Notes under the pieces: model-generated
The model's database searches: none
What the model was told of the DNA's origin: nothing
Seen by the model: the letters and a program-made list of their open reading frames with translations, nothing else
Program-made: the position numbers and the translations under genes
DNA from: Clostridia bacterium
Lineage (GTDB): Bacteria > Bacillota > Clostridia > Christensenellales > Aristaeellaceae
Direction of reading: 5' to 3'
Assembly (NCBI GenBank): GCA_017937655.1
Contig: JAGBDE010000005.1
Location: 1-64,000 of the forward strand
Length of the DNA: 64,000 nt
Part shown: positions 1-64,000 of the stretch, in pieces
Numbering within the stretch: position 1 is the first letter of the stretch
Layout: the number at the start of each line of letters is the position of its first letter

Positions 1-509
1 ACGATGTTGCTGCGGCCGATGACCACGGCCTCCTTACCGGCGATGGAAATGCCGGCGGTTTTCAGCATGTGCAGCGCGCCCTTGGGGGTGCAGGCCACCA
101 CGCAGTCCAGGCCGCGGGACAGACGGCCCGCGTTGATATCGTGGAAGCCGTCCACGTCCTTTTCAGGGCGGATGAGATCCAGGGCCTTATCGCTGTCCAG
201 ATGCCGGGGCAAAGGCAACTGCACCAGAACGCCGTGCACCGCAGGGTTTTCGTTGGCGGCGATGATGGCGGCTTCCAGCTCTTCCTGGGTGGTTTCCGCA
301 GGCATGCGCAGGGTCTCGGAGTGGATGCCCAGACGGGCGCAGGCCTTTTCCTTGTTGCTCACATAGGTCTGGCTGGCAGGATCGTCGCCCACCAAAATGA
401 CCGTCAGGCCAGGGTTTACGCCCTTTTCCTTCAGGGCCTCCACCCGGATTTTCAGCTGTTCCTCCAGCTCGGCTGCCATGATTTTTCCGTCAAGCAGTTG
501 TGCGCTCAT
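1..509 (-). CDS. folD: FolD, N-terminal part (cut by window edge)
   Basis: Bifunctional methylenetetrahydrofolate dehydrogenase/cyclohydrolase, which interconverts methylene- and 10-formyl-tetrahydrofolate in the cytosol. Only 169 residues are visible; the family is usually about 285 aa, so the C-terminal part lies beyond position 1. Motifs seen: YVSNKEKAC at residues 49-57 with the catalytic Tyr and Lys, then VQLPLP, PEKDVDGFH, and the start of the NADP-binding Rossmann fold (AVVIGRSN). The ATG at 509 follows AGGAGG by 8 nt. It is the last visible gene of the asp23-nusB run, 21 nt after the M22 gene. Confidence 0.96.
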   Translation of the reverse strand, partial: MSAQLLDGKIMAAELEEQLKIRVEALKEKGVNPGLTVILVGDDPASQTYVSNKEKACARLGIHSETLRMPAETTQEELEAAIIAANENPAVHGVLVQLPLPRHLDSDKALDLIRPEKDVDGFHDINAGRLSRGLDCVVACTPKGALHMLKTAGISIAGKEAVVIGRSNI

Positions 510-530
510 ATGTCCATCCTCCTGTGTCCC

Positions 531-1487
531 TTATTGTTTCAGATATTGCTGCATTCCCAGCCATGCCACGCCGGCGGCGTTGTCCGCGCTGTACTGGCTC
601 TGGCCGAAAACCAGCTGGATTTTGCTCCGATTCTTTTGAAGCCGCTGGCGGGTCAGCTTCCTGAGAAGCTGGGAGGACGCCACGCCCCCCACCACCAGCG
701 CCTGCTTTGCACCGTATTTCTTGCAGCCCGCGTCCAGCATGCGGCTGATGCTCCGGGCCAAAAGGTCGTAGACCTCTGCGGCAATCTGCTCCCGGGGATA
801 TGTTTCCCCGCGGATGAACCGCAGCGCCTTGGTTTCCGCGCCGGACAGGTGGCAGAAGCAGTCGCCCTGTTCCATGCTGGCGGCAAAAAGCGCCTCCGTG
901 GGCCCATCCCACTGATTGGCCAGCTTTTCCAGCTCCGGGCCTGCCGGGAAGGGAAGGCCCATCTCCACGCCGATCCGGTCCACCATCTGGCCCGCATGCA
1001 GGTCCATCGACCCGCCGATGATCTCCACCCGGCCCTGTTCCCAGAGTACCATCTCGGTGGTGCCGCCGCTGATGTGCAGCGCCACGAAGCGGTCGCCCAA
1101 GGGCTCTGTGCCGATGCGACCCGCCGCAATGTGCCCCTGCTGATGGCTGGTGGTGAAAAAGGGCACCCGCAGGGTATCCGCCAGGGCCTGGCCGTAGCCT
1201 GCGCCCACCCGGAACACGGGCATGTAGCTGCCTTCCTCGTCCCGGGGCGTGGCGGACGCGCAAACACCCACGATCCTTGCGTTTTCAGGCATTTGCTCGT
1301 TCAGGGTCTTCATCACGTCCGCAAATTGCCTTACGTGCGCAAAAACGGCCTCGCTTTGGCGAAGGCCGCGCTGTCCGCTTTCTACAGGCAGCAGCAGGCG
1401 GGAAAAGGCAACAACCTCTCCCGCCATGTCCACCGCCGCAGCGGATGTGGTATAACAGCTGGTGTCCAGTCCCAGCAAAACGTCCAT
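531..1487 (-). CDS. M22-family TsaD/Kae1-like protein
   Basis: A 318-aa member of the Gcp/Kae1/TsaD (peptidase M22, ASKHA) fold. It keeps the metal-binding HxxxH as H115-QQG-H119, a phosphate loop ISGGTTEM and a C-terminal VVGGVASSQLLR resembling the TsaD GGVAAN motif. It differs from standard TsaD in the spacing and sequence around these motifs (for example SATPRDEEGSYMPVF), so I read it as the clostridial paralogue rather than the tRNA t6A enzyme itself; the function is unknown. The ATG at 1487 lies 4 nt after the nusB stop with AGGAAGG inside the end of nusB, which suggests translational coupling. An ATG further upstream in the same frame lies inside nusB and was rejected. Confidence 0.85.
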   Translation of the reverse strand: MDVLLGLDTSCYTTSAAAVDMAGEVVAFSRLLLPVESGQRGLRQSEAVFAHVRQFADVMKTLNEQMPENARIVGVCASATPRDEEGSYMPVFRVGAGYGQALADTLRVPFFTTSHQQGHIAAGRIGTEPLGDRFVALHISGGTTEMVLWEQGRVEIIGGSMDLHAGQMVDRIGVEMGLPFPAGPELEKLANQWDGPTEALFAASMEQGDCFCHLSGAETKALRFIRGETYPREQIAAEVYDLLARSISRMLDAGCKKYGAKQALVVGGVASSQLLRKLTRQRLQKNRSKIQLVFGQSQYSADNAAGVAWLGMQQYLKQ

Positions 1488-1491
1488 GAAA

Positions 1492-1932
1492 TCAGCCTTC
1501 CTGCCCTTTGCGTTCAATGGCGCCCAGCACGCCGTTGATGTAGCGGCTGCTCTTGGGCTCGCTGTACAGGCGGGACAGCTCCACCGCCTGGCTGATGGCC
1601 ACGTTGTTGGGCACATCGTCGCGGTAAAGGATTTCATAAATTGCCATGCGGAGGATGCACAGATCCACGTTGGCAACGCGTTCCAGCGTCCATTCGCCGG
1701 TGGAATGCTGGCGGATGATCTCATCCAGCTGATCCTTTTTCTCCTCCACGCCCGCAAGAATCTCCTGGATGAAGGCTTTGTCGTCCTTGGTGAGGCCGAT
1801 AGCGGCCTTGTCTGCGTTATGCTCGGCGAGCTGCTCCTTTACCATTGCCATGGATTCCTCGCCGGCTTCTCCGCCGGACAGACGTTCATACAAAAGCTGC
1901 ATGGCAGCCTGTCTGGCCATTGAACGCGCCAT
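1492..1932 (-). CDS. nusB: Transcription antitermination factor NusB
   Basis: 146-aa all-helical NusB, which binds boxA RNA with NusE (S10) during rRNA antitermination. The N-terminus ARQAAMQLLYERLSGG matches the family signature, and the C-terminal half reads VDLCILRMAIYEILYRDDVPNNVAISQAVELSRLY-like, with AISQAVELS and the closing SRYINGVLG typical of NusB. The first ATG is kept because GGAG lies 8 nt before it; an internal ATG four codons later is possible. It sits between the DUF2273 gene (47 nt upstream) and the M22 gene, the usual clostridial order. Confidence 0.96.
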   Translation of the reverse strand: MARSMARQAAMQLLYERLSGGEAGEESMAMVKEQLAEHNADKAAIGLTKDDKAFIQEILAGVEEKKDQLDEIIRQHSTGEWTLERVANVDLCILRMAIYEILYRDDVPNNVAISQAVELSRLYSEPKSSRYINGVLGAIERKGQEG

Positions 1933-1979
1933 GTTCTACACTCCGTTTCCTCTGCTGTTGATTGCAAACTTTCTCTGTG

Positions 1980-2198
1980 TTATTCGCCCTTCTTGGGCAC
2001 GACCCGGTCCACGGTCTTGCGGAAGAAATCCGCCTTGTTGTTGCAGGCGCCGCAGAAGTAGCCAACGCCGCCCAGTGCCAGAATCAGAAGGGTCTTCCAG
2101 AAGCCCAGGAAAATGAGGCACAGGGCCAGGGCAATGCCCAGAACCGCGCACAGCAGGCCGCAGGCAGGGGTACCAATCTCAAAACGCTTATTTTCCAT
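1980..2198 (-). CDS. DUF2273 small membrane protein
   Basis: A 72-aa protein with two closely spaced hydrophobic segments (about residues 12-30 and 34-50) and a basic C-terminal tail (KTVDRVVPKK). It belongs to the small DUF2273 membrane family that accompanies Asp23/AmaP genes. Its ATG overlaps the amaP stop codon by one base (TAATG), so the two are probably translationally coupled. A role with AmaP and Asp23 in envelope stress is inferred from context; no biochemical function is known to me. Confidence 0.85.
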   Translation of the reverse strand: MENKRFEIGTPACGLLCAVLGIALALCLIFLGFWKTLLILALGGVGYFCGACNNKADFFRKTVDRVVPKKGE

Positions 2199-3013
2199 TA
2201 TTCTTCCTCCTTATCACTTTCGGCGGACGTTTCTTCCACAAAGGCGTCAAATCCTTCGAACAGGTCTTCGGCGGGTTCTTCGGGGACGATCTCTTCCGCC
2301 GCTTCTTCCACGGTTTCTTCCACCGGGGCGACTTCCTCGGTCACTTCTTCCAGGATCTCCTCCGCCACGGGAGCGGCAGGTTCCTCAGCAACCTCTTCCT
2401 TCTCAATCACAATGGGTTCAGGCACGATGGTGGGCTTGCGGTTGTCCACCACAATCTCCTGCTGTTCCTTGCCGGGAAGAGCCTTGGGGGCGGCGGTTTC
2501 CACCAGCACCCGCACCTCGTGGACTTCCACGCCGCTGCAGGAAACGATGTACTGCTTGATCTGCTTCTGCAGAGCGCTGACGGTGAGGGGAATGTTCACG
2601 CCGGTTTCCAGCAGGATGCGGATCTGCACCAGAATGCCGTTCTTGACCCGGTAGATCTTGGTGGACTTCACTTCCAGCTCGCTGTGCTGATCCACGCACT
2701 TGTGCACCATGGTTTCCAGGGCCTTCATGGAGATGCTCATGTCGCCGTAATCGGTGCGCTGCATGATGAAGCCCTTCATTTTCTTGCCTTTGAACAGCAT
2801 GCACACATTATGCAGGCCAAGGATGACCAGCACCAGGCCCACGCCGCCCAGGGCGATGCGCTGCCAAGTGGCGGTCAGCTTGCCTTCCAGCCAGCTCATA
2901 TCCATCCAGTTGGGGGTAAAGCCAACGGCGCAAAGGCCCAGCAAAATGCCAGCGGCCAGCAGCAAAAGACCGGTGAGGGCGATCACAAAACGATTCCACA
3001 GTTTCACTCTCAT
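2198..3013 (-). CDS. amaP: AmaP, alkaline shock membrane anchor protein
   Basis: A 271-aa protein with two N-terminal membrane helices (about residues 8-32 and 52-74), then a cytoplasmic Asp23-like fold (about residues 80-170), then an acidic low-complexity tail from about residue 195 rich in Glu, Ala, Val and Pro. In Staphylococcus AmaP anchors Asp23 to the membrane; the same role is inferred here from architecture and from the asp23 gene directly upstream. The ATG at 3013 has AAGGAGG 9 nt before it. The long acidic tail is unusual and resembles the tails of Asp23 and of the 50.1-kb gene. Confidence 0.9.
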   Translation of the reverse strand: MRVKLWNRFVIALTGLLLLAAGILLGLCAVGFTPNWMDMSWLEGKLTATWQRIALGGVGLVLVILGLHNVCMLFKGKKMKGFIMQRTDYGDMSISMKALETMVHKCVDQHSELEVKSTKIYRVKNGILVQIRILLETGVNIPLTVSALQKQIKQYIVSCSGVEVHEVRVLVETAAPKALPGKEQQEIVVDNRKPTIVPEPIVIEKEEVAEEPAAPVAEEILEEVTEEVAPVEETVEEAAEEIVPEEPAEDLFEGFDAFVEETSAESDKEEE

Positions 3014-3050
3014 TGGTTAATTCCTCCTTCAAATCGCGGCGTTCATACAA

Positions 3051-3100
3051 AAAGCAATGCCAAACCACAGCGAGATATTCGCTCTGGCTGGTATTGCTTT
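3051..3100 (-). terminator. Intra-operon hairpin between asp23 and amaP
   Basis: On the minus strand a long imperfect stem (outer arms AAAGCAAT and ATTGCTTT, inner arms AGCGA and TCGCT) ends in a short U-run (TTTTTG). It lies 15 nt after the asp23 stop and before the amaP ribosome site. It could act as a partial terminator or RNA-stabilising stem that makes Asp23 more abundant than AmaP. Confidence 0.6.
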
Positions 3101-3114
3101 ATAAACGGATTTGT

Positions 3115-3681
3115 TTAGGCTTCCTCTTCAGCTTCAGCGGGAGCTTCTTCCACGGCGGGCTCCTCGTTGGTGGGCTCAGCGGGCTCCTCGACCACAGGCT
3201 CCTTCACAGGCTCGGGCTTCACAGCGGGCTTTGCCACGGGCTTGGCGGCCTCCACGGGGGTGTTCAGCTCTTCCAGGCCCACCAGGGTTTCCTTGTTTTC
3301 CTTCTCAAAGCTGACGCCCTGCACATGCACGTCCACACGGACAACATGCAGGCCGGTCATGTCCTCGATGGCCTTGCGCACGCCTTCCTGCACGTTCTGG
3401 CATGCGGTCTGGATGGGCGTGCCGTACTCAATGATCAGGTAAATATCCACGGAGGCTTCCTCCGTGCCGATTTCCACCTTGATGCCCTTGGTCACGTTCT
3501 TGGAATTGCGGGAGAAAACCTCGCTGATTCCGTTGGCGGAGCACATACCTGCAACGCCTTCCACCTCAGCTGCGGCAACGCCGGCAATGACGGCCACCAC
3601 TTCGTTTGCGTAGGTGATGGTACCGGTAGAATCGTTGTCCTGCTCCAGGGTCAGGGGAAGATTATCCTTTTTAGGAGCCAT
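3115..3681 (-). CDS. Asp23/Gls24 family envelope stress protein
   Basis: A 188-aa Asp23/Gls24 (DUF322) protein. The core domain (about residues 18-125) has TGTITYANEVVAVIAGVAAAEVEGVAG, shown here only in part as the family signature GxxxYxxEVVxxIAG followed by EVEGVAG, then VDIYLIIEYG and VHVQGVSFE. An Ala/Pro/Glu tail of about 55 residues follows. The ATG at 3681 is chosen because AGGAGGTG lies 7 nt upstream; a start ten codons earlier lacks a ribosome site. First gene of the operon, behind a good sigma-A promoter. Probably an abundant cytoplasmic protein recruited to the membrane by AmaP. Confidence 0.93.
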   Translation of the reverse strand: MAPKKDNLPLTLEQDNDSTGTITYANEVVAVIAGVAAAEVEGVAGMCSANGISEVFSRNSKNVTKGIKVEIGTEEASVDIYLIIEYGTPIQTACQNVQEGVRKAIEDMTGLHVVRVDVHVQGVSFEKENKETLVGLEELNTPVEAAKPVAKPAVKPEPVKEPVVEEPAEPTNEEPAVEEAPAEAEEEA

Positions 3682-3722
3682 AGTTGACACCTCCTGTATT
3701 TCCTTGGCCAAATGCCGTATTC

Positions 3723-3743
3723 GTTTTTCCCTGAGGGAAAAAC
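3723..3743. repeat. Perfect palindrome in the asp23 leader
   Basis: Two perfect 10-nt arms (GTTTTTCCCT and AGGGAAAAAC) flank a single base. It lies between the asp23 promoter and its ribosome site, so it could be an operator or an mRNA hairpin. Confidence 0.7.
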
Positions 3744-3767
3744 ATGCTTCGGCGCATACACATCCTT

Positions 3768-3796
3768 AGTATAACAGATTCAGCCGAATTTTACAA
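3768..3796 (-). promoter_or_regulatory. Sigma-A-type promoter of the asp23 operon
   Basis: On the minus strand TTGTAA, a 17-nt spacer and TATACT. It lies in the 155-nt gap between hisS and asp23, pointing at asp23. Confidence 0.8.
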
Positions 3797-3836
3797 TTAC
3801 AATACGGAATAATTCTCAAATCCGTCATTTTCTGCC

Positions 3837-5108
3837 TTAGCCCAGACGGCTGACCATATCCTGAGGCGCTTTGTCCTGCTCAATCTCCCACTCGTCACGG
3901 GTTTCCATGTTGCGCAGCTTCACCACGCCGCGGGCCACCTCGTCGTCGCCCAGGATGGCCACGTACTTGGCGCCCAGCTTGTCAGCATACTTGAACTGGG
4001 CCTTCAGGCTGCGGCCCTGGTGATCCATATCGGCCCGGATGCCCACGTTCCGGAAGGCCTGCATCAGCAGGAAAGCGTTCTCGGACAGGGACTGGTTGAG
4101 GCAGGCCACGAACACCTCGGGGGTTTCGTCCTCGATGTGCAGGTTGTGCTTGTCCAGCTCATCCAGCAGCATCAGCACGCGCTCGATGCCCATGCCGAAG
4201 CCCACCGCAGGAATAGCGGGGCCGCCCACCTGCTCCACCAGGCCGTCGTAACGGCCGCCGCCGCAGACGGTCAGCTCGCCGTTGGGGGTGTCGGTGATGA
4301 TCTCAAACACGGTCTTGGTGTAGTAGTCCAGGCCGCGCACGATGCGGGGATCCACGGTGTAGCGGATGCCGGCGGCAGCCAGGTACTTCTTCAGCTTCTC
4401 GAAGTGCTCCTGGCACTCCTCGCAAAGGTTGTCCAGCATTTCGGGGGCGTCCTTAAGCTCGGCCTTGCAGGCGTCCTCCTTGCAGTCCAGGGTACGCATG
4501 GGGTTGATCTCAATGCGCTCCTGGCAGGCCTTGCACAGCTTGTCCCGCTTCTGTTCCAGGTATTCCCGGAAGTTCTTCTGATAGGTGGGGCGGCAGCTGG
4601 GGCAGCCGATGGAGTTGATACGCACGGACAGATTCTTCAGGCCAATGCGTTCCAGCAGGCGGACCACAAGCACGATCAGCTCTGCGTCGGCAGAGGGCTG
4701 GGACGCGCCGAAGCACTCCATGCCAAACTGGTGGTGTTCGCGGAGGCGGCCGGACTGGGGCGCCTCATAACGGAAATGAGGGGCGTTGACGTAGTACATC
4801 TTCATGGGCAGCGCCTGGGCGTACAGGCCGCTTTCCAAAAAGGCGCGGACGGTACCGGCGGTGCTTTCCGGCTTCAGGGTCACGCTGCGGTCGCCCTTAT
4901 CCTTGAAAGTATACATTTCCTTGCGGACGACGTCGCTGCTCTCACCGGCGGAACGGGCAAACAGCTCCGTATGCTCCAGAACGGGGGTGCGAATCTCCCT
5001 GTATCCGGCAAGCAGAGCGGCTTTGCGCATTTCGTTTTCCACAGCACGCCAACGCGCGCTTTCCTGGGGCAGTACGTCCTTCATTCCCTTGGGTCTGTTG
5101 GTCAGCAT
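3837..5108 (-). CDS. hisS: Histidyl-tRNA synthetase
   Basis: A 423-aa class II aminoacyl-tRNA synthetase that charges tRNA-His. Seen: class II motif 2 (FRYEAPQSGRLREHHQFG), the histidine signatures RGLDYYTKTVFEI and LTVCGGGRYDGL, the Cys-rich insertion typical of one HisRS subgroup (CPSC, LCKAC, DCKEDAC, LCEEC), and a C-terminal anticodon-binding domain (about residues 325-423). The ATG at 5108 follows GAGGTG by 6 nt; a GTG three codons earlier has no ribosome site. It is transcribed alone from a near-consensus promoter. Confidence 0.98.
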   Translation of the reverse strand: MLTNRPKGMKDVLPQESARWRAVENEMRKAALLAGYREIRTPVLEHTELFARSAGESSDVVRKEMYTFKDKGDRSVTLKPESTAGTVRAFLESGLYAQALPMKMYYVNAPHFRYEAPQSGRLREHHQFGMECFGASQPSADAELIVLVVRLLERIGLKNLSVRINSIGCPSCRPTYQKNFREYLEQKRDKLCKACQERIEINPMRTLDCKEDACKAELKDAPEMLDNLCEECQEHFEKLKKYLAAAGIRYTVDPRIVRGLDYYTKTVFEIITDTPNGELTVCGGGRYDGLVEQVGGPAIPAVGFGMGIERVLMLLDELDKHNLHIEDETPEVFVACLNQSLSENAFLLMQAFRNVGIRADMDHQGRSLKAQFKYADKLGAKYVAILGDDEVARGVVKLRNMETRDEWEIEQDKAPQDMVSRLG

Positions 5109-5154
5109 TGGATTCACCTCATCATAAACTCTGCGTTTTTTCGCAGACGGTAAA

Positions 5155-5184
5155 ATTATACATGGGATTTGCTTGTATTGTCAA
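5155..5184 (-). promoter_or_regulatory. Consensus sigma-A promoter of hisS
   Basis: Minus strand TTGACA, 18 nt, TATAAT: a full consensus match in both boxes. The leader then holds a small hairpin at 5130-5147 (TCTGCG, six A, CGCAGA) just before the ribosome site. The leader is far too short for a T-box. Confidence 0.9.
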
Positions 5185-5211
5185 GAAATCCACCCATGAC
5201 GGATGGATTTC
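5185..5211 (-). terminator. Hairpin after the radical SAM gene
   Basis: Arms GAAATCCA and TGGATTTC, extended by TCC/GG pairs, just 16 nt past the radical SAM stop and directly against the hisS -35 box. There is no clear U-run, so termination is uncertain. Confidence 0.45.
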
Positions 5212-5226
5212 CTGTGTTTCTGTTTG

Positions 5227-6102
5227 TCACATGTCCAAAAAGCTGAGCTGCTCTCCCTCGTCCCGCTCAGGAAACTGATGCAGATACTGAAACAGCCCGT
5301 CCGTATCGTGGCGGATGCCGGCCTCATCGCACAGGCGGGCAAAGAGGGCTTCCAGCTCCCGCCAGTTGGGGCAGGAAAGCTCGTAGCTGTTGCCATAGCG
5401 GCGCACGTATTTCTGCTTCAGGCCGGGAAAATGCTCATCCAGCTTCTGATAATAGTACTCCCGGTCGCCCTCCCGCAGGGTCATGCCCATGCCAAAATGG
5501 ATGATGCCGTACACCCCTGCGTCGGCGCAGGCATCCACAATGCGGCGGATGTTGTCCTCCGTATCATTGATGAAGGGCAGCACAGGACAGAGCCACACCA
5601 CCGTGGGGATGCCCTCCCGCCGCATCTCCTTCAGCACCCGAAGGCGGGCCTGGGTATTGCATACGTTGGGTTCCAGGATGGCGCACAATTCCTCGTCCCA
5701 GGTGGTGAGGGTCATCTGCACCACGCACTTGGCCCGGCGGTGGATATCCCGCAGGAGATCCATGTCCCGCAAGATCCGGTCCGACTTGGTCTGGATGGCC
5801 AGCCCGAAGCCCATATCCCGGATGATGGTCAGCACACGGCGGGTCAGCTGAAGCTCCGTCTCCAGGGGGATGTAGGGGTCGCACATGGCCCCGGTGCCGA
5901 TCATGCATTTGCGCCGTTTGCGTAAAAGAGCGTCCCGGAGCAGTTCCGGGGCGTTCTCTTTCACTTCAATGTCTTCAAAATCATGGGTGAACTGGTAGCA
6001 GGCGCTGCGGGAATCGCAGTAGATGCAACCGTGGGTGCAGCCCCGGTACAGGTTCATGCCATTTTGGGCGGACAGGATGCCCTTGGCTTTCACAAAATGC
6101 AT
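5227..6102 (-). CDS. SPL-family radical SAM protein
   Basis: A 291-aa radical SAM protein. The 4Fe-4S motif CxxxCxxC is C22-THG-C26-IY-C29 within YRGCTHGCIYCDSRS, which is the spore-photoproduct-lyase/Rv2578c-type signature. IGTGAMCDPYIPLE and VVQMTLTTWDEEL are also typical of that group. Its length matches the short SplB-like clade rather than true SplB (about 340 aa), so DNA photoproduct repair should not be assumed. The ATG is one base after the degV stop, so the two genes are co-translated. Confidence 0.85.
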   Translation of the reverse strand: MHFVKAKGILSAQNGMNLYRGCTHGCIYCDSRSACYQFTHDFEDIEVKENAPELLRDALLRKRRKCMIGTGAMCDPYIPLETELQLTRRVLTIIRDMGFGLAIQTKSDRILRDMDLLRDIHRRAKCVVQMTLTTWDEELCAILEPNVCNTQARLRVLKEMRREGIPTVVWLCPVLPFINDTEDNIRRIVDACADAGVYGIIHFGMGMTLREGDREYYYQKLDEHFPGLKQKYVRRYGNSYELSCPNWRELEALFARLCDEAGIRHDTDGLFQYLHQFPERDEGEQLSFLDM

Positions 6103-6103
6103 G

Positions 6104-6970
6104 TTACTTGGCCTCGTAGACGATGCCCACCACCCGCGCCCCGGTATTGGCGGAAATGGCGGGGCCCACCTGGAACAGGTACACCGGCGGATAGCCGATC
6201 TTCCTGGTGGCTTCTTCGATCATCTCGTCCCGGGCGGCGGTATCGGAACCGTAGCCCACGCAGTAGGGCGTGCCGGGCTGCATGTCCGCCAGCGTCATCT
6301 TGACCACTTCGCGAACCAGCTTTTTCTCGCCCCGGGCCTTGCCTGCGGTGATGATCTGGTGGTCAAACACCCGCATGATGGGCTTGATGCCCAGAGTCTC
6401 GCCCACAAACACCGCCGCGCTGGGGATGCGGCCGGACTTGCCCGCGTATTTCAGGGTGTACATGCCAAACAGGATGGCCTGCCGCTGCAGCTGCCCCTTG
6501 ACAAGTTCCAGCACCTCGCCCACGTCCATGCCCATTTCCAGCTTCTGGGCGGCCAGAACAGCAGCGTAGCCAAAGCCCATGGTGTAGCTGCCGCCGTCCA
6601 AAATGTGGATGGAAATGGCGTCCTTTGCATCGGGGTGATGCTCAAAAAACTTGTCCAAGCTGCCCACGGCGTTGGCGTAGGTGGCGGAGCCCTTGGAGTT
6701 GAGCAGGAAAATCAGCAAGTGCTCCGTTCCGTCGGCCCACTCCGCCTTGTACAGCTCGTTGAACTCATAGGGGGTGATCTGGGACGTGATGGGGATGGTG
6801 TCGCAATCCTCCATCAGCTGATAGAAGGTATTGTTGTCCAGCTTGACGCCGCTGATGTAGCTCTCCTCCCCCACCGTCACCGGGATGCCCAGGGTGTGGA
6901 TGGAGTAGCGCTTGGCCACCTCGGCGGGGATATCGGCGCTGGCGTCTGCGCAGACCTTGTATTTCAGCAT
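6104..6970 (-). CDS. DegV family fatty-acid-binding protein
   Basis: A 288-aa DegV/FakB-type protein. DegV proteins bind a fatty acid in a deep pocket and hand it to a fatty-acid kinase. Seen: the N-terminal CADASADIPAEV strand, TSQITPYEF in place of the usual TSQPSP, the SYTMG loop, and the C-terminal GYGSD region. The ATG at 6970 has AGGAG 7 nt upstream; a longer reading frame reaching into traX was rejected. No fatty-acid kinase (fakA) gene is visible, so a FakB role is possible but unproven. Confidence 0.92.
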   Translation of the reverse strand: MLKYKVCADASADIPAEVAKRYSIHTLGIPVTVGEESYISGVKLDNNTFYQLMEDCDTIPITSQITPYEFNELYKAEWADGTEHLLIFLLNSKGSATYANAVGSLDKFFEHHPDAKDAISIHILDGGSYTMGFGYAAVLAAQKLEMGMDVGEVLELVKGQLQRQAILFGMYTLKYAGKSGRIPSAAVFVGETLGIKPIMRVFDHQIITAGKARGEKKLVREVVKMTLADMQPGTPYCVGYGSDTAARDEMIEEATRKIGYPPVYLFQVGPAISANTGARVVGIVYEAK

Positions 6971-6986
6971 GTTGCTTCTCCTTTTC

Positions 6987-7790
6987 TCAGCGGAAGTAGG
7001 CGGTGAGGGCCTCCCAGGTGGCGCCCTTGAGCAGCACCCGCAGGACAATCAGCAGCACCAGGTGCAGCGGATAAATGGCATAGCCCAGCCACTTGGGCAG
7101 CCGGAGCCGGGTATGGGTGGGGATCAAAATCAGCGGCAAAGCCAGCACCGCCAGGGACTGCAGCTTGCACACCGCACGGAGCAGATCGCCGATGCCGGGC
7201 CATTTGAGGAAGCTGAACTCCAGCCCGAAGAACTGGGTCACGCCGCCGCTGCTGGTGCCCCAGAACAGACAGAAGCCAAAGAAGGCCGCAAACAGGCCGG
7301 CCTTGTTGTTCCGGGCCAGGTACAAAAGCAGGATGAAAGTCAGGCCCTTCCAGCCGTAATCCACATGGATGAACCCCAGCAGCAGGTAGCACAGGGCGGG
7401 CACCCAGATCTGGCTGAGGTATTTGCCCCAGCGGATGCCCTGAATGGCCACCGTGGCAATGCACAAAAGAAACAGGATACTGAAATAGTTCCATTCGTGG
7501 TTCAGCGCCATCATGTACAGGGGCTGAGAAACGACGGCGATGAGCAGCAGCCGCAGGCAGTACATCAGCGGGCGGCGGGTCTTGACGTTGCCCACCACCA
7601 GGCACCAGGCGTACAGCGGCATGGCAATGCGCCCCAGCACCCGCATTTCCTGCACGGTGGGGAAAAACAGTACGCCCATGTGGTCAATGAGCATAAACAC
7701 CAGCGCCAGTACCTTCAGAAAGCCTGTGTCCAGGTTTCCTGCCAGCTCCTCGTTGTTCCGGGGAAGGGTTCTTTCCGCAGTGATTTCCAT
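6987..7790 (-). CDS. TraX-family membrane protein
   Basis: A 267-aa polytopic membrane protein with about eight hydrophobic segments. FLKVLALVFMLIDHMG, MRVLGRIAMPLYAW and a C-terminal YAIYPLHL are the conserved signatures of the TraX family, named after an F-plasmid pilin N-acetyltransferase and common in Firmicutes chromosomes. It probably acts as a membrane acyltransferase, but the substrate is unknown. The ATG at 7790 follows GAGG by 5 nt. degV starts 16 nt after its stop, so they form an operon. Confidence 0.88.
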   Translation of the reverse strand: MEITAERTLPRNNEELAGNLDTGFLKVLALVFMLIDHMGVLFFPTVQEMRVLGRIAMPLYAWCLVVGNVKTRRPLMYCLRLLLIAVVSQPLYMMALNHEWNYFSILFLLCIATVAIQGIRWGKYLSQIWVPALCYLLLGFIHVDYGWKGLTFILLLYLARNNKAGLFAAFFGFCLFWGTSSGGVTQFFGLEFSFLKWPGIGDLLRAVCKLQSLAVLALPLILIPTHTRLRLPKWLGYAIYPLHLVLLIVLRVLLKGATWEALTAYFR

Positions 7791-7840
7791 AACGGCCTCA
7801 CAAACAAAAGATTTGCGCCGCAACAGCCTGCGGCAAGGGA

Positions 7841-7849
7841 AGTATATCA
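7841..7849 (-). promoter_or_regulatory. Extended -10 promoter for traX-degV
   Basis: Minus strand TGATATACT (extended -10). No convincing -35 was found. The 13-mer GATGTGATATACT recurs exactly at the promoter of the 50.1-kb acidic-tail gene. Confidence 0.65.
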
Positions 7850-7860
7850 CATCATGGGCA

Positions 7861-7899
7861 AAAAGGAAACGGCGTTTGCCGCTGACGGGCAAACCGTTT
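7861..7899 (-). terminator. Terminator of the Sel1-repeat gene
   Basis: On the minus strand the arms AAACGG-TTTGCC and GGCAAA-CG-CCGTTT form a 12-bp stem with a 2-nt bulge and a 7-nt loop, followed by CCTTTTTG. It lies 17 nt after the Sel1 gene and before the traX promoter. Confidence 0.8.
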
Positions 7900-7916
7900 T
7901 GAGGGATGTTTCAAGA

Positions 7917-8306
7917 TCAAAAAGCAATTCCCAGTTCTTTGCATTTTTCAATTGCCAAATCATGATCCTGCTTTGCCGCAAGGCAATACCAATGCTTAGC
8001 TTGCTCCATATCCCGCTCAACGCCAATGGCATCTTCATAGAACCAGGCCAAATTGCATTGGCCGTCCCGGTCGCCGTGTTCTGCCGCCCGGCGTGTCCAA
8101 TACAGCGCCTTCGACAAATCCTTTTCCACGCCAAGACCCTCCAAATAAAAATACCCCACCTGACATTCCGCAAGGGGATAGCCCCGCTCGGCGAGAAGCA
8201 AATGTCCTTCAAAACACTTGTCATACTGCTTGGATTCCCAATATTTTTCCATCAATTCATTGCAAATATCCAATTCTCTGCACGGCTTGTAATATCCGTT
8301 TTCCAT
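7917..8306 (-). CDS. Sel1-repeat protein
   Basis: A 129-aa soluble protein made of about two to three SEL1-like helical repeats; the best copies read AECQVGYFYLEGLGVEKDLSKALYW in part (AxxxxGxxYxxGxGVxKDxxKAxxW) and QCNLAWFYEDAIGVERDMEQA. Such repeats mediate protein-protein contacts. The ATG at 8306 follows GAGG by 7 nt. No signal peptide is seen. Function unknown; it is transcribed alone, divergently from mrfA. Confidence 0.8.
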   Translation of the reverse strand: MENGYYKPCRELDICNELMEKYWESKQYDKCFEGHLLLAERGYPLAECQVGYFYLEGLGVEKDLSKALYWTRRAAEHGDRDGQCNLAWFYEDAIGVERDMEQAKHWYCLAAKQDHDLAIEKCKELGIAF

Positions 8307-8354
8307 GCTTCTACCTCATTGATTCATTGTTTTGCTGCTTTTTCGCATTGCCTC

Positions 8355-8383
8355 TTGCGCAGGGATGCATCCCCTGCTATAAT
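8355..8383 (+). promoter_or_regulatory. Promoter of the mrfAB operon
   Basis: TTGCGC, 17 nt, TATAAT, with a TG extended -10. Start of translation is 63 nt downstream. Confidence 0.85.
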
Positions 8384-8446
8384 CAATTTAGCGTACATTT
8401 GTTCCCCTGTCAATTTGTATTTTTCCGAAAGAAATGAGGCCGTTCC

Positions 8447-10732
8447 ATGAATCTTGACCAGCTGCTCTCGTCTTTGCGCCAGAACAAGTCCTTTATGGAC
8501 TGCGTCACCCATTGGCGCACTTTGCCTGCCACCGATGGCAGCTACGCGGATTTCCCTGCCTCCATGGATCAGCGCATTCAGAAGGTGCTGGAAAAGCGGG
8601 GCATTTTCCGGCTGTATTCCCATCAGGCGGAGGCTTTCCGGCTGGCCGAGGAAAAGAAGGACTTTGTGGTGGTCACCCCTACCGCCAGCGGCAAAACTTT
8701 GTGCTACAACCTTCCTGTGCTCAGCGCCATCCTGAAAAACCCGGACGCCCGGGCACTGTACCTGTTCCCCACCAAGGCCCTCAGCGCCGACCAGGTCAGC
8801 GGCCTGTACGATATGATCACCGCCCTGGACATGGACATCAAGGCCTACACCTACGACGGCGATACCCAGGCCGTGGCCCGCAAAGCCATCCGCCAGACCG
8901 GGCACATCGTGGTCACCAACCCGGACATGCTCCACGCCAATATGCTGCCCCACCACACCAAATGGGTCAAGCTGTTTGAAAACCTGGAGTACATCGTCAT
9001 CGACGAGATCCACACCTATCGGGGCGTGTTCGGCTCCCACCTGGCCAATGTGCTGCGCCGCCTCAAGCGCCTGTGCGATTTTTACGGCAGCCACCCCCGG
9101 TTCATCCTGTGCAGCGCCACCATCCAAAACCCGGTGGAACTGGCCCAGGCCCTCACCGGCCGGGAGATCGCCCCGGTGACCGGCAACGGCGCGCCCATGG
9201 GCGAGAGGCATTTCATCTTTTACAATCCCCCCGTGGTCAACAAACAGCTGGGCATCCGCAAGGGCGCGGTCAATGAGACCCTGTCCGTGGCCAGCATGCT
9301 GCTGCGCAACCATATTCCCACCATCGTGTTTGCCAAAAGCCGGGTGCAGGTAGAGGTGCTCACCCGCCGCATGAAGGACGCCACCAAGGACGCCTACGGC
9401 TTCTCGCCCAGGGTGCGCGGCTATCGGGGCGGCTACCTGCCCAGCGAACGCCGGGACATCGAACGGGGCCTCCGGGCCGGCGAGGTGGACATGGTGGTCT
9501 CCACCAACGCCCTGGAGCTGGGCATTGATATCGGCAGCCTGAACGCCTGCGTACTCTGCGGCTACCCGGGCACCATCGCGTCCACCTGGCAGCAGGCGGG
9601 CCGCGCCGGCCGCCGGAAGGACACTGCCGTCACCATCCTGGTGGCAACGTCGGCCGCCCTGGATCAGTACGTAATCGAGCATCCTGACTACTTTTTCGGC
9701 GCATCCCCCGAAAACGCGCTGGTGGCCCCCAATAACCTGTACATCCTGCTCAGCCATCTGAAGTGCTCCGCCTATGAGCTGCCCTTCCAGGACGGCGAGC
9801 TTTTCGGCGGCGTGGCCGATACCCCGGAATGCCTGGAATACCTGACGGAAAACAACATCCTGCGCCATCTGGACGGCAAGTATTACTGGATGGAGGAGGA
9901 TCTGCCCTCCGGCGAGATCTCCCTGCGCAGCGCCACCAGCGAAAACTTCGTCATCATTGACATCACCAACCCCGCCCATCACCGGGTCATCGGGGAGATG
10001 GACCGCTTTACCGTGCCCATGCTTCTGCACGAGAACGCCATCTACATGCACGAGGCCAAGCAGTATCAGGTGGAAAAGCTGGACTTTGACGCCTGCAAGG
10101 CCTTCATCCGCGCCGTGGACGTGGACTACTACACCGACGCGGACATGAACGTGAGCCTGCACATCCTGGACGATCTGGACAGCCGCGCCACCAAGGGCGG
10201 CGTGGACGTGACCCTGGGCGAGCTGAGGGTCAGCACCATTGTGAAGATCTTCAAGAAAATGAAGCTGGACACCCATGAAAACCTGGGTTTTGGCCAGGTC
10301 ATGCTGCCTCAGACCGACATGCACACCGTGGGCATGTGGTGGACCATCCCGGATTCCCTGGCCGCCCGCTATTCCAACGACGAGCTCCAGGGCGCGCTGG
10401 TGGGCGTGGCCAATCTGCTGGGCATCGTGGCGCCGCTGTACCTAATGTGTTCGCCCCGGGATATCCGAGTCATCTACCAGGTCAAGGCCCCCATCACCGA
10501 TAAACCCACCATTTTCCTCTACGATTCCTTCCCCGGCGGCGTGGGCTTGAGCGAGAAAGCCTTCTCCATGCAGGAACTGCTGTTGGAGCAGGCCTTGCAG
10601 GTGGTTCAGCAATGCGGCTGTGAGGATGGCTGCCCCGGCTGCGTGGGCCCGGTGGTGGAAGTTGGCGGAAATGGCAAAAAGACCACGGAAGCCGTTTTGA
10701 AGGAGCTGTTGGGCCTATGGCAGGACTTCTGA
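8447..10732 (+). CDS. mrfA: MrfA-type DEAD/DEAH-box repair helicase
   Basis: A 761-aa superfamily 2 helicase matching the MrfA (YprA) architecture. Motif I is TASGKT at about 79-84, motif II is DEIH at 186-189, motif III is SAT at 223-225, motif VI is QQAGRAGRR. A DUF1998-type C-terminus follows, with DSFPGGVGLSEKAF and a four-cysteine site C723, C725, C729, C732 (CGCEDGCPGC). In Bacillus subtilis MrfA and the exonuclease MrfB form a nucleotide-excision pathway for mitomycin C damage that is independent of UvrABC. The next gene has MrfB architecture and overlaps by 16 nt, which supports this assignment. GAGG lies 7 nt before the ATG. Confidence 0.93.
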   Translation: MNLDQLLSSLRQNKSFMDCVTHWRTLPATDGSYADFPASMDQRIQKVLEKRGIFRLYSHQAEAFRLAEEKKDFVVVTPTASGKTLCYNLPVLSAILKNPDARALYLFPTKALSADQVSGLYDMITALDMDIKAYTYDGDTQAVARKAIRQTGHIVVTNPDMLHANMLPHHTKWVKLFENLEYIVIDEIHTYRGVFGSHLANVLRRLKRLCDFYGSHPRFILCSATIQNPVELAQALTGREIAPVTGNGAPMGERHFIFYNPPVVNKQLGIRKGAVNETLSVASMLLRNHIPTIVFAKSRVQVEVLTRRMKDATKDAYGFSPRVRGYRGGYLPSERRDIERGLRAGEVDMVVSTNALELGIDIGSLNACVLCGYPGTIASTWQQAGRAGRRKDTAVTILVATSAALDQYVIEHPDYFFGASPENALVAPNNLYILLSHLKCSAYELPFQDGELFGGVADTPECLEYLTENNILRHLDGKYYWMEEDLPSGEISLRSATSENFVIIDITNPAHHRVIGEMDRFTVPMLLHENAIYMHEAKQYQVEKLDFDACKAFIRAVDVDYYTDADMNVSLHILDDLDSRATKGGVDVTLGELRVSTIVKIFKKMKLDTHENLGFGQVMLPQTDMHTVGMWWTIPDSLAARYSNDELQGALVGVANLLGIVAPLYLMCSPRDIRVIYQVKAPITDKPTIFLYDSFPGGVGLSEKAFSMQELLLEQALQVVQQCGCEDGCPGCVGPVVEVGGNGKKTTEAVLKELLGLWQDF

Positions 10733-11880
10733 ACAAGCTCCGAATGATGGACGCTGCCCCGGCCAGGCCGGCCCCTGCCGCAAGGCCCCAGGAGCAGCGC
10801 AAGGTCTACCGCAATGAAACGTTTTTTCCCGTGTCCCTGTTTTCAGACATGGACTGCCTCAGCCCGGAGCTGCTCACCCAGATTTTTGGCGGCGACTTTC
10901 CGGACAAGGTCAGCCCGGAGGACATCCTGTTCTTTGACACGGAAACCACCGGTCTGTCCGGCGGCGTGGGCACGGTGGCCTTCCAGCTGGGGCTGGGGTA
11001 TTTTACCCCGGCGGGCTTTGTGGTGGAACAGCTTCTCATGCACGACTACCCGGAAGAGCCGGAAATGCTCCGTATCCTGGAAGCCCGGTTCAAGCGGTAT
11101 CCCCTTTTGTGCACCTTCAACGGCAAAACCTTTGACGTGCCGCTGATCCGCACCCGGTTCCTCATGAACCGCATGCCGGAAAGCTCCATCCCCGCTTGCC
11201 ATGCCGACGTGCTCTACCCCGCCCGGCGCATCTGGAAGCTGCGGCTCAAGCAGTGCAATCTGGGCAACCTGGAAGAGCAACTTCTGGGCGTGCAGCGGGA
11301 AAACGATCTGCCCGGCTACCTGGTGCCCCAAACCTATTTCCAATATCTGAAGGACGGCAATTTCGAGCCCCTGAACGGCATTCTGGAACACAACCGGCAG
11401 GACATCGTGTCCCTGGCGCAGCTGTTTTTCTTCCTATGTAAACAGGTCAGCCAGCCGGAGAAGATCGCTGAGAAGGAGGACCTTCTCTCCCTGGCCCGGG
11501 CCATGGAAAAGCAGGGGCAGAAGCAGAAGGCCGTCCGCTGTTACCGGCTGTGCACCGGCAGCCCCATGCAGGGCGAGGCCTTCCGGGCCCTGTCCGTCAT
11601 GGAAAAGCGGGACGGAAACTATCAGGCGGCGGTGAAGCTGTTGGAAAACATGCTTCGTCAGGGGGACGACCCCATCTACGCCTGTGAGGCCCTGGCCAAG
11701 CTGTATGAGCATCAGCTCAGGGACGTCGACCGGGCGCTGAGCTACACCCGCCAGGCGCTGCTGATGCTGTCCGAGCCCACTCTCCGGAAAGATGAAGCTG
11801 TACAAGAAACAAAAAATGCGTTACAATACCGTTATGCCCGCCTGCGCCGCAAATTAAGCCGCAGCGCGGAAACCCCGTAA
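10717..11880 (+). CDS. mrfB: MrfB-type DEDDh exonuclease with TPR tail
   Basis: A 387-aa protein. The N-terminal half is an RNase H-like 3'-5' exonuclease: Exo I is FFDTETTGL (Asp and Glu ligands), Exo II is TFNGKTFDVPLI, and Exo III is HNRQDIVSLA (His and Asp). The C-terminal third (about residues 250-360) is TPR-like. This matches B. subtilis MrfB (YprB), the metal-dependent exonuclease partner of MrfA in mitomycin repair. It overlaps mrfA by 16 nt, indicating coupled translation. Confidence 0.92.
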   Translation: MAGLLNKLRMMDAAPARPAPAARPQEQRKVYRNETFFPVSLFSDMDCLSPELLTQIFGGDFPDKVSPEDILFFDTETTGLSGGVGTVAFQLGLGYFTPAGFVVEQLLMHDYPEEPEMLRILEARFKRYPLLCTFNGKTFDVPLIRTRFLMNRMPESSIPACHADVLYPARRIWKLRLKQCNLGNLEEQLLGVQRENDLPGYLVPQTYFQYLKDGNFEPLNGILEHNRQDIVSLAQLFFFLCKQVSQPEKIAEKEDLLSLARAMEKQGQKQKAVRCYRLCTGSPMQGEAFRALSVMEKRDGNYQAAVKLLENMLRQGDDPIYACEALAKLYEHQLRDVDRALSYTRQALLMLSEPTLRKDEAVQETKNALQYRYARLRRKLSRSAETP

Positions 11881-11907
11881 TGACCGATGTTTGGAAGGAG
11901 AAAGTCC

Positions 11908-12594
11908 ATGTCTCTGAAAACCACTTTGAAGGCCCGCAAAGCCTATAAACTGCACCACGACGGCAAGACCGAGGAGGCCCTGAAGCTCTACGAAGAGTGC
12001 GAGCAGGAGGGCATGCAGGACGTCAGCATGCTGCTGGCTTATTCCGTGCTGCTTCTGCGCAACGACGAGTTCCAGAAGGCCCGGGAGCTGCTGGTCAAGA
12101 TCCAGCGCTATCCCATGAAGCCGGAGCAGAAGACCCAGCTGTACGTCAACTATTCCGCCGCCGTTTTCCGCATGGGCGAGCTGGATAAGGCCATCAGCGT
12201 GCTGGAAACGCAGCATGCCAAGGGCGAAAGCGGCATGGTGTACGAGGCTCTGGGCTATCTGTACGTGGAAGCCGGCGACGCCGACAAGGCCCTGGAGTAC
12301 AACCTGAAGGCTCTGGAATATGACGACGAGGACTCCGTGACCCTGGATAACCTGGGCCAGCTGTACTACCGCCTCCTGGGCGATAAGGAAACCGCCAAGA
12401 AGTATTTCGACAAGGCCATCGAGATCAAGCCCAGTCAGATGGACACCCGTTTCTTCCTGGCCAAGTATGACATCGAGGCCGGCAAGACCGCCCAGGCTAA
12501 GGAGACCCTGGAAGACCTGCTCACCGCCCGGCCCTCGCCCCTGAACTATGCCAGCCGGGATCGGATCCGGGAGTTGCTTTCCACCATCCAGTAA
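11908..12594 (+). CDS. TPR protein in the mrfAB operon
   Basis: A 228-aa soluble helical-repeat protein with about five tetratricopeptide repeats; for example YEALGYLYVEAGDADKALEY and DNLGQLYYRLLGDKETAKKYF carry the TPR consensus. The ATG at 11908 has AGGAG 7 nt upstream and is preferred over an ATG seven codons earlier that has none. It starts 27 nt after mrfB and is followed by a terminator, so it appears to be the third gene of the mrfAB operon. Its function is unknown; a scaffold role with MrfB, which also carries TPRs, is only a guess. Confidence 0.85.
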   Translation: MSLKTTLKARKAYKLHHDGKTEEALKLYEECEQEGMQDVSMLLAYSVLLLRNDEFQKARELLVKIQRYPMKPEQKTQLYVNYSAAVFRMGELDKAISVLETQHAKGESGMVYEALGYLYVEAGDADKALEYNLKALEYDDEDSVTLDNLGQLYYRLLGDKETAKKYFDKAIEIKPSQMDTRFFLAKYDIEAGKTAQAKETLEDLLTARPSPLNYASRDRIRELLSTIQ

Positions 12595-12629
12595 GCATCA
12601 AAATTGGTTTTCTAATGTTTTTTCACCCA

Positions 12630-12656
12630 AGCCGCCTTCCGGGCGGCTGTTTTTTT
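12630..12656 (+). terminator. Terminator of the mrfAB-TPR operon
   Basis: Stem AGCCGCC/GGCGGCT, 5-nt loop, then G and seven T. Confidence 0.93.
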
Positions 12657-12724
12657 GTTGCAAAATAAGCCTTTGCGCCCTCGCCCATTCTTTGAAAAAA
12701 AGCCCGTTTTTCTTTGGAAAACTA

Positions 12725-12753
12725 TTGACATCCCCCCCTCAATATGGTTAAAT
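12725..12753 (+). promoter_or_regulatory. Promoter of the polyamine operon
   Basis: TTGACA, 17 nt, TTAAAT. It precedes the XRE-cupin gene by about 74 nt. Confidence 0.75.
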
Positions 12754-12766
12754 ACATACTGTTTTG

Positions 12767-12789
12767 AAAGTTTACTATTTCTAAACTTT
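12767..12789. promoter_or_regulatory. Candidate operator of the XRE-cupin/pot operon
   Basis: A perfect inverted repeat AAAGTTTA, 7 nt, TAAACTTT just downstream of the -10 box. The position suits repression by the XRE-cupin protein encoded next. Confidence 0.6.
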
Positions 12790-12826
12790 TTATCAGAACA
12801 GACCCTGCTGAAACGAGGTGAATGCG

Positions 12827-13360
12827 TTGAGGATTGGTGAAAAACTCAAGGAACTGCGCATCCAGCGCAACCTGACCCAGGAAGAGCTGGCTGACCGCTG
12901 CGAACTGAGCAAGGGCTTCATCTCCCAGGTGGAGCGGGATCTTGCTTCTCCCTCCATCGCCACGCTGACGGACCTGCTGGAATGCCTGGGCTCCAGCCTG
13001 AAGGAATTCTTCGCGGGCGACTCCACCGAAAAGGTGGTCTACGCGCCTCAGGACATGTTCGAAAAAGAAGAGGAAAACCGGAAGATCACCTGGCTGGTTC
13101 CCGCCGCCCAGCGCAACGCCATGGAGCCCATCCTGCTGGAGCTTGACCCCGGCGCATGCAGCGTGGAACTTCCCCCCTCGGAGGGCGAGGAATTTGGCTA
13201 CGTATTAAAGGGCAGCCTGACCCTCCACGCCGGAAGCCGGAAATACCGCATCCGCAAGGGTTTCAGCTTCTGCCTCCACCCGGCCACCTCCCATTACCTG
13301 GAAAACACCGGCAGCGGCCCCGCCTCCCTGATCTGGATTTCCAATCCCCCCAGCTTCTGA
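12827..13360 (+). CDS. XRE-cupin transcriptional regulator
   Basis: A 177-aa regulator with an N-terminal XRE helix-turn-helix (RIGEKLKELRIQRNLTQEELADRCELSKGFISQVERD region, residues about 2-56) and a C-terminal cupin-2 sensor domain (about 105-175; GEEFGYVLKGSL, HPATSHYLEN). Proteins of this PuuR-like design control polyamine genes and often precede potABCD in Clostridia. A TTG start at 12827 is chosen because GAGGTG lies 6 nt upstream and because it yields the common MRIGEKL beginning; a GTG three codons earlier lacks a ribosome site. potA begins 54 nt later. Confidence 0.9.
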   Translation: MRIGEKLKELRIQRNLTQEELADRCELSKGFISQVERDLASPSIATLTDLLECLGSSLKEFFAGDSTEKVVYAPQDMFEKEEENRKITWLVPAAQRNAMEPILLELDPGACSVELPPSEGEEFGYVLKGSLTLHAGSRKYRIRKGFSFCLHPATSHYLENTGSGPASLIWISNPPSF

Positions 13361-13414
13361 GCTTATCCCTGCGACGTGCCGCAGCATCCTTATATACGAA
13401 GGAGATAACCGACC

Positions 13415-14569
13415 ATGATGGAACAGGAACACCTGATCGACCTGAGCAACATTTCCAAGGATTACGACGGAACCACGGTACTCAGCAATATCAACCTCTA
13501 CGTGCGCAAGAAGGAATTCGTGACCCTGCTGGGCCCCAGCGGCTGCGGCAAGACCACCACCCTGCGCATCATCGGCGGTTTTGAATACCCCACCACCGGC
13601 ACTGTCTACTTTGAAGGACAGGACGTCACCGCGCTGCCCCCCTACAAGCGTCAGGTGAACACCGTGTTCCAGAAGTACGCTCTCTTCCCCCACCTGAACG
13701 TGCGGGACAACATCGCCTTCGGTCTCAACGTGAAGAACCACAAGATCGGCAAGGCCAACATGCAGCGCGCCCTGTTCGGCAAGAAGACCGAAGGCAACCA
13801 GCTGCAGAAGCTGAGCCGCAAAGAGATTGACAAAAAGGTGGATCGCATGCTGGAGCTGGTCAACCTGAAGGGTTACGGCAAGCGCAGCGTGGATCAGCTT
13901 TCCGGCGGTCAGCAGCAGCGTATCGCCATCGCCCGCGCTCTGGTCAACGAGCCGGAAGTGCTCCTGCTGGACGAGCCTCTGGGCGCCCTGGATCTCAAGC
14001 TGCGCAAGGAAATGCAGCTGGAGCTCAAGAGCATGCAGCAGCAGCTGGGTATCACCTTCATTTACGTCACCCATGACCAGGAAGAAGCCCTGACCATGAG
14101 TGACACCGTGGTGGTCATGCGTGACGGCCACATCCTGCAGATCGGCGATCCCAAGCGCATCTACGACGAGCCTGCCAACGCCTTCGTTGCGGACTTCATC
14201 GGCGAGAGCAACATCCTCCGCGGCACCATGGTAGAGGACGAGCTGGTCAATTTCTGCGGCGTCAACTTCCCCTGCGTGGACTCCGGCTTCGGCGAGAACG
14301 TGCCCGTGGACGTTGTGGTCCGCCCCGAGGATATCATGATCGTGGGCGAGGACATCGGCCAGCTGACCGGCACCGTTCAGAGCGTGCTGTTCAAGGGCGT
14401 CCACTACGAAATGATGATTGACACCGGCGACACCGTGCTCAAGGTGCACTCCACCGTCATGCAGCCCCAGGGCTCCCGGGTGGGCATCAACATTGTACCC
14501 TACAACATCCACATCATGAAGCCCATGGACGACGTCAAGTCCGAAGAGGAGGCAGAGGAAAGTGTATAA
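13415..14569 (+). CDS. potA: Spermidine/putrescine ABC transporter ATPase
   Basis: A 384-aa ABC ATPase that powers polyamine import. Walker A is GPSGCGKT at 40-47, the Q-loop Gln is about 86, the signature is LSGGQQQR at 162-169, Walker B with DEP is around 183-188, and a C-terminal TOBE-type regulatory domain fills about 290-375. Compared with standard PotA there is an extra segment of about 20 residues between the Q-loop and the signature (about 112-135, basic). It opens the potABCD set and overlaps potB by 8 nt. Confidence 0.95.
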   Translation: MMEQEHLIDLSNISKDYDGTTVLSNINLYVRKKEFVTLLGPSGCGKTTTLRIIGGFEYPTTGTVYFEGQDVTALPPYKRQVNTVFQKYALFPHLNVRDNIAFGLNVKNHKIGKANMQRALFGKKTEGNQLQKLSRKEIDKKVDRMLELVNLKGYGKRSVDQLSGGQQQRIAIARALVNEPEVLLLDEPLGALDLKLRKEMQLELKSMQQQLGITFIYVTHDQEEALTMSDTVVVMRDGHILQIGDPKRIYDEPANAFVADFIGESNILRGTMVEDELVNFCGVNFPCVDSGFGENVPVDVVVRPEDIMIVGEDIGQLTGTVQSVLFKGVHYEMMIDTGDTVLKVHSTVMQPQGSRVGINIVPYNIHIMKPMDDVKSEEEAEESV

Positions 14570-15548
14570 TGTTTCTCTTCCCTGGTGGGCATGGGTCATG
14601 ATGGGCGTGGGCCTGGCGGTTTTCGTGGGCTTCATCATCCTGTCCGTGCGCCGCAACCACGGCGTGAAGCGGAGCCTGTTCGCCTCCCCCTATACCCTCT
14701 GGATGATTATTTTCACCGTGGTGCCCTGCATCCTGGTGGCATATTATGCCTTCACCGATGCCAACGGCGCCTTCACCCTGGACAATTTCCGCCATTTCTG
14801 GGACAGCAACCACGCCAAGAACGAGCTCTACGCCACCATGGGCGATGAATACGCCGGGTATATCACCCGGGGCACCGTCAACGTGGACACGCTGGTCTAC
14901 TCCCTGTGGATGGCCTTCCTGTGCACCGTTATCTGCCTGCTGCTGGGCTATCCTGCCGCCCTGTTCATGGCGGACAGGAACATGAAGATTGGCGCCACCA
15001 TCGTGGTTCTGTTCATCATCCCCATGTGGATGAACTTCCTGCTGCGCACCATCGCCTGGATGAGCCTTTTGGAGGACAACGGCCTGATCAACAGCTTCCT
15101 GCGTCTGCTGGGCTTTGAGGGCGTGCAGCTGATGTACAACTCCTCGGCGGTGCTGCTGGGCATGGTGTACAACTTCCTGCCCTTCATGGTCTTCCCCATC
15201 TACACCAGCCTGAGCAAGCTGGATCCCAAGCTGGGCGAAGCTGCCCAGGATCTGGGCTGCAACGAATGGCGCACCTTTACCCGGGTCACCGCTCCCCTGA
15301 GCCTGCCCGGCGTGATCAGCGGCATCACCATGGTGTTCATGCCCTCCGTCACCACCTTCTTCATCCCCCGTATTCTGGGCGGCGGCAACACCATGATGTT
15401 CGGCGACCTGATCGAAAGCAAATTCCTGACCGAGGGCAACTGGAACGTGGGTTCCGCCCTCAGCATGATCATGATGATCCTGATTCTGCTCAGCCTTGGC
15501 ATCCTGCGCAAGGCCGACCCTGAAGGCGAAGGAGGCGGTATTGCATGA
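14562..15548 (+). CDS. potB: Polyamine ABC transporter permease PotB
   Basis: A 328-aa inner permease. The EAA loop that contacts PotA reads EAAQDLGCNEWRTF followed by APLSLPGVISG. A normal PotB is about 275-285 aa with six helices; this one has an extra N-terminal hydrophobic helix (about residues 8-27) before the usual first helix (about 42-62), and a longer first outside loop. Start is GTG at 14562, inside potA, with AGGAGG 9 nt upstream. The next gene overlaps by 4 nt. Confidence 0.93.
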   Translation: MYNVSLPWWAWVMMGVGLAVFVGFIILSVRRNHGVKRSLFASPYTLWMIIFTVVPCILVAYYAFTDANGAFTLDNFRHFWDSNHAKNELYATMGDEYAGYITRGTVNVDTLVYSLWMAFLCTVICLLLGYPAALFMADRNMKIGATIVVLFIIPMWMNFLLRTIAWMSLLEDNGLINSFLRLLGFEGVQLMYNSSAVLLGMVYNFLPFMVFPIYTSLSKLDPKLGEAAQDLGCNEWRTFTRVTAPLSLPGVISGITMVFMPSVTTFFIPRILGGGNTMMFGDLIESKFLTEGNWNVGSALSMIMMILILLSLGILRKADPEGEGGGIA

Positions 15549-16324
15549 AGAAGCCCCAGCTGTGGTACAAAAAGCTTTACCTGGGCCTCATTCTTATCTT
15601 CCTGTACGTGCCCATTGTGGTCATGATCATCCAGAGCTTTAACGCCGGCAAGAGCCGCGCAAAGTGGGAGGGTTTCTCCTTCCGCTGGTACGGCGAACTG
15701 TTCCAGGACCGCTCCATCATGCAGGCCCTGCAGGTGACCATCCTGGTGGCCGTCATCGCCGCCGTGGTGGCAACCATCCTGGGCACTCTGGCCGCCATCG
15801 GCATTTACAGCATGAAGAAGCGGCCTCAGGCCCTGATGATGACCATCACCAACATCCCCATGACCATGCCGGACATCGTGACCGGTATCAGCCTGATGCT
15901 TCTGTTCCTGTTCACCAAGGTGGAGCGCGGCTTTGTGACCATGGTCATGGCCCACATTACCTTCAACACGCCCTACGTCATATTGTCCGTCATGCCTAAG
16001 CTGAAACAGATGAACAAGCACAGCTACGAGGCTGCTCTCGACCTGGGCGCATCCCCCACCTACGCGCTGACCCACGTGATCATTCCCGAGGTGCGGCAGG
16101 GCATCATCACCGGCGCCATGCTCAGCTTCACCCTCTCCCTGGACGATTTCACCATCAGCTACTTCACCACCAGCCCCATGGTGCAGAATCTGTCCACGCT
16201 GATCTATTCCAAGGCCCGCATCGGTATCGACCCCACCCTGAACGCCCTGAGCGCGCTCATGTTTGTGGCGCTGCTGGTGCTGCTCATCATCGTCAACCGC
16301 CGTACTGCTGAAAGCAAGGCGTGA
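15545..16324 (+). CDS. potC: Polyamine ABC transporter permease PotC
   Basis: A 259-aa permease with six predicted helices and the EAA loop EAALDLGASPTYALTH followed by IIPEVRQGIITG. It pairs with PotB to form the membrane channel. The ATG overlaps the potB stop (ATGA), so translation is coupled. Length and motif order match the PotC family. Confidence 0.95.
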   Translation: MKKPQLWYKKLYLGLILIFLYVPIVVMIIQSFNAGKSRAKWEGFSFRWYGELFQDRSIMQALQVTILVAVIAAVVATILGTLAAIGIYSMKKRPQALMMTITNIPMTMPDIVTGISLMLLFLFTKVERGFVTMVMAHITFNTPYVILSVMPKLKQMNKHSYEAALDLGASPTYALTHVIIPEVRQGIITGAMLSFTLSLDDFTISYFTTSPMVQNLSTLIYSKARIGIDPTLNALSALMFVALLVLLIIVNRRTAESKA

Positions 16325-16350
16325 CATATTTTACTTTTGGAGGTACTGCA

Positions 16351-17397
16351 ATGAAAAAGGTTCTTGCCATCCTGCTTTCCCTGGTTATGGTCGTTCTTCT
16401 TTCCTCCTGCGGCTCCGCTCCCCAGAGCAATGTGGTCAACGTTTACAACTGGGAAGACTACATCGACGAGTCCGTTCTGGAGCAGTTTGAGAAGGAAACC
16501 GGCATCCACGTCAACTACATGAACTTCACCACCAACGAGGACATGATGGTGCAGGTCCGCGCCAACCCCGGCGCCTACGACGTCATCTTCCCCTCCGAGT
16601 ACTGCGTGGAACAGCTGATGGCTGAAAACCTGCTGGCGGAGATCAACTACGACAACGTTCCCAACATGAAGTACACCCTGGAAAACCTGCTGAACCCGGA
16701 CTACGACCCGGACAACAAGCATTCCGTTCCCTACATGTGGGGCACCGTGGGCATCCTGTACAACACCAAGATGGTGGACGAACCCGTTGACAGCTGGGCC
16801 ATCCTGTGGGATACCAAGTACATGAACAACGTGTTCATGCTGGACTCCATCCGCGACACCATGGGCATCACCCTGAAGTACCTGGGCTACTCCATGAACA
16901 CCCGCGAGCCCGTGGCTCTGGAAGCCGCCAAGGACAAGCTGATTGAGCAGAAGAAGTCCGGCGTGGTCAAGGCCTACCAGGTGGACGAAACCAAGGACAA
17001 GATGGTGCAGAACGAGGCCGCCCTGGCCGTGGTCTGGAGCGGCGACGCCCAGTACGCCATCGACCTCAATCCCGATCTGGCTTACGCCATCCCGAAGGAA
17101 GGCAGCAACGTGTGGGTGGACTGCATGGTCATCCCCTCCACCGCCAAGAACAAGGAAAACGCTGAGAAGTTCATCGACTTCCTCTGCCGCCCCGACATCG
17201 CCCAGAAGAACTGCGAAGAAATCTGGTACTCTTCTCCCAACACCGGCGCCATCGAGCTGATGGGCGAGGAATACACCAGCAACACCACCATGAATCCCCC
17301 CGCTGAAAGCCTGGCAAACTGCGAATATTTCCACAGCATTCAGGACTTCATCGCTTTCTACGAGGCCCTGTGGGGAGAAGTGAAGAACGCCAAGTAA
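16351..17397 (+). CDS. potD: Polyamine-binding lipoprotein PotD
   Basis: A 348-aa extracellular substrate-binding protein. A type II signal peptide ends in the lipobox LLSSC with the lipidated Cys at residue 20. The mature part begins with VVNVYNWEDYIDESVLEQFEKETGI-type sequence (NVYNWEDYID is the PotD/PotF hallmark), and VPYMWGTVGILYN and VVWSGDAQYA are conserved ligand-lobe motifs. The ATG at 16351 follows GGAGG by 7 nt; a GTG overlapping the potC stop is rejected. A strong terminator follows. Confidence 0.95.
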   Translation: MKKVLAILLSLVMVVLLSSCGSAPQSNVVNVYNWEDYIDESVLEQFEKETGIHVNYMNFTTNEDMMVQVRANPGAYDVIFPSEYCVEQLMAENLLAEINYDNVPNMKYTLENLLNPDYDPDNKHSVPYMWGTVGILYNTKMVDEPVDSWAILWDTKYMNNVFMLDSIRDTMGITLKYLGYSMNTREPVALEAAKDKLIEQKKSGVVKAYQVDETKDKMVQNEAALAVVWSGDAQYAIDLNPDLAYAIPKEGSNVWVDCMVIPSTAKNKENAEKFIDFLCRPDIAQKNCEEIWYSSPNTGAIELMGEEYTSNTTMNPPAESLANCEYFHSIQDFIAFYEALWGEVKNAK

Positions 17398-17410
17398 TTT
17401 AGTCAATACA

Positions 17411-17446
17411 AAACCCCCACCTTCCATCACGAAGGTGGGGGTTTTT
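17411..17446. terminator. Bidirectional terminator
   Basis: A 13-14 bp stem (AAACCCCCACCTTC and its complement) with a 6-nt loop, with A on one side and T on the other. It separates the convergent potD and 17.5-kb genes. Confidence 0.95.
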
Positions 17447-17452
17447 GTTCGT

Positions 17453-17923
17453 TTAGATGCCGTACAGATGGTGGCCCCTGTAAACCAGCACCACCTCTGT
17501 ATCCTTCTGAATGCCATAGCAGGCAAAGGTATATTCCTGCTTTTCAAAGGGGACGCCTTCCCGGTCATCGCGGAAAAACCAGGCAGAACATTCCAAATCC
17601 TCCATACCCATAGACGACAGAACGTTTTGATTCAGTTCCACAGGTACCGGAATTTCCTTCACGCTTGCCGGTTCTGCTATCCAATCTTTCGGGACATTCC
17701 ATCCATCAGCGGGCAGAGTGAAGACCGCGATCTCGTAACCATCCACATACTGCAAAAAGTCCGTAAAGCTATCATACGCCTTGCATTTGAAACCGCTTCC
17801 GTTTTCCAGTCCCACAGCCTGGAGCAGGCTGCGGCATCGGATGTGCCGGGTGATGCCGACGGACAATGTCACCAGCAAAGCGGCAACCAATACCACAATC
17901 AAAACCCTTTTCAAACGCCTCAT
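17453..17923 (-). CDS. Hypothetical membrane-anchored protein
   Basis: A 156-aa protein with a basic N-terminus (MRRLKR) and one hydrophobic segment at about residues 7-24, so probably anchored with the rest outside the cell. The outer part is acidic to neutral and has three cysteines but no motif I recognise. Its ATG overlaps the methyltransferase stop by 4 nt, with GAGGAG 8 nt upstream, so it is the last gene of a four-gene minus-strand run. Confidence 0.75.
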   Translation of the reverse strand: MRRLKRVLIVVLVAALLVTLSVGITRHIRCRSLLQAVGLENGSGFKCKAYDSFTDFLQYVDGYEIAVFTLPADGWNVPKDWIAEPASVKEIPVPVELNQNVLSSMGMEDLECSAWFFRDDREGVPFEKQEYTFACYGIQKDTEVVLVYRGHHLYGI

Positions 17924-18690
17924 AGACGGTTCTCCTCTTCAGGCTTCTTCGCCAGATACAGAATATAAGTATCGTTGAACACAATCTTGTCCCCCGCCTG
18001 AAGCACCGCCTCCCGGAGGCCGCCAAAGAACTGGCTTCTGTACGGCTCGGGGATCACAATGTGGTCGCAATGGGTGCCGGAGTAGCCCACGTATTCGTCG
18101 GCGGTCATGACCCGGGCGCCGGAATACTCCCGCTTCTCAAAATCCACATAGCCGTAGTCCGGGGCGTTGGTATAGGTGAACTTCTGAGAGTACTTCTCCT
18201 GGGGTTGATAAAACCGGTCATACACCTGCTGGATTTGCTGGTACAGGGCCTCGTTGGAGGAGCGGTACTCGCTGCGGGTCAGCATCATGGCCAGCGTGCC
18301 GCCCGGTTTCAGCATGCGGAAGGTCTTGGAAAAGGCGATGTCCTCCGGGATCCATTGGATGGTGGCGGCGGAGTAGATCATGTCGAACTGACCATCGGGA
18401 AAATCATGGGTGATGAAGTCATCACAGACGATGCTGAAATTGGGCATGTGGCCGAACTTCTGCTGCATCTTGTCCGCCAGGTGCTCCCCCAGCTCGATGG
18501 CCAGATAGTTGCATCCGGTGCGAAGGATGGGCTCCGTGGCCTGGCCGGTGCCGGGGCCAAGCTCCAGCACGTTTTTCCCCGGGCCGACGCCCGCGTAATC
18601 AATCAGTTCCCGGAACAATTCCGGGCTGTAGTGGGGCCGATAGCGGTCAAACTGCTCAGGGATGGTGTCGAACACTTTTCTGAATTCCAT
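17920..18690 (-). CDS. Class I SAM-dependent methyltransferase
   Basis: A 256-aa methyltransferase. Motif I is NVLELGPGTGQATEPIL (SAM binding), followed by YLAIELGEHLADKM and the FDMIYSAATIQWIPE segment (motif IV/post). This is the small-molecule methyltransferase type 11/25 class; the substrate cannot be told. The ATG at 18690 has GGAG 6 nt upstream and is chosen over two codons closer to the yitT stop. It lies between yitT and a small membrane-protein gene. Confidence 0.88.
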   Translation of the reverse strand: MEFRKVFDTIPEQFDRYRPHYSPELFRELIDYAGVGPGKNVLELGPGTGQATEPILRTGCNYLAIELGEHLADKMQQKFGHMPNFSIVCDDFITHDFPDGQFDMIYSAATIQWIPEDIAFSKTFRMLKPGGTLAMMLTRSEYRSSNEALYQQIQQVYDRFYQPQEKYSQKFTYTNAPDYGYVDFEKREYSGARVMTADEYVGYSGTHCDHIVIPEPYRSQFFGGLREAVLQAGDKIVFNDTYILYLAKKPEEENRL

Positions 18691-18701
18691 AAGCATCTCC
18701 G

Positions 18702-19580
18702 TCACATCACGCCCCGGAAACCCTTGCCGATGATCTCCGTGGTGTTGGTAATCAGAATGAAGCAGGAGGGATCCACCTGCTTGGCAAACTGGCGCAGGCG
18801 CACGGCCTGGGCGCGGCTGACGGCGGTCAGCAGCACGGTTTTGTCCTCATGGGTGAATGCGCTCTCGCCCTCCATGCGGGTGGCGCCCCGGTGCAGATCC
18901 TTCACAATGAAGTCAATGATGGGCTCCGGCTTGGTGGTGATGATCTGGAAATACTTATGCACGGCAATGTTTTCCAGCACCATATCCACGATGACGGACT
19001 TCACCGCCAGGCCCAGGATGCTGAACAGGCCGGTTTCCACGCCGAAGGCCACGGCAGCCATCAAAGTGATGGCAAAGTCCACAAACAGCAGGCTTTGGCC
19101 GATGTTGATGTTGGTCTTCTTTTTCAGGATCATGGCCACGATGTCGGTACCGCCGCTGGAGGCCTGCATGTTGAACATGATGGCGCTGCCAATGGCGGGC
19201 AATGCCACGGCGAAGATCAGCTCCAGCAAAGGCTGGCTGGTGAGGGGGCCGTCCAGGGGGTAGACCCGTTCCAAAAGCCAGATCACGCCGGACATCAGCA
19301 GACTGACGTAGGCGGTGCGCACACCAAAGGACTTGCCGAACACCAGAAAGCCCAGCAGCAATAGCAGCTGGTTAATGATGAACACAAAGGTACCCGGCGT
19401 CATCCCGGGAAAATAATGGCCCAGGATGATGGAAATGCCGCTGACGCCGCCGGTGGAGAAATGGTTGGGGAACTTGAAAAAGGCAATGCCGATGGCCATC
19501 AGCAGGGTGGCCAGGGTCAGCCAGGCGTATTCCTTCAGGGTCTGTTTCACGGGAAGCTTTTCCTTTTGCGCGGTTTGCAT
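18702..19580 (-). CDS. YitT family membrane protein
   Basis: A 292-aa protein with five to six hydrophobic segments (YitT/DUF161) in the first 200 residues and a soluble C-terminal DUF2179 domain (about 215-290; the conserved RGAT and YTHEDKTVLLT-like stretch are visible as HRGATRMEGESAFTHEDK). GGVSGISIIL and ASSGGTDIVAMIL are family signatures. The transported compound is unknown. A good AGGAGG-like site (GGGGAGGATG) precedes the ATG at 19580. Confidence 0.92.
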   Translation of the reverse strand: MQTAQKEKLPVKQTLKEYAWLTLATLLMAIGIAFFKFPNHFSTGGVSGISIILGHYFPGMTPGTFVFIINQLLLLLGFLVFGKSFGVRTAYVSLLMSGVIWLLERVYPLDGPLTSQPLLELIFAVALPAIGSAIMFNMQASSGGTDIVAMILKKKTNINIGQSLLFVDFAITLMAAVAFGVETGLFSILGLAVKSVIVDMVLENIAVHKYFQIITTKPEPIIDFIVKDLHRGATRMEGESAFTHEDKTVLLTAVSRAQAVRLRQFAKQVDPSCFILITNTTEIIGKGFRGVM

Positions 19581-19603
19581 GTTTCATCCTCCCCTTGCAT
19601 GCA

Positions 19604-20332
19604 TCAGAGGGTAAACTCTACCTTGACCACCCGGCCGATAAAGCTCACGTCCGGCAGGGAGCAGACGTCGCTCTGGTACTCCCGGTCGTAGCTCTGCAAA
19701 AGCACGTTCATAGCGTCCAGTTTCTTGATCTTGCGAAGGCTGCGGCGGCCGTCCTTCTCCACCAGCATGATGGCTCCGTCAATGGGGCTGGCGGAGGGCA
19801 CCACGAAGCAATAGTCGTCCCGCATGATGCGGAAGCCCCGCATGCTGTCGTCCGGGGCGGAGATGTAGAACACCTTGTCCGGAGACGCGCCTTCGATCTT
19901 GCCGTCCAGAATAGGCACCAGCCGGTGATCCACTTCCTTCATGACGGCGTTGTACACGGGCACCCGCTTCAGCACGCTGGAAAGCGCGTCCAGCCAGACG
20001 CTGCCGGAAACGCTCTTTTCCTTCTCATCATCGCCGGAGGTGGAGTAGACCTTCTCCGTTTCCTCCCGGCGGGGCTTGGGGGCGGCCTTGGGCACGGTGG
20101 TGTTCAGGTCCACCGTGGCGGCAATGTCCTCCAGGCTGAAGCCCACCTCGTTGTGCTCGGTCAGGCCCATCTTTTTCAGGATGCGGCGGGCCTGGTCGTC
20201 CTGGATGATGCGGGTGCCGGCCTCCACGTCCTTCAGATATCCTTCGCTGACGCCGCCCAGCTTAGCCACCTGCTTCAGCGTCATGTTCCGCCGAAGGCGC
20301 TCCGTGTGCAGCAAATCTCCCAAACGGCTCAT
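19604..20332 (-). CDS. XRE regulator with LexA/S24-like C-terminus
   Basis: A 242-aa protein. Residues 1-58 form an XRE helix-turn-helix (LRRNMTLKQVAKLGGVSEGYLKDVE). After a charged linker, residues about 150-240 look like a LexA/S24 peptidase fold: the Ser of PDDSM is residue 163 and a Lys lies about 38 residues later (RRSLRKIKK), the spacing of the LexA Ser/Lys pair. It may therefore be a self-cleaving stress regulator. It is transcribed divergently from the Fe-S scaffold gene, with a palindrome between them, and leads the yitT run (23 nt gap). Confidence 0.82.
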   Translation of the reverse strand: MSRLGDLLHTERLRRNMTLKQVAKLGGVSEGYLKDVEAGTRIIQDDQARRILKKMGLTEHNEVGFSLEDIAATVDLNTTVPKAAPKPRREETEKVYSTSGDDEKEKSVSGSVWLDALSSVLKRVPVYNAVMKEVDHRLVPILDGKIEGASPDKVFYISAPDDSMRGFRIMRDDYCFVVPSASPIDGAIMLVEKDGRRSLRKIKKLDAMNVLLQSYDREYQSDVCSLPDVSFIGRVVKVEFTL

Positions 20333-20389
20333 ATGTTTCTACCTCGTTTCGTTTTATGTAAGCTGTTTTTCGCTCCAAAAGGCACATAG

Positions 20390-20418
20390 ATTATACATCA
20401 TCCGGGCCCGTTTATCAA
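20390..20418 (-). promoter_or_regulatory. Promoter of the XRE/S24-yitT operon
   Basis: Minus strand TTGATA, 17 nt, TATAAT. A GAGG ribosome site precedes the ATG at 20332. Confidence 0.85.
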
Positions 20419-20453
20419 CGGAGAAGGTTTTTGACACTTTTTTCACAAAAGTA

Positions 20454-20468
20454 ACAGAATTTTTCTGT
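20454..20468. promoter_or_regulatory. Palindrome between divergent promoters
   Basis: Perfect inverted repeat ACAGAA, TTT, TTCTGT. It lies between the S24-like regulator promoter and the scaffold-gene promoter and is a candidate operator for that regulator. Confidence 0.6.
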
Positions 20469-20498
20469 CTGGGGCTTTTTCCTTTTGGGAAAATGTGT

Positions 20499-20504
20499 TA
20501 TAGT
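20499..20504 (+). promoter_or_regulatory. Likely -10 box of the scaffold-GGGtGRT operon
   Basis: TATAGT, 52 nt before the ATG; the -35 region is poor. A separate TTGACA at 20431-20436, 18 nt before CAGAAT, is an alternative upstream promoter overlapping the palindrome. Confidence 0.5.
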
Positions 20505-20556
20505 ATGCTCGTATGTGTCCGCATCACAGACAATGTTGGATAAGGAGGATACAATC

Positions 20557-21249
20557 ATGCAATATTCAAGAGAAGTCGAGGAAATGGTATGCGTCAAGAA
20601 GGGCCCCAATCACGGCCCTGCCCCCATTCCCGAAGAGGGCAAGTGGGTTCAGAGCCGCGAGATTAAGGACATCAGCGGTTTCACCCATGGTGTGGGCTGG
20701 TGCGCTCCCCAGCAGGGCGCCTGCAAGCTGAGCCTGAACGTGAAGGAAGGTATCATCCAGGAAGCTCTGGTGGAAACCCTGGGCTGCTCCGGTATGACCC
20801 ACTCCGCCGCTATGGCCGCTGAAATCCTGCCCGGCAAGACCATTCTGGAAGCCCTGAACACTGACCTGGTTTGCGACGCCATCAACACCGCCATGCGGGA
20901 ACTGTTCCTGCAGATCGTGTACGGCCGCACCCAGAGCGCTTTCTCCGAGGACGGCCTGTCCATCGGCGCCGGCCTGGAAGACCTGGGCAAGGGCCTGCGC
21001 AGCCAGATCGGCACCATGTACGGCACCCTGAAGAAGGGCGTGCGTTACCTGGAAATGGCCGAGGGCTACGTGCTGAAGATCGGTCTGGACAAGGACCATG
21101 AGGTCATCGGCTATCAGTTCGTGCATCTTGGAAAGATGATGGAAGCCATCAAGAAGGGCGTCGATCCCAAGGAAGCCTACGAGAAGAACGTCGGCACCTA
21201 CGGCCGCTTCGCCGAGGCTGTGGAATACATCGATCCCCGTCATCAGTAA
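20557..21249 (+). CDS. NifU/IscU-like iron-sulfur scaffold protein
   Basis: A 230-aa protein related to the Fe-S cluster assembly scaffolds. Cysteines C49 and C56 (GVGWCAPQQGACKL) and C77 (TLGCSGMTHSAAMAAEIL) are in positions like the IscU ligands, where the third Cys sits in a GC...A...SxxxxE loop. The C-terminal half (about 130-230) has no motif I recognise. In Clostridia this gene type stands next to the GGGtGRT gene, as here. AAGGAGG 8 nt upstream supports the ATG; codon use suggests high expression. Confidence 0.8.
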   Translation: MQYSREVEEMVCVKKGPNHGPAPIPEEGKWVQSREIKDISGFTHGVGWCAPQQGACKLSLNVKEGIIQEALVETLGCSGMTHSAAMAAEILPGKTILEALNTDLVCDAINTAMRELFLQIVYGRTQSAFSEDGLSIGAGLEDLGKGLRSQIGTMYGTLKKGVRYLEMAEGYVLKIGLDKDHEVIGYQFVHLGKMMEAIKKGVDPKEAYEKNVGTYGRFAEAVEYIDPRHQ

Positions 21250-21276
21250 TCCGAATTTGATAAGAGGTGAGTAGAA

Positions 21277-22275
21277 ATGGCTACTTTTGAAGGATACGAG
21301 AGAAGAATCGAAAAGATCAACAAGGTTCTTGCCGAGTATGGTCTTGCCGATCTGGACCAGGCCGCTCAGTTCGTGAAGGACTACGGCGTGGATGTTGATT
21401 CCATCGTTCGCGGCGTTCAGCCCATCGCTTTTGAAAACGCTGTTTGGGCCTACATTCTGGGCGCTGCCATCGCCATCAAGAAGGGCTGCAAGAGCGCTGC
21501 CGACGCCGCCAAGGCTATCGGCGAAGGCCTGCAGGCTTTCTGCATCCCCGGCTCCGTTGCTGACCAGCGCGCTGTTGGTCTGGGCCACGGCAACCTGGGC
21601 GCCATGCTGCTGAGCGAATCCACCAAGTGCTTCGCTTTCCTGGCTGGCCACGAGAGCTTTGCTGCTGCTGAGGGCGCCATCGGTATCGCCCGCACCGCCA
21701 ACAAGGTTCGCAAGGAGCCCCTGCGGGTTATCCTGAACGGCCTGGGCAAGGATGCTGCTTACATCATCAGCCGCATCAACGGCTTCACCTATGTGCAGAC
21801 CCAGATGGATTACTCCACTGGCGAAGTGAAGATTGTGAAGGAAACCCCCTACTCTGACGGCGAAAAGGCCAAGGTTCGCTGCTACGGCGCCGACGACGTC
21901 ACCGAGGGCGTGGCCATCATGCGTCTGGAAGACGTGGACGTTTCCATCACCGGTAACTCCACCAACCCCACCCGCTTCCAGCATCCCGTTGCCGGCACCT
22001 ACAAGAAGTGGGCTGTTGAGAACGGCAAGAAGTACTTCTCCGTGGCCTCCGGCGGCGGCACCGGCCGTACCCTGCATCCCGACAACATGGCCGCTGGCCC
22101 TGCCTCCTACGGCATGACCGACACCATGGGCCGTATGCACAGCGACGCTCAGTTCGCCGGTTCCAGTTCCGTTCCCGCTCACGTGGAAATGATGGGCCTC
22201 ATCGGCATGGGCAACAACCCCATGGTTGGCGCTACCGTCGCCGTGGCTGTTGCCATCGAGGAAGCTGCCAAGTAA
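21277..22275 (+). CDS. GGGtGRT protein
   Basis: A 332-aa soluble protein named for the motif GGGTGRT, here at residues 259-265. GNLGAMLLSESTKCFAFLAGHESFAAAEG and TPYSDGEKAKVRCYGADD are further conserved stretches (seen in part). The function of the family is not established; it almost always accompanies the NifU-like protein encoded 27 nt upstream, which points to a joint role in metal or redox metabolism. Strong GAGGTG ribosome site and GCC/AAG-rich codon use suggest abundant protein. Confidence 0.9.
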   Translation: MATFEGYERRIEKINKVLAEYGLADLDQAAQFVKDYGVDVDSIVRGVQPIAFENAVWAYILGAAIAIKKGCKSAADAAKAIGEGLQAFCIPGSVADQRAVGLGHGNLGAMLLSESTKCFAFLAGHESFAAAEGAIGIARTANKVRKEPLRVILNGLGKDAAYIISRINGFTYVQTQMDYSTGEVKIVKETPYSDGEKAKVRCYGADDVTEGVAIMRLEDVDVSITGNSTNPTRFQHPVAGTYKKWAVENGKKYFSVASGGGTGRTLHPDNMAAGPASYGMTDTMGRMHSDAQFAGSSSVPAHVEMMGLIGMGNNPMVGATVAVAVAIEEAAK

Positions 22276-22288
22276 TCACGGTTTTTTC

Positions 22289-22320
22289 AGGAGTCTGTCC
22301 CATGGACAGGCTCCTTTTTC
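22289..22320 (+). terminator. Terminator after the GGGtGRT gene
   Basis: A 12-bp stem (AGGAGTCTGTCC with GGACAGGCTCCT, one G-U pair) with a tight loop, then a T-rich tail. Confidence 0.93.
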
Positions 22321-22380
22321 TTTTGACAAAAGACGGCAAAAAGAGTATATTCTTGCCATCATAAACTCGGAGGGATTCTC

Positions 22381-22827
22381 ATGTTTGAAAACATCGGTGG
22401 AAAAATCAAATCCCTGGCGAAAGTCATCTGCTGGATTGGTATTATTGCTTCTATTATCGGCGCCATTGCTATTTGGGCGGCGGGCGACCGCTGGAACCCC
22501 ACGTTCCTCCCGGGTCTGCTGACGCTGGTGGTCGGATGCCTGGGCTCCTGGCTGGGCTCCTTCTTCACCTACGGCCTGGGCGAGCTGATCGAAAGCACCC
22601 AGCAGAACGCCTACACCAACACCCAGATCCTGGAACACCTGCGCAAGAACGGCGAAAGCGGCAAGAGCAGCAGTAAGTCTGACCCCTCCCCCGCCCCCAC
22701 GCCCTCTTATTTCAGCCGGCCTCATACCACTTCCAGCGGCACCACCAGCGGATGGCGCTGCAAGCAGTGCGACACCCTCAACGCCGCCACCAGCCTGTAC
22801 TGCAAGGACTGCGGCACCAGCAGATGA
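22381..22827 (+). CDS. Membrane protein with C-terminal zinc ribbon
   Basis: A 148-aa protein with two hydrophobic segments (about residues 13-33 and 42-65), a Ser/Pro linker, and a C-terminal zinc ribbon WRCKQC-x13-CKDCGTS (four cysteines, RanBP-like spacing). The GGAGG site is 7 nt before the ATG. The gene ends in ATGA overlapping the GNAT start. The function is unknown. Confidence 0.8.
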   Translation: MFENIGGKIKSLAKVICWIGIIASIIGAIAIWAAGDRWNPTFLPGLLTLVVGCLGSWLGSFFTYGLGELIESTQQNAYTNTQILEHLRKNGESGKSSSKSDPSPAPTPSYFSRPHTTSSGTTSGWRCKQCDTLNAATSLYCKDCGTSR

Positions 22828-23306
22828 TCACCCTGCGGCCCGTCACCCCGGAAAATGAGGCCGATATTCTCTGCCTGCAGGTGGCGGAGGGCCAGCGGCA
22901 TTTTGTGGCCGATAACCGCCGCAGCCTGGAGGAGGCAGCGGCCTGCATCCGTGCCGGAGGAAGCGCTTTCCCCTTCGGCATCTATGACGGTGACCAGCCC
23001 GTGGGCTTTCTGATGGTCGGCTTTGGCGTGGATGACGACTGGCTCAACCCGCCGGAAATCGCCCATGGGAGCTACAACATCTGGCGGCTGATGATCGACC
23101 AACGCTGTCAGCGCAAGGGTTACGGCCGACAGGCGCTTCAGCTGGCGCTGGACTTCATCCGCAGCTGGCCCTGCGGCAAGGCCGACTGCTGCTGGCTCAG
23201 CTATGAGCCGGAGAATGTGGTGGCCCGGGAACTGTACCGCTCTGTGGGCTTTCAGGAAACCGGTGATATGGATGAAAACGAGATCATTGCAGCTTTACGG
23301 TTGTAA
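22824..23306 (+). CDS. GNAT family N-acetyltransferase
   Basis: A 160-aa GNAT enzyme. The acetyl-CoA loop is QRKGYGRQALQLAL (about residues 91-104) and the C-terminal RELYRSVGFQETG is typical. The N-terminus (ITLRPVTPENEADILCLQVAEGQRHFVADN) resembles the BltD group of polyamine acetyltransferases, so spermidine-type substrates are possible but unproven. ATG overlaps the zinc-ribbon gene stop by 4 nt. Confidence 0.88.
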   Translation: MITLRPVTPENEADILCLQVAEGQRHFVADNRRSLEEAAACIRAGGSAFPFGIYDGDQPVGFLMVGFGVDDDWLNPPEIAHGSYNIWRLMIDQRCQRKGYGRQALQLALDFIRSWPCGKADCCWLSYEPENVVARELYRSVGFQETGDMDENEIIAALRL

Positions 23307-23310
23307 GCAA

Positions 23311-23337
23311 AAAGCAGGGAAATCCCCTGCTTTTTTT
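23311..23337 (+). terminator. Terminator after the GNAT gene
   Basis: Stem AAAGCAGGG/CCCTGCTTT, 5-nt loop, then a T-run. It overlaps no gene. Confidence 0.93.
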
Positions 23338-23360
23338 ATTGAGACAAAACGGTTTTCTTT

Positions 23361-23392
23361 GGGTTCTTTTCTTTTGACCCAAAAAGGAACCC
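23361..23392. repeat. Inverted repeat with alternative stems
   Basis: GGGTTC pairs with GAACCC across a T/A-rich interior; TTTGGGT at 23358-23364 can instead pair with ACCCAAA. It lies between convergent genes and may end the eamA transcript. Confidence 0.5.
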
Positions 23393-23419
23393 CCCGGCAG
23401 GGCCGCCAGAGGCAAAACA

Positions 23420-24340
23420 TTAATTCCTCTGCACCCCAAACACGCCCACAATGATCACTCCGGCGGCCAGCAGCGATACCCAGGTTATGCTCTCGCCCAG
23501 GAACACCACGCCCGCGTATACGGAAAGGATGGTGGTCACGTTGCAGAAGGCGGTGGTTTTGCTGACCGGCAGCATCGTGGCCGCGTAGTTCAGGCACATG
23601 AATGCCAGGATGGAGGAAAACAGGCTCAGGTAGACCATAGCCAGCAGGAAGCCGCCGTTCCGGGCGGGGGCCAGGAGCAGCGCGCCGTCGCCCCGGGTTT
23701 CAACCAGGGCCAGGGCGGTGAAGACCAACGCCGCCACCAGCATCATCACGTAGGTGCGCTCCAGGGCGGAAAACCGGGCGGACAATTTGCGGCTCATGAT
23801 GTTGAAGGCCGCGCCACAGGCCACCGCGCCCACCAGCAGCACAACGCCCAGGGGACGGATCTCGCCGCCTGCGCTCTGCTGCAGGGTCATAACCACCACG
23901 CCGGCAATGGACAGAAGCGAAAACAGCACCTGCTGCCAGGAGGGTCTCTCGCCCACAAACAGAACGCCTGCGCCCAGCGCCACAATGGGAATCAGCGCAA
24001 TGATGACCCCGGAAACCGTGGCGTTGGTCATGGAGATGCCGTAGCTTTCGCACAGGAAATACAAAACAGGCTGGACAAGGCCCAGCAAAATCAGCGTCCC
24101 AGCCGACTTCCAGGGAATGTCAAACCGGAGCCAGTCCTGCCGCCCGGTGCGCCGCGCCCAGACGGCCACCAGGTTCAGCAAAAGGAAGGCCCCGCAGAAG
24201 CGGTACATCAGCATCACAAAGGGCGAGGCCACCTGCAGAGCGATGCGGGAAAACATGAAGCTGAAGCCGAAAATACCGTTGCCGATGAACGCCGCCAGCG
24301 TGGCAAAAAGCTGGCGGCGCTTTTGTTTTGCGTCCATCAT
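23420..24340 (-). CDS. EamA/DMT family transporter
   Basis: A 306-aa drug/metabolite transporter with ten predicted helices in two EamA halves. NGIFGFSFMFSRIAL and MYRFCGAFLLL open the first half, and LGVVLLVGAVACGAAFNIMSRKL opens the second. Such proteins export small metabolites; the substrate is unknown. GAGGAG 5 nt before the ATG at 24340. It overlaps the SGNH gene by 4 nt and ends the MATE-SGNH-EamA run. Confidence 0.9.
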   Translation of the reverse strand: MMDAKQKRRQLFATLAAFIGNGIFGFSFMFSRIALQVASPFVMLMYRFCGAFLLLNLVAVWARRTGRQDWLRFDIPWKSAGTLILLGLVQPVLYFLCESYGISMTNATVSGVIIALIPIVALGAGVLFVGERPSWQQVLFSLLSIAGVVVMTLQQSAGGEIRPLGVVLLVGAVACGAAFNIMSRKLSARFSALERTYVMMLVAALVFTALALVETRGDGALLLAPARNGGFLLAMVYLSLFSSILAFMCLNYAATMLPVSKTTAFCNVTTILSVYAGVVFLGESITWVSLLAAGVIIVGVFGVQRN

Positions 24341-24888
24341 AAGCACTCCTCGATGGCCCCGGCCACCTGTCTGGCCACGATGGCGTTGCCTTCGTCGTTC
24401 AGGTGCAGGTGGTCGCCGCTGTCATAGGTGGCCATTTTGTCGTGCATGGTGGCAAAGAGGTCGTCCACGGAAATGCCGTGGCGGTCAGCCACTTTGCGAA
24501 TGATGTCATTGTAGGCGCGGATGCCGGCGGTGTCCGGATCGGTGGTGGGCATGGTGGTGGCAAAGACGATCTTCACGCCGGGGAACAGCTTCTGAAGCAC
24601 GATCACCGTGCGCTCCACCGCGCTTTCGTACTCCTCCGGCAGGGAAAAGGGCCGGCCGATGTGGTAGTCATCGCCCAGATCCCACAGGCCGCAGTTCCAA
24701 TGAACCACGTCCGGCTTGGGAAACTCATCCAGCCAGAAACGCAGGGAATTGAGGGTATATCCGGCCCAGCGGCCGTTCTCCTTGGGGCCGAAAACCTCCG
24801 CCCGGCCCTCCAGCTCCGCCCGCACAAAGGGTTCGTAGCCCATGCGGCGGGAATCGCCCAGGAGCAGCACTTTCTTTTGTTCAGACAT
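24337..24888 (-). CDS. SGNH/GDSL hydrolase
   Basis: A 183-aa cytoplasmic SGNH-type esterase. Block I is LLLGDSRRMG with catalytic Ser13; block V is DHLHLND with Asp159 and His162. The block III motif is modified (HWNCGLWDLGDD). No signal peptide is seen, so it acts inside the cell. Ribosome site AGGAG lies 7 nt before the ATG. It stands between a MATE and an EamA exporter, suggesting a detoxification or deacylation role, but this is inference. Confidence 0.88.
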   Translation of the reverse strand: MSEQKKVLLLGDSRRMGYEPFVRAELEGRAEVFGPKENGRWAGYTLNSLRFWLDEFPKPDVVHWNCGLWDLGDDYHIGRPFSLPEEYESAVERTVIVLQKLFPGVKIVFATTMPTTDPDTAGIRAYNDIIRKVADRHGISVDDLFATMHDKMATYDSGDHLHLNDEGNAIVARQVAGAIEECL

Positions 24889-24903
24889 ACGTTTCTCCTT
24901 TTG

Positions 24904-26313
24904 TCAGCTCAGTTTGATGTCCAGCCAGCGGCCCTGCTTCAGGCGGCGGGCCATCAGCCGGTCCCGCACGATGGAATCGATCAGGAAGGCGATCCACGGG
25001 GCCATGACGGCAATGTCCCACTGGGGCAGCCAGGCAGCCACGGGATAGCAGAAAAACCAGGTGAGGATGGGCCGAAGCAGCGCCACGCTGACCAAAGCAC
25101 AGATTGCCACAAACTTGACGTCGCCTGCGCCGCGCAGCGCGCCGGACAGGATGACCCGGCCGTTCTGGGGCATCAGCGACAGAATGACCACGTACAGGGA
25201 CGCCGTCACACCCCGGGTGATCTCCTCGTCCGTGGTGAACAGCAGGGCGATCTGCCTGCTGGTCAGGGCGATGACCAGCATCAGCCCGAAGGACACGCAA
25301 ATGCCGATGCGGTACGCCACGCCTGCGTGGGCCATGGCCAGATCCTTCCGTTTTGCGCCCAAGCTCTGCCCCACCAGCGACGTGCCCGCGGTGCCGACGC
25401 CGTCCCCCAGGGTGAAGGACAGGGATGTGACCTGGGACACGATCTGGTAGGCCGCAAAGGCGTTGGTGCCAATGCCCGCAATGAGCCGGGCCAGCATCAA
25501 AAAGCCCACCCGGAGGCACACCGCCTCCACCATGGAGCTGGCGCCCACCTTGGTCAGGCCGCTCAGGGTGGTTTTGTCAAACCGGGGGCGGGTCAGGTGA
25601 TAATAGCTGCCGTTGCGCACCACGGTGAAAATGCAGATCAGGCTGGCGGCAATGGTTCCGCAGGCGGTGGCGATAGCCGCGCCCCGGACGCCCATGGCCG
25701 GGAAGCCCAGCTTGCCGTTGATGAGCACGTAGTTGAGGCACACGTTGATCAGATTGGCGGTGATGTTGGTGACCATGGTGACCCGGGTCTTGCCGATGGC
25801 CCGCATGGCCGCGCAGATGCACAGCTGCCAGCAGGACGGCAAAAACGCCAGGCTGATGATGCGGAAATAGTCCACGCTGAGGGCCAGGGTGTCCTCGTTG
25901 GCGCCGCCCAGCTTCATCAGGGGCACCGCACCAAAATAGCCGATCAGCGTCATCAGCACGCCGATGACCGTGATAATGGCCAGGGACTGGTTCAGGCAGG
26001 CGTTGGCCCCGGCGTTGTCGTGAGCGCCCTTGCGGCGGGCGCATAGGGCCGTGGTGCCAACGCAGAGGGCCTGGGCCAGGATGAGCATAATCATGCGGGG
26101 CTGACTGGTGAGGCCCACCGCAGCGATGGACGCCGCACCCAGCGTGCCCACCATCATGGTATCCACGGAGCCGATAATGCTCATCAGCGCGCCCTCCACG
26201 GTGGAGGGCCAGGCGATGGAAATGGTCTTTTTGTACAAATCTTTCAGCTGGGGGGTCTCAATGCGGTTGCCCTCATGATCCTTCACGCCCAGCAGCTTTT
26301 GGAATAAATCCAT
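24904..26313 (-). CDS. MATE family efflux transporter
   Basis: A 469-aa MATE/NorM-type multidrug or metabolite antiporter with twelve predicted helices; IAWPSTVEGALMSIIGSVDTMMVG at the first helix and FMLARLIAGIGTNAFAAYQI near the seventh show the two-fold repeat. The ATG at 26313 has GGAAGGG 6 nt upstream; upstream in-frame starts are rejected. It heads a three-gene minus-strand operon with SGNH and EamA genes. Confidence 0.93.
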   Translation of the reverse strand: MDLFQKLLGVKDHEGNRIETPQLKDLYKKTISIAWPSTVEGALMSIIGSVDTMMVGTLGAASIAAVGLTSQPRMIMLILAQALCVGTTALCARRKGAHDNAGANACLNQSLAIITVIGVLMTLIGYFGAVPLMKLGGANEDTLALSVDYFRIISLAFLPSCWQLCICAAMRAIGKTRVTMVTNITANLINVCLNYVLINGKLGFPAMGVRGAAIATACGTIAASLICIFTVVRNGSYYHLTRPRFDKTTLSGLTKVGASSMVEAVCLRVGFLMLARLIAGIGTNAFAAYQIVSQVTSLSFTLGDGVGTAGTSLVGQSLGAKRKDLAMAHAGVAYRIGICVSFGLMLVIALTSRQIALLFTTDEEITRGVTASLYVVILSLMPQNGRVILSGALRGAGDVKFVAICALVSVALLRPILTWFFCYPVAAWLPQWDIAVMAPWIAFLIDSIVRDRLMARRLKQGRWLDIKLS

Positions 26314-26352
26314 GTGCATCCCTTCCGGAAAAATAGTAAGCATTATGTTTCA

Positions 26353-26380
26353 ATTATAACACCCGGCAGCGTTTTGTCAA
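26353..26380 (-). promoter_or_regulatory. Promoter of the MATE operon
   Basis: Minus strand TTGACA, 16 nt, TATAAT with an extended TG. The -35 box is embedded in the hairpin at 26362-26392. Confidence 0.85.
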
Positions 26381-26392
26381 ACGTCCGCCGGG
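26362..26392 (-). terminator. Hairpin overlapping the MATE promoter
   Basis: Arms CCCGGC and GCCGGG with an inner CGTTT/AAACG stem, 22 nt after the upstream gene's stop. It may terminate that gene or be an operator; no clear U-run follows. Confidence 0.5.
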
Positions 26393-26414
26393 CAGGAAAT
26401 GGCAAAAAAGCCGA

Positions 26415-28205
26415 TCAATTTTCTTCCTTCAGCTGGATCAGCCGGACGCCTCTGCGGGCCACATAGCTGGCCTCCAGCCAGTAGGTCGTCCCGCCGAACG
26501 CGTTGTTTTCCACGTAGTAGCGGATGTGCTCAAGCTCCTTCAGGGACTGGATGGGGATGAACTCGCCGTCCTCCAGGCGGTACAGCTGGGCGCCCTTGAT
26601 GCGCTCCCAGGTGGCGGACGGCGCAGAGTCAATGATGCGCATCATGGAACCATCCTCGCTTTTTTCCACCACCAGGGCGATATGCCCGTTGACCACCGCG
26701 AAGGAGAAAACCGCGCCTTCGTCCAGGCGGCTGCGGATGGTGCGGACGTCGGTGTAAAGATCGTAGCGGGTCTTGAAGCCGAAGTCGTCACCGGCGTTGC
26801 CGATCAGAGTGGAGTTGATGGTGCCGCCGTCCCTGAGACAGAAGGCGTACTTCTTGGCCAGGGCCGGAGGCAGCGCGTTGTCGCCGTCAATGCCCAGCCA
26901 CTCCAGGGCATGAGCCAGGGCGAAAATGGCGCAGCCGGAATGTTCCAGGGTGCTGACGCCGTATTTCTCGTCCTTCCAGCGGCCGCTGAACTGGCTGTAG
27001 ATGGTCGTTTCCTCCCAGTAAGTGTTGATGGCGACGTCCTGGCCTGCGCTGGTCTCGCCGGGAAGCTGGTACACATGCAGATAGGCGCTGCCGTTATCGG
27101 TGGTCAGGGTGACCGTGCCGCTGCGGACGGCCCCGCTGCTCGATGGGTACACGGTGACGGTCAGGCTGTCGCCCTGGGTGTCCACCATGATGAAATCACT
27201 ATCCGCGGTGGCTGTCCAGGGTGCGTCCCCGGCCGATACGGTAAAGCTGCGGCTGCCCGAGGCGTCCGTCCAGAGGGCGTGCTCCTGGCCATCCACGTAT
27301 AGGGGCTGCTTGTCAGAGAACAGAAACACTTCCTCGTCCACGCCCTGCTGGGCCGACTGGCTGACAGGCCAGCTTAGCTGCTGACCGCCGCTGGTGATCA
27401 GGATGCTGCCTTGCCGGTATTCGTCGGTTGCGGACAGCGCGGTGACCACCAGGGAATCTCCGGGCTGGCCGGATGGGGTTTCGATGCGGAAAAAATCGTC
27501 TGTGGTTTCAGCGGTCCAGTCGCCGCCGGATGAAACCATCCAGCTTTTCTGGCCGCCGTGGCCCAGCAGCGCGCCGCCGTTGTGGCTGAGGCTGATCCCC
27601 TCGTTTTCCTCCACCTGCACCTTATGCCGCAGGGTGGTGGATCCGTCCTCGCTGTCCGTCACATCCATGTGCAGGGTGTATTCACCGGGCTGAACGGGGG
27701 TCCAGAGCCAGCGGTCGCTGCCCAACGCCAACTGCTCGAGGATGGTCTGGCCATCCTGGGTGACGGCATAGGTAAAGCGGTAAGGCGGTGTGCCGCCTTC
27801 TGCCTTCAGGGAAATCTCCACTCTGTCGCCCACGGACAGGCTGTCCGGCAGGGGGCCAGGGGTCAGGGTCAGGGCCTCCACCACGGTAAAATCCGCCGAG
27901 GTGCTGAATGTAGGGCCCTCCCCCACCGTTTCCACCTTGAGGGTGTACTCGCCGGTCTCCCTGGGCAGATAGGAGCCAGAGCTGTATTCCGTCTCGGTTT
28001 CAAACAGTTTTTTGCCATCCCGGAGCATGGTGAAACGGTATAGATCTGCTTTTTCGGTGTTGGTGGTGATGAAATAGTCCATCACGCTTCCCACGGGCAC
28101 ACAGTCTATGGTAAGCTCCAGAAACATAACATCATCCGCCATGGCAGCGGATACCGGCAGCACAGCCAGCAGCAATACCAGCAAGGCAATCAAACGACTT
28201 CGCAT
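26415..28205 (-). CDS. Secreted BACON-domain C39-like peptidase
   Basis: A 596-aa exported protein. A Sec signal peptide (residues 1-22, cut near AMA/DD) leads into two beta-rich modules (about 30-110 and 112-200), then two BACON-like domains (about 203-285 and 310-382; each has SSGGDWTAET- or SAGDAPWTATAD-type cores), and a papain-fold C39-like peptidase (about 398-596). Catalytic residues visible are Q404, C425 (HSGCAIFALAHAL), H508 (NGHIALVVE) and D526. BACON domains are thought to bind glycans or mucins, so a surface protease acting on host or microbial glycoprotein is plausible. AAGGA lies 6 nt before the ATG. Confidence 0.85.
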   Translation of the reverse strand: MRSRLIALLVLLLAVLPVSAAMADDVMFLELTIDCVPVGSVMDYFITTNTEKADLYRFTMLRDGKKLFETETEYSSGSYLPRETGEYTLKVETVGEGPTFSTSADFTVVEALTLTPGPLPDSLSVGDRVEISLKAEGGTPPYRFTYAVTQDGQTILEQLALGSDRWLWTPVQPGEYTLHMDVTDSEDGSTTLRHKVQVEENEGISLSHNGGALLGHGGQKSWMVSSGGDWTAETTDDFFRIETPSGQPGDSLVVTALSATDEYRQGSILITSGGQQLSWPVSQSAQQGVDEEVFLFSDKQPLYVDGQEHALWTDASGSRSFTVSAGDAPWTATADSDFIMVDTQGDSLTVTVYPSSSGAVRSGTVTLTTDNGSAYLHVYQLPGETSAGQDVAINTYWEETTIYSQFSGRWKDEKYGVSTLEHSGCAIFALAHALEWLGIDGDNALPPALAKKYAFCLRDGGTINSTLIGNAGDDFGFKTRYDLYTDVRTIRSRLDEGAVFSFAVVNGHIALVVEKSEDGSMMRIIDSAPSATWERIKGAQLYRLEDGEFIPIQSLKELEHIRYYVENNAFGGTTYWLEASYVARRGVRLIQLKEEN

Positions 28206-28239
28206 GACAGTTCCTTCCAAATGGGTAAGAGTTTTGTTT

Positions 28240-28269
28240 ATTATACCCCATATTCCGACGCGCGAGCAA
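28240..28269 (-). promoter_or_regulatory. Promoter of the BACON-peptidase gene
   Basis: Minus strand TTGCTC, 18 nt, TATAAT. Confidence 0.75.
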
Positions 28270-28306
28270 CCTAAATCCGTTCAGATTAATGTAAATTTCC
28301 AGGTGC

Positions 28307-28333
28307 AGAAAACCCCCGCCAATTCGGCAGGGG
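28307..28333 (-). terminator. Terminator of the MFS-GDPD operon
   Basis: Minus strand CCCCTGCC, 5-nt loop, GGCGGGG(G), then TTTTCT. One T-G pair in the stem. Confidence 0.88.
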
Positions 28334-28340
28334 CGATGGA

Positions 28341-29156
28341 TCAATCCTCCGGGGTGAACAGCTCAAAAATGGGCAGCTGGTAGCCGTCCTTCCGGGCGTA
28401 GTCGAACACGTCCTGGCTGCGGATGGTCCAGGCGGCCAGATAGGGCCGGAACAGCTTTTTCATCAGGCGGACGGAGGGGCTTTTGTCCTCCGGCACGGAG
28501 TAAGCCACAAAATGGGGCCGACCCAGGCAGTTGACCAGCAAATGCTTCATGCAGAAATAGTTGAGGGCCGAGGTTTCATTGCCCCGGGGGCCGCCGGAGG
28601 CCAACTGTCCCCGGACGATATCCGGCGCATGCTTACGGAAATACCGCACCGCCAGCGGGTGGAAGCTTTCCACGCAGTAGGGGCCGGTGTATTCCCGAAG
28701 CTGCCGAAGGGCGGCCTCGCAAGTCTTTGTGAGCCGGTCGTGGTACTTGATCTCCACAATCAGGGGCGTTTTGCCGTCCACCAGCTTGAGTACATCGGAA
28801 AACAGGGGGATCTGCTGGCCGCCGGGCAGGAAGTACTCCTTGAGTTCGTCGTAGGTCTGGGTGCAGAGATCCACATCCACCCCGCAGACCCGCTTCAGGT
28901 TCTTGTCGTGGAACACCACCAGCTGGTCGTCACGGGTCAGCTGCAAGTCCATCTCCATGCCGTAGCCGTTTTCCACCGCCAGGCGGAAGCCTGCCAGGCT
29001 GTTTTCCGCCACCTTGCGGTTGCCGTCGTGCAGGCCGCGATGGGCGTATTTCCAGCCCATCAGGTGGGATGCGTCAGGCTTTCGCAGCGCCGGGGCGATC
29101 AGGAACAGGTAAAGAAGGATCAGCGCCAGCAGAATGCCGGCAATCCAGAAAATCAT
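28341..29156 (-). CDS. Membrane-anchored glycerophosphodiesterase
   Basis: A 271-aa GDPD-family enzyme that cleaves glycerophosphodiesters to glycerol-3-phosphate and an alcohol. One N-terminal membrane helix (about 2-22), then the TIM-barrel active site: H39-R40 (YAHRGLHD), E68 and D70 (GMEMD), H83 (VFHD). LIVEIKYH is the third metal-site strand. The gene starts 2 nt after the MFS gene stop, with AGGAG in that gene's end, so the two are tightly coupled. Confidence 0.92.
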   Translation of the reverse strand: MIFWIAGILLALILLYLFLIAPALRKPDASHLMGWKYAHRGLHDGNRKVAENSLAGFRLAVENGYGMEMDLQLTRDDQLVVFHDKNLKRVCGVDVDLCTQTYDELKEYFLPGGQQIPLFSDVLKLVDGKTPLIVEIKYHDRLTKTCEAALRQLREYTGPYCVESFHPLAVRYFRKHAPDIVRGQLASGGPRGNETSALNYFCMKHLLVNCLGRPHFVAYSVPEDKSPSVRLMKKLFRPYLAAWTIRSQDVFDYARKDGYQLPIFELFTPED

Positions 29157-29158
29157 CC

Positions 29159-30505
29159 TCAGTCATCTCCTACGTCAAAGGCTTCCAGGGTGCTCTTGGG
29201 AGGCTCGGGCTTGTTGTCGCCATGGCGGGTCAGGCTGATGGTCACAAAGGAGATCAGCACCATAACACAGGCATAAGGCATCAGCGTGTAGTAGCCCACA
29301 TGCTCCAGCAGATAGCCGCTGAGGATGGGGGTCAGCACCTGGGCTGCCATGGAGAAGGTGTAGTAGTAGCCGGTGTATTTGCCCACGTCGCCGGATTTGC
29401 TGATTTCCACCACCATGGGGTAGGAGTTGACGTTGATCATGGCCCAGGCGACGCCCACCAGGCAGAAAATCACATAAGCGGCGGGATGGAAGCTCTTGAA
29501 CAGGCCTGCCACGCCAAAGCTGGCAGCCAGCAGGATGACGCCCATCTGGATCATCCGTTTCCGGCCGATTTTGCTGGAAATGATGCCCACCGGCAGATAG
29601 CTGATCACGGCAGCAACGGTGGCCACCATCATCAAAAGGGAGCTGCTGGCCAGTTCATAGCCCCAGTAGAATTCCATGTAGCGGGTAAAGGCCGACGTAA
29701 CGGCGTTGTAGCCCATGAACCAGAAGGAAACGGACAGAAGGATCAGCACCAGGCTGCGCATGGTGGCCTTGTCCAGCTTGCCGTCTGCGGATGCGGCTTT
29801 GGACTGCGCTTCTTCCGGCGCGGCCAATGCATCCAGCTTGGCCTGTTCCTCGGCAGCTTCTTTGGCCAGCTTGTTTTCCCGGATGGTCAGCACCAGCACC
29901 GTCACGCCGATCACCATCAGCAGGCTGACCGCCAAGTACAGGAAGGTGTAGTCGTCCCGCAGGATGGCCTCGCCGGTTTCGGAAACCATGGTGGAAACGC
30001 CGTTGGCGCCCTTGCGCACAAGCAGGCCGGTGGTGGCCAGCACAAACACGCCGCCCAGTGCCCCCATCAGGTTGATGATGGCGTTGGCCTTGCTGCGCAG
30101 GGGTTTGATGGTCACGTCTGGCATCAGGGCCACGGCGGGAGACCGATAGGTGCTCATGGCGATCAGCAGCATGCCCAGTACGATGATGAAGGGCGTCAGC
30201 AGCAGTTTTTTATCCATCACGGGCAGCAGGTTCATCAGGATCACCGCAGCGGCAGTGCCGCCCACAATGAAGGGGATCCGCTTGCCCAGCCGGGTGTGGC
30301 ACCGGTCGCTGATGCGGCCAAACAGGGGCATCAGCAGCACGGCCAGCACATTGTCCATGGCCATCACCGCGCCGGTCCAGGTATCGCCGATGCCGAAGGT
30401 TTTTTTCAAAATCAGCGGCACAACGTTATCATACAACTGCCAGAAAGCGCTGATGGTCATAAAAGCAAGGCCCACCAGCAGGGTGCGTTTGTAGTTCATT
30501 TTCAC
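29159..30505 (-). CDS. MFS (GPH/SLC45-like) transporter
   Basis: A 448-aa twelve-helix major facilitator. PLFGRISDRCHTRLGKRIPFIVGG carries the conserved loop 2-3 motif of the GPH/SLC45 sugar transporters, and GIISSKIGRKRMIQMG is its repeat in the second half. A charged loop (about 225-260) separates the halves. The GTG start at 30505 is chosen because GGAGGG is 7 nt upstream; the ATG two codons later would be 13 nt away. Coupling to a glycerophosphodiesterase suggests import of a phosphodiester or a related sugar compound. Confidence 0.88.
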   Translation of the reverse strand: MKMNYKRTLLVGLAFMTISAFWQLYDNVVPLILKKTFGIGDTWTGAVMAMDNVLAVLLMPLFGRISDRCHTRLGKRIPFIVGGTAAAVILMNLLPVMDKKLLLTPFIIVLGMLLIAMSTYRSPAVALMPDVTIKPLRSKANAIINLMGALGGVFVLATTGLLVRKGANGVSTMVSETGEAILRDDYTFLYLAVSLLMVIGVTVLVLTIRENKLAKEAAEEQAKLDALAAPEEAQSKAASADGKLDKATMRSLVLILLSVSFWFMGYNAVTSAFTRYMEFYWGYELASSSLLMMVATVAAVISYLPVGIISSKIGRKRMIQMGVILLAASFGVAGLFKSFHPAAYVIFCLVGVAWAMINVNSYPMVVEISKSGDVGKYTGYYYTFSMAAQVLTPILSGYLLEHVGYYTLMPYACVMVLISFVTISLTRHGDNKPEPPKSTLEAFDVGDD

Positions 30506-30565
30506 GGTTGATCCCTCCAGAATAAATGGCAGGAAAAGCCCTGCGCAACGGTTCCTCTTCATTTG

Positions 30566-30593
30566 ATGATACTACAGGAAAACCAAAAGTCAA
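30566..30593 (-). promoter_or_regulatory. Promoter of the MFS-GDPD operon
   Basis: Minus strand TTGACT, 16 nt, TATCAT. It is almost back to back with the yicC promoter. Confidence 0.75.
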
Positions 30594-30596
30594 ACC

Positions 30597-30625
30597 TTGT
30601 ATAAACCAGAAGAAAATGTTATAAT
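30597..30625 (+). promoter_or_regulatory. Promoter of the yicC-coaBC operon
   Basis: TTGTAT, 17 nt, TATAAT with a TG extended -10. Confidence 0.88.
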
Positions 30626-30653
30626 AAAGGGTACATCGAAAGGGGGTAGAGTC

Positions 30654-31529
30654 ATGGAAAGCATGACGGGCTACGGACGGGCCACAGCCAGGCTGGATGG
30701 CCGGGAAATGACCATCGAAATGAAGGCTGTGAACCATCGATTTTTGGACCTGGCCTTCCGGGCGCCCAAGAACCTCTCCTTTCTGGAGGAGCCGCTGCGC
30801 AGCCTGATCCAGAAAAACGGGGTCGGCCGCGGCCATGTGGAAATTTTCATTACCTACGTCAACCAGCGTGAGGACGCCAAAACGGTCACCGTGGACCAAA
30901 CCGCACTGATGGCCTTCAACCAGGCCATCGCCTCCCAGCACAAGCTGCTGAAGGAATACAAGCGCCTCTCCGCGGCAGAGGCTCTGCAAATGAGCGGCGC
31001 GCTGACCCTCCGCCAGGCCGACGAAGACTCCGACGCCGTAACAAAGCTGGCCCTGGAGGCCGCCGGGGAAGCGGTGCAAGCGCTGCTTGCCATGCGCCGC
31101 ACCGAAGGCGAGAACCTGAAGCAGGACTTGCTTTCCAACCTGAAGGCGCTGTCTGAACTCCGGGACAAGATCGCCCTAAGGGCTCCGGAAGTGCCCAAGG
31201 AATACCGCAAGCGGCTGGAAAACCGGCTCAAGGAATGGGCCGTCAGCGACATCGACCCCCAGCGGGTGGCCCAGGAAGTGGCCATCCTGGCCGACCGCTG
31301 CGCCATCGACGAGGAACTGAGCCGCCTGATCAGCCACATCGACCAGTTTGCCTCCACCGCGGAAACCGCCGCTGAGGCCGGCAAAAAGCTGGATTTCCTC
31401 CTGCAGGAAATGAACCGGGAGGTCAACACCATCGGTTCCAAGGCCTCCGACGCGGAAATCGCCCAGAATGTGGTGGCTGCCAAGTGCATCGTGGAAAAGC
31501 TCCGCGAGCAGGTGCAGAACGTAGTCTGA
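30654..31529 (+). CDS. yicC: YicC family endoribonuclease
   Basis: A 291-aa protein that starts [12 protein letters not shown], the YicC signature, and ends with the DUF1732 part [22 protein letters not shown]. YicC proteins are hexameric RNases that affect small RNA turnover in Escherichia coli. GGGGG lies 7 nt before the ATG. It opens the conserved Firmicutes order yicC-remA-gmk-rpoZ-coaBC. Confidence 0.95.
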
Positions 31530-31542
31530 CGGGAGGGAAAAC

Positions 31543-31815
31543 ATGCTTCGGCTTGTGAACATCGGCTTTGGCAACATGGTTGCCGCCGACCGCATCATCG
31601 CCATCGTCAGCCCGGACAGCGCCCCGGTCAAACGCCTCATTCAGGAGGCCCGGGAAGAGAAGCGGGTCATCGACGTAACCCAGGGCAGACGCACCCGGGC
31701 CGTCATCCAGACCGACAGCAATCACCTGGTTCTGTCCGCCATTCAGCCGGAAACCATCGCCGGGCGGTTGACCGGCAAGGAATTTATCACCAAAGATGAG
31801 GAAAAGGAGTTCTGA
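31543..31815 (+). CDS. remA: RemA-type regulator (DUF370)
   Basis: A 90-aa protein matching Rem[31 protein letters not shown] is the family core, and [27 protein letters not shown] follows. In Bacillus RemA is a DNA-binding activator of biofilm-matrix genes; in Clostridia the target is not known. GGAGGG ribosome site, 13 nt after yicC. Confidence 0.94.
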
Positions 31816-31817
31816 TC

Positions 31818-32435
31818 ATGCCTCCCATCATTGACCGCAAAGGAATGCTGCTGATTATTTCCGGCCCCTCCGGCGCCGGTAAGGGAACCCTGATCCAGAT
31901 GCTGACCAAGGACAACCCGGAGTACTGCTTCTCCTGCAGCGTGACCACCCGCGCCCCCCGGCCCGGCGAGATCGACGGCGTGCACTACCACTTCATCACC
32001 GATGAGGAATACGCCGACCTGCTGCGCAAAGACGCCTTCCTGGAGCACGCCCGGGTGCATGACCACTACTACGGCACCCTCCGTCAGCCCGTGGACGAGG
32101 CGCTGGCCGATGGCAAGATCATGATTCTGGACATCGACTGCCAGGGCGCCCTGAACGTGATGCAGAATACCACGGACTACGTGAGCGTATTTATTCTGCC
32201 GGAAAGCTTTTCCGCCCTGGAAAACCGCCTGAAAAACCGCGGCACTGAGACCACGGACAGCCTGGTCATCCGCCTGGCCAACGCCCGGGCAGAGGTCGGC
32301 AAGGCCGGCAAGTACCAGTACAACATCATCAACTACCACGGACGGCAGGATGAAGCCGTCGGCGCGCTGAAAGCCATCGTTGAGGCCGAGAAGCAGCGCA
32401 TCAACCGCTACCACGTTACCATCCAGGAAGACTGA
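31818..32435 (+). CDS. gmk: Guanylate kinase
   Basis: A 205-aa enzyme that converts GMP and ATP to GDP and ADP. P-loop GPSGAGKG at residues 16-23, the GMP-binding SVTTRAPRPGE and GVHYHFI motifs, and DIDCQGA are all present. AAGGAG lies in the end of remA, 8 nt before the ATG, and only 2 nt separate the genes. Confidence 0.97.
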   Translation: MPPIIDRKGMLLIISGPSGAGKGTLIQMLTKDNPEYCFSCSVTTRAPRPGEIDGVHYHFITDEEYADLLRKDAFLEHARVHDHYYGTLRQPVDEALADGKIMILDIDCQGALNVMQNTTDYVSVFILPESFSALENRLKNRGTETTDSLVIRLANARAEVGKAGKYQYNIINYHGRQDEAVGALKAIVEAEKQRINRYHVTIQED

Positions 32436-32453
32436 ATTTAGGAGGAATTTGTT

Positions 32454-32669
32454 ATGCCCATCGTCAATCCTACCATCGTTGAACTGAGCGAAAAAGTGGA
32501 CTCCCGCTACACCCTGGTTGTGGAAGCCAGCAAGCGCGCCCGCCAGCTGGTGGACGGCGCCCAGCCCCTCATCGACCCCAAGGAAAACAAGCCCCTGAAG
32601 GTTGCCATCGAAGAAATCAACCGCGGCCTGCTCACCTACGAGCGTGACCCCGAAATTCAGGAGAACTAA
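32454..32669 (+). CDS. rpoZ: RNA polymerase omega subunit
   Basis: A 71-aa omega subunit, which helps assemble RNA polymerase. DSRYTLVVEASKRARQLVDGA is the omega signature (about residues 16-36), and KPLKVAIEEINRG follows. The length suits Firmicutes omega. AGGAGG site upstream; the coaBC start follows directly on its stop codon. Confidence 0.94.
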   Translation: MPIVNPTIVELSEKVDSRYTLVVEASKRARQLVDGAQPLIDPKENKPLKVAIEEINRGLLTYERDPEIQEN

Positions 32670-33869
32670 ATGCTTACCGGAAAACACATTGTTCTTGGCG
32701 TAACCGGCGGCATCGCGGCCTACAAGGCCTGCGAGGTGGTCTCCCGGCTGAAAAAGCTGGGCGCGGGGGTGGACGTGATCATGACGGAAAACGCCACCAA
32801 ACTGGTGGCACCCCTCACCTTTGAGACCCTTTCCTGCCGCCCCGTCTGCGTGGACACCTTCTCCCGCACGGAAAGCTGGGACGTGAAGCACATCTCCCTG
32901 GCCCAGAAGGCCGACCTGTTCCTGGTGGCCCCCGCCACGGCCAACCTGATGGCCAAGCTGGCTCACGGCATCGCGGACGACATGCTGTCCACCACGCTGC
33001 TGGCCACCAAAGCGCCCATCCTGCTGGCCCCCGCCATGAACACGGGCATGTGGACGGCAGAGGCCACCCAGGCCAATCTGCGCACCCTGCAGAGCCGCGG
33101 CGTGCACACCGTCGGCCCCGGCACGGGCTTCCTTGCCTGCGGCGACAGCGGCGCCGGACGTATGTCCGAACCTGCCGAGATCGTGAAAAAGGTCCAGGAG
33201 CTGCTCTGTGCCAAGCGCGATCTGGAAGGCCTCCGGGTGCTGGTCACCGCCGGCCCCACCGTGGAACGCATCGACCCGGTGCGTTACCTGACCAACGATT
33301 CCTCCGGCAAGATGGGTCTGGCCATCGCCAAGGCTGCCATTGACCGGGGCGCAGAGGTCACGGTGCTGCTGGGCAATGTGCACCTCGCTCCCCCACCCTC
33401 GGCCAATGTGGTGAAAGTCCAGTCCACCCAGGACCTTTACGACGCCATGATGGCCCATTGCGACCGCCAGGACGTGATCATCCAGGCCGCGGCCCCCGCA
33501 GATTTCCGGGTGAAGGACATCGCCCCGGAGAAGATCAAGAAGCAGGACGGCGCGCCCATGGTGCTGGAGCTGATTGAGAACCCGGACATCGCCAAGGCTG
33601 TGGGCCAGCGCAAGCAGCCCGGCCAGACGCTGGTGGGCTTTGCCGCCGAGACGGAAAACCTGCTGGAAAACGCCGAAAAGAAGCTTGGCAAAAAGAACCT
33701 GGATCTCATCGTGGCCAACGACGTGAGCCAGGAAGGCGCAGGCTTCGGCGTGGATACCAACATCGTCACCCTGCTGACCCACACCGGCCTGGAATCCCTG
33801 CCCCTGATGAGCAAGCAGGATGTGGCCCACCGGATTCTGGACAAGGTGCTGGAAATCAGAAATGTGTAA
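32670..33869 (+). CDS. coaBC: Bifunctional CoaBC
   Basis: A 399-aa phosphopantothenoylcysteine synthetase/decarboxylase of coenzyme A synthesis. The flavin-dependent CoaC half (1-185) has H74 (DVKHISLAQ), PAMNTGMW and the substrate-flap CGDSGAGRM. The CTP-dependent CoaB half has TAGPTVERIDPVRYLTN, AAAPADFRV and the KIKK lysine region. CoaB normally reads AAAVADF; Pro replaces Val here. It ends the operon before two stacked terminator hairpins. Confidence 0.97.
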   Translation: MLTGKHIVLGVTGGIAAYKACEVVSRLKKLGAGVDVIMTENATKLVAPLTFETLSCRPVCVDTFSRTESWDVKHISLAQKADLFLVAPATANLMAKLAHGIADDMLSTTLLATKAPILLAPAMNTGMWTAEATQANLRTLQSRGVHTVGPGTGFLACGDSGAGRMSEPAEIVKKVQELLCAKRDLEGLRVLVTAGPTVERIDPVRYLTNDSSGKMGLAIAKAAIDRGAEVTVLLGNVHLAPPPSANVVKVQSTQDLYDAMMAHCDRQDVIIQAAAPADFRVKDIAPEKIKKQDGAPMVLELIENPDIAKAVGQRKQPGQTLVGFAAETENLLENAEKKLGKKNLDLIVANDVSQEGAGFGVDTNIVTLLTHTGLESLPLMSKQDVAHRILDKVLEIRNV

Positions 33870-33877
33870 AATAAAAG

Positions 33878-33905
33878 GACTGTTCCGTTTTGGAACAGTC
33901 TTTTT
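33878..33905 (+). terminator. Terminator of the yicC-coaBC operon
   Basis: Stem GACTGTTCC/GGAACAGTC, loop of five, then five T. Confidence 0.94.
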
Positions 33906-33916
33906 CTATATCGAAT

Positions 33917-33944
33917 AAACCTCCCGTATCTGAGCGGGAGGTTT
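33917..33944. terminator. Second hairpin behind coaBC
   Basis: Stem AAACCTCCCG/CGGGAGGTTT with an 8-nt loop. Its A/T-ending arms suit a backup terminator working in either direction, including for the minus-strand alcohol dehydrogenase gene. Confidence 0.75.
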
Positions 33945-34029
33945 GTTCTGAGAAGTCCCTGAATTCTTCAATTTGAAAATGTTTTTCCTTGTCGTAGAGT
34001 CCTCAAAGGATTCGCTTTGATTCGTTGCT

Positions 34030-35229
34030 TTATTCTGCAATCAAATGATAAATCTTTTCCAGCTCAGCGGCAGTCATCAGTTTGGGCACGGGGTAAAGGG
34101 GATTGGCCTCCTGTTCCGCGTGAAGGGCCATGGCGAGGATGTCTTCCCGCCGGATGCCGGTCAGTTTGGCAGGGATGTTCATCAGCGCGTTCAGCTCCTG
34201 GATGGCACGGATCACCTTTTCCGCCCCGGCCCGATGGGAATCGTTCCAGTTGCAGATCCCAGCAGCACTACCCAGCCGATGGAGTTTGCGATGGGCGCTT
34301 TTGCCGTAGGCCTTCAGCACATAGGGCATGATGACCGCGTTGGCCAGGCCGTGGGGCATGCCGTACTGTCCGCCCAGGGAATGAGCGATGGCATGGATGT
34401 ATCCCACGTAGGACTGGGAAAACGCCGCTCCAGCCTTGTATGCGGCGTGGAGCATGTTTTCCCGGGCGCTGCGACTGCAGCCGTCCGTGTAGGCGATCTC
34501 GATGTTCTGGAAAACCAGCTTTGCCGCTTCCAGGGCCAAACGCCGGGTCTTGTGCGTGGTAGATCGGCCGATGTAGGCTTCCACCGCGTGGGTCAGCGCG
34601 TCCATGCCGGTGGTGGCAGTCAGGCTAGGTGGCAGGGTGAAGGTGAGCGACGCATCCAGCACCGCATAGCGGGGGATGAGGGGGAAGCTCATCAGGGCGT
34701 ATTTGTCGTGGGTTTCGCTGTCCGTGATCACGGCGGCCAGGGTCACCTCGCTGCCGGTGCCGGCGGTGGTGGGAATGGCAATCAGTGTGGGCAGATGACG
34801 CAGCACCCGAAGGACGCCCTTCATCTGCCGCAGGGTTTTCCCGGGGTGGGCGATCCGCGCGCCGATGGCCTTGGCGCAGTCCATGGCAGACCCTCCGCCG
34901 ATAGCGATCAGACAGTCGCAGGCATTTTCCCAGTAGAGGCGCAGGGCGTCCTCCACATTGCTGACAGTAGGGTTGGGCTGGGTCTGATCGTACAGTGCGT
35001 AAGGGATGCCGTTTTCATGCAGAGTGGCTTCCAGGGGCGCAACCAGGCCATTCTGAACGATGCCTTTATCCGTCACGATCAACGGGCGGTGCACCTGCTC
35101 TTTGGCAAATACCCGGGGCAGCTCTGCCAGCGAGCCCACGATTTCCGGATCCCGGTAGGGCAGAATTGGCAGGGCCAGGCGGAACGCGGTCTGGAAAATA
35201 CGGCAGTAGGCCGCCTTGAGAAAAAACAT
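34030..35229 (-). CDS. Iron-containing alcohol dehydrogenase
   Basis: A 399-aa group III (Fe-type) dehydrogenase. The NAD-binding GGGSAMDCAKAIG, the PTTAGTGSEVT loop, and the metal ligands in TGMDALTHAVEAYI (Asp, His) and AIAHSLGGQYGMPHGLANA (two His) are present. The substrate could be butanol, 1,3-propanediol or similar; sequence alone does not say. Two ATGs stand in tandem; the second at 35229 has the better spacing from GAAGGG. It follows sbcC by 39 nt and may share its transcript. Confidence 0.93.
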   Translation of the reverse strand: MFFLKAAYCRIFQTAFRLALPILPYRDPEIVGSLAELPRVFAKEQVHRPLIVTDKGIVQNGLVAPLEATLHENGIPYALYDQTQPNPTVSNVEDALRLYWENACDCLIAIGGGSAMDCAKAIGARIAHPGKTLRQMKGVLRVLRHLPTLIAIPTTAGTGSEVTLAAVITDSETHDKYALMSFPLIPRYAVLDASLTFTLPPSLTATTGMDALTHAVEAYIGRSTTHKTRRLALEAAKLVFQNIEIAYTDGCSRSARENMLHAAYKAGAAFSQSYVGYIHAIAHSLGGQYGMPHGLANAVIMPYVLKAYGKSAHRKLHRLGSAAGICNWNDSHRAGAEKVIRAIQELNALMNIPAKLTGIRREDILAMALHAEQEANPLYPVPKLMTAAELEKIYHLIAE

Positions 35230-35268
35230 CATTATCCCTTCTTTTTTGGATTTACAATGCTTGGCGGC

Positions 35269-37899
35269 TTACGCCATCACCGCCGCCCTGGAACCGTTCA
35301 GGGTCTTGGTGACGATGATCTGCTTGTCGATCTTCTCATCCAGCTCCCGCACGTGGGAGATGATGCCGATGAGCCGCTTGCCGTCGGCCAGTTCGCCGAG
35401 GACGCGCAGGGAGTTGCGCAGGGCGTTGTCGTCCAGGGTGCCGAAGCCCTCGTCGATGAACATGGCCTCCATGCGCACCGCGCCGCTGCGGCTTTGCACC
35501 ACGTCGGACAGGCCCAGGGCCAGGGCCAGGCTGGCCAGGAAGCTCTCGCCGCCGGAAAGGGTGGACACGTCCCGCCATTGGCCGGTGCTGCGGTCCAGCA
35601 CGTCCAGGTCCAGGCCGCTCTGGCTGACCCGATTTTTGGCCTCCTCCTTGCAGCGCAGGGTGAACATGCCATCGGTCAGCACGGTGAGCCGCTTGTTGGC
35701 GGCGGCCACTACCTGCTTGAAATAGTACTGCTGCACGTAGGCCTCGAAGGTCAGCTTGGCACGGCGGCTGGTGCCCGCCTTGCCGGCGCAGCAGTCGTAC
35801 AGGTCCCGCAGGATGGCCCAATGCTCCTCCTTCTTTTTCTGGCGGGCCCGGGCAGACTGGATCTGCTGGCGGGCGTCCTCGTGGAGGGTCAGCTTGCGGG
35901 CGACCCGCTTTTCTGCGGCTTCCGCGTCCGCCTTTGCATGGGCCAGGGACAGCTGCTGGGCGTCCAGGGCGGATACATCCACCCGCTGCTTGCCGTTGAG
36001 CCTGTCCGTCAAATGGGCGATGTGGTCCTCCAGGGACTTTTTCTCCTGCCCATAGCGGCGGATTTCCTGCTCCAGCCGGGACATATCGGCAGCGGGCAGC
36101 TTGGCCCGGAGGTAGTCCTTGGTGCCGTCAAAGCCGCTCTCGTTCAGCTTGGCAAGGAATTGGGCCTGGAGGGTTTCGCTCTCGCGGCGGAGGGAAACGA
36201 GGCTGGACTGGCTGCGCTCCATGGCAGCCCGGTTGGTTTCCGCCTGCATTTCCAGCTTACTGAGGGCAGACTGGCAGCGCTCCGCATCCTGGCGGATGCC
36301 CATGGCCTGGGCCTTCATGCTTTCGATGCGCCGCTTCAGCGCGGCTTGTGTTTCCTCTGCGGGAATATTCAGCTGCCGGAGGCGTTCCTGGCCCATATCC
36401 ACCGCCTGACGGACGGCGGCCAGCTGGGTGCTTGCGTCGCTGAGGGCTTGGGCGGCGGTACGCTGGGCGTTCTCGGCCCGCTCCATGTCCTCCCGGGTGA
36501 CGGCCTCGAGGCTGAGCTGGGCAGGCGCAGGATGGCTGACCGCGCCGCACACGGGGCAGGGCTGGCCGTCCCGAAGCTGGGCCGCCAGAAGTCCCGCCTG
36601 GCTGCGGTAGTAGCTTTCCTTGGCCTGGGTGTAGGCCGCGTCGGCCTGGGCGCTCTTGTCCAGAAGCTGCTGCATCTGGGCCTGCATGAGGGCAAGCCGG
36701 CTTTGCTGGGTTTCCAGCTCCCGCAGAACCGGAATGCACCCTTCCAGCTGGGTTACCTCTGCCAGCAGCAGATCCGCCTTGGGGGCCAGCTTCTTTGCAG
36801 CCTCCAGCTGCTTTTGCGCCTCAGGCAGCTGGGCCTGCGCCTCCTGAAGGGCGGCGGCAGCGGCGTCCATGTCGCTCTGCTCTTTATTGATATTGCTCAA
36901 ATTATGACGGATGAGAACCTCATCCTCGGTGTGCTCCAGAGCCTTCTTGGCGCGGGTCAGCTGGGCCTGTTTGTCATCCATGGCGGTCTGGCTGTCCAGC
37001 AGGGACTGCCAGGAGATGCGGGCCTTTTCCAGCGCGTCAAAGTCCTGGTTCACCGCCTTGCCCTGCTCTTTTTCCGCAATCAGCCTGTTGATGGCTTCCT
37101 CCGCCTGGTCAATTTGCCCCTGGGCCTGTTCCCGGGCGGTTTTCTCGCTCTGGATCAGGCGGGCGAGGCTGTCCAGCAGCACGTCGGCATACTTGGCCTC
37201 CGTGCAGTAAAGCTGCACCATCTCCCGCTCCGGGAAATCCGGCTCCGGGTCGATTTTCCCCATGGCGATCAGGATGTTCTGGTCAAGGGCCTCCTTTTCC
37301 TTGGTACATTCGGAGTTCATCTCCTGCAGTTTTCGCTGCAGGGAGGCGTAGATGGAGGTGTTAAACAGCTTCTGGAACAGGGCCTTGCGGCTGTCCGAGG
37401 AAGCGTTGAGGATCTTGAGGAAATCCCCCTGGGCAATCATCACCGTCTGGGTGAACTGATCCTGGCTCAGGCCCAGCAGGTCGTACACCGCGGCGTTGAC
37501 CTCGCTGAGGCCCACCACAAGATCATGGGTGGACTGGTTTTGCATCTCCGCATAGGCGTGCTGGGTGGTGGTGCCTTCGCCGGTCAGCTTGGGGCGGATG
37601 TACTCCGGATTGCGCCGGATGAAAAAGGTTTCGCCCCGATGCTGAAAGGTAAACTCCACAAAGGTTTCCGTTTTGGGCGCGGCGTAGTCCGAGCGGAAGG
37701 ACTTGCTCTTGCGCCGCTCGTTACCGCCGGAGCCCTCGCCGTAGAGGGCAAAGCTGATGGCGTCGAAAATGGTGGTCTTTCCCGCGCCGGTATCGCCGGA
37801 AATGAGGAACAGGCCGTTCTCGCCAAAGAGGGAAAAGTCGATCTCCGTCACGTCCGCGTAGGGGCCAAAGGCGGATAGAACCAGTTTCATCGGCTTCAT
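35269..37899 (-). CDS. sbcC: Exonuclease SbcC (Rad50-like)
   Basis: An 876-aa SMC-type ATPase of the SbcCD nuclease, which opens hairpins and clears protein-blocked DNA ends. Walker A GDTGAGKTT is near the N-terminus, long coiled coils flank the zinc hook CPVC (C448, C451), and the C-terminal lobe has LSGGESFLASL with Walker B AMFIDEGFGTLD. Its length is at the short end for SbcC. The ATG overlaps the sbcD stop by 4 nt. Confidence 0.96.
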   Translation of the reverse strand: MKPMKLVLSAFGPYADVTEIDFSLFGENGLFLISGDTGAGKTTIFDAISFALYGEGSGGNERRKSKSFRSDYAAPKTETFVEFTFQHRGETFFIRRNPEYIRPKLTGEGTTTQHAYAEMQNQSTHDLVVGLSEVNAAVYDLLGLSQDQFTQTVMIAQGDFLKILNASSDSRKALFQKLFNTSIYASLQRKLQEMNSECTKEKEALDQNILIAMGKIDPEPDFPEREMVQLYCTEAKYADVLLDSLARLIQSEKTAREQAQGQIDQAEEAINRLIAEKEQGKAVNQDFDALEKARISWQSLLDSQTAMDDKQAQLTRAKKALEHTEDEVLIRHNLSNINKEQSDMDAAAAALQEAQAQLPEAQKQLEAAKKLAPKADLLLAEVTQLEGCIPVLRELETQQSRLALMQAQMQQLLDKSAQADAAYTQAKESYYRSQAGLLAAQLRDGQPCPVCGAVSHPAPAQLSLEAVTREDMERAENAQRTAAQALSDASTQLAAVRQAVDMGQERLRQLNIPAEETQAALKRRIESMKAQAMGIRQDAERCQSALSKLEMQAETNRAAMERSQSSLVSLRRESETLQAQFLAKLNESGFDGTKDYLRAKLPAADMSRLEQEIRRYGQEKKSLEDHIAHLTDRLNGKQRVDVSALDAQQLSLAHAKADAEAAEKRVARKLTLHEDARQQIQSARARQKKKEEHWAILRDLYDCCAGKAGTSRRAKLTFEAYVQQYYFKQVVAAANKRLTVLTDGMFTLRCKEEAKNRVSQSGLDLDVLDRSTGQWRDVSTLSGGESFLASLALALGLSDVVQSRSGAVRMEAMFIDEGFGTLDDNALRNSLRVLGELADGKRLIGIISHVRELDEKIDKQIIVTKTLNGSRAAVMA

Positions 37900-39017
37900 G
37901 GCATATCCTCCAATTCCTTCAGCACCTTGTCCAGCACCTTCATGTGGGCGGTGGTGGGGGGCTGATCATTGTTCTGCATGCTGTAAAAGTCCGTGAACAG
38001 CTGGGGGATGGTCTTGTCCTCCATGCTCTGGGTGGCCAGCACGTCCACATCGTACTTGGTGCGGGAGTTGACCACGGAAAACTTCATCATGTTGGGAAAA
38101 TTCACGCTGAGGCTCACCTTGGTATCCGGCGGCACCCACTCGTCGGTCACGGTGATCCACACATAATCCTCCGAATAGGGCATCCGGCAGATCTCGTCGA
38201 TGGTGCCTTCCATGAGCCGCACATCCCGCACCGGGTGCAGGGGCACCGTGCGGACGATGACGTCGCCCTTCTCCCGCACATCCACCACGACCACACTCTT
38301 TTTGTGATTTGCCTCAGAGAAGGAATATTTCAGGGGCGATCCAGCGTACCGCAGGGTTTCACGCAAGATTTTCTGGGGCTTGTGGATGTGGCCCAGAGCC
38401 ACGTAGTCAAAGGCGTCAAACAGCGCGGCGTCCACGTTTTCCACGCCGCCCACGGCCCGCTCCTCGGAATCGGAGATCTCGCAGCCGGTGATGAACTGAT
38501 GGCACATCAGCAGGTTGCGCTTCCTCTGGTCGATCTCCGTCTGCCGGAGCACGGCGCTGACTGCGTCCTGATAGGTGGCGATCTTCTCCTCCGGCAGCTT
38601 GCGCTTCACATGGGCGGGCCGCAGGAATGGCAGCATCCACAGGACGATCTCGCCGTGCTCATCCTCCAGGGTGACGCTTTGCAGCTTGCCGTCAAAGGCT
38701 TCGGTCACGTATACGCCCGCATTTTTCACCAGCGCGGAAAAATAGGAGATGCGGGTGGCGGAATCGTGGTTGCCGCTGATGACAAACACCTTCATGCCCA
38801 TCTCCACCAGGCCGGACACGAACCGGTCAAACAGCGCCATGGCCTCCGCCTGGGGCGACGACCGCTGGTACACGTCCCCGGCGATGAGCACCGCGTCGGC
38901 CTTTTCCTCCACGGCAATGGAAGTGATCTCATGGAGGATGATCTCCTGGTCCGGAAGCAGGGAAAGATCGTTCATCTGCTTGCCCAGGTGCAGATCGGAA
39001 ATGTGAATGAATTTCAT
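37896..39017 (-). CDS. sbcD: Exonuclease SbcD (Mre11-like)
   Basis: A 373-aa metallophosphoesterase subunit of SbcCD. Phosphoesterase motifs: HISDLHLGK, LIAGDVYQ, VISGNHDS, CHQFITG and ALGHIHKPQ, in order. The ATG at 39017 follows AAGGAG by 8 nt; a much longer reading frame upstream has no ribosome site. The pair sbcD-sbcC is the conserved operon. Confidence 0.96.
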   Translation of the reverse strand: MKFIHISDLHLGKQMNDLSLLPDQEIILHEITSIAVEEKADAVLIAGDVYQRSSPQAEAMALFDRFVSGLVEMGMKVFVISGNHDSATRISYFSALVKNAGVYVTEAFDGKLQSVTLEDEHGEIVLWMLPFLRPAHVKRKLPEEKIATYQDAVSAVLRQTEIDQRKRNLLMCHQFITGCEISDSEERAVGGVENVDAALFDAFDYVALGHIHKPQKILRETLRYAGSPLKYSFSEANHKKSVVVVDVREKGDVIVRTVPLHPVRDVRLMEGTIDEICRMPYSEDYVWITVTDEWVPPDTKVSLSVNFPNMMKFSVVNSRTKYDVDVLATQSMEDKTIPQLFTDFYSMQNNDQPPTTAHMKVLDKVLKELEDMP

Positions 39018-39056
39018 GGAATTTCTCCTTGTTTTGGTGGGGGTTGTGCTTTGTTT

Positions 39057-39085
39057 ATTATAATACACCCGCGCCCGAAATGCAA
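39057..39085 (-). promoter_or_regulatory. Promoter of sbcDC
   Basis: Minus strand TTGCAT, 17 nt, TATAAT. Confidence 0.8.
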
Positions 39086-39151
39086 AACGGGCATGAGAAA
39101 AGACCTTCCCGGTAGTGAGAGGGTTGTTAAGGAACAATTTATCCTGCAACG

Positions 39152-39187
39152 AACAAACGAGCATCCGTGTTTGGATGCTCGTTTGTT
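39152..39187. terminator. Long hairpin between DUF5131 and sbcD
   Basis: A perfect 15-bp stem (AACAAACGAGCATCC with its complement) and a 6-nt loop. It lies 103 nt past the DUF5131 stop and probably ends that transcript; U-runs are weak. Confidence 0.75.
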
Positions 39188-39290
39188 TATGTAGTCCTCA
39201 AACGCAATGCACAGGAACGGTGCGTATAATTGCGCCCTCCCAAATCGATGGGAAAGAGGGATTTCGTCTGCTCTGCAAATTGGAACTGAA

Positions 39291-40007
39291 TCAACTATTG
39301 CGTTTGAAATCTATATCAGCTTTTCTTGCTTGAGCACACAGATCCTTTGTTTGCAACTTGTATTCCATACCGTTCTTGATAAAATGCGTTCCGCATTGTC
39401 TGAATTCGAAAGATACGTTTTTCCTGATGCACTGCTCTCTGATCTTGAGCACCCAATCGTAGTCAAGCGGTCTTGCATTCGTGTCCGATTCACCGCCGAC
39501 AATCACAAGTTCAATACCGTCAAGATATCGTTCTATATCAATGGCTTCGATAAGTGGCTGAGCCGTTATACACTTATGCTTGATCGGAAGTTTTTCAAAA
39601 ATTCCAAGCTTATAGTCTGCATTCTTTTGATTCTCAACCGTACAGCAAACGACCACATTTTCATAGCCGTCATCCCAATCATCGGGAATGCAATCCATCA
39701 ATCTGTCGATGCGCTTGGTGAGAAAGAGAAAGGTACAATCCTTGCGCTCCTTTATCATCTTCCAGCATTCTGGGCGCCATGCATCTGCTTCCTCAATCAG
39801 AAAATCGGTGGAAAAGCAGGTATATACAATGCCAGATTTCATTTTATAATTGCCGTTCTTTAAGTGTTCTATGGGCTTTGCAAAGTCCTTTGTTTTTTCA
39901 ATGATACTTGTATCAACACCACGCTTTGCGTCGCCCTTGTGGATATAGCAATAAAGGCAGCCGTCGCTGCACTTTTTGCAACCTCTCCACGGATTCCACA
40001 TCGCCAT
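39291..40007 (-). CDS. DUF5131 (phage Gp37/Gp68-like) protein
   Basis: A 238-aa protein of the DUF5131 family, related to phage Gp37/Gp68 proteins. The cysteine cluster C10, C13, C17, C20 (GCKKCSDGCLYCY) holds a radical-SAM-like CxxxCxxC; MAMWNPWRGC, TFLFLTKR and VIVGGESDTNARPL are family hallmarks. The function is unknown. By eye it is clearly more AT-rich than sbcD and gltS on either side, which suggests acquisition by transfer. GAGG lies 7 nt before the ATG, and it has its own promoter and downstream hairpin. Confidence 0.88.
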   Translation of the reverse strand: MAMWNPWRGCKKCSDGCLYCYIHKGDAKRGVDTSIIEKTKDFAKPIEHLKNGNYKMKSGIVYTCFSTDFLIEEADAWRPECWKMIKERKDCTFLFLTKRIDRLMDCIPDDWDDGYENVVVCCTVENQKNADYKLGIFEKLPIKHKCITAQPLIEAIDIERYLDGIELVIVGGESDTNARPLDYDWVLKIREQCIRKNVSFEFRQCGTHFIKNGMEYKLQTKDLCAQARKADIDFKRNS

Positions 40008-40042
40008 ATTCTTACCTCGTCAAATTCCAGTTTGCCGCTTTC

Positions 40043-40072
40043 ATTCTATCACAGCAGTGCATAGAACCTCAA
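40043..40072 (-). promoter_or_regulatory. Promoter of the DUF5131 gene
   Basis: Minus strand TTGAGG, 18 nt, TAGAAT with an extended TG. Confidence 0.7.
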
Positions 40073-40186
40073 GCCAACAAAAGCTTGCGGTTTCGTTATT
40101 TGCTCGATGTAATAATGTAAGATAACTCCCTCCTTCACATCACCCTTACTGGGGAAGGCCTTTTTTGTTTGTGGTTTGGCGGCCAA

Positions 40187-41629
40187 TCAGCAATCGGCCT
40201 TGTCCGTCCAGGTGGCCACGGGGGAATCCTGATACCGCTTGACAAAGATTTTCCTGCGGAACAGGAAAACGGTGTAAACCACCCACAGCACAAAGAAAAT
40301 GGCGCAGGCGATGACGGCGTTCAGCAGAGATTTTCCTGCAAAGCTGAGCAGCAGCAAAAGCGGGGCGATCATCACCATGGCGGGGAAGTTGGAAAGGATG
40401 TACAGGCTGGAGGTGGGGGTGCGGAGGCCGGGGTCGATTTCCTTGGTGAGGATCATGCCGTTGGAAGCCGTGCCGGTCAGGGTGCCGAAGCTCATCAGGA
40501 AGAACTCATGCTCAAAGCCCTTGAAGCATTCCTTGGCAACCAGGCGGATGTACACAAAGGTGATCACCGTGCCCACAAGGCTGAGGATCACGATGGGCAG
40601 GATGTAGTTCTTGATATCGTTGATCTCAATGGCGGCTACGCCCGCAACGATCATCAGGTCGAAGGAGAAGCCGGAGATGCGGTCCATCTGATAATTGTTG
40701 ATGTAGTCCCGGTGCATGATGTTGCGCTTGCGGAGCTGCTTGACCACAAAGCGGATCAGCATGGCAGCTAGGGACGCCCACAGGAAGTTGAAACCCCAGG
40801 CGATGCTGTTGGTGAAATCGGAAAGGATGCCCAGCAGGTACATAAAGCCAAAGGAGAGGGCGTAGGCCAGGGCCACAAAGCCGGCCTGCAGGGAGAACTT
40901 GTCCACGGATTCGTTGTCCGGCAGTTCTCCGTTCAGGATGGCGGGATCCGCCGCCACTTCCACCGGCAGTCCGGAACGGACCGTCAGGTCGCCCCGCTTT
41001 TTGTGGATGTTGATGTACAGCACGCCAAACACGGACGCCACCACAAAGCCGATAGAGGCCAGAGACAGGCCGAAGCTGCCGTTGCCGGCAAACTGGGCGG
41101 CGGGAGTATTGGTGAAGTTGATGTCCCAGCTGAGGGCGTTGCCGGGGCCCTGACCAAAGGAAAGGGGGAGGATAAGGCCGCAGATATAGGAAACGATTTT
41201 GTCCCCATACCGGGTGAGAAGGAACATCACCAGCGTGATGCCCAGGCCCACAAAGGCCTGCAGCATATAGGTGCCGCCCTGCAGCGCGCCGAACTCCAGC
41301 ACCTGCGCCCGGTTGGTCTTGTGGGTGCTCTTCTCGGTTTTCAGGGACATGGCCGCAAAGCCGATGGCCAGGCAATGGTAGGTGATCACCTGCATGAGCC
41401 GGTTATCCACCAGCGCAAATCCAAACTGCTTGCAAATGATGTTCACAATCAGCAAAAGTGCGCCGCCCAGAAGGGCGGAGGGCACCAGGCATTTCCGGAA
41501 CAGGGGGATGGTGCGCCGGAGGATGTTGCCCATCATCAGGAACAGCAAAAGCAGCCCGAGCTGCACCATGAACGCCCACACAGCGCCATAGTTGGCCATG
41601 GTAAAATCCCAGCTGGAAGCGTAGTTCAT
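40187..41629 (-). CDS. GltS-type sodium/glutamate symporter family
   Basis: A 480-aa membrane protein with about 12 hydrophobic segments of the ESS (GltS) family. SFGQGPGNALSWDINF and FGTLTGTASNGMILTKEIDP are the two inverted reentrant-loop signatures. At 480 aa it is longer than Escherichia coli GltS (about 400), partly from a hydrophilic loop at about 220-250. Glutamate or another dicarboxylate is the likely substrate. AAGGAG lies 10 nt before the ATG. No strong promoter was found. Confidence 0.88.
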   Translation of the reverse strand: MNYASSWDFTMANYGAVWAFMVQLGLLLLFLMMGNILRRTIPLFRKCLVPSALLGGALLLIVNIICKQFGFALVDNRLMQVITYHCLAIGFAAMSLKTEKSTHKTNRAQVLEFGALQGGTYMLQAFVGLGITLVMFLLTRYGDKIVSYICGLILPLSFGQGPGNALSWDINFTNTPAAQFAGNGSFGLSLASIGFVVASVFGVLYINIHKKRGDLTVRSGLPVEVAADPAILNGELPDNESVDKFSLQAGFVALAYALSFGFMYLLGILSDFTNSIAWGFNFLWASLAAMLIRFVVKQLRKRNIMHRDYINNYQMDRISGFSFDLMIVAGVAAIEINDIKNYILPIVILSLVGTVITFVYIRLVAKECFKGFEHEFFLMSFGTLTGTASNGMILTKEIDPGLRTPTSSLYILSNFPAMVMIAPLLLLLSFAGKSLLNAVIACAIFFVLWVVYTVFLFRRKIFVKRYQDSPVATWTDKADC

Positions 41630-41840
41630 TTGTACTCAACTCCTTGAAACATTCGTTTGGATGAAGGGTGCCTGCGTTGAAGAAATACCCGCCAAAAGCG
41701 GAAGGGATGATGCCGGAATGACAACCACAGACAACCACCTTATAGTTAAACACAAAACGCAGCCAGATTCAAGATTTTTGTGCGGGGCGTTTTGGGTCAT
41801 TCGGAAGGATGGCGCCAAGCGATTCCAGAAAAATATGCAA

Positions 41841-41869
41841 AAAGAAAAACCAGTCATTTCTGACTGGTT
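41841..41869 (-). terminator. Terminator hairpin beside a tRNA remnant
   Basis: Minus strand AACCAGTCA, GAAA loop, TGACTGGTT, then TTTTCTTTTT. Directly downstream of the tRNA-like CCA end, as after a real tRNA gene. Confidence 0.9.
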
Positions 41870-41871
41870 TA

Positions 41872-41887
41872 TGGTGGGGCTAACGGG
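41872..41887 (-). pseudogene. Remnant of a tRNA gene 3' end
   Basis: Minus strand reads CCCGTTAGCCCCACCA: a T-stem 3' strand, a 7-nt acceptor 3' strand, discriminator A and an encoded CCA, followed 2 nt later by a terminator hairpin. Upstream the T-loop consensus TTCAAAT and the matching ACGGG arm are missing and no 5' acceptor strand is found. It looks like the end of a lost or displaced tRNA gene. Confidence 0.55.
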
Positions 41888-42005
41888 AAAACAACGTTGC
41901 ATCACTTGCATGTCCTCCACAAAAGTGAAAGACATAAACAAACAAAACAACACGATAAATGCAATGCATTAAACAATCAAAGTGTTGTCTTGGAAATGTT
42001 GGCTT

Positions 42006-42650
42006 TTACCCTCTGGTGCTGAAATCCTCCTCAATGCGCTGTTTCCAGTTGGGCTGCAGCGGCGCGCCGCAGCGCATGGCGGCCACGGCCTCCCCCACCA
42101 CTTCGTAGTTCAGCTGCGTGCCGATGGAATCCGCGTGGTAGTTCACCGCCCGGTCCTGGCTGATGCCAAACTCCCGGGCCGTCTCCACCGCGTCGATGTT
42201 AGCGCCGAGGAAAAGGAACTCCCAGCCGTACTTGTCCTTCTGACGCTGGATCATCTGGCGCACTTTGTCCGCGGTGTAGCGGCTGCTGGCATTTTCCAGG
42301 CCGTCGGTGGTGATGACGAACAGGGTATGCTCCGGCACGTCCTCCTTCCGGGCGTATTTGTGCACATTGCCGATGTGGTGGATGGCCCCGCCGATGGCGT
42401 CCAGCAGCGCGGTGCATCCGCCGGGAAGATAATCCTGGCGGGTCATGGGCTTCACCCGGGCGATGTCCACCCGGTCATGCAGCACCAGGTTGCCGGTGCT
42501 GAACAAAACGGTGGATACCAGCGCCTCCCCCGCCTCCTGCCGCTGCTTATCGATCATGCTGTTGAAGCCGCCGATGGTATCGCTTTCCAGGCCGCTCATA
42601 GAGCCGCTGCGGTCGATGATGAAAACCAGTTCCGTCAAATTCTTCTTCAT
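42006..42650 (-). CDS. VWA-domain protein
   Basis: A 214-aa stand-alone von Willebrand factor A domain. The MIDAS metal site is FIIDRSGSMSG (D13, S15, S17), with a Thr loop near GGCTALLDAIG and the third ligand in VITTDGLENAS. No signal peptide or membrane helix, so it is cytoplasmic, in contrast to adhesin VWA domains. Partner unknown. The ATG at 42650 follows AGGAGG by 8 nt; the -10 box TATAAT is 43 nt further up. Confidence 0.88.
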   Translation of the reverse strand: MKKNLTELVFIIDRSGSMSGLESDTIGGFNSMIDKQRQEAGEALVSTVLFSTGNLVLHDRVDIARVKPMTRQDYLPGGCTALLDAIGGAIHHIGNVHKYARKEDVPEHTLFVITTDGLENASSRYTADKVRQMIQRQKDKYGWEFLFLGANIDAVETAREFGISQDRAVNYHADSIGTQLNYEVVGEAVAAMRCGAPLQPNWKQRIEEDFSTRG

Positions 42651-42692
42651 ATAAAAAACCTCCTGCAATGGATTTGCCTTGGTGACAATGCC

Positions 42693-42698
42693 ATTATA
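42693..42698 (-). promoter_or_regulatory. -10 box of the VWA gene
   Basis: Minus strand TATAAT; the -35 region is not recognisable. Confidence 0.55.
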
Positions 42699-42740
42699 GG
42701 AGGTTTTGCATTTCCGTTGGTCACCTGCCAGGCGACATTT

Positions 42741-43133
42741 TCAGCTCAGATTGATCAGCCACCACTGGCAGAAGGTGAATTCCAGGTTGTAAAAGCCGGT
42801 AAACAAGCCGTTGTAATAGCTGTCGTTCCTCTCCCAGTCTCCGGTATAGGCATGGATGACGTGAGTATGAGGCCAGCCTTCATCGCTCATGAGGTAAACG
42901 TTTCTCCAGCGATGCTGGGAGCAATAACGCTGCACCAGACCCGGCCGGGTGATGGTTTTCAGCACATTGCCTTCTGCGTCGCATACTTCCAGCCGGTCAA
43001 TATCCGAAGGAAGGCTGCCCCAGAATATGGGCTGATCGTCAGGGTATTTTGCATAATCCCACGCATGCCAGGCAATGAACAGCGCCAAAATGACAAATCC
43101 GATCAGCCAGAGGATCCATGTCTTCTTTTTCAT
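42741..43133 (-). CDS. Small membrane-anchored protein, copy B
   Basis: A 130-aa protein with a basic start (MKKK) and one hydrophobic helix (about 5-24), the rest probably outside. It shares a short core with the gene upstream: IDRLEVCD-x-GNVL, then RPGLVQRYCSQHRW; the neighbour has IDCIEVYE and [13 protein letters not shown]. The shared RYxSxHRW pattern indicates an old tandem duplication. ATG overlaps the upstream stop by 4 nt. Function unknown. Confidence 0.75.
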   Translation of the reverse strand: MKKKTWILWLIGFVILALFIAWHAWDYAKYPDDQPIFWGSLPSDIDRLEVCDAEGNVLKTITRPGLVQRYCSQHRWRNVYLMSDEGWPHTHVIHAYTGDWERNDSYYNGLFTGFYNLEFTFCQWWLINLS

Positions 43134-43561
43134 GGTATTTCATCCTCCAGTAACGTGCCTAGTATTTCCTTCTGTACAGCCGCAAACTTCCGGTTGTTGT
43201 AACGGGTTTTGCCCCGGGGCAGCCTGGAATCCCCCACCGACCAACCGTTCGCATATTCTTTAAACACATAGGCAGTAGCCTCGTCACAACAGATGGCGTA
43301 GGTATCCTCCCAGCGGTGGGCGGAAACGTACCGGCCGATCAGTTCCGGATCGGTGGTCTCGCCTAGAAGAACGCAACCCTGGTAGCCAAATTCATACACC
43401 TCTATGCAGTCGATAGCGGGGTATTTTGCAAAGTACAACTCTTCCATGAAAGGTACGCTGGCAGGCTTGTCCAGCCTGATGATCCAGTTTCCCAGAACAG
43501 CCAGCACACAAACCAACAGTAAGATGCCCGGCACAAGCAAGGGCGGCAGTTCCTTTTTCAC
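43130..43561 (-). CDS. Small membrane-anchored protein, copy A
   Basis: A 143-aa protein with one N-terminal hydrophobic helix (about 7-27) and an outer domain carrying [10 protein letters not shown] and GRYVSAHRW, related to copy B. Four cysteines occur in the outer part. The ATG overlaps the macro-domain gene stop by 4 nt, and copy B overlaps its stop by 4 nt, so all three genes are translationally coupled. Function unknown. Confidence 0.75.
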
Positions 43562-44595
43562 GCGCCCACCCCCAAAGTGACCTGGTCAAAGTCAAACAGC
43601 AGCTGGTTTACCTGGTGGATATCGTAAATGCCGTGCAGCAGGCAGTATTCAATGATGATGTCAAACTTGCTGCTGCGGCTCAGGGCCAGGCCGGCCTTCA
43701 TCAGCAGATCCCGGGTCTGATCCAGGGTCAGTTCCAGCGCAATGGCAATGGCCACGGCGGTGGTTTTTTTGGGCTTGTAGAACACGTCGCCCCTGATTTT
43801 GGAAAAATGCTTCCGGTCGATGTTGGCCCGCTTATAGCAGGTGGAGTCCTTCATGCCCTTCTCGTCGATGAGCCGAAGCACCATCTGGGAAAAGCTTTCG
43901 TCAATCTGGTTCAGCGCGTCCTCCAGGGACAGGCTGGCCTGGGGCGCGCATTCGCATTCCTCCAGGAATCCGTCGGCGGAAAAGGAAGCGTACTCGTTGT
44001 AAGCAGCCGTAGGCATGGGCGCGGCGGCGGTCATGCGGATCTGCTCCCGGCGGAAATCCGTGTGCTCCTCCACATAGCGGTCGTCCACAAACTGGGATAC
44101 GTCCGCAAACAGCTTGCCGCTCAGGTGGTAGCTCTCCCGGTCATACACCACGATGTACACCAGCATATCGCTTTTCATCAAAAAATCGCCGATGGCCCGC
44201 ATGGCCACCTGCAGGGCCTTCTCCTTGGGGCAGCCGTAGGCCCCGGCGGAAATCAGCGGAAAGGCCACGCTTTCGCAGCCCTGCTGGGCCGCCAGCCGGA
44301 GAGAGCACCAGTAGCAGGAATACAGCAGCGAGCTTTCCCGGGCGCTGCCCTCCCGCCACACGGGCCCCACGGTGTGGATCACGTATTTGCAGGGCAGGTT
44401 GTAGCCCCGGGTCAGCTTGGCGTCGCCGGTCCGGCAGCCGCCCAGGGTGCGGCATTCTTTAAGAAGCTCCGGGCCGGCAGCCTTGTGGATGGCTCCGTCC
44501 ACCCCTCCGCCGCCCAGCAGGCTCTCATTGGCCGCGTTAACGATGGCGTCCACCCGCATGCGGGTAATATCGTTGCGAACGATCTGAATGGGCAT
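43558..44595 (-). CDS. Macro-domain protein with helical C-terminus
   Basis: A 345-aa protein. Residues 1-170 are a macro domain, which binds or hydrolyses ADP-ribose derivatives: [27 protein letters not shown] and [12 protein letters not shown] are the ligand loops. After a linker, residues about 235-345 form a conserved helical domain ([25 protein letters not shown] region) resembling a helix-turn-helix. The combination occurs in Clostridia; its substrate is unknown. AAGGAGG lies 8 nt before the ATG. It leads an operon with two membrane proteins. Confidence 0.88.
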
Positions 44596-44637
44596 GTTGT
44601 TGCCTCCTTTGGCATTTGTGCAAAAAACGTCACTGCC

Positions 44638-44666
44638 ATTATACCACCCTGAGGCCGCCCGGGCAA
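44638..44666 (-). promoter_or_regulatory. Promoter of the macro-domain operon
   Basis: Minus strand TTGCCC, 17 nt, TATAAT with extended TG. Confidence 0.8.
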
Positions 44667-44681
44667 ATGTCCGGATGTAAC

Positions 44682-44713
44682 AAAAACCCCGGCCTGCAAG
44701 CGCAAAGCCGGGG
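44682..44713 (-). terminator. Terminator of the panE-family gene
   Basis: Minus strand CCCCGGC, 13-nt loop, GCCGGGG, then five T. Confidence 0.9.
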
Positions 44714-44724
44714 ATGATGGTTTT

Positions 44725-45741
44725 TTACAGCAGATCGTCAAAAAGGCGGATATTTTCCGGGCTCAGGGGCAGTTGGCCGTCCTGCTGCTTGCGGATCACC
44801 TCTGCGATGCGGTCGTTGATGGGGATGGGCACGCCGCACTTCTTGCCCCAGTCGCAGACCACGCCGTTGATGGCGTCCACCTCGCAGGGCTTGCCGTGCC
44901 GGATGTCCTGCAGCATGGAGGGCTCGATGGCCCGGTGCTTTTTCATGGCGATGGGAATGAGCAGCGTGGCAATCGCCTGCTTCACGCTTCCCTTGTAGTA
45001 GAACAGCTTGGTGATGTCCTTGCCCTGCACAGGCGCGAAGGTGATGCCGGCGGCATGGCCCACATCGATGACCTCTTTCATGCAGCGGATGGCCACCTTG
45101 CGGGCGTCTGCGTTTTCAGACACGTCGCCGAAGCGGCCGCCCACCACGGTGCCCAGGCCGGAGAAGGTGGCGTTGATCAGCAGCTTGGACCAGCGTGCGC
45201 CCAGCAGATTGTCCTCCTCGTGGACGGGGCACATTTTTTCCAGCAGTTCTTTGACCATGGCGTACTGCCCGTCGGAGATGCCTTCCATCTTGCCCATGTG
45301 GAAGGACAGGCTGTCCGGGTCGCTGGTGAGGGTGCACTCGCCGGGGGCGGACAGGGTGGCGCCCCATTCCACGGTGCAGCCCATGGTGCGGTTGGCGCCC
45401 ACAATCTCCGCGATGCCGGGCTCAGGCAGGCCGTTTTGCAGCGTGACCATCACGCCGTCCTCCGCCAGGAAATCCTTCAGCATGGCCACCACTTCCGCGT
45501 TGTGCAGCTGCTTGGTCATCAAAAGGATCACGTCGTACTTGCCGGTCATTTCGTCAGGGGTGAAGGCTTTGACGGGCACGGTCATCTCCACCGTGCCGAT
45601 GATCTTCGCGCCGTTTTGCTTGAGAGCCTCCACGTGGGCCCGGTTGCGGTTGATCAGGTCGATCTCCCCGCCGTTCTTGGTAATGAATGCGCCCAGCACC
45701 GTTCCCAGGGAGCCTGCGCCGTAGATGGCATAACGTTTCAT
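44725..45741 (-). CDS. Ketopantoate reductase (PanE/ApbA) family
   Basis: A 338-aa NADPH-dependent reductase. The Rossmann loop is GAGSLG (residues 8-13), LLMTKQLHN carries the conserved Lys, and the C-terminal domain has RWSKLLINATFSGLGTV with SMLQDIRHGKPCEVDAINGVV. It could make pantoate for coenzyme A, but many clostridial members of this family act on other 2-keto acids; no panB or panC is nearby. AGGAGG site. MarR is 30 nt upstream and may control it. Confidence 0.88.
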   Translation of the reverse strand: MKRYAIYGAGSLGTVLGAFITKNGGEIDLINRNRAHVEALKQNGAKIIGTVEMTVPVKAFTPDEMTGKYDVILLMTKQLHNAEVVAMLKDFLAEDGVMVTLQNGLPEPGIAEIVGANRTMGCTVEWGATLSAPGECTLTSDPDSLSFHMGKMEGISDGQYAMVKELLEKMCPVHEEDNLLGARWSKLLINATFSGLGTVVGGRFGDVSENADARKVAIRCMKEVIDVGHAAGITFAPVQGKDITKLFYYKGSVKQAIATLLIPIAMKKHRAIEPSMLQDIRHGKPCEVDAINGVVCDWGKKCGVPIPINDRIAEVIRKQQDGQLPLSPENIRLFDDLL

Positions 45742-45771
45742 TGTGGTTCCTCCTTTGTTGATGCTTCAGGG

Positions 45772-46224
45772 TCAGGCATCCATGCCGCCCCTGCTGATTT
45801 TTTCCAGATTCTGGGCGATCAGCGCCAGCGCCTCCTGCAGCTTGGCCCGCTCCTGATCGTCCAGGCCCTCGCCGCCCGCGTCCACCGCTTTCTGCGCCTG
45901 ACAGGCCACGTATCGGGCCGCTTTTTCTCCCGCTTCCGTCAGCCGCAAAAGCGCCCGGTAGCGATTGTCGTCCCGGCTTTCCCGGGTCAATAGGCCCTCC
46001 TGCTCCATGTCCGCCACCGCCCGGGATACGGCGGCTTTGTCCTTGTCGCAGACGTCGCTGAGCTGGGCGGCGGTCATCCCCTCCGGGTGGCCCAAAAGCG
46101 CCGCCAGGTACTGGGCAAAAATGCCCTTGGTGCCGTAACGGACCATTTCCGCCTTTTCAATTTTCTGAATGGAATGATAAATGCTGGAGATGGACGAGGC
46201 AAACTGCTCGTATCTGCTTTGCAT
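45772..46224 (-). CDS. MarR family regulator
   Basis: A 150-aa winged-helix regulator. The DNA-binding part covers about residues 35-105 (TAAQLSDVCDKDKAAVSRAVADMEQEGLL is the recognition region, followed by the wing RESRDDNRYRALLRLT). The ATG at 46224 follows GGAGGGG by 5 nt. An 18-bp palindrome covers the -35 box of its own promoter, so autorepression is likely. It stands between the PanE-family gene (same strand) and aqpZ (divergent). Confidence 0.9.
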   Translation of the reverse strand: MQSRYEQFASSISSIYHSIQKIEKAEMVRYGTKGIFAQYLAALLGHPEGMTAAQLSDVCDKDKAAVSRAVADMEQEGLLTRESRDDNRYRALLRLTEAGEKAARYVACQAQKAVDAGGEGLDDQERAKLQEALALIAQNLEKISRGGMDA

Positions 46225-46258
46225 AACAACCCCTCCGTGGTGCTGATGGTATATGTTT

Positions 46259-46287
46259 ATCATACCCCTCCTATGTTGATATGTCAA
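46259..46287 (-). promoter_or_regulatory. Promoter of marR
   Basis: Minus strand TTGACA, 17 nt, TATGAT. Confidence 0.88.
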
Positions 46288-46290
46288 CAT
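46273..46290. promoter_or_regulatory. Candidate MarR operator
   Basis: Perfect inverted repeat ATGTTGA, 4 nt, TCAACAT, covering the -35 box of marR. Size and spacing suit a MarR dimer. Confidence 0.75.
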
Positions 46291-46308
46291 CGCCCCATGT
46301 TTTTCCCC

Positions 46309-46337
46309 TTGCAGGCTTTTCCAGAAAGAGGTATAAT
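46309..46337 (+). promoter_or_regulatory. Promoter of aqpZ
   Basis: TTGCAG, 17 nt, TATAAT. Confidence 0.85.
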
Positions 46338-46342
46338 ATTTT

Positions 46343-46360
46343 TTGGACGATTTCGTCCAA
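46343..46360. promoter_or_regulatory. Candidate operator of aqpZ
   Basis: Perfect inverted repeat TTGGACGA, 2 nt, TCGTCCAA starting 6 nt past the -10 box, over the likely transcription start. It differs from the marR operator. Confidence 0.65.
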
Positions 46361-46384
46361 TACTTCATACTGCGAGGGAACACA

Positions 46385-47071
46385 ATGAAAAAGTACATTG
46401 CAGAATTCATCGGCACTCTTGTTCTGGTTACCCTTGGCTGCGGCACCGCCATGCTGGTTGGCTGCGACGCCGCAGCTGGCTCCGGCTACCTGCTGACCGC
46501 CCTGGCTTTCGGCCTGGTCATCGTTGGCATGGCTTACTGCGTGGGCAACATCTCCGGCTGCCACATCAACCCCGCCGTTTCTCTGGGCGTGCTGCTGAGC
46601 AAGGGCATGTCCGTGAAGGATTTCATTGGCTACGTCGTCTCCCAGTGCCTGGGCGCCCTGGCTGGCGCCGGCCTGCTCAGCGCCATCTTTGGTCTGGGCA
46701 ACGTGACCGACATGACCGGCGGTCTGGGCTCCAACGGCCTGGCCGGCGTGAACGGCAGCGCGGTTGCCGGTCTGCTGGTTGAGATCGTGCTGACCTTCAT
46801 CTTCGTGCTGACCATCCTGGGCGTGACCTCCAAGAAGGCTGGCCACGGCTCCTTCGGCGGCCTGGTCATCGGCTTGACCCTGACCCTGGTTCACATCCTG
46901 GGCATCGGCCTCACCGGCACCTCCGTCAACCCCGCCCGCAGCTTTGGCCCCGCCGTCGTCGCCGCCATCTCCGGCAACGCCGCTCCCATTGCTTGCCTGT
47001 GGGTGTTCATCGTTGGCCCGCTGGTTGGCGCTGCTCTGGCTGCCGTGACCTACAAGGCTCTGGAGAAGTAA
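46385..47071 (+). CDS. aqpZ: Aquaporin AqpZ-type water channel
   Basis: A 228-aa six-helix channel. The NPA boxes are at 62-64 (HINPAVSLG) and 182-184 (SVNPARSFGPA). The selectivity-filter residues match AqpZ: F42, H170, T179 and R185, which favour water over glycerol. The ATG at 46385 is preceded by GAGGG; an earlier in-frame ATG lies upstream of the palindrome and is rejected. Codon use suggests good expression. Confidence 0.95.
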   Translation: MKKYIAEFIGTLVLVTLGCGTAMLVGCDAAAGSGYLLTALAFGLVIVGMAYCVGNISGCHINPAVSLGVLLSKGMSVKDFIGYVVSQCLGALAGAGLLSAIFGLGNVTDMTGGLGSNGLAGVNGSAVAGLLVEIVLTFIFVLTILGVTSKKAGHGSFGGLVIGLTLTLVHILGIGLTGTSVNPARSFGPAVVAAISGNAAPIACLWVFIVGPLVGAALAAVTYKALEK

Positions 47072-47084
47072 TCTGTTTCCCCCT

Positions 47085-47113
47085 GCGGCATGGAAATCCA
47101 TGCCGCTTTTTTT
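47085..47113 (+). terminator. Terminator of aqpZ
   Basis: Stem GCGGCATGGA/TCCATGCCGC, 2-nt gap, then seven T. Confidence 0.95.
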
Positions 47114-47129
47114 GTGCAGTTTTTTTCAG

Positions 47130-47158
47130 TTGTGCGCCCGCGGTTTTGTATGTATAAT
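47130..47158 (+). promoter_or_regulatory. Promoter of the toroid-glycosidase operon
   Basis: TTGTGC, 17 nt, TATAAT, directly behind the aqpZ terminator. Confidence 0.8.
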
Positions 47159-47179
47159 GGACGCAAAGGAGCTGATTTT

Positions 47180-48085
47180 ATGACGTTTTTTGACAAAGCA
47201 CGCGCCTGGATGTACCGCAACGCCAGGCCCCTGGATCTGGCCCGTTTTCAGTACCATTTTGAGTCCGGCAGCAAGGAACAGGTGGTGGATGTGCTGCGCT
47301 TTTATCAGAACGCGGACGGCGGTTGCGGCCACGGGGTGGAGGCAGACTGCTGGAACCCCAACTCCACGCCGATGCACTCTGGCACCGCGGGGGACATCTT
47401 GCGGGAGATTGACTTCGAGGACGCCAGCCACCCCTTTGTGCAGGGACTGATTTCCTTCTACCTCAGCGGCGCACATTTTGACGGCAGCCATTGGGACATC
47501 GTGGTGGAGAGCAACAACCAGTATCCCCGCTCCCCCTGGTGGACTTACGGCAGTGAAAGCGGCTGCCACACGGACTATAATGGCACCGCCCAGATCGCTG
47601 GTTTTCTGGTACGCTACTGCGCCCCCGGCAGCGAGGGCTATCAGCTGGGCCTGCGTATCGCCAACGAGGCCATTGCCGCGCTGGATGCCCTGGAGGACAT
47701 GCACACCTGCACCTGCTACATCCACCTGCTGCACTTGCTGGAAAAAGCAGGCGCGACCCATCTCGTCCCGGCGGATGAACTGCGGCAGAAGCTGCACGCC
47801 ACCGTCAGCCGCTTGCTGCAAAAGGACGCCGATCGATGGCACCTGTATTCCTGCAAGCCCTCCAATTTCTTCACCAGCATGGACAGCCAGTTCTATTCCG
47901 CCAACCAGGCGCTGGCCCAGCGTGAATGCGAGTTCATCCTGGCCGGTCAGCAGGAGGACGGCACCTGGCCCATCACCTGGAGCTGGGAGGATTTCCCGGA
48001 GGAGTGGGCCATCAGCAAGAACTGGTGGAAGGGCCATCTCATCATCCAGAATCTACTGTACCTGAAGGGCATGGGCCGGCTGTAA
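47180..48085 (+). CDS. Alpha/alpha-toroid (terpenoid-cyclase-like) protein
   Basis: A 301-aa soluble protein with the fold pattern of prenyltransferase/squalene-cyclase-type toroids. NADGGCGHGVEADCWNPNSTPMHS matches the usual GGFGHALEPDxxxPxSxP signature of this family, with Cys in place of Phe; QQEDGTWPITWSWED is a second repeat-like segment. The function is unknown; the family is common next to glycosidases and transporters in gut Firmicutes. AAGGAG 8 nt before the ATG at 47180. The glycosidase gene follows after 34 nt. Confidence 0.78.
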   Translation: MTFFDKARAWMYRNARPLDLARFQYHFESGSKEQVVDVLRFYQNADGGCGHGVEADCWNPNSTPMHSGTAGDILREIDFEDASHPFVQGLISFYLSGAHFDGSHWDIVVESNNQYPRSPWWTYGSESGCHTDYNGTAQIAGFLVRYCAPGSEGYQLGLRIANEAIAALDALEDMHTCTCYIHLLHLLEKAGATHLVPADELRQKLHATVSRLLQKDADRWHLYSCKPSNFFTSMDSQFYSANQALAQRECEFILAGQQEDGTWPITWSWEDFPEEWAISKNWWKGHLIIQNLLYLKGMGRL

Positions 48086-48119
48086 CCGGCTTTTCCCATC
48101 TGCCAAAGGAGAAATCGCA

Positions 48120-49979
48120 ATGTCTTATTCCCAAATGAAGGAACAATATATCCGGGGCTGGCATACATGGAACGTGCGCAGCGTGCTGTCCCACGTGCAT
48201 ATGCCGGACGGTTTTGCGCTGAACGTGGCGTTCAAGGAATATCGGGAGGGCCATTACCTGAAGGAGACCCTGGTGGGCCGCTTCACCAACGAATACGGCC
48301 GGGAGCCTGCCGAAACCGCCTTCCCCGGCCCCCACGCCTTTGACGATTCCTACACCGAAATGCGCCTGAAATGGTGCGATATGGAGATCCGAGTGGAATC
48401 TGCCGTGGTGGAGGATGAGCTCATTTTGCTTGTCACGCCTATTACCAAGCAGGTTCGGCCTGCCATGCTGGTGCTGGAAAGCGGCTTCCTATGGGGCCGA
48501 CCTGGCTGGGTGGAAAAGCAGGGGCAGACGCTGTCCGCCCACATGGCCTCCGGTCAGCGCAACGTGTACATCACCGGCACACCCATGGACGATCCCAACA
48601 TCCCCGTGCAGGCCGCCTGTCTGCAGGTCTGCCTGGATGGCCCTGTGGCGGTGTTCACCAACGTCAAACGTACTCTGGAGGATGTGCAGCGGCTGATTGC
48701 CAGCCGGAAAGCCGCCCACGCGGAGCAATGCGCCCGCTTCGGCGATATGGCCGCCATGTACGAGGCCATGGAGTCTGCCCTGGGCTGGGACACCATCTAC
48801 GACGCCAGGCATAACCGGGTCATTTCCCCTGTCAGCAGGCTTTGGAGCATTTCCAGCGGCGGCTATGTGCTGTTTTGCTGGGACAACTTTTTTGCAGGCT
48901 TTATGGCGTCCCTGGGCTGCCGGGAGCTTGCCTACAGCAACCTCAGGGAAATCCTGAACGAGCACACCCCGGAGGGTTTTGTGCCCAATCTGGCCTACGC
49001 CACCGGGCAGGTCAGCGCGGACCGTTCCCAGCCGCCGGTGGGCAGTGCTATGCTGCTGGAAACGTATCGCATCTACCGCGAAAAATGGATCGTGGTCGAT
49101 ATGTATGACGACCTTCTCCGCTGGAACCGCTGGTTTGCGGAAAACCGGATGAATCCAAGCGGCGCGCTGTGCTGGGGCAGCAATGAAATTCCCGTGCTTT
49201 ATGGAAACCGCTGGGAGACCGAGGGCGTTCACGCCACCTATGGCGCAGCGTTGGAAAGCGGCCTGGACAACTCCCCCATGTACGATGACGTCCCCTTCAA
49301 CAAGGCCACAAACCGCCTGGAGTTGGAGGATGTGGGTCTTACCGGCCTGTATATTCTGGATTGCCGTTCGCTGATGGAGCTGGCCAGGGTCATCGGCCGG
49401 GAGGAGGACATTCGCGAGCTGCAAAGCCGCATGGATGCGGCCCGCGCCGGTCTGGAAAACCTCTGGGACGAAGAAAACGGCTTCTACTACAACCGCCGCA
49501 CCGATACCGGCGCTTTCTCCCGCCGCATCTCCCCCACCAATTTCTACGCGCTGTTTTCGCCGGATGTCTCGCCGGAACGGCAGCGCCGCATGGCGGATGA
49601 GCACTACTTCAACCCGGAGGAATTCTACGGCCAATGGATGCTGCCGTCCATCGCCCGGAACGATCCCGCCTACTTCGACCAAAACTACTGGCGCGGCCGG
49701 GTATGGGCCCCGCTGAACTTCCTGGTGTATCTGGCCCTGATCCCTACCGGCCTTGCCGATGTGCGCCGCGACCTGGCGGAAAAATCTGCCGCATTGTTCC
49801 TGAAGGAATGGTCCGAGCACCGTCACGTGCATGAGAACTACTCCTCCATAACTGGCGAGGGCTGCGATTCCGGCAACAGCGACAAATTCTACCATTGGGG
49901 TGCGCTGCTGTGCGTGGTTGCCATGGCGGACGCCGGTTGGATCCCCGGGCTGGGGCTTCCCCTGGACGAGGCCAGATAA
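48120..49979 (+). CDS. GH63-like (MGH1-type) glycoside hydrolase
   Basis: A 619-aa protein without signal peptide. An N-terminal beta domain (about 1-200) precedes an (alpha/alpha)6 barrel with CWDNFFAGFM, ALESGLDNSPMYDD, QNYWRGRVWAPLNFLVY and HENYSSITGEGCDSGNSDKFYHWGALL, the motif order of GH63/YgjK-like and mannosylglycerate-type hydrolases. The likely acid and base are in ESGLDNSP (Asp) and YSSITGEG (Glu). It acts on an imported or intracellular oligosaccharide. AAAGGAG site upstream. Confidence 0.85.
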   Translation: MSYSQMKEQYIRGWHTWNVRSVLSHVHMPDGFALNVAFKEYREGHYLKETLVGRFTNEYGREPAETAFPGPHAFDDSYTEMRLKWCDMEIRVESAVVEDELILLVTPITKQVRPAMLVLESGFLWGRPGWVEKQGQTLSAHMASGQRNVYITGTPMDDPNIPVQAACLQVCLDGPVAVFTNVKRTLEDVQRLIASRKAAHAEQCARFGDMAAMYEAMESALGWDTIYDARHNRVISPVSRLWSISSGGYVLFCWDNFFAGFMASLGCRELAYSNLREILNEHTPEGFVPNLAYATGQVSADRSQPPVGSAMLLETYRIYREKWIVVDMYDDLLRWNRWFAENRMNPSGALCWGSNEIPVLYGNRWETEGVHATYGAALESGLDNSPMYDDVPFNKATNRLELEDVGLTGLYILDCRSLMELARVIGREEDIRELQSRMDAARAGLENLWDEENGFYYNRRTDTGAFSRRISPTNFYALFSPDVSPERQRRMADEHYFNPEEFYGQWMLPSIARNDPAYFDQNYWRGRVWAPLNFLVYLALIPTGLADVRRDLAEKSAALFLKEWSEHRHVHENYSSITGEGCDSGNSDKFYHWGALLCVVAMADAGWIPGLGLPLDEAR

Positions 49980-50012
49980 CCTTCGGCTGAGCATTCCCTT
50001 TCTTGTGCATAA

Positions 50013-50045
50013 AAAAGCGATACCTGAGAATCAGGTATCGCTTTT
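50013..50045. terminator. Bidirectional terminator
   Basis: A perfect 15-bp stem (AAAAGCGATACCTGA with its complement) and a 3-nt loop, between convergent genes. Confidence 0.95.
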
Positions 50046-50051
50046 GCTTGC

Positions 50052-50486
50052 TTATTCTTCGATGGGCTGGGCTTCCTCGGCGGGGGCTTCGGAAGCGGCT
50101 TCTTCCTCTGCTTCGGGAGCGGATTCCTCGACGGCTTCTTCAGCGGCGGGTGCGGCCTCTTCGGCGGGCTGTTCCTTGTCGGAGCCGTCGGTCAGGGCAG
50201 GGCGGGTCTTCTTGGCCAGGCGGGCGGCCTTAGCGGCGGCCAGGGCTTCCTCCAGCTCATTCTGCTCGGTGAGGAGGGCGGTCAGTTCCTCGGGCAGGGC
50301 GACGCCGTCCTTCCACAGCTGCATCAGCTTCTTGGGCAGCTCCGCGGCGATGTCCTTGCGGCGGGATTCCATATTGATTTCGCTCAGCTTCTGCTTTGCA
50401 TTGTCGGCCAGATTGGCAGCGCCCTGACCAACGCTTTCAACGCACTTGAACCAAACGGATTTCACTTTCTGCGAAAAATTTGCCAT
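50052..50486 (-). CDS. Small soluble protein with acidic Ala/Glu tail
   Basis: A 144-aa protein. Residues 1-90 are helical and basic to neutral (MANFSQKVKSVWFKCVE then ADNAKQKLSEINMESRRKDIA), and residues about 100-144 are a Glu/Ala/Pro low-complexity tail. The tail composition resembles those of AmaP and Asp23. No membrane segment. The function is unknown. An AAGGAAGG site stands before the ATG at 50486; it has its own extended -10 promoter. Confidence 0.75.
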   Translation of the reverse strand: MANFSQKVKSVWFKCVESVGQGAANLADNAKQKLSEINMESRRKDIAAELPKKLMQLWKDGVALPEELTALLTEQNELEEALAAAKAARLAKKTRPALTDGSDKEQPAEEAAPAAEEAVEESAPEAEEEAASEAPAEEAQPIEE

Positions 50487-50533
50487 AGCGGGGATTCCTT
50501 CCTTTCGACGATGGAGATTTCTTAACCTGATAC

Positions 50534-50542
50534 AGTATATCA
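50534..50542 (-). promoter_or_regulatory. Extended -10 promoter of the acidic-tail gene
   Basis: Minus strand TGATATACT. The 13-mer GATGTGATATACT is identical to the traX-degV promoter core. Confidence 0.65.
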
Positions 50543-50597
50543 CATCCCCCAGAAAAAAGCAGGGGAATTTTTATATTTTTGTAACAATTTTGCGGGC

Positions 50598-50625
50598 AAA
50601 AAAAGACGCGCTTTTGGGCGCGTCT
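50598..50625 (-). terminator. Terminator of the phosphoribosyltransferase gene
   Basis: Minus strand AGACGCGC, 6-nt loop, GCGCGTCT, then a T-run. Six nt past the stop codon. Confidence 0.94.
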
Positions 50626-50631
50626 GTTGAA

Positions 50632-51186
50632 TTACTCCTTGATGCTTCCGTCGGGATTGAACAGGGGCAGCTTCTCCAGGTAGATGATATCCTCCCGGTT
50701 CTGGGCGTCGCCCTCAGCCAGGATGGCCATCTTGCCAACGATGTTGCCGCCGGCCTGCTCCACCAGCTTCTCCACGGCCTTGAGGCTCTCGCCGGTGGAG
50801 ATGACGTCGTCCACGATGACCACCCGCTTGCCCTTCATGAAGTCGGCGTCGTCCTGGTCAATGCAAAGGATCTGCTTTTTCTCGGTGGTGATGCTGTTGA
50901 CCTCGGTGGTGAAAACGTTCTTCATGTACAGCTTGGGCACCTTGCGGGCGATGAGGTAACGGTTCTCGCCAGCCTGGGCGGCCATTTCGTACACCAGGGG
51001 GATGCCCTTGGACTCGGCGGTGATAAGGATATCGTGCTCGGGGGCCAGCTTGAGCAGATCGCGGGCGCAGGCCTTGGTCAGCTCCACATCGCCAAAGATG
51101 ACAAATGCGCCGATGTACAGGCTGTCATTAACTCTGCACAGGGGAAGGTCACGCTTGAGGCCGGCAACGTTCAGGGTATAAAACAT
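50632..51186 (-). CDS. Phosphoribosyltransferase family protein
   Basis: A 184-aa type I phosphoribosyltransferase. The PRPP-binding loop is RVVIVDDVISTGESLKA (about residues 121-137), and ILITAESKGIPLVYEMA is the substrate-side loop. It resembles adenine/xanthine phosphoribosyltransferases (purine salvage), though an extra N-terminal piece (VAGLKRDLPLCRVNDSLYIGAFV) is not typical of Apt. The ribosome site is moderate (AAGGTG, 10 nt). It is the last gene on the pilus-side strand run. Confidence 0.88.
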   Translation of the reverse strand: MFYTLNVAGLKRDLPLCRVNDSLYIGAFVIFGDVELTKACARDLLKLAPEHDILITAESKGIPLVYEMAAQAGENRYLIARKVPKLYMKNVFTTEVNSITTEKKQILCIDQDDADFMKGKRVVIVDDVISTGESLKAVEKLVEQAGGNIVGKMAILAEGDAQNREDIIYLEKLPLFNPDGSIKE

Positions 51187-51243
51187 CGTGGGTACACACC
51201 TTTCATCAAAGCGCGGCAGAGCGCGCGAAATAACGGGGTTGGA

Positions 51244-52074
51244 TCAGACGTCGCCCTCGTCCTTGCGCTTGCGGTAACGGACCATCAGGACGATGAGCAG
51301 CACCAGCAGAATGGGCGCGGCGATGGCGGGGGTGACGATGATGGGGTCGATCTGCATCATATCGGGCGGGACGAAAATGACGGGCTTTTCCTTGATGTTT
51401 TCGATGCGCTTGCCGCGGACCAGCAGGCGGTGGGTGTTGATGCCGTAGGGGGTGCAGGTGACCAAGGTGCAGTAATCGCGCTTGGGCACGGGCAGCAGCG
51501 CGTCCACCTCGGTGGGTTCCACAATGAGGACTTGATCCACCTCATACGTCAGCAGGCGATCCAGCACGGTAATGGTAAAGATATCGCCAATTTTCAGTTC
51601 ATCCAGGTCGGTGAAGAGGATAGCGCTGGGCAAGCCGCGGTGGGCGCTGAGGACGATATGGTTACCCGCACCGCCGATGGGCAGCGCAGACCCCTCCAGA
51701 TGGCCCACGGCCACGTTCAGCACGGCTTCGCTGGTACCATGGTAGATGGGCAGCTCCACCTTGATTTTGTCGATGTCGATATATCCCATGATGCCGGTGC
51801 CGGTCACGTCCAGGGTTTCCCAGTAGCCCTCCACGCGAGAGGGATCGTAGAAGGTCATGTAGTCTTCCAGCAGCAGGGCGTTGTAGTCCTCCGCGGCCTC
51901 AAAGAAGGCGCTGTAGTCCTTAGCTTCCATGTTGGCCAAGGCGCTGTCATAGCTGGCAATGGCGCGGGACTGGTTTTTGGAGTTGACGTAATCACTGATG
52001 GCGGGGTATAGCAAAATACACAGGCCCACCAAAAAAACGGCCACCAGGATGATGCTGGAAAGGTGTTTCTTCAT
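51244..52074 (-). CDS. Class C (pilin-polymerising) sortase
   Basis: A 276-aa sortase that links pilins through their LPXTG-type signals. N-terminal signal anchor (about 6-24), lid-like FYDPSRVEG segment (about 75-83), catalytic H145 (SAHRGLPS), C207 (TLVTCTPYG) and R216 (THRLLVRG), and a C-terminal membrane helix (about 243-263) ending RYRKRK; the second helix is typical of class C. GGGAG 6 nt before the ATG at 52074 defines the start. It follows the major pilin gene. Confidence 0.94.
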   Translation of the reverse strand: MKKHLSSIILVAVFLVGLCILLYPAISDYVNSKNQSRAIASYDSALANMEAKDYSAFFEAAEDYNALLLEDYMTFYDPSRVEGYWETLDVTGTGIMGYIDIDKIKVELPIYHGTSEAVLNVAVGHLEGSALPIGGAGNHIVLSAHRGLPSAILFTDLDELKIGDIFTITVLDRLLTYEVDQVLIVEPTEVDALLPVPKRDYCTLVTCTPYGINTHRLLVRGKRIENIKEKPVIFVPPDMMQIDPIIVTPAIAAPILLVLLIVLMVRYRKRKDEGDV

Positions 52075-52161
52075 AGTACACTCCCAAGGGTGAAAAGTGA
52101 GGGGGGTAGGCAATGGATGAGGTTGCGGGTTTGCAGCCCCATGCGCTGCCTGCCATGGGAA

Positions 52162-52188
52162 GGGGGAGGGCAGGAACCGCCCTCCCCC
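52162..52188 (-). terminator. GC-rich hairpin between pilin and sortase genes
   Basis: Arms GGGGGAGGGC/GCCCTCCCCC with a 7-nt loop, 40 nt after the pilin stop. No U-run, so it may be an RNA-stabilising or partial-termination element. Confidence 0.8.
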
Positions 52189-52228
52189 AAAGCCTACCCG
52201 TTACGGGCAGGGGATGATTTGGAAACGA

Positions 52229-53653
52229 TTACTCGTTCACGGTGCGCTTCTTGGCAACCAGCAGAACCACGGCAGCAGCCATCATCAGGCCACCCACCAG
52301 GTAGAAGATGGTGGTACCGATGCCGCCGGTAGAGGGCAGGGTGGTACCAGCGTTGTTTTCCACATCTTTTTCGATCACACCATCAGCATTAACGGTGGTC
52401 TCAGCGCTAGAAGTATCCAGTACGACCTTGTTCTCGGGGTTTTGGGTGGTTTCATACTTAATTTCGAAAGTAACGTTGGTGGTCAGCTTGTTGTAACCCT
52501 TAGGAGCTTCTACCTCGATCAAAGTATAGACACCGTCCTTCAGGCCCTTTACACCAAAGTTACCCTGATCATCAGATTCCAGAATGGAAGCAGCGGTTTC
52601 GTCAGAAGTCCAACCAGTGAGCTTCAGAGTATCCTCGTCAATCACAGCGTACTCGGAGCCGCGCATCAGCTTGAACTTGGCACCAGCAAGAGCGGCTTTG
52701 GAATCACCGTCAAACTTATCGCCGTCAAGTTCGAAGGTGAACACAACAGCAGAAACAGGATTGGTAGTACCAAAGTCATCCTCTTCGGGACCATTGGTGA
52801 AGTCAAGAGTAAACTCGTTGACGTTACCAGTCTGACCGATGGTGGCGTTTTCGTTCAGAATAGCGGTGTATTCAACCTTGATCACGGTTCCAGCAGTGAT
52901 GCCAGTAACTTCGGTCAGGTCTTCAACTTTCAGTTCGAAGCCATTACCCTTGGTAGTAGCGGCAATGTCTTTCAGAGCAGCGGGTTCGGTAATCTTTGCA
53001 TTACCATTGTAAGTGAGACCGTCATCCATGGTATCCTTGAAGATCATGGTATAAACATCATAGTTATCAAAGCCGGTGGGCACGGTTGCGGTCAGATAGA
53101 ACTTGACTTCATCGCCGTAGTCGTAGGCGGAAACGTTCACATCTTCTTCGTCTTCGTCGATCTTCTTGTCGGTGTCGGGAACATCAGAACGCTTTTTGGC
53201 AATGGTCAGGTCCTGGTTGTAAACGTTCAGAATGTATGCAGACTTGGTATCAGCATTTTCGGTAACATCAACAATCAGGTAGTAGCCGGACACAACATCA
53301 TCGGGAAGATCAATCTCAGTTCCTTCCTTAACGCAATCAGCAAGTCTGGTAGCAATTTCGACGGGGGTCATGTCCTTAATAGCGCCAATAGCTTCAACTG
53401 CATCAGTAGCAGTGAAGGTTTCAGCGTCAGGAGCAAGCCAAGCCTTCAGTTTAGTCTCATCTGCGGCAGAACCGAATTTAGCATTGGCGAACACGTTGCC
53501 ATCAGTGGCGCCGGCGATGTAGTCACCAGTGAAGATCTGATAGGCAACATATTTGTTGGTGTCATCCACATTCAGGGTGGCAGCCATAGCGGGCATGGCC
53601 AGAGCCAGAACCAGAACCAGAGCCAGGAGAACGGAGATAATTCTCTTAGTCAT
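52229..53653 (-). CDS. LPXTG major pilin (isopeptide-forming fimbrial protein)
   Basis: A 474-aa exported protein. Sec signal peptide (residues 1-24, AMPAMAA), pilin domains with an early TLNVDDTNKYVAYQIFTGDY strand, a middle immunoglobulin-like part, and a Cna-B-like domain (about 315-410) with an E-box YTLIEVEAPKGYN. The sorting signal is LPSTGG at 439-444, then a membrane helix and KKRTVNE. A canonical YPK pilin motif is not seen; VYNQDLTIAKK at about 143-153 may serve instead. An AAGGAAG ribosome site supports the start. Confidence 0.93.
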   Translation of the reverse strand: MTKRIISVLLALVLVLALAMPAMAATLNVDDTNKYVAYQIFTGDYIAGATDGNVFANAKFGSAADETKLKAWLAPDAETFTATDAVEAIGAIKDMTPVEIATRLADCVKEGTEIDLPDDVVSGYYLIVDVTENADTKSAYILNVYNQDLTIAKKRSDVPDTDKKIDEDEEDVNVSAYDYGDEVKFYLTATVPTGFDNYDVYTMIFKDTMDDGLTYNGNAKITEPAALKDIAATTKGNGFELKVEDLTEVTGITAGTVIKVEYTAILNENATIGQTGNVNEFTLDFTNGPEEDDFGTTNPVSAVVFTFELDGDKFDGDSKAALAGAKFKLMRGSEYAVIDEDTLKLTGWTSDETAASILESDDQGNFGVKGLKDGVYTLIEVEAPKGYNKLTTNVTFEIKYETTQNPENKVVLDTSSAETTVNADGVIEKDVENNAGTTLPSTGGIGTTIFYLVGGLMMAAAVVLLVAKKRTVNE

Positions 53654-53736
53654 TGTAGTGTCTTCCTTTCGTTTCTTGTTTTGGGGGTTTTATTTTCCGG
53701 TACGCGCGGCACAAGTTTCGCCGTGAAGTGAGGCTC

Positions 53737-56700
53737 TCACTCATACCTCCTTTCACGCTTGCGCCTCGTTACGTACCAGTACAACAGGGTTGCTGCCATC
53801 AGCAGCAGGCCGCCTGCTGTGTACAGGAGGGTACCGGCACCGCCGGTGGACGGGAGTTCCGCATTCTGCGTGGTTTCGTTGTAGAAGCCGGGACGGGTGC
53901 CGCTGGTAATGGCCAGTCCGTCTTCGCCAACTGCGGTCTCATACTCGTAAAGAGCAGTGCCCAGGTCTTTAATGTTGATAAAATCGCCAACCTTGATCTG
54001 TCCCTCAAGCGGGTTGCGATAGTAGTACGCCTTCGCGGACAGGTTGCCGTCGTTTCTGCTGACAACCACCTTCACAACGTAGCTATCCTCAGCGGTGAAG
54101 TAGCGCTCTTTGTAGTCAGCTCTGTCGCCATTGTAGTTGGTCGGCTCTTCATACGCCACGTAGTAGTGGGTGCCAATTCCCTCGTACTTGATCTTGTCAA
54201 ACGTGATCAGGTGGCCACTATTCTGGGTGACGGGCACAACCTCGGTGTTGGACACTTTATAAGTACCGTCGGCTTGTTCATCAAGCTTCTTCAAGTGGAA
54301 GTCGAACTTGGAATTGCCGCTGTACAGCAGGCCATTCATGTACTTATAGAAGTGAAGGTTGATCTCGGTTTCGCTGGGCTTGTCAACACGAGTGGTGTTA
54401 TGGAACACGTTGTTGCCAGTGGTGGTACGGGTCAGCAGGGATTCGTCCACGGTACCGTTGACGATGATGTTGCTGCCGTCATTGGCATTGCAGGTGTTCA
54501 CGGGAGTGAGTTTGAGGGATTGCTGAGCGCCGTTGACATCCTTGTAGGTGATGTACGCACTGGTTACCTTAATCGGTCCACCCGAATTAAGCTTGAGATC
54601 AACTTTCTGAGAACCAGGAGTAAGATCGTTGGTGAGCCAGATAATTTTCTGGTCATTGTAATTCACAGGATAATCGTTCGCGTATGTGCTATTACCGATG
54701 GTTACATCGAAGGATCCTGTGTTGTAGTTCTCGTTGGCAATACCAGTGTTAATCGTCAACTGGAATCCGCCGTCACCCTTGTTCCAATCAGTTTGTTCAG
54801 GCACTGTGAAGCTGGCAGTCATGCTATCACCGGCGTTGTACGTACCTGCCAGACCAGCGGTCATGTTTACGCCATCCTGGCTGCTGGGCTGCTGGAAGGT
54901 GGTAACGTTGGTAACCAGCTGACCGTTGCTGCGCAGGGTTTCAACCTTGAACACATACGCCTCGCCGGAGTAGATGTAGTTACCATCGCCGACCTTCTCC
55001 ACCACGCGGAACCAGCGGGGAGTGCCGATGTCGCTTGCCTTGAAGGTGAGGGGGTGAGCCTCATTTTCTGCGTCACCGACGAAGATCACGTTACCGTCAT
55101 TGTCGTTGGTGGTGTTAGGAATGCCGGCATTCACCCACTTTTCGCCTTCCAGCGTCTGCAGTTCAAACTGGAAGTCGCCTGCACCGTTAACGTAGAGACG
55201 GTTGTTGACATGCTTGAGCATCTTGAGCTGAGCAGCAACGGGGTCGGGTTCCTCCACATAGGTAATCTTCGTGTTGGTGAAGGTACGATGGTTGTTGTCA
55301 GTAGCGGCAACAAGCGCATCGGGAATGGCCTTACCGTCCTTATCGAAGATGGTGGTGTAGATGGTGTGAGTGCCATCGGGGGTGACGGTGGTATCGGTGG
55401 AACCATCAGGATGGTCTGCAAACTGTGCTTCTACGAAATCAGCTCCGCTCGAAGGCTGATACTTCATTCCAGCAAACGTCAACTTAGTTCCTTCGACGTT
55501 GAAATTCTCCATTACAAGTTTGAAACGATGCCAATTGTTATCGGCGCTCTTGAAGAATGCTTGGTTTGCTGCCAGGTTGTTATCGATTTCCATTGCGCTA
55601 GTTTGACCCACGTTATTAAAGTGCATGTCTACCGAATTACCTGAATCATCATAGATGTACAAACGAGCCGTTGCACTATTCTTTCCTTCCCCAGAAATGC
55701 TGGAGAAGTAGATGATGATTTTTGCATTGTTGGCGTTGTTTGGATCAATAGGCTCAGGAAGCTTAATGAAACCTTCGCCCTCCTTGACAGCATCAACGTC
55801 ATTGCCGCTGATGTACTGCTTCTGCAGATTCACAGAAGTCTGACCGGAAACAACGATGTTACCAACACCATGCTCGTCTGTTTCAACTTTGAAGGACTCT
55901 TCCGTTACGTCGAAGCTTTCCGAAACGATAACACGAACGAAATAGTTGGTGGTATCCAGCACGTAGCCGGTGTTGCTGGTCTGGGTTTCAACAACCTTGT
56001 ACCAGTATTCGCCGGGGGTGTCGTAGCGGATGGGGGCGAAATAGATGGGGTACTTGTAGACGTTGTCGTGTTCCTTATCATTTTCGCCGGTCTTTTCGTT
56101 GGTGGCCGTCTGGATCAGATTCCAATCAAGATCTTCCGTACGTTCGTAGAGTTCGAACTGGAACTGCTTGGGAGCTTCGCCTTCGTCTACGCCTTCAATG
56201 CGCTTGTAGAACTTCAGCTGGACTTCAGCGGCGTCGTTTCCGAAGTTGAAGGTCTTGTTGTTGAAGTCATGATAATGGAAATCAAGTTCCAGGCCTGCGG
56301 GGTACTTCAGGGGTTCGTCCTCGTTGTACACGTAGTTTTCCAGCGCCTGCGGGTTGACCATGTAGCCGCCTTTGCCGTCAGGAATGACCAGCGGCAGCAG
56401 GTTGGGCCGGATGGTGGGTTCGGGAGTGGGTTCCTCACCGCTGGGTTCATCCGGCTCTTCCGGAGCAGGGGGTTCCGTGGTGCCGCCGGACCAAGAACTC
56501 GCAGTAAAGTATTGGGATTCATTAGTATTACCACCAGTATGAGTTTGGTACAACTGAACCTTATCGATTGTGAGCGTCTTATCTCCTGTATAGTTGATGG
56601 TTACTGTTGCGGTTCCGTCTTTGAATCCTTTATTGGGTTTATAGCCGCCTTGATCATTAATTCTGCAAACAGCTACATAGTCGTCGGCTGCAGTGTAGCC

Positions 56701-59700
56701 GCCAATAAGAGTTGCACCAACATTTTCGTCCGAAAGAACGGCTGAACAATTGATAGCATCGCTATTCGTGATTTTTTCAGTAAAACCAATATATACATAC
56801 CACTCATAGGTTCGTTCAGTTTCAGGAAGGCCCGTAAAATAGAACGTCACGGGGGAAGAACTATCAATAATGGCAGACGAGGACGATGTAACCATTTGAT
56901 AGGTCGCAACAGCGGCTTCCTGCTCTTCTTCGGCGCTGATGCCGTACACAGCCTCATTGTTCACCTTGTAGAAGGTGGTGGTGCTGCGATAAATCCGCTT
57001 GCCATCAAGGGTGTAGTAGAAGCCATCCGCACCAACGGGATAATTTGCGTTGTCGTTCACGATGCCGGCAGGTACGTCAGAATCGCCCTGCTTGTAGTAA
57101 GCGCCATCTTTTTTGGTAGCAGGGTCGCTGATCTCCACCTTCATGATGTACTCGCTTGTATCCAGCACGGTACTAACAATGGGAGTCTGATCCTCACGAA
57201 TACGGAACCAGTAAGTGCCGGGCTTGTCGAAGGTCAGGTCGCTGAACTTCACGTAGCCGTAGTCATTTTGATCTTTTACCTGGCTGTTCTTGGTAGTCTG
57301 GATCTGAGTCCAGTTGCTGCCAATCAGCTGTTCCATAATGAAGGTGTACTTGTCAGTCTGGTCAGCATTATTAATGGGATTGCCACCAAACTGCTTGTAG
57401 TAGGCGCCCGGATCAACCAGTGCGATGGCGGCAACATCCTGCAGCTCGTTATGGAAGATGTGGTCACCGTTGGTGGACATGGAGCTGGTATCAACCTCGG
57501 TGCCATTGGCCTTGTAGCTGGGCTCAGGAATCTGGCGATTGTTATTGTTGTCCGTGCCAATGGCGTTGCTGTGCAGGAAGTATTCGCTGCTGGCAGAGAG
57601 GTTGTAGTCCTCGTCCATGGTCACTTCCACACGGATATAGTACACATCCTTGGAATTGACCAGGTTCTTGCCGTTGAAGTTGTAGGCTTCTTCGGATTCG
57701 GTCACTGCGCCGTTGCTGACGGTGTGCTTCTTTGCAGCAGTGCCATCTTCGTACACGCGGTACCAGTGCACGCCGATGTCGGTCTCGAAGGCGTAATCCA
57801 GTTCAAAGTGGATCAGGTCTTCGGTGGAGGTGTACTGGTTGTTGGTGTTGCGGGTGCTGTCAACTTTCTCCCATCCGCTGGAAATGCCGGTTGGCGTTTC
57901 CTGATGAGTAAGCTTTTCCAGAACGAAGTTGAATGCCGGGAAGGTACCGTCTTCAGCAGCGCCTTTTACGGGCTGGCCATCCAGGTTCTTGTACAGGTCG
58001 ATGCCCATATTCACCGGGATGGGGTCACGGTTCTTCTCGTTGTTGTTGAACACCATGCCGCTGCCGTCGCCCAGGTAGGTGGCAACAGTTTCATCAATGA
58101 TGTAGCCGATGAGCACGGGGGCTTCTTCATCGGTTTCATCGTATTCCGGCACGAAGGGCACGTCGATCAGCTTGCCATCATAGGTGGCGCCGCTGGCAAC
58201 GTAGTAATCCGTCGCAACGATGCTGGTACCATAGATGTAGTTGTCTTCCACCATAACGCGGATGAAATACTGGTTGGTGCTGTACTCGTAGGTCTTGTCG
58301 AGTTCCTCCTGAGACTGCTGCTCGTATGCACGATACCAGTAAGTGGTAGTTACTGTGGGAGTTTCTGCGTTTTCGTTCTTGTGGGGATATTCAATGGTCT
58401 TGGTACCAAACTTGCTGGTAGCAAGGTTTTCGGACACGTTGGTAAGGGTTTCGATGGGCTTGCCTTCCCAGTTGCCTTCCTCATGGAATACGAGTTCCTC
58501 AAATTCAAACGAGAACTTCTGGTTACCGTCGGCCGGGTTACCGTTCACAGTCTTCTGGAAATTGAAGCTGATGCTGGCTTTAGCGGGAACGGGAGTGGGC
58601 GTAGGCGTAGATTCCGGGGTGGAACTAGGAGTAGGAGCGTCAGGATTGGTGGGCGTGGGGGCAGGAGTAGGCGTGACGTTGGGGACGTAGATATTGTTGA
58701 AAATCAAGTCCTTTGCGCCGATAGGCTTTCCAAGCTTCGTAAAGTCGATGTTACTGTTATTGTCCTCAAGGCGGTAGAAAGAGGACTTTACTTCCACCTG
58801 ATACATCTGACAGAACATACCCGGGATTGGCTTGAGCTTAACAAAGTCCTTCACCAGATACTGCACCTTGCTGATTTCGTACATAGAACCAGCGGGCAGA
58901 TTGGGCTGCTCAGTTGCTTCATAAACGCGATACCAGTAGGTTTCTCCTTTGGTAGAAGCGTTGGCATCAGTGTAAGTAATGTCGCTGAAGTGGAATTCAC
59001 CGCCATAGTTGACAGCTCTGCCAACTTCTTTCCACTCGTTGGTTTCAGGATTCCATTTTTCCTTGATGAAAACGAAGTTCTCGGTTGCCTTGGGCACGCC
59101 GCCGTTAACCTGCTTCTTGAAGCCGTCCTTGATGGTAGAGGGACGGGTGGTACCGGTGAAGTCAGTACGGTGAGACTCCGCCTTGACGTTGATGACATCA
59201 GCAATAACGGTACCATTGATGTTGGACTTAATATTGACCGTTGCGCCGGGAGCAATAATAGAACCAACCATGGTATCGGTGTTGATAGTAACGCCTTCTG
59301 CATGGGTAAAGTTCCAAATCACTTTACCGTTGGAGAATTCGCCGGTTTCGCTGGCGGCAGTCTGCTTGCCGTCGATGTAAAGCATGGTGGGGGGCAGATT
59401 GATGGTTTTGCCCTCCATCAAAGAGCAATCTACATTGATAATCAAGCTGCCGTTATGACCTTTTTTGAAGCCGGTCAGTTCAAGACGACGTTCGATGCCG
59501 TTGATGGTATCAGGTTTCATTTCAACATAAGCAGCACCGTCAATCTTGTTGACGTTAATGGTGGGGTTCATATAGAAACCACCGTTGGGGCTGGTGTACC
59601 AATAGCCGTTCTGTGCGACCGCAACATCAGCACCCATGGCTCTGGTTCCAGGCGTAGACGTGCTTGGGGATCCCCAGTAGTTATAGGTAATAATTTTGTC

Positions 59701-62700
59701 CCAATCAAGGCCGTCAATCTGGTTATACAAGTTGTCGCTAATGCTGCGGATTTGGTTTTCAACCCATTCCAGATCGATGAAAGGACGGTTGTTGCTATCG
59801 CGGTCCTTAATAATTTTGTTGGGACGCTCCATCTTTACATTGTTGATAGACAGGGCAGTACCATTATCTTTCAGGCCGATGGTGTGACCGCTGCCCACAA
59901 CCAAAACATGATTGGCCTTGGCGCCGCTTCCGCCGTTGATTTCCTTATAATTGAGAATGTAGGAAAGCTCATCGGCCAACTGGTTGGTACCAAAGTTGCT
60001 CTGTGCTACACAGTTCAAAGCAAGAATGTTACCATTACAGTGCGCAAGGACGTTGGCCGTGTCAAAAGCAACCAGATGGAAGCTTCCGGCAATGCCAAGA
60101 GGACTGGTATGAACAATGTACTTGGAATATTCGGAGTTGTTAACAAAGGCATTGTATTCGTCGTTGTACTCGAATGTTTTGCCGCGATAGGTACCGGGGT
60201 CGATATCGCCAGCCAGGTTGACGGATACATAGTAGGTAGAGAAACTATCAGTAGAGAACTCAACGGTCTGGACGGTGCCGTCATCGTGAATGAGGGCGTT
60301 GTTTTCCAGCAGCTCAGGAGTATTTTCATCAACCATGTGAACCACGTTGATGTCAAACTCTTCGGGCAGCAGATCCTGAGAATTCAGGACATCTTCGGCC
60401 AGATGGAAGCGAACGATGATTTCGCCGCCTTCAGGCTCCACTTCCACGCCATTGAGCATGAAGCAGATGTCATAGACCAGATCTTCCACGGACTTTTTGC
60501 CGGTAACGGTCTTGGCCTGATCAACGGTATCGGAATAAAGCTGGCTATTCTTATCCACGGGGGTGACAACCAGTTCGGAGCCGAAGGGCAAAGTGACTCC
60601 TTCGGGAATCTCGATAGTGATATAAACGTAGTAATCCTGATATACGTAACGAGTGGGCTGGGGCTTGGTGCAGACATCAGAGTGAAGATGCTCTTCCAGC
60701 TGGCAGATCAGCGTTCCGAACTCGTCGTAGCATTCTTCGGCATGGAGATGTTCTTCCATGGCGCAGTACAGCACCACTTCAACCAGGCACTCTTCAGTAT
60801 GGGCATGTTCAGCCACTTCGCAGATGAGGTTGCCCTCAGCGTCGAAGCAGGTTTCGATATGGGCATGCTCTTCCAGACCGCAGTAGTAAGTGGGCTCGAC
60901 CACAGGCTCTTCGGTCACTTCGGGAGCGACGGTGCACTCTTCAGTATGGGCATGTTCAGCCACTTCGCAGATGAGGTTTCCCTCAGCGTCGAAGCAGGTT
61001 TCAATATGAGCATGCTCTTCCAGGCCGCAGTAGTAAGTGGGTTCGACCACAGGCTCTTCGGTCACTTCGGGAGCGACGGTGCACTCTTCGATATGGGCAT
61101 GTTCAGCCACTTCACAGATGAGGTTGCCCTCAGCGTCGAAGCAGGTTTCCACATGGGCATGCTCTTCCAGACCGCAGTAGTAAGTGGGTTCGACCACAGG
61201 CTCTTCGGTCTCAACAGGTGCAACTGTGCACTCTTCGGTGTGAGTGTGTTCTGCAACCTCGCAGATTACGTTGCCTTCTTCGTCGATGCAAGCCTCAACA
61301 TGAGCGTGCTCTTCCAGACCGCAGTAGTACGTGGGTTCAACCACAGGCTCTTCGGTCTCAACAGGTGCAACTGTGCACTCTTCGGTGTGAGTGTGTTCTG
61401 CAACCTCGCAGATTACGTTGCCTTCTGCGTCGATGCAAGCCTCAACATGAGCGTGCTCTTCCAGACCGCAGTAGTACGTGGGCTCGACCACAGGCTCTTC
61501 GGTCTCGGCGGGTTCTTCGGTTGCCACGGGTTCTTCAGTCTCGACGACTTCCTCGGTAGCCACAGGTTCTTCGGTCTCGACGACTTCTTCGGTAACCACA
61601 GGTTCTTCGGTCTCGATGACTTCTTCAGTGGTCTCGGGAGCAACCAGGCACTCTTCGGTATGAACGTGCTCGGTCACTTCACAAATCACGTTGCCTACTT
61701 CGTCAATGCACTCGTCGCCATGAACGTGCTCAGAAACTTCACACATATAATAGGAAGTTTCTCCTTCAGGAGTGACGGTGGATTCGACGGGTTCTTCAGT
61801 AGAGGTGGCCTCCAACATGGCTTCATAAGCCATGTTGATCAGACCGTAGCCAACAATGGTGGGATCGTTCAGTTTGTATTCATGCTTACCGACTTCGGCA
61901 TCATGATTACCCTCGATGGTGATCACCTTGGATCCGCTTACATCATATACAATACCGACATGATTTGCCTTTCCATCTCCATCCCAATCGAAGAAAACCA
62001 AATCGCCAGAGGAAGGAATAAAGTCTCCGCCGGCCTTCGCAAACAGACCAATGGACGCATAGTCACGCCGCATACGGGTCGCATTGGATTCCTGCGGGAA
62101 TACATCCTCAGGCAGCTCAGCGTTGTCCATACAGAAGGATACGAACATAGCGCACCAATCGCTGTAAGGCAGATGCCACCAGTCGCCATAGCGAGTGTAC
62201 CCATAGAAGCCATCGCTTTCAATCACGAAATTATCCTGAGACTCAGCATAACCCATCTGTGTTTCAGCAATCATCAGCAGATCTTTGGGCCATTCGCCTG
62301 TGAGTTCCAGGCCCTTGAAAGCACTGCGCCATTCGGCAGGAGTCTCAACCAAAGTACCGGAGCAACGCAAGGTAGCAGAAGTTTCAGCAGTAACGCCGTT
62401 GGCGTCGACAGCCTTAACATTCACGGTGATGGTGCTCTTCTTTTCCCAAGACTGAACGGCAACGGTAAAAGTGTTCTGCTCGTAATCGGTCAGGGAGAGG
62501 ATTTCCGTTTCATCCTGCAGCACGCTAACCTGATACTTCACAGGAGCGGTGCCACCGGACTGGCTAATGTGATAGATGGGACTATTGGCGGGAGAGGCAT
62601 ACAGTGCATCGGTGGTAAGGCCCAGCACCATGTTTCCGTCGCTCACAGCCAAAGAAGCAGTATCAGAAACGTTATAGGCTCCATCAGAGACGGTGAAGGT

Positions 62701-63543
62701 GATGTGATAAACGCCGGGAATAGAGGTAGTCCAGCTGAGAGAAGTGGTGGTAGGATCCAGACTGGTTTCAGGTACAACAACCGCACCGTTCGTTACGTCG
62801 GTTACATTGTAGGACAGCGTTACTGCTCCGGTAGTATTCAACTGCCAGGTTGCAGTTTCGTTGACCACAATGCCAAGATCCTTCTCGCTGGTGATGGTAA
62901 CAGTCAGCGGCACAGGAGTCTCGGTCTCCGCGGGAGCCTCGGTGATAACGACTTCCTCGGTTGCTTCCGGTTCCTCGGTAACAGGTACTTCGGTCACAGG
63001 TACCTCGGTAACAGGTACTTCGGTTACAGGTACCTCAGTCACAGGTACTTCAGTCACAGGAACCTCGGTAACAGGTACTTCGGTTACAGGTACTTCGGTT
63101 ACAGGTACTTCAGTCACAGGAACCTCGGTAACAGGTACTTCGGTTACAGGTACTTCAGTCACAGGAACCTCGGTAACAGGTACTTCGGTAGGTGCAAGGG
63201 TTTCCTCGATCACCTGGGCATAGCATTCACCGCCATGAGTATGGGCTTCCTTGCCACACACCATAGCACGGGAATAACACGCCTCAGCATGAACATGTTC
63301 CTCCGATTCCTGGAGTTCGCAAATCTGATGAACCGCATAGCAGTTCTCAGAATGAGAGTGTTCTTCAAGAACACAGATCAATTCGGAAGACATGGTAATA
63401 GCAGGCTGCATCAACTGCAATGCAACCACGCTAACAACCAGTACCGACAGCACGCTCAGAACAGCGATAGCTTTACGGCGCTTTGCTTTGTTAGTAAAGC
63501 AGTCCTGAATGTAAGAAGAAATTTTCCAATGCACACCGTTCAC
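53737..63543 (-). CDS. Giant LPXTG tip adhesin with Cys/His repeats
   Basis: A 3268-aa surface protein, probably the pilus tip. In order: signal anchor (about 25-46); three Cys/His motifs (about 57-108); 14 EVPVT repeats (about 118-188); beta domains; a CHAP-type domain (about 410-575; C464 in YSDWCAMF, H528 in ANHVGIVYD); 14 more Cys/His motifs in seven units (about 597-960) on Glu/Thr/Val linkers; a beta domain; a choice-of-anchor-A-like domain (about 1120-1460); seven pilin isopeptide domains starting near 1473, 1652, 1845, 2043, 2438, 2770 and 3062 (Lys in FQKTVNG, LYKNLDG, YYKQFGG, FYKRIEG, FYKYMNG), with a Pro/Thr linker near 1620. Sorting signal LPSTGG at 3230, membrane helix, RRKRERRYE. 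GTG start at 63543; another GTG three codons later is possible. Confidence 0.95.
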   Translation of the reverse strand: MNGVHWKISSYIQDCFTNKAKRRKAIAVLSVLSVLVVSVVALQLMQPAITMSSELICVLEEHSHSENCYAVHQICELQESEEHVHAEACYSRAMVCGKEAHTHGGECYAQVIEETLAPTEVPVTEVPVTEVPVTEVPVTEVPVTEVPVTEVPVTEVPVTEVPVTEVPVTEVPVTEVPVTEVPVTEVPVTEEPEATEEVVITEAPAETETPVPLTVTITSEKDLGIVVNETATWQLNTTGAVTLSYNVTDVTNGAVVVPETSLDPTTTSLSWTTSIPGVYHITFTVSDGAYNVSDTASLAVSDGNMVLGLTTDALYASPANSPIYHISQSGGTAPVKYQVSVLQDETEILSLTDYEQNTFTVAVQSWEKKSTITVNVKAVDANGVTAETSATLRCSGTLVETPAEWRSAFKGLELTGEWPKDLLMIAETQMGYAESQDNFVIESDGFYGYTRYGDWWHLPYSDWCAMFVSFCMDNAELPEDVFPQESNATRMRRDYASIGLFAKAGGDFIPSSGDLVFFDWDGDGKANHVGIVYDVSGSKVITIEGNHDAEVGKHEYKLNDPTIVGYGLINMAYEAMLEATSTEEPVESTVTPEGETSYYMCEVSEHVHGDECIDEVGNVICEVTEHVHTEECLVAPETTEEVIETEEPVVTEEVVETEEPVATEEVVETEEPVATEEPAETEEPVVEPTYYCGLEEHAHVEACIDAEGNVICEVAEHTHTEECTVAPVETEEPVVEPTYYCGLEEHAHVEACIDEEGNVICEVAEHTHTEECTVAPVETEEPVVEPTYYCGLEEHAHVETCFDAEGNLICEVAEHAHIEECTVAPEVTEEPVVEPTYYCGLEEHAHIETCFDAEGNLICEVAEHAHTEECTVAPEVTEEPVVEPTYYCGLEEHAHIETCFDAEGNLICEVAEHAHTEECLVEVVLYCAMEEHLHAEECYDEFGTLICQLEEHLHSDVCTKPQPTRYVYQDYYVYITIEIPEGVTLPFGSELVVTPVDKNSQLYSDTVDQAKTVTGKKSVEDLVYDICFMLNGVEVEPEGGEIIVRFHLAEDVLNSQDLLPEEFDINVVHMVDENTPELLENNALIHDDGTVQTVEFSTDSFSTYYVSVNLAGDIDPGTYRGKTFEYNDEYNAFVNNSEYSKYIVHTSPLGIAGSFHLVAFDTANVLAHCNGNILALNCVAQSNFGTNQLADELSYILNYKEINGGSGAKANHVLVVGSGHTIGLKDNGTALSINNVKMERPNKIIKDRDSNNRPFIDLEWVENQIRSISDNLYNQIDGLDWDKIITYNYWGSPSTSTPGTRAMGADVAVAQNGYWYTSPNGGFYMNPTINVNKIDGAAYVEMKPDTINGIERRLELTGFKKGHNGSLIINVDCSLMEGKTINLPPTMLYIDGKQTAASETGEFSNGKVIWNFTHAEGVTINTDTMVGSIIAPGATVNIKSNINGTVIADVINVKAESHRTDFTGTTRPSTIKDGFKKQVNGGVPKATENFVFIKEKWNPETNEWKEVGRAVNYGGEFHFSDITYTDANASTKGETYWYRVYEATEQPNLPAGSMYEISKVQYLVKDFVKLKPIPGMFCQMYQVEVKSSFYRLEDNNSNIDFTKLGKPIGAKDLIFNNIYVPNVTPTPAPTPTNPDAPTPSSTPESTPTPTPVPAKASISFNFQKTVNGNPADGNQKFSFEFEELVFHEEGNWEGKPIETLTNVSENLATSKFGTKTIEYPHKNENAETPTVTTTYWYRAYEQQSQEELDKTYEYSTNQYFIRVMVEDNYIYGTSIVATDYYVASGATYDGKLIDVPFVPEYDETDEEAPVLIGYIIDETVATYLGDGSGMVFNNNEKNRDPIPVNMGIDLYKNLDGQPVKGAAEDGTFPAFNFVLEKLTHQETPTGISSGWEKVDSTRNTNNQYTSTEDLIHFELDYAFETDIGVHWYRVYEDGTAAKKHTVSNGAVTESEEAYNFNGKNLVNSKDVYYIRVEVTMDEDYNLSASSEYFLHSNAIGTDNNNNRQIPEPSYKANGTEVDTSSMSTNGDHIFHNELQDVAAIALVDPGAYYKQFGGNPINNADQTDKYTFIMEQLIGSNWTQIQTTKNSQVKDQNDYGYVKFSDLTFDKPGTYWFRIREDQTPIVSTVLDTSEYIMKVEISDPATKKDGAYYKQGDSDVPAGIVNDNANYPVGADGFYYTLDGKRIYRSTTTFYKVNNEAVYGISAEEEQEAAVATYQMVTSSSSAIIDSSSPVTFYFTGLPETERTYEWYVYIGFTEKITNSDAINCSAVLSDENVGATLIGGYTAADDYVAVCRINDQGGYKPNKGFKDGTATVTINYTGDKTLTIDKVQLYQTHTGGNTNESQYFTASSWSGGTTEPPAPEEPDEPSGEEPTPEPTIRPNLLPLVIPDGKGGYMVNPQALENYVYNEDEPLKYPAGLELDFHYHDFNNKTFNFGNDAAEVQLKFYKRIEGVDEGEAPKQFQFELYERTEDLDWNLIQTATNEKTGENDKEHDNVYKYPIYFAPIRYDTPGEYWYKVVETQTSNTGYVLDTTNYFVRVIVSESFDVTEESFKVETDEHGVGNIVVSGQTSVNLQKQYISGNDVDAVKEGEGFIKLPEPIDPNNANNAKIIIYFSSISGEGKNSATARLYIYDDSGNSVDMHFNNVGQTSAMEIDNNLAANQAFFKSADNNWHRFKLVMENFNVEGTKLTFAGMKYQPSSGADFVEAQFADHPDGSTDTTVTPDGTHTIYTTIFDKDGKAIPDALVAATDNNHRTFTNTKITYVEEPDPVAAQLKMLKHVNNRLYVNGAGDFQFELQTLEGEKWVNAGIPNTTNDNDGNVIFVGDAENEAHPLTFKASDIGTPRWFRVVEKVGDGNYIYSGEAYVFKVETLRSNGQLVTNVTTFQQPSSQDGVNMTAGLAGTYNAGDSMTASFTVPEQTDWNKGDGGFQLTINTGIANENYNTGSFDVTIGNSTYANDYPVNYNDQKIIWLTNDLTPGSQKVDLKLNSGGPIKVTSAYITYKDVNGAQQSLKLTPVNTCNANDGSNIIVNGTVDESLLTRTTTGNNVFHNTTRVDKPSETEINLHFYKYMNGLLYSGNSKFDFHLKKLDEQADGTYKVSNTEVVPVTQNSGHLITFDKIKYEGIGTHYYVAYEEPTNYNGDRADYKERYFTAEDSYVVKVVVSRNDGNLSAKAYYYRNPLEGQIKVGDFINIKDLGTALYEYETAVGEDGLAITSGTRPGFYNETTQNAELPSTGGAGTLLYTAGGLLLMAATLLYWYVTRRKRERRYE
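60745..61479 (-). repeat. Five 147-bp tandem coding repeats (49 aa)
   Basis: Units begin at 61479, 61332, 61185, 61038 and 60891 (minus strand), exactly 147 bp apart; the last diverges after about 110 bp. Each encodes TYYCGLEEHAH, EGNxICEVAEHxH and an acidic TEEPVVEP linker. The copies differ at few positions, indicating recent duplication. Confidence 0.95.
62981..63190 (-). repeat. Fourteen 15-bp coding repeats (EVPVT)
   Basis: Plus-strand unit ACAGGTACTTCGGTC with wobble-type variants, 14 copies in frame. A 45-bp super-unit of three variants recurs at 63041-63085 and 63101-63145. The protein product is a Pro/Thr/Val/Glu spacer. Confidence 0.97.
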
Positions 63544-63587
63544 CTTACCTTTGCTGGATATAGAACAAACGAAGAAGTGAAATATAC

Positions 63588-64000
63588 TTAGTCGACAAGT
63601 CCGGCATCGCGGAAGGGCCAGACTTTGAAGATAACATGGCCAACAATTTCATCTGCAGCGACGCAGCCAATCAAACTGCTTCGGCTATCAACAGATTCTG
63701 CTCTGTGGTCTCCCAGAACGAAGACGCCGTTATCGGGCACCTGATAAGGATACTCAATATCGCTGATACCAAGGCTTTTTTCGATAACATAAGGCTCGTC
63801 GAGGAGGGTTCCGTTTACGGTTACATTGCCGTCCTCGTCAATTTCCACCCAGTCGCCTTGAGTCGCGATAACGCGTTTCAGGAGGAGCTTGTTATTGAAG
63901 TAAAAACCTACCACTTGGCCTTGTTGAAAATTGGTCGTTTTTACTGCAATAACGATGTCGCCATCATTCATGTTAGGTTCCATACTGGTTCCAGTAATTT
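63588..64000 (-). CDS. lepB: Signal peptidase I (C-terminal part, cut by window edge)
   Basis: About 137 visible residues of a type I signal peptidase. The catalytic Ser is in GTSMEPNM at the very edge, the Lys base in LLLKRVIA, and box E is GDHRAESVDSR. The N-terminal membrane anchor lies beyond position 64000. It is 44 nt upstream of the giant adhesin gene on the same strand, as is usual for pilus clusters with a dedicated peptidase. Confidence 0.92.
   Translation of the reverse strand, partial: ITGTSMEPNMNDGDIVIAVKTTNFQQGQVVGFYFNNKLLLKRVIATQGDWVEIDEDGNVTVNGTLLDEPYVIEKSLGISDIEYPYQVPDNGVFVLGDHRAESVDSRSSLIGCVAADEIVGHVIFKVWPFRDAGLVD

Follow-up and report, generated by a model that had tools for sequence, protein, structure and literature searches.

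Two described systems come closest to the locus reported here, one in its gene order and the other in the repeats of its largest protein. In the srtF cluster of Streptococcus suis, as set out in the portion of the published account that we draw on, sipF, an ancillary pilin gene, a backbone pilin gene and a class C sortase gene are adjacent, and polymerization persisted after the deletion of sipF (PMC2797073), so that a pilus may not depend on a signal peptidase of its own. The protein PhtD, according to the excerpted part of its report, consists of repeated three-strand units with a zinc site in which three His and one Glu are the ligands (PMC3842936).

The window analyzed in this work is a 64,000-nucleotide stretch from a member of the Clostridia, and the minus strand of this genome carries, in order, genes for a coiled-coil protein, a signal peptidase I, a protein with an array of Cys/His motifs, a pilin and a class C sortase. 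The gene set and order signal peptidase, large LPXTG protein, pilin and class C sortase are identical to those of the S. suis cluster as far as the excerpted text describes it, and the signal peptidases of the present loci resemble SipF (PMC2797073) in that the catalytic Ser and Lys are retained in 56 of the 56 aligned sequences. However, many relatives of the locus have an extra coiled-coil gene before the signal peptidase gene, and the large pilin bears a Cys/His array that matches no family searched; in both respects they differ from srtF as described in that text. The array protein is also comparable to PhtD in being a surface protein of short repeats for each of which a zinc site has been proposed or shown, whereas PhtD is built of HxxHxH units and, in the part of the report referred to above, is encoded with adcAII (PMC3842936), and the array motif supplies two Cys and two His. 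The HxxHxH pattern has no occurrence in the window protein and 2 occurrences in 82 array proteins. We regard the chances as evenly balanced that an undescribed zinc-stapled beta-ribbon of the form C-x(4,7)-H-x-H-x3-C caps the tip pilins of sortase pili among Bacillota, gut Clostridia included, in company with a specialized signal peptide that delivers it, a signal peptidase of its own and a partner of the coiled-coil type.

Gene Content of the Locus

The features by which a sortase-pilus operon is recognized were found at the locus (Table 1), viz. a class C sortase gene beside pilin genes, a shaft pilin of the isopeptide type with an LPXTG anchor, and a large ancillary LPXTG protein. The shaft-type pilin is also matched by TIGR04226 (64.3 bits, cut-off 30) and, above its cut-off, by PF00746, and it scores 83.4 bits against NF033902 (SpaH/EbpB), which is below the cut-off of 95. 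The signal peptidase I gene is located 44 bases upstream of the array gene. A stand-alone display module comprising the coil, the signal peptidase and the array protein was also considered and was dropped, because a pilin and a class C sortase sit downstream; for the same reason the locus is read as a pilus operon. The array protein had been labeled an adhesin in a reading of the sequence alone, and the operon, the anchor and the domains make this label more specific: the likeliest identity of the protein is that of tip pilin in a pilus assembled by sortase, its tip position being suggested by the gene order and by general knowledge of such pili.

Table 1. Features of the pilus locus and of the array protein (window positions unless marked as contig positions).
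Feature	Position	Strand	Evidence
Coiled-coil protein	contig 64232-64741	-	precedes signal peptidase
Signal peptidase I	63588..64000, continues to contig 64184	-	PF10502; TIGR02227 116.5 bits, cut-off 47
Array protein, probable tip pilin	53737..63543	-	ORF, motif scan, Pfam and NCBIfam profiles
Basic stretch and hydrophobic signal segment ending LMQPAITM, residues 1-50	63394..63543	-	sequence; pattern kept in relatives
Three N-terminal motifs, residues 57-107, x7 in the second	63223..63375	-	pattern; AlphaFold2 pLDDT 94.1
TEVPV repeat stretch, limits approximate	62974..63198	-	sequence
CHAP domain, residues 462-546, between both arrays	61906..62160	-	PF05257 36.1 bits, cut-off 26
Seven motif pairs (14 motifs), residues 601-958	60670..61743	-	pattern; AlphaFold2 last four motifs pLDDT 76.9
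Choice-of-anchor A domain, residues 1204-1464	59152..59934	-	TIGR04215 53.9 bits, cut-off 29
Best of several FctA (Spy0128-like isopeptide) domains, residues 2444-2543	55915..56214	-	PF12892
LPSTG cell-wall anchor, residues 3223-3264	53752..53877	-	PF00746; tail sequence
Shaft-type pilin, 474 aa, isopeptide-type domain, LPSTG anchor	52229..53653	-	PF16569 59.1 bits, cut-off 30.5
Class C sortase	51244..52113	-	PF04203; NF033745 254.8 bits, cut-off 160

The Array Protein and Its Predicted Fold

The array protein (3268 aa, GTG start) contains 17 motifs spanning 60670-63375, of which 16 are C-x4-HxH-x3-C and one is C-x7-HxH-x3-C. This pattern scan recovers the count of 17 copies in one surface protein that had been claimed earlier, together with their division into three N-terminal copies, one of them with the x7 spacing, and 14 copies in seven pairs. 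In 2,000 shuffles of the protein the strict motifs numbered 0.0005 on average and 1 at most, against 16 in the real sequence. Of the 46 Cys residues in the protein, 34 are motif ligands, as are 34 of the 80 His residues. The steps from pair to pair among the seven internal pairs are 91, 49, 49, 49, 49, and 39 residues; the 49 aa unit proposed earlier thus holds as a period in four of the six steps but not in the first and the last. Five stretches of the protein are matched by PF12892 (FctA) at E <= 1. Antisense to the gene there is a 2231-codon open frame (56896-63591, plus strand), which probably arises as a side effect of repetition and codon usage.

An AlphaFold2 prediction for residues 51-112, made with 61 aligned stretches, had a mean pLDDT of 94.1 (86.9-94.1 over the five models) and a pTM of 0.54. 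In this model strands are located at positions 2-5, 19-23, 40-44, and 58-61 of the stretch, with the motif loops between them and a three-residue helical turn closing at the last Cys of each motif. The prediction for the last four internal motifs (pLDDT 76.9, pTM 0.34) has the same turns and fewer strands. The motif loops are thus predicted to join short beta-strands in strand-loop-strand units.

Distribution of the Array and Family Searches

One scan of a genome collection, which used the 267-residue array as query, was seeded by short peptide patterns and yields a sample, has identified at least 78 array loci in other Bacillota. Their titles name Oscillospiraceae, Lachnospiraceae, other Clostridia, a few Erysipelotrichaceae-type organisms and two entries of "uncultured bacterium," and animal guts are named in many of them. 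The recurrence of the motif in surface proteins of Bacillota bears out a statement, given with the sequence-only reading, that other Firmicutes surface proteins have it. The array is sparse in genome samples, being found in 5 of 398 genomes of the phylum, 5 of 147 of the class and 10 of 60 near relatives (the own genome included each time), and searches of the phage and plasmid collections gave no matches to it.

A total of 675 motifs are present in a set of 82 proteins, consisting of 81 plus-strand ORFs with at least two motifs and the window protein; the set includes a few short or chance ORFs (e.g. a 98-residue frame in locus L040) and some near-identical pairs. The spacing from C to HxH is x4 in 328 motifs, x7 in 291 and of other lengths in 56, and the commonest gap from motif to motif is 8 residues. 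The loop from the first Cys to HxH is variable in length and HxH-x3-C is almost constant, column counts from the pattern being no test of conservation because the pattern already demands the ligands.

The domains recognized in 28 full array proteins are mainly SpaA (16), DUF7601 (7), Cna_B (6), and CHAP (5). The last of these is an amidase/peptidase-type domain, and one protein of 332 residues (locus L067) consists of an array and a CHAP domain. None of the Pfam and NCBIfam profiles covers the arrays of the window protein. When 61 array stretches were compared with Pfam, the best matches were Kazal_2 (7 members, E 3.7e-5) and PCYCGC (6 members, E 1.4e-4), both weak and limited to a minority of the stretches. 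A search of the PDB by sequence produced no match (two chance rows at E 1.3), and a search by fold with Foldseek produced nothing below E 8 (best E 8.2). The motif array is covered by no family in the libraries searched, viz. Pfam, NCBIfam, and PDB.

Neighboring Genes in Related Loci

A signal peptidase gene is found directly upstream of the array gene in 49 of the 73 loci that have a 5'-closed array ORF and at least 700 bases of upstream sequence; it does not adjoin in the other 24, of which 5 have one elsewhere. By a distance rule, a coil gene lies directly upstream of the peptidase gene in 45 of 55 cases; the coil model behind this count was itself derived from 22 of the proteins at these loci. 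The window coil protein matches a model of 22 others weakly (E 2e-4), and comparison of the coil proteins with Pfam and NCBIfam gave no convincing family coverage. Coil proteins of relatives share the text KELRKLSRxELLE and GSIAEAALxLNGVFEAAQ (L115:1236-1781, minus strand), of which the window copy has a part only.

The downstream side was surveyed in 64 loci with a 3'-closed array ORF, 51 of which have at least 2.5 kb of readable sequence. Among these 51 loci a class C-type sortase is present in 38, a pilin-like ORF in 28 and both in 27, 13 have no sortase downstream, and a class C-type sortase occurs anywhere in 65 of the 78 loci, counts that may include other sortase classes because they were scored by similarity to the window's own genes. 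Of the 60 relatives, 8 have both the array and the signal peptidase, 2 have the array alone and 2 (3 with the weaker hit G562) the peptidase alone; the coil gene is present in 9. The co-occurrence of array and peptidase has a P of 7.4e-7 under a stricter cut that was set after the hits were seen, or 2.6e-6 with the weaker hit counted, values that overstate independence because the 60 relatives and the 78 loci are mutually related.

Some loci depart from the common arrangement. In the peptidase-only cases, L144 stops at a contig edge, and L145 encodes an LPXTG protein (1494-6605, plus strand) that has the same PAIT signal, no array and only 2 Cys residues, in an operon with a coil and a signal peptidase; the array is therefore not essential to such pili. 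L146 and L147 have an array without the module in view, and in L146 the ten motifs are scattered through a 1711-residue protein (2865-7997, plus strand) that has no Pfam match and is neither an array nor a pilus-module neighbor. In L143, a relative of the same genus as the window genome, a second ORF (10722-11408, minus strand) is a fusion in which a copy of the signal and the first motif of the array protein is joined to the rear of the signal peptidase; it lies next to the intact pair and looks like a recombination product. In L150 (3164-4615, minus strand), which is of the same genus, the signal peptidase and array frames are both interrupted, as if the module were decaying jointly.

Conservation of the Motif Residues

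The ortholog of the array protein from the same genus (L143) likewise has 17 motif copies. With the ligands defined from the window protein alone, 8 of the 68 ligands fall in gaps, and the 60 that align are all conserved, with silent codon changes at 18 of them. The corresponding identities are 78 of 123 for non-ligand residues of the motifs and 27 of 58 for Cys and His residues outside them.

Degenerate copies near the arrays were also compared. No copy was found, at spacing x4 or x7, that has kept both Cys and lost exactly one His. Two Cys without HxH occur in four rows: the one in L039 may be real, in L004 the HxH is displaced by one residue, and those in L040 and L043 seem unrelated. The last Cys is missing from its standard place in 18 copies; it is displaced by 1-2 residues in 14 of them (by eye), and two of the remaining four (both in L013) have a Cys beyond an inserted linker. 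No Cys is found within 8 residues before HxH in 36 copies, some of which, among the 30 listed, have a Cys further upstream. Another 14 copies have HxH with neither Cys at x4, and these are mostly x7 copies with a displaced Cys, three being N-terminal text. These comparisons indicate that the four motif residues behave as one site.

Metal Site or Disulfide

A metal site of two Cys and two His is of the tight, structural type. Earlier, the motif had been read as either such a site or a disulfide with an exposed HxH. To the conservation described above can be added a search for disulfide enzymes, limited to VKOR, DsbB and Thioredoxin_4 (PF01323 DSBA being outside the search set), in 42 carrier genomes, viz. 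the own genome (94% complete) and those of 41 of the 78 loci (for which no completeness figure is given), and in 14 control genomes. VKOR and DsbB were found in 0 of the 42 carriers, with 3 and 6 of the 14 controls positive, respectively; Thioredoxin_4 (DsbA-like) was found at E <= 0.001 in 2 of the 42 carriers, 1 of them above the cut-off, with 9 of the 14 controls positive. Because the ligands are kept as a set and the disulfide enzymes searched for are nearly absent, the former half of the earlier alternative is favored, if indirectly, viz. a Cys2His2 metal site, and the ligand set makes zinc the most likely metal.

That the Cys pair instead closes each loop by a disulfide, leaving HxH exposed for some other use, we consider unlikely. 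The protein is exported, a motif rarely retains one Cys without the other, the copy in L039 seems to hold two Cys without HxH, and oxidation can take place without an enzyme; however, a disulfide accounts poorly for His residues that are conserved equally with the Cys and are not lost singly at the standard spacing, and the three enzymes searched for are absent or almost so from the carriers.

Somewhat more doubtful is a role of the array in metal capture, in which it would scavenge zinc at the surface and hand it to an importer, as has been proposed for pneumococcal PhtD. Many candidate sites are present on a single surface protein, and PhtD provides, in the part of its report that we draw on, a published example of a surface protein with repeated zinc units (PMC3842936). 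However, the neighbors of the array gene are pilus genes, the ligands are of the tight kind that suits structure, and no ZnuA-type gene is linked to the array: the sole match in the own genome, to which this search was confined, is on contig C23 and the array on contig C52, so that capture and hand-over gain no support. Stiffening of a stalk and a response to redox, put forward earlier beside metal capture, are likewise candidate roles.

Signal Segment and N-Terminal Position

Export was checked in a set of 69 array proteins with at least 3 motifs and at least 300 residues. All 66 proteins whose 5' end is closed have a strong hydrophobic stretch ahead of the first motif; among the 58 whose 3' end is closed, 42 carry an LPxTG-like site and a hydrophobic tail. 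The distance from the hydrophobic core to the first Cys is 5-20 residues in 76 of 78 proteins, and 43 of 79 have a PAIT-like tetrad ahead of the first motif, which in 29 of the 79 stands exactly ten residues before the first Cys. The conserved signal text, from 20 hand-picked rows, comprises a basic stretch, often a W, and then VVVFxTTYALILPAIT. YSIRK is a specialized signal peptide, and signals of that type are similar in being conserved-sequence signal peptides of LPXTG proteins; the text in the array proteins differs from it, and YSIRK is absent from the window protein.

The nearly fixed core-to-Cys distance and the signal peptidase adjoining the array gene would suit an aid to export or processing, in which the first motifs fold on leaving the membrane, block back-sliding and make the cleavage site accessible to the dedicated signal peptidase, but we hold this to be very improbable as the explanation of the array, 14 of the 17 copies being at least 494 residues further on, L145 having the same type of signal, a signal peptidase and a coil without an array, and some array proteins (L029, L039, and L043) having ordinary-looking signals.

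Proposed Role and Significance

The account that we favor, and judge slightly more probable than not, is that of a tip (ancillary) pilin with zinc-knot loops that have a structural role. The signal peptide would be cut off, probably by the adjoining signal peptidase I, and the mature N-terminus would start a few residues ahead of the first motif, which would place the array outermost on the fiber. Each C-x4(7)-HxH-x3-C loop would hold one metal ion, most likely Zn2+, through its two Cys and two His, and each loop is predicted to close a turn between two short beta-strands, so that the row of loops would form a metal-stapled beta-ribbon that has no need of disulfides. The main role of the array would then be structural, i.e. 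to stabilize the tip and to act as a spacer for the CHAP and adhesive domains under the reducing, protease-rich conditions of the gut.

The sortase-pilus machine is of a known kind, and for its probable tip domain no described family was found in the libraries searched. Pilus tips make the first contact with surfaces. If the zinc-held cap is real, a tip domain common to many little-studied gut bacteria is missing from the libraries searched, and the stabilizing is done by metal rather than by a covalent bond, the zinc-stapled ribbon then being a metal-based counterpart of the isopeptide bonds of the pilus shaft. Such pilus tips would also be sensitive to zinc supply and to the metal-withholding proteins of the host. 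The order coil, signal peptidase, array protein provides a marker, readable from sequence, for further pilus tips.
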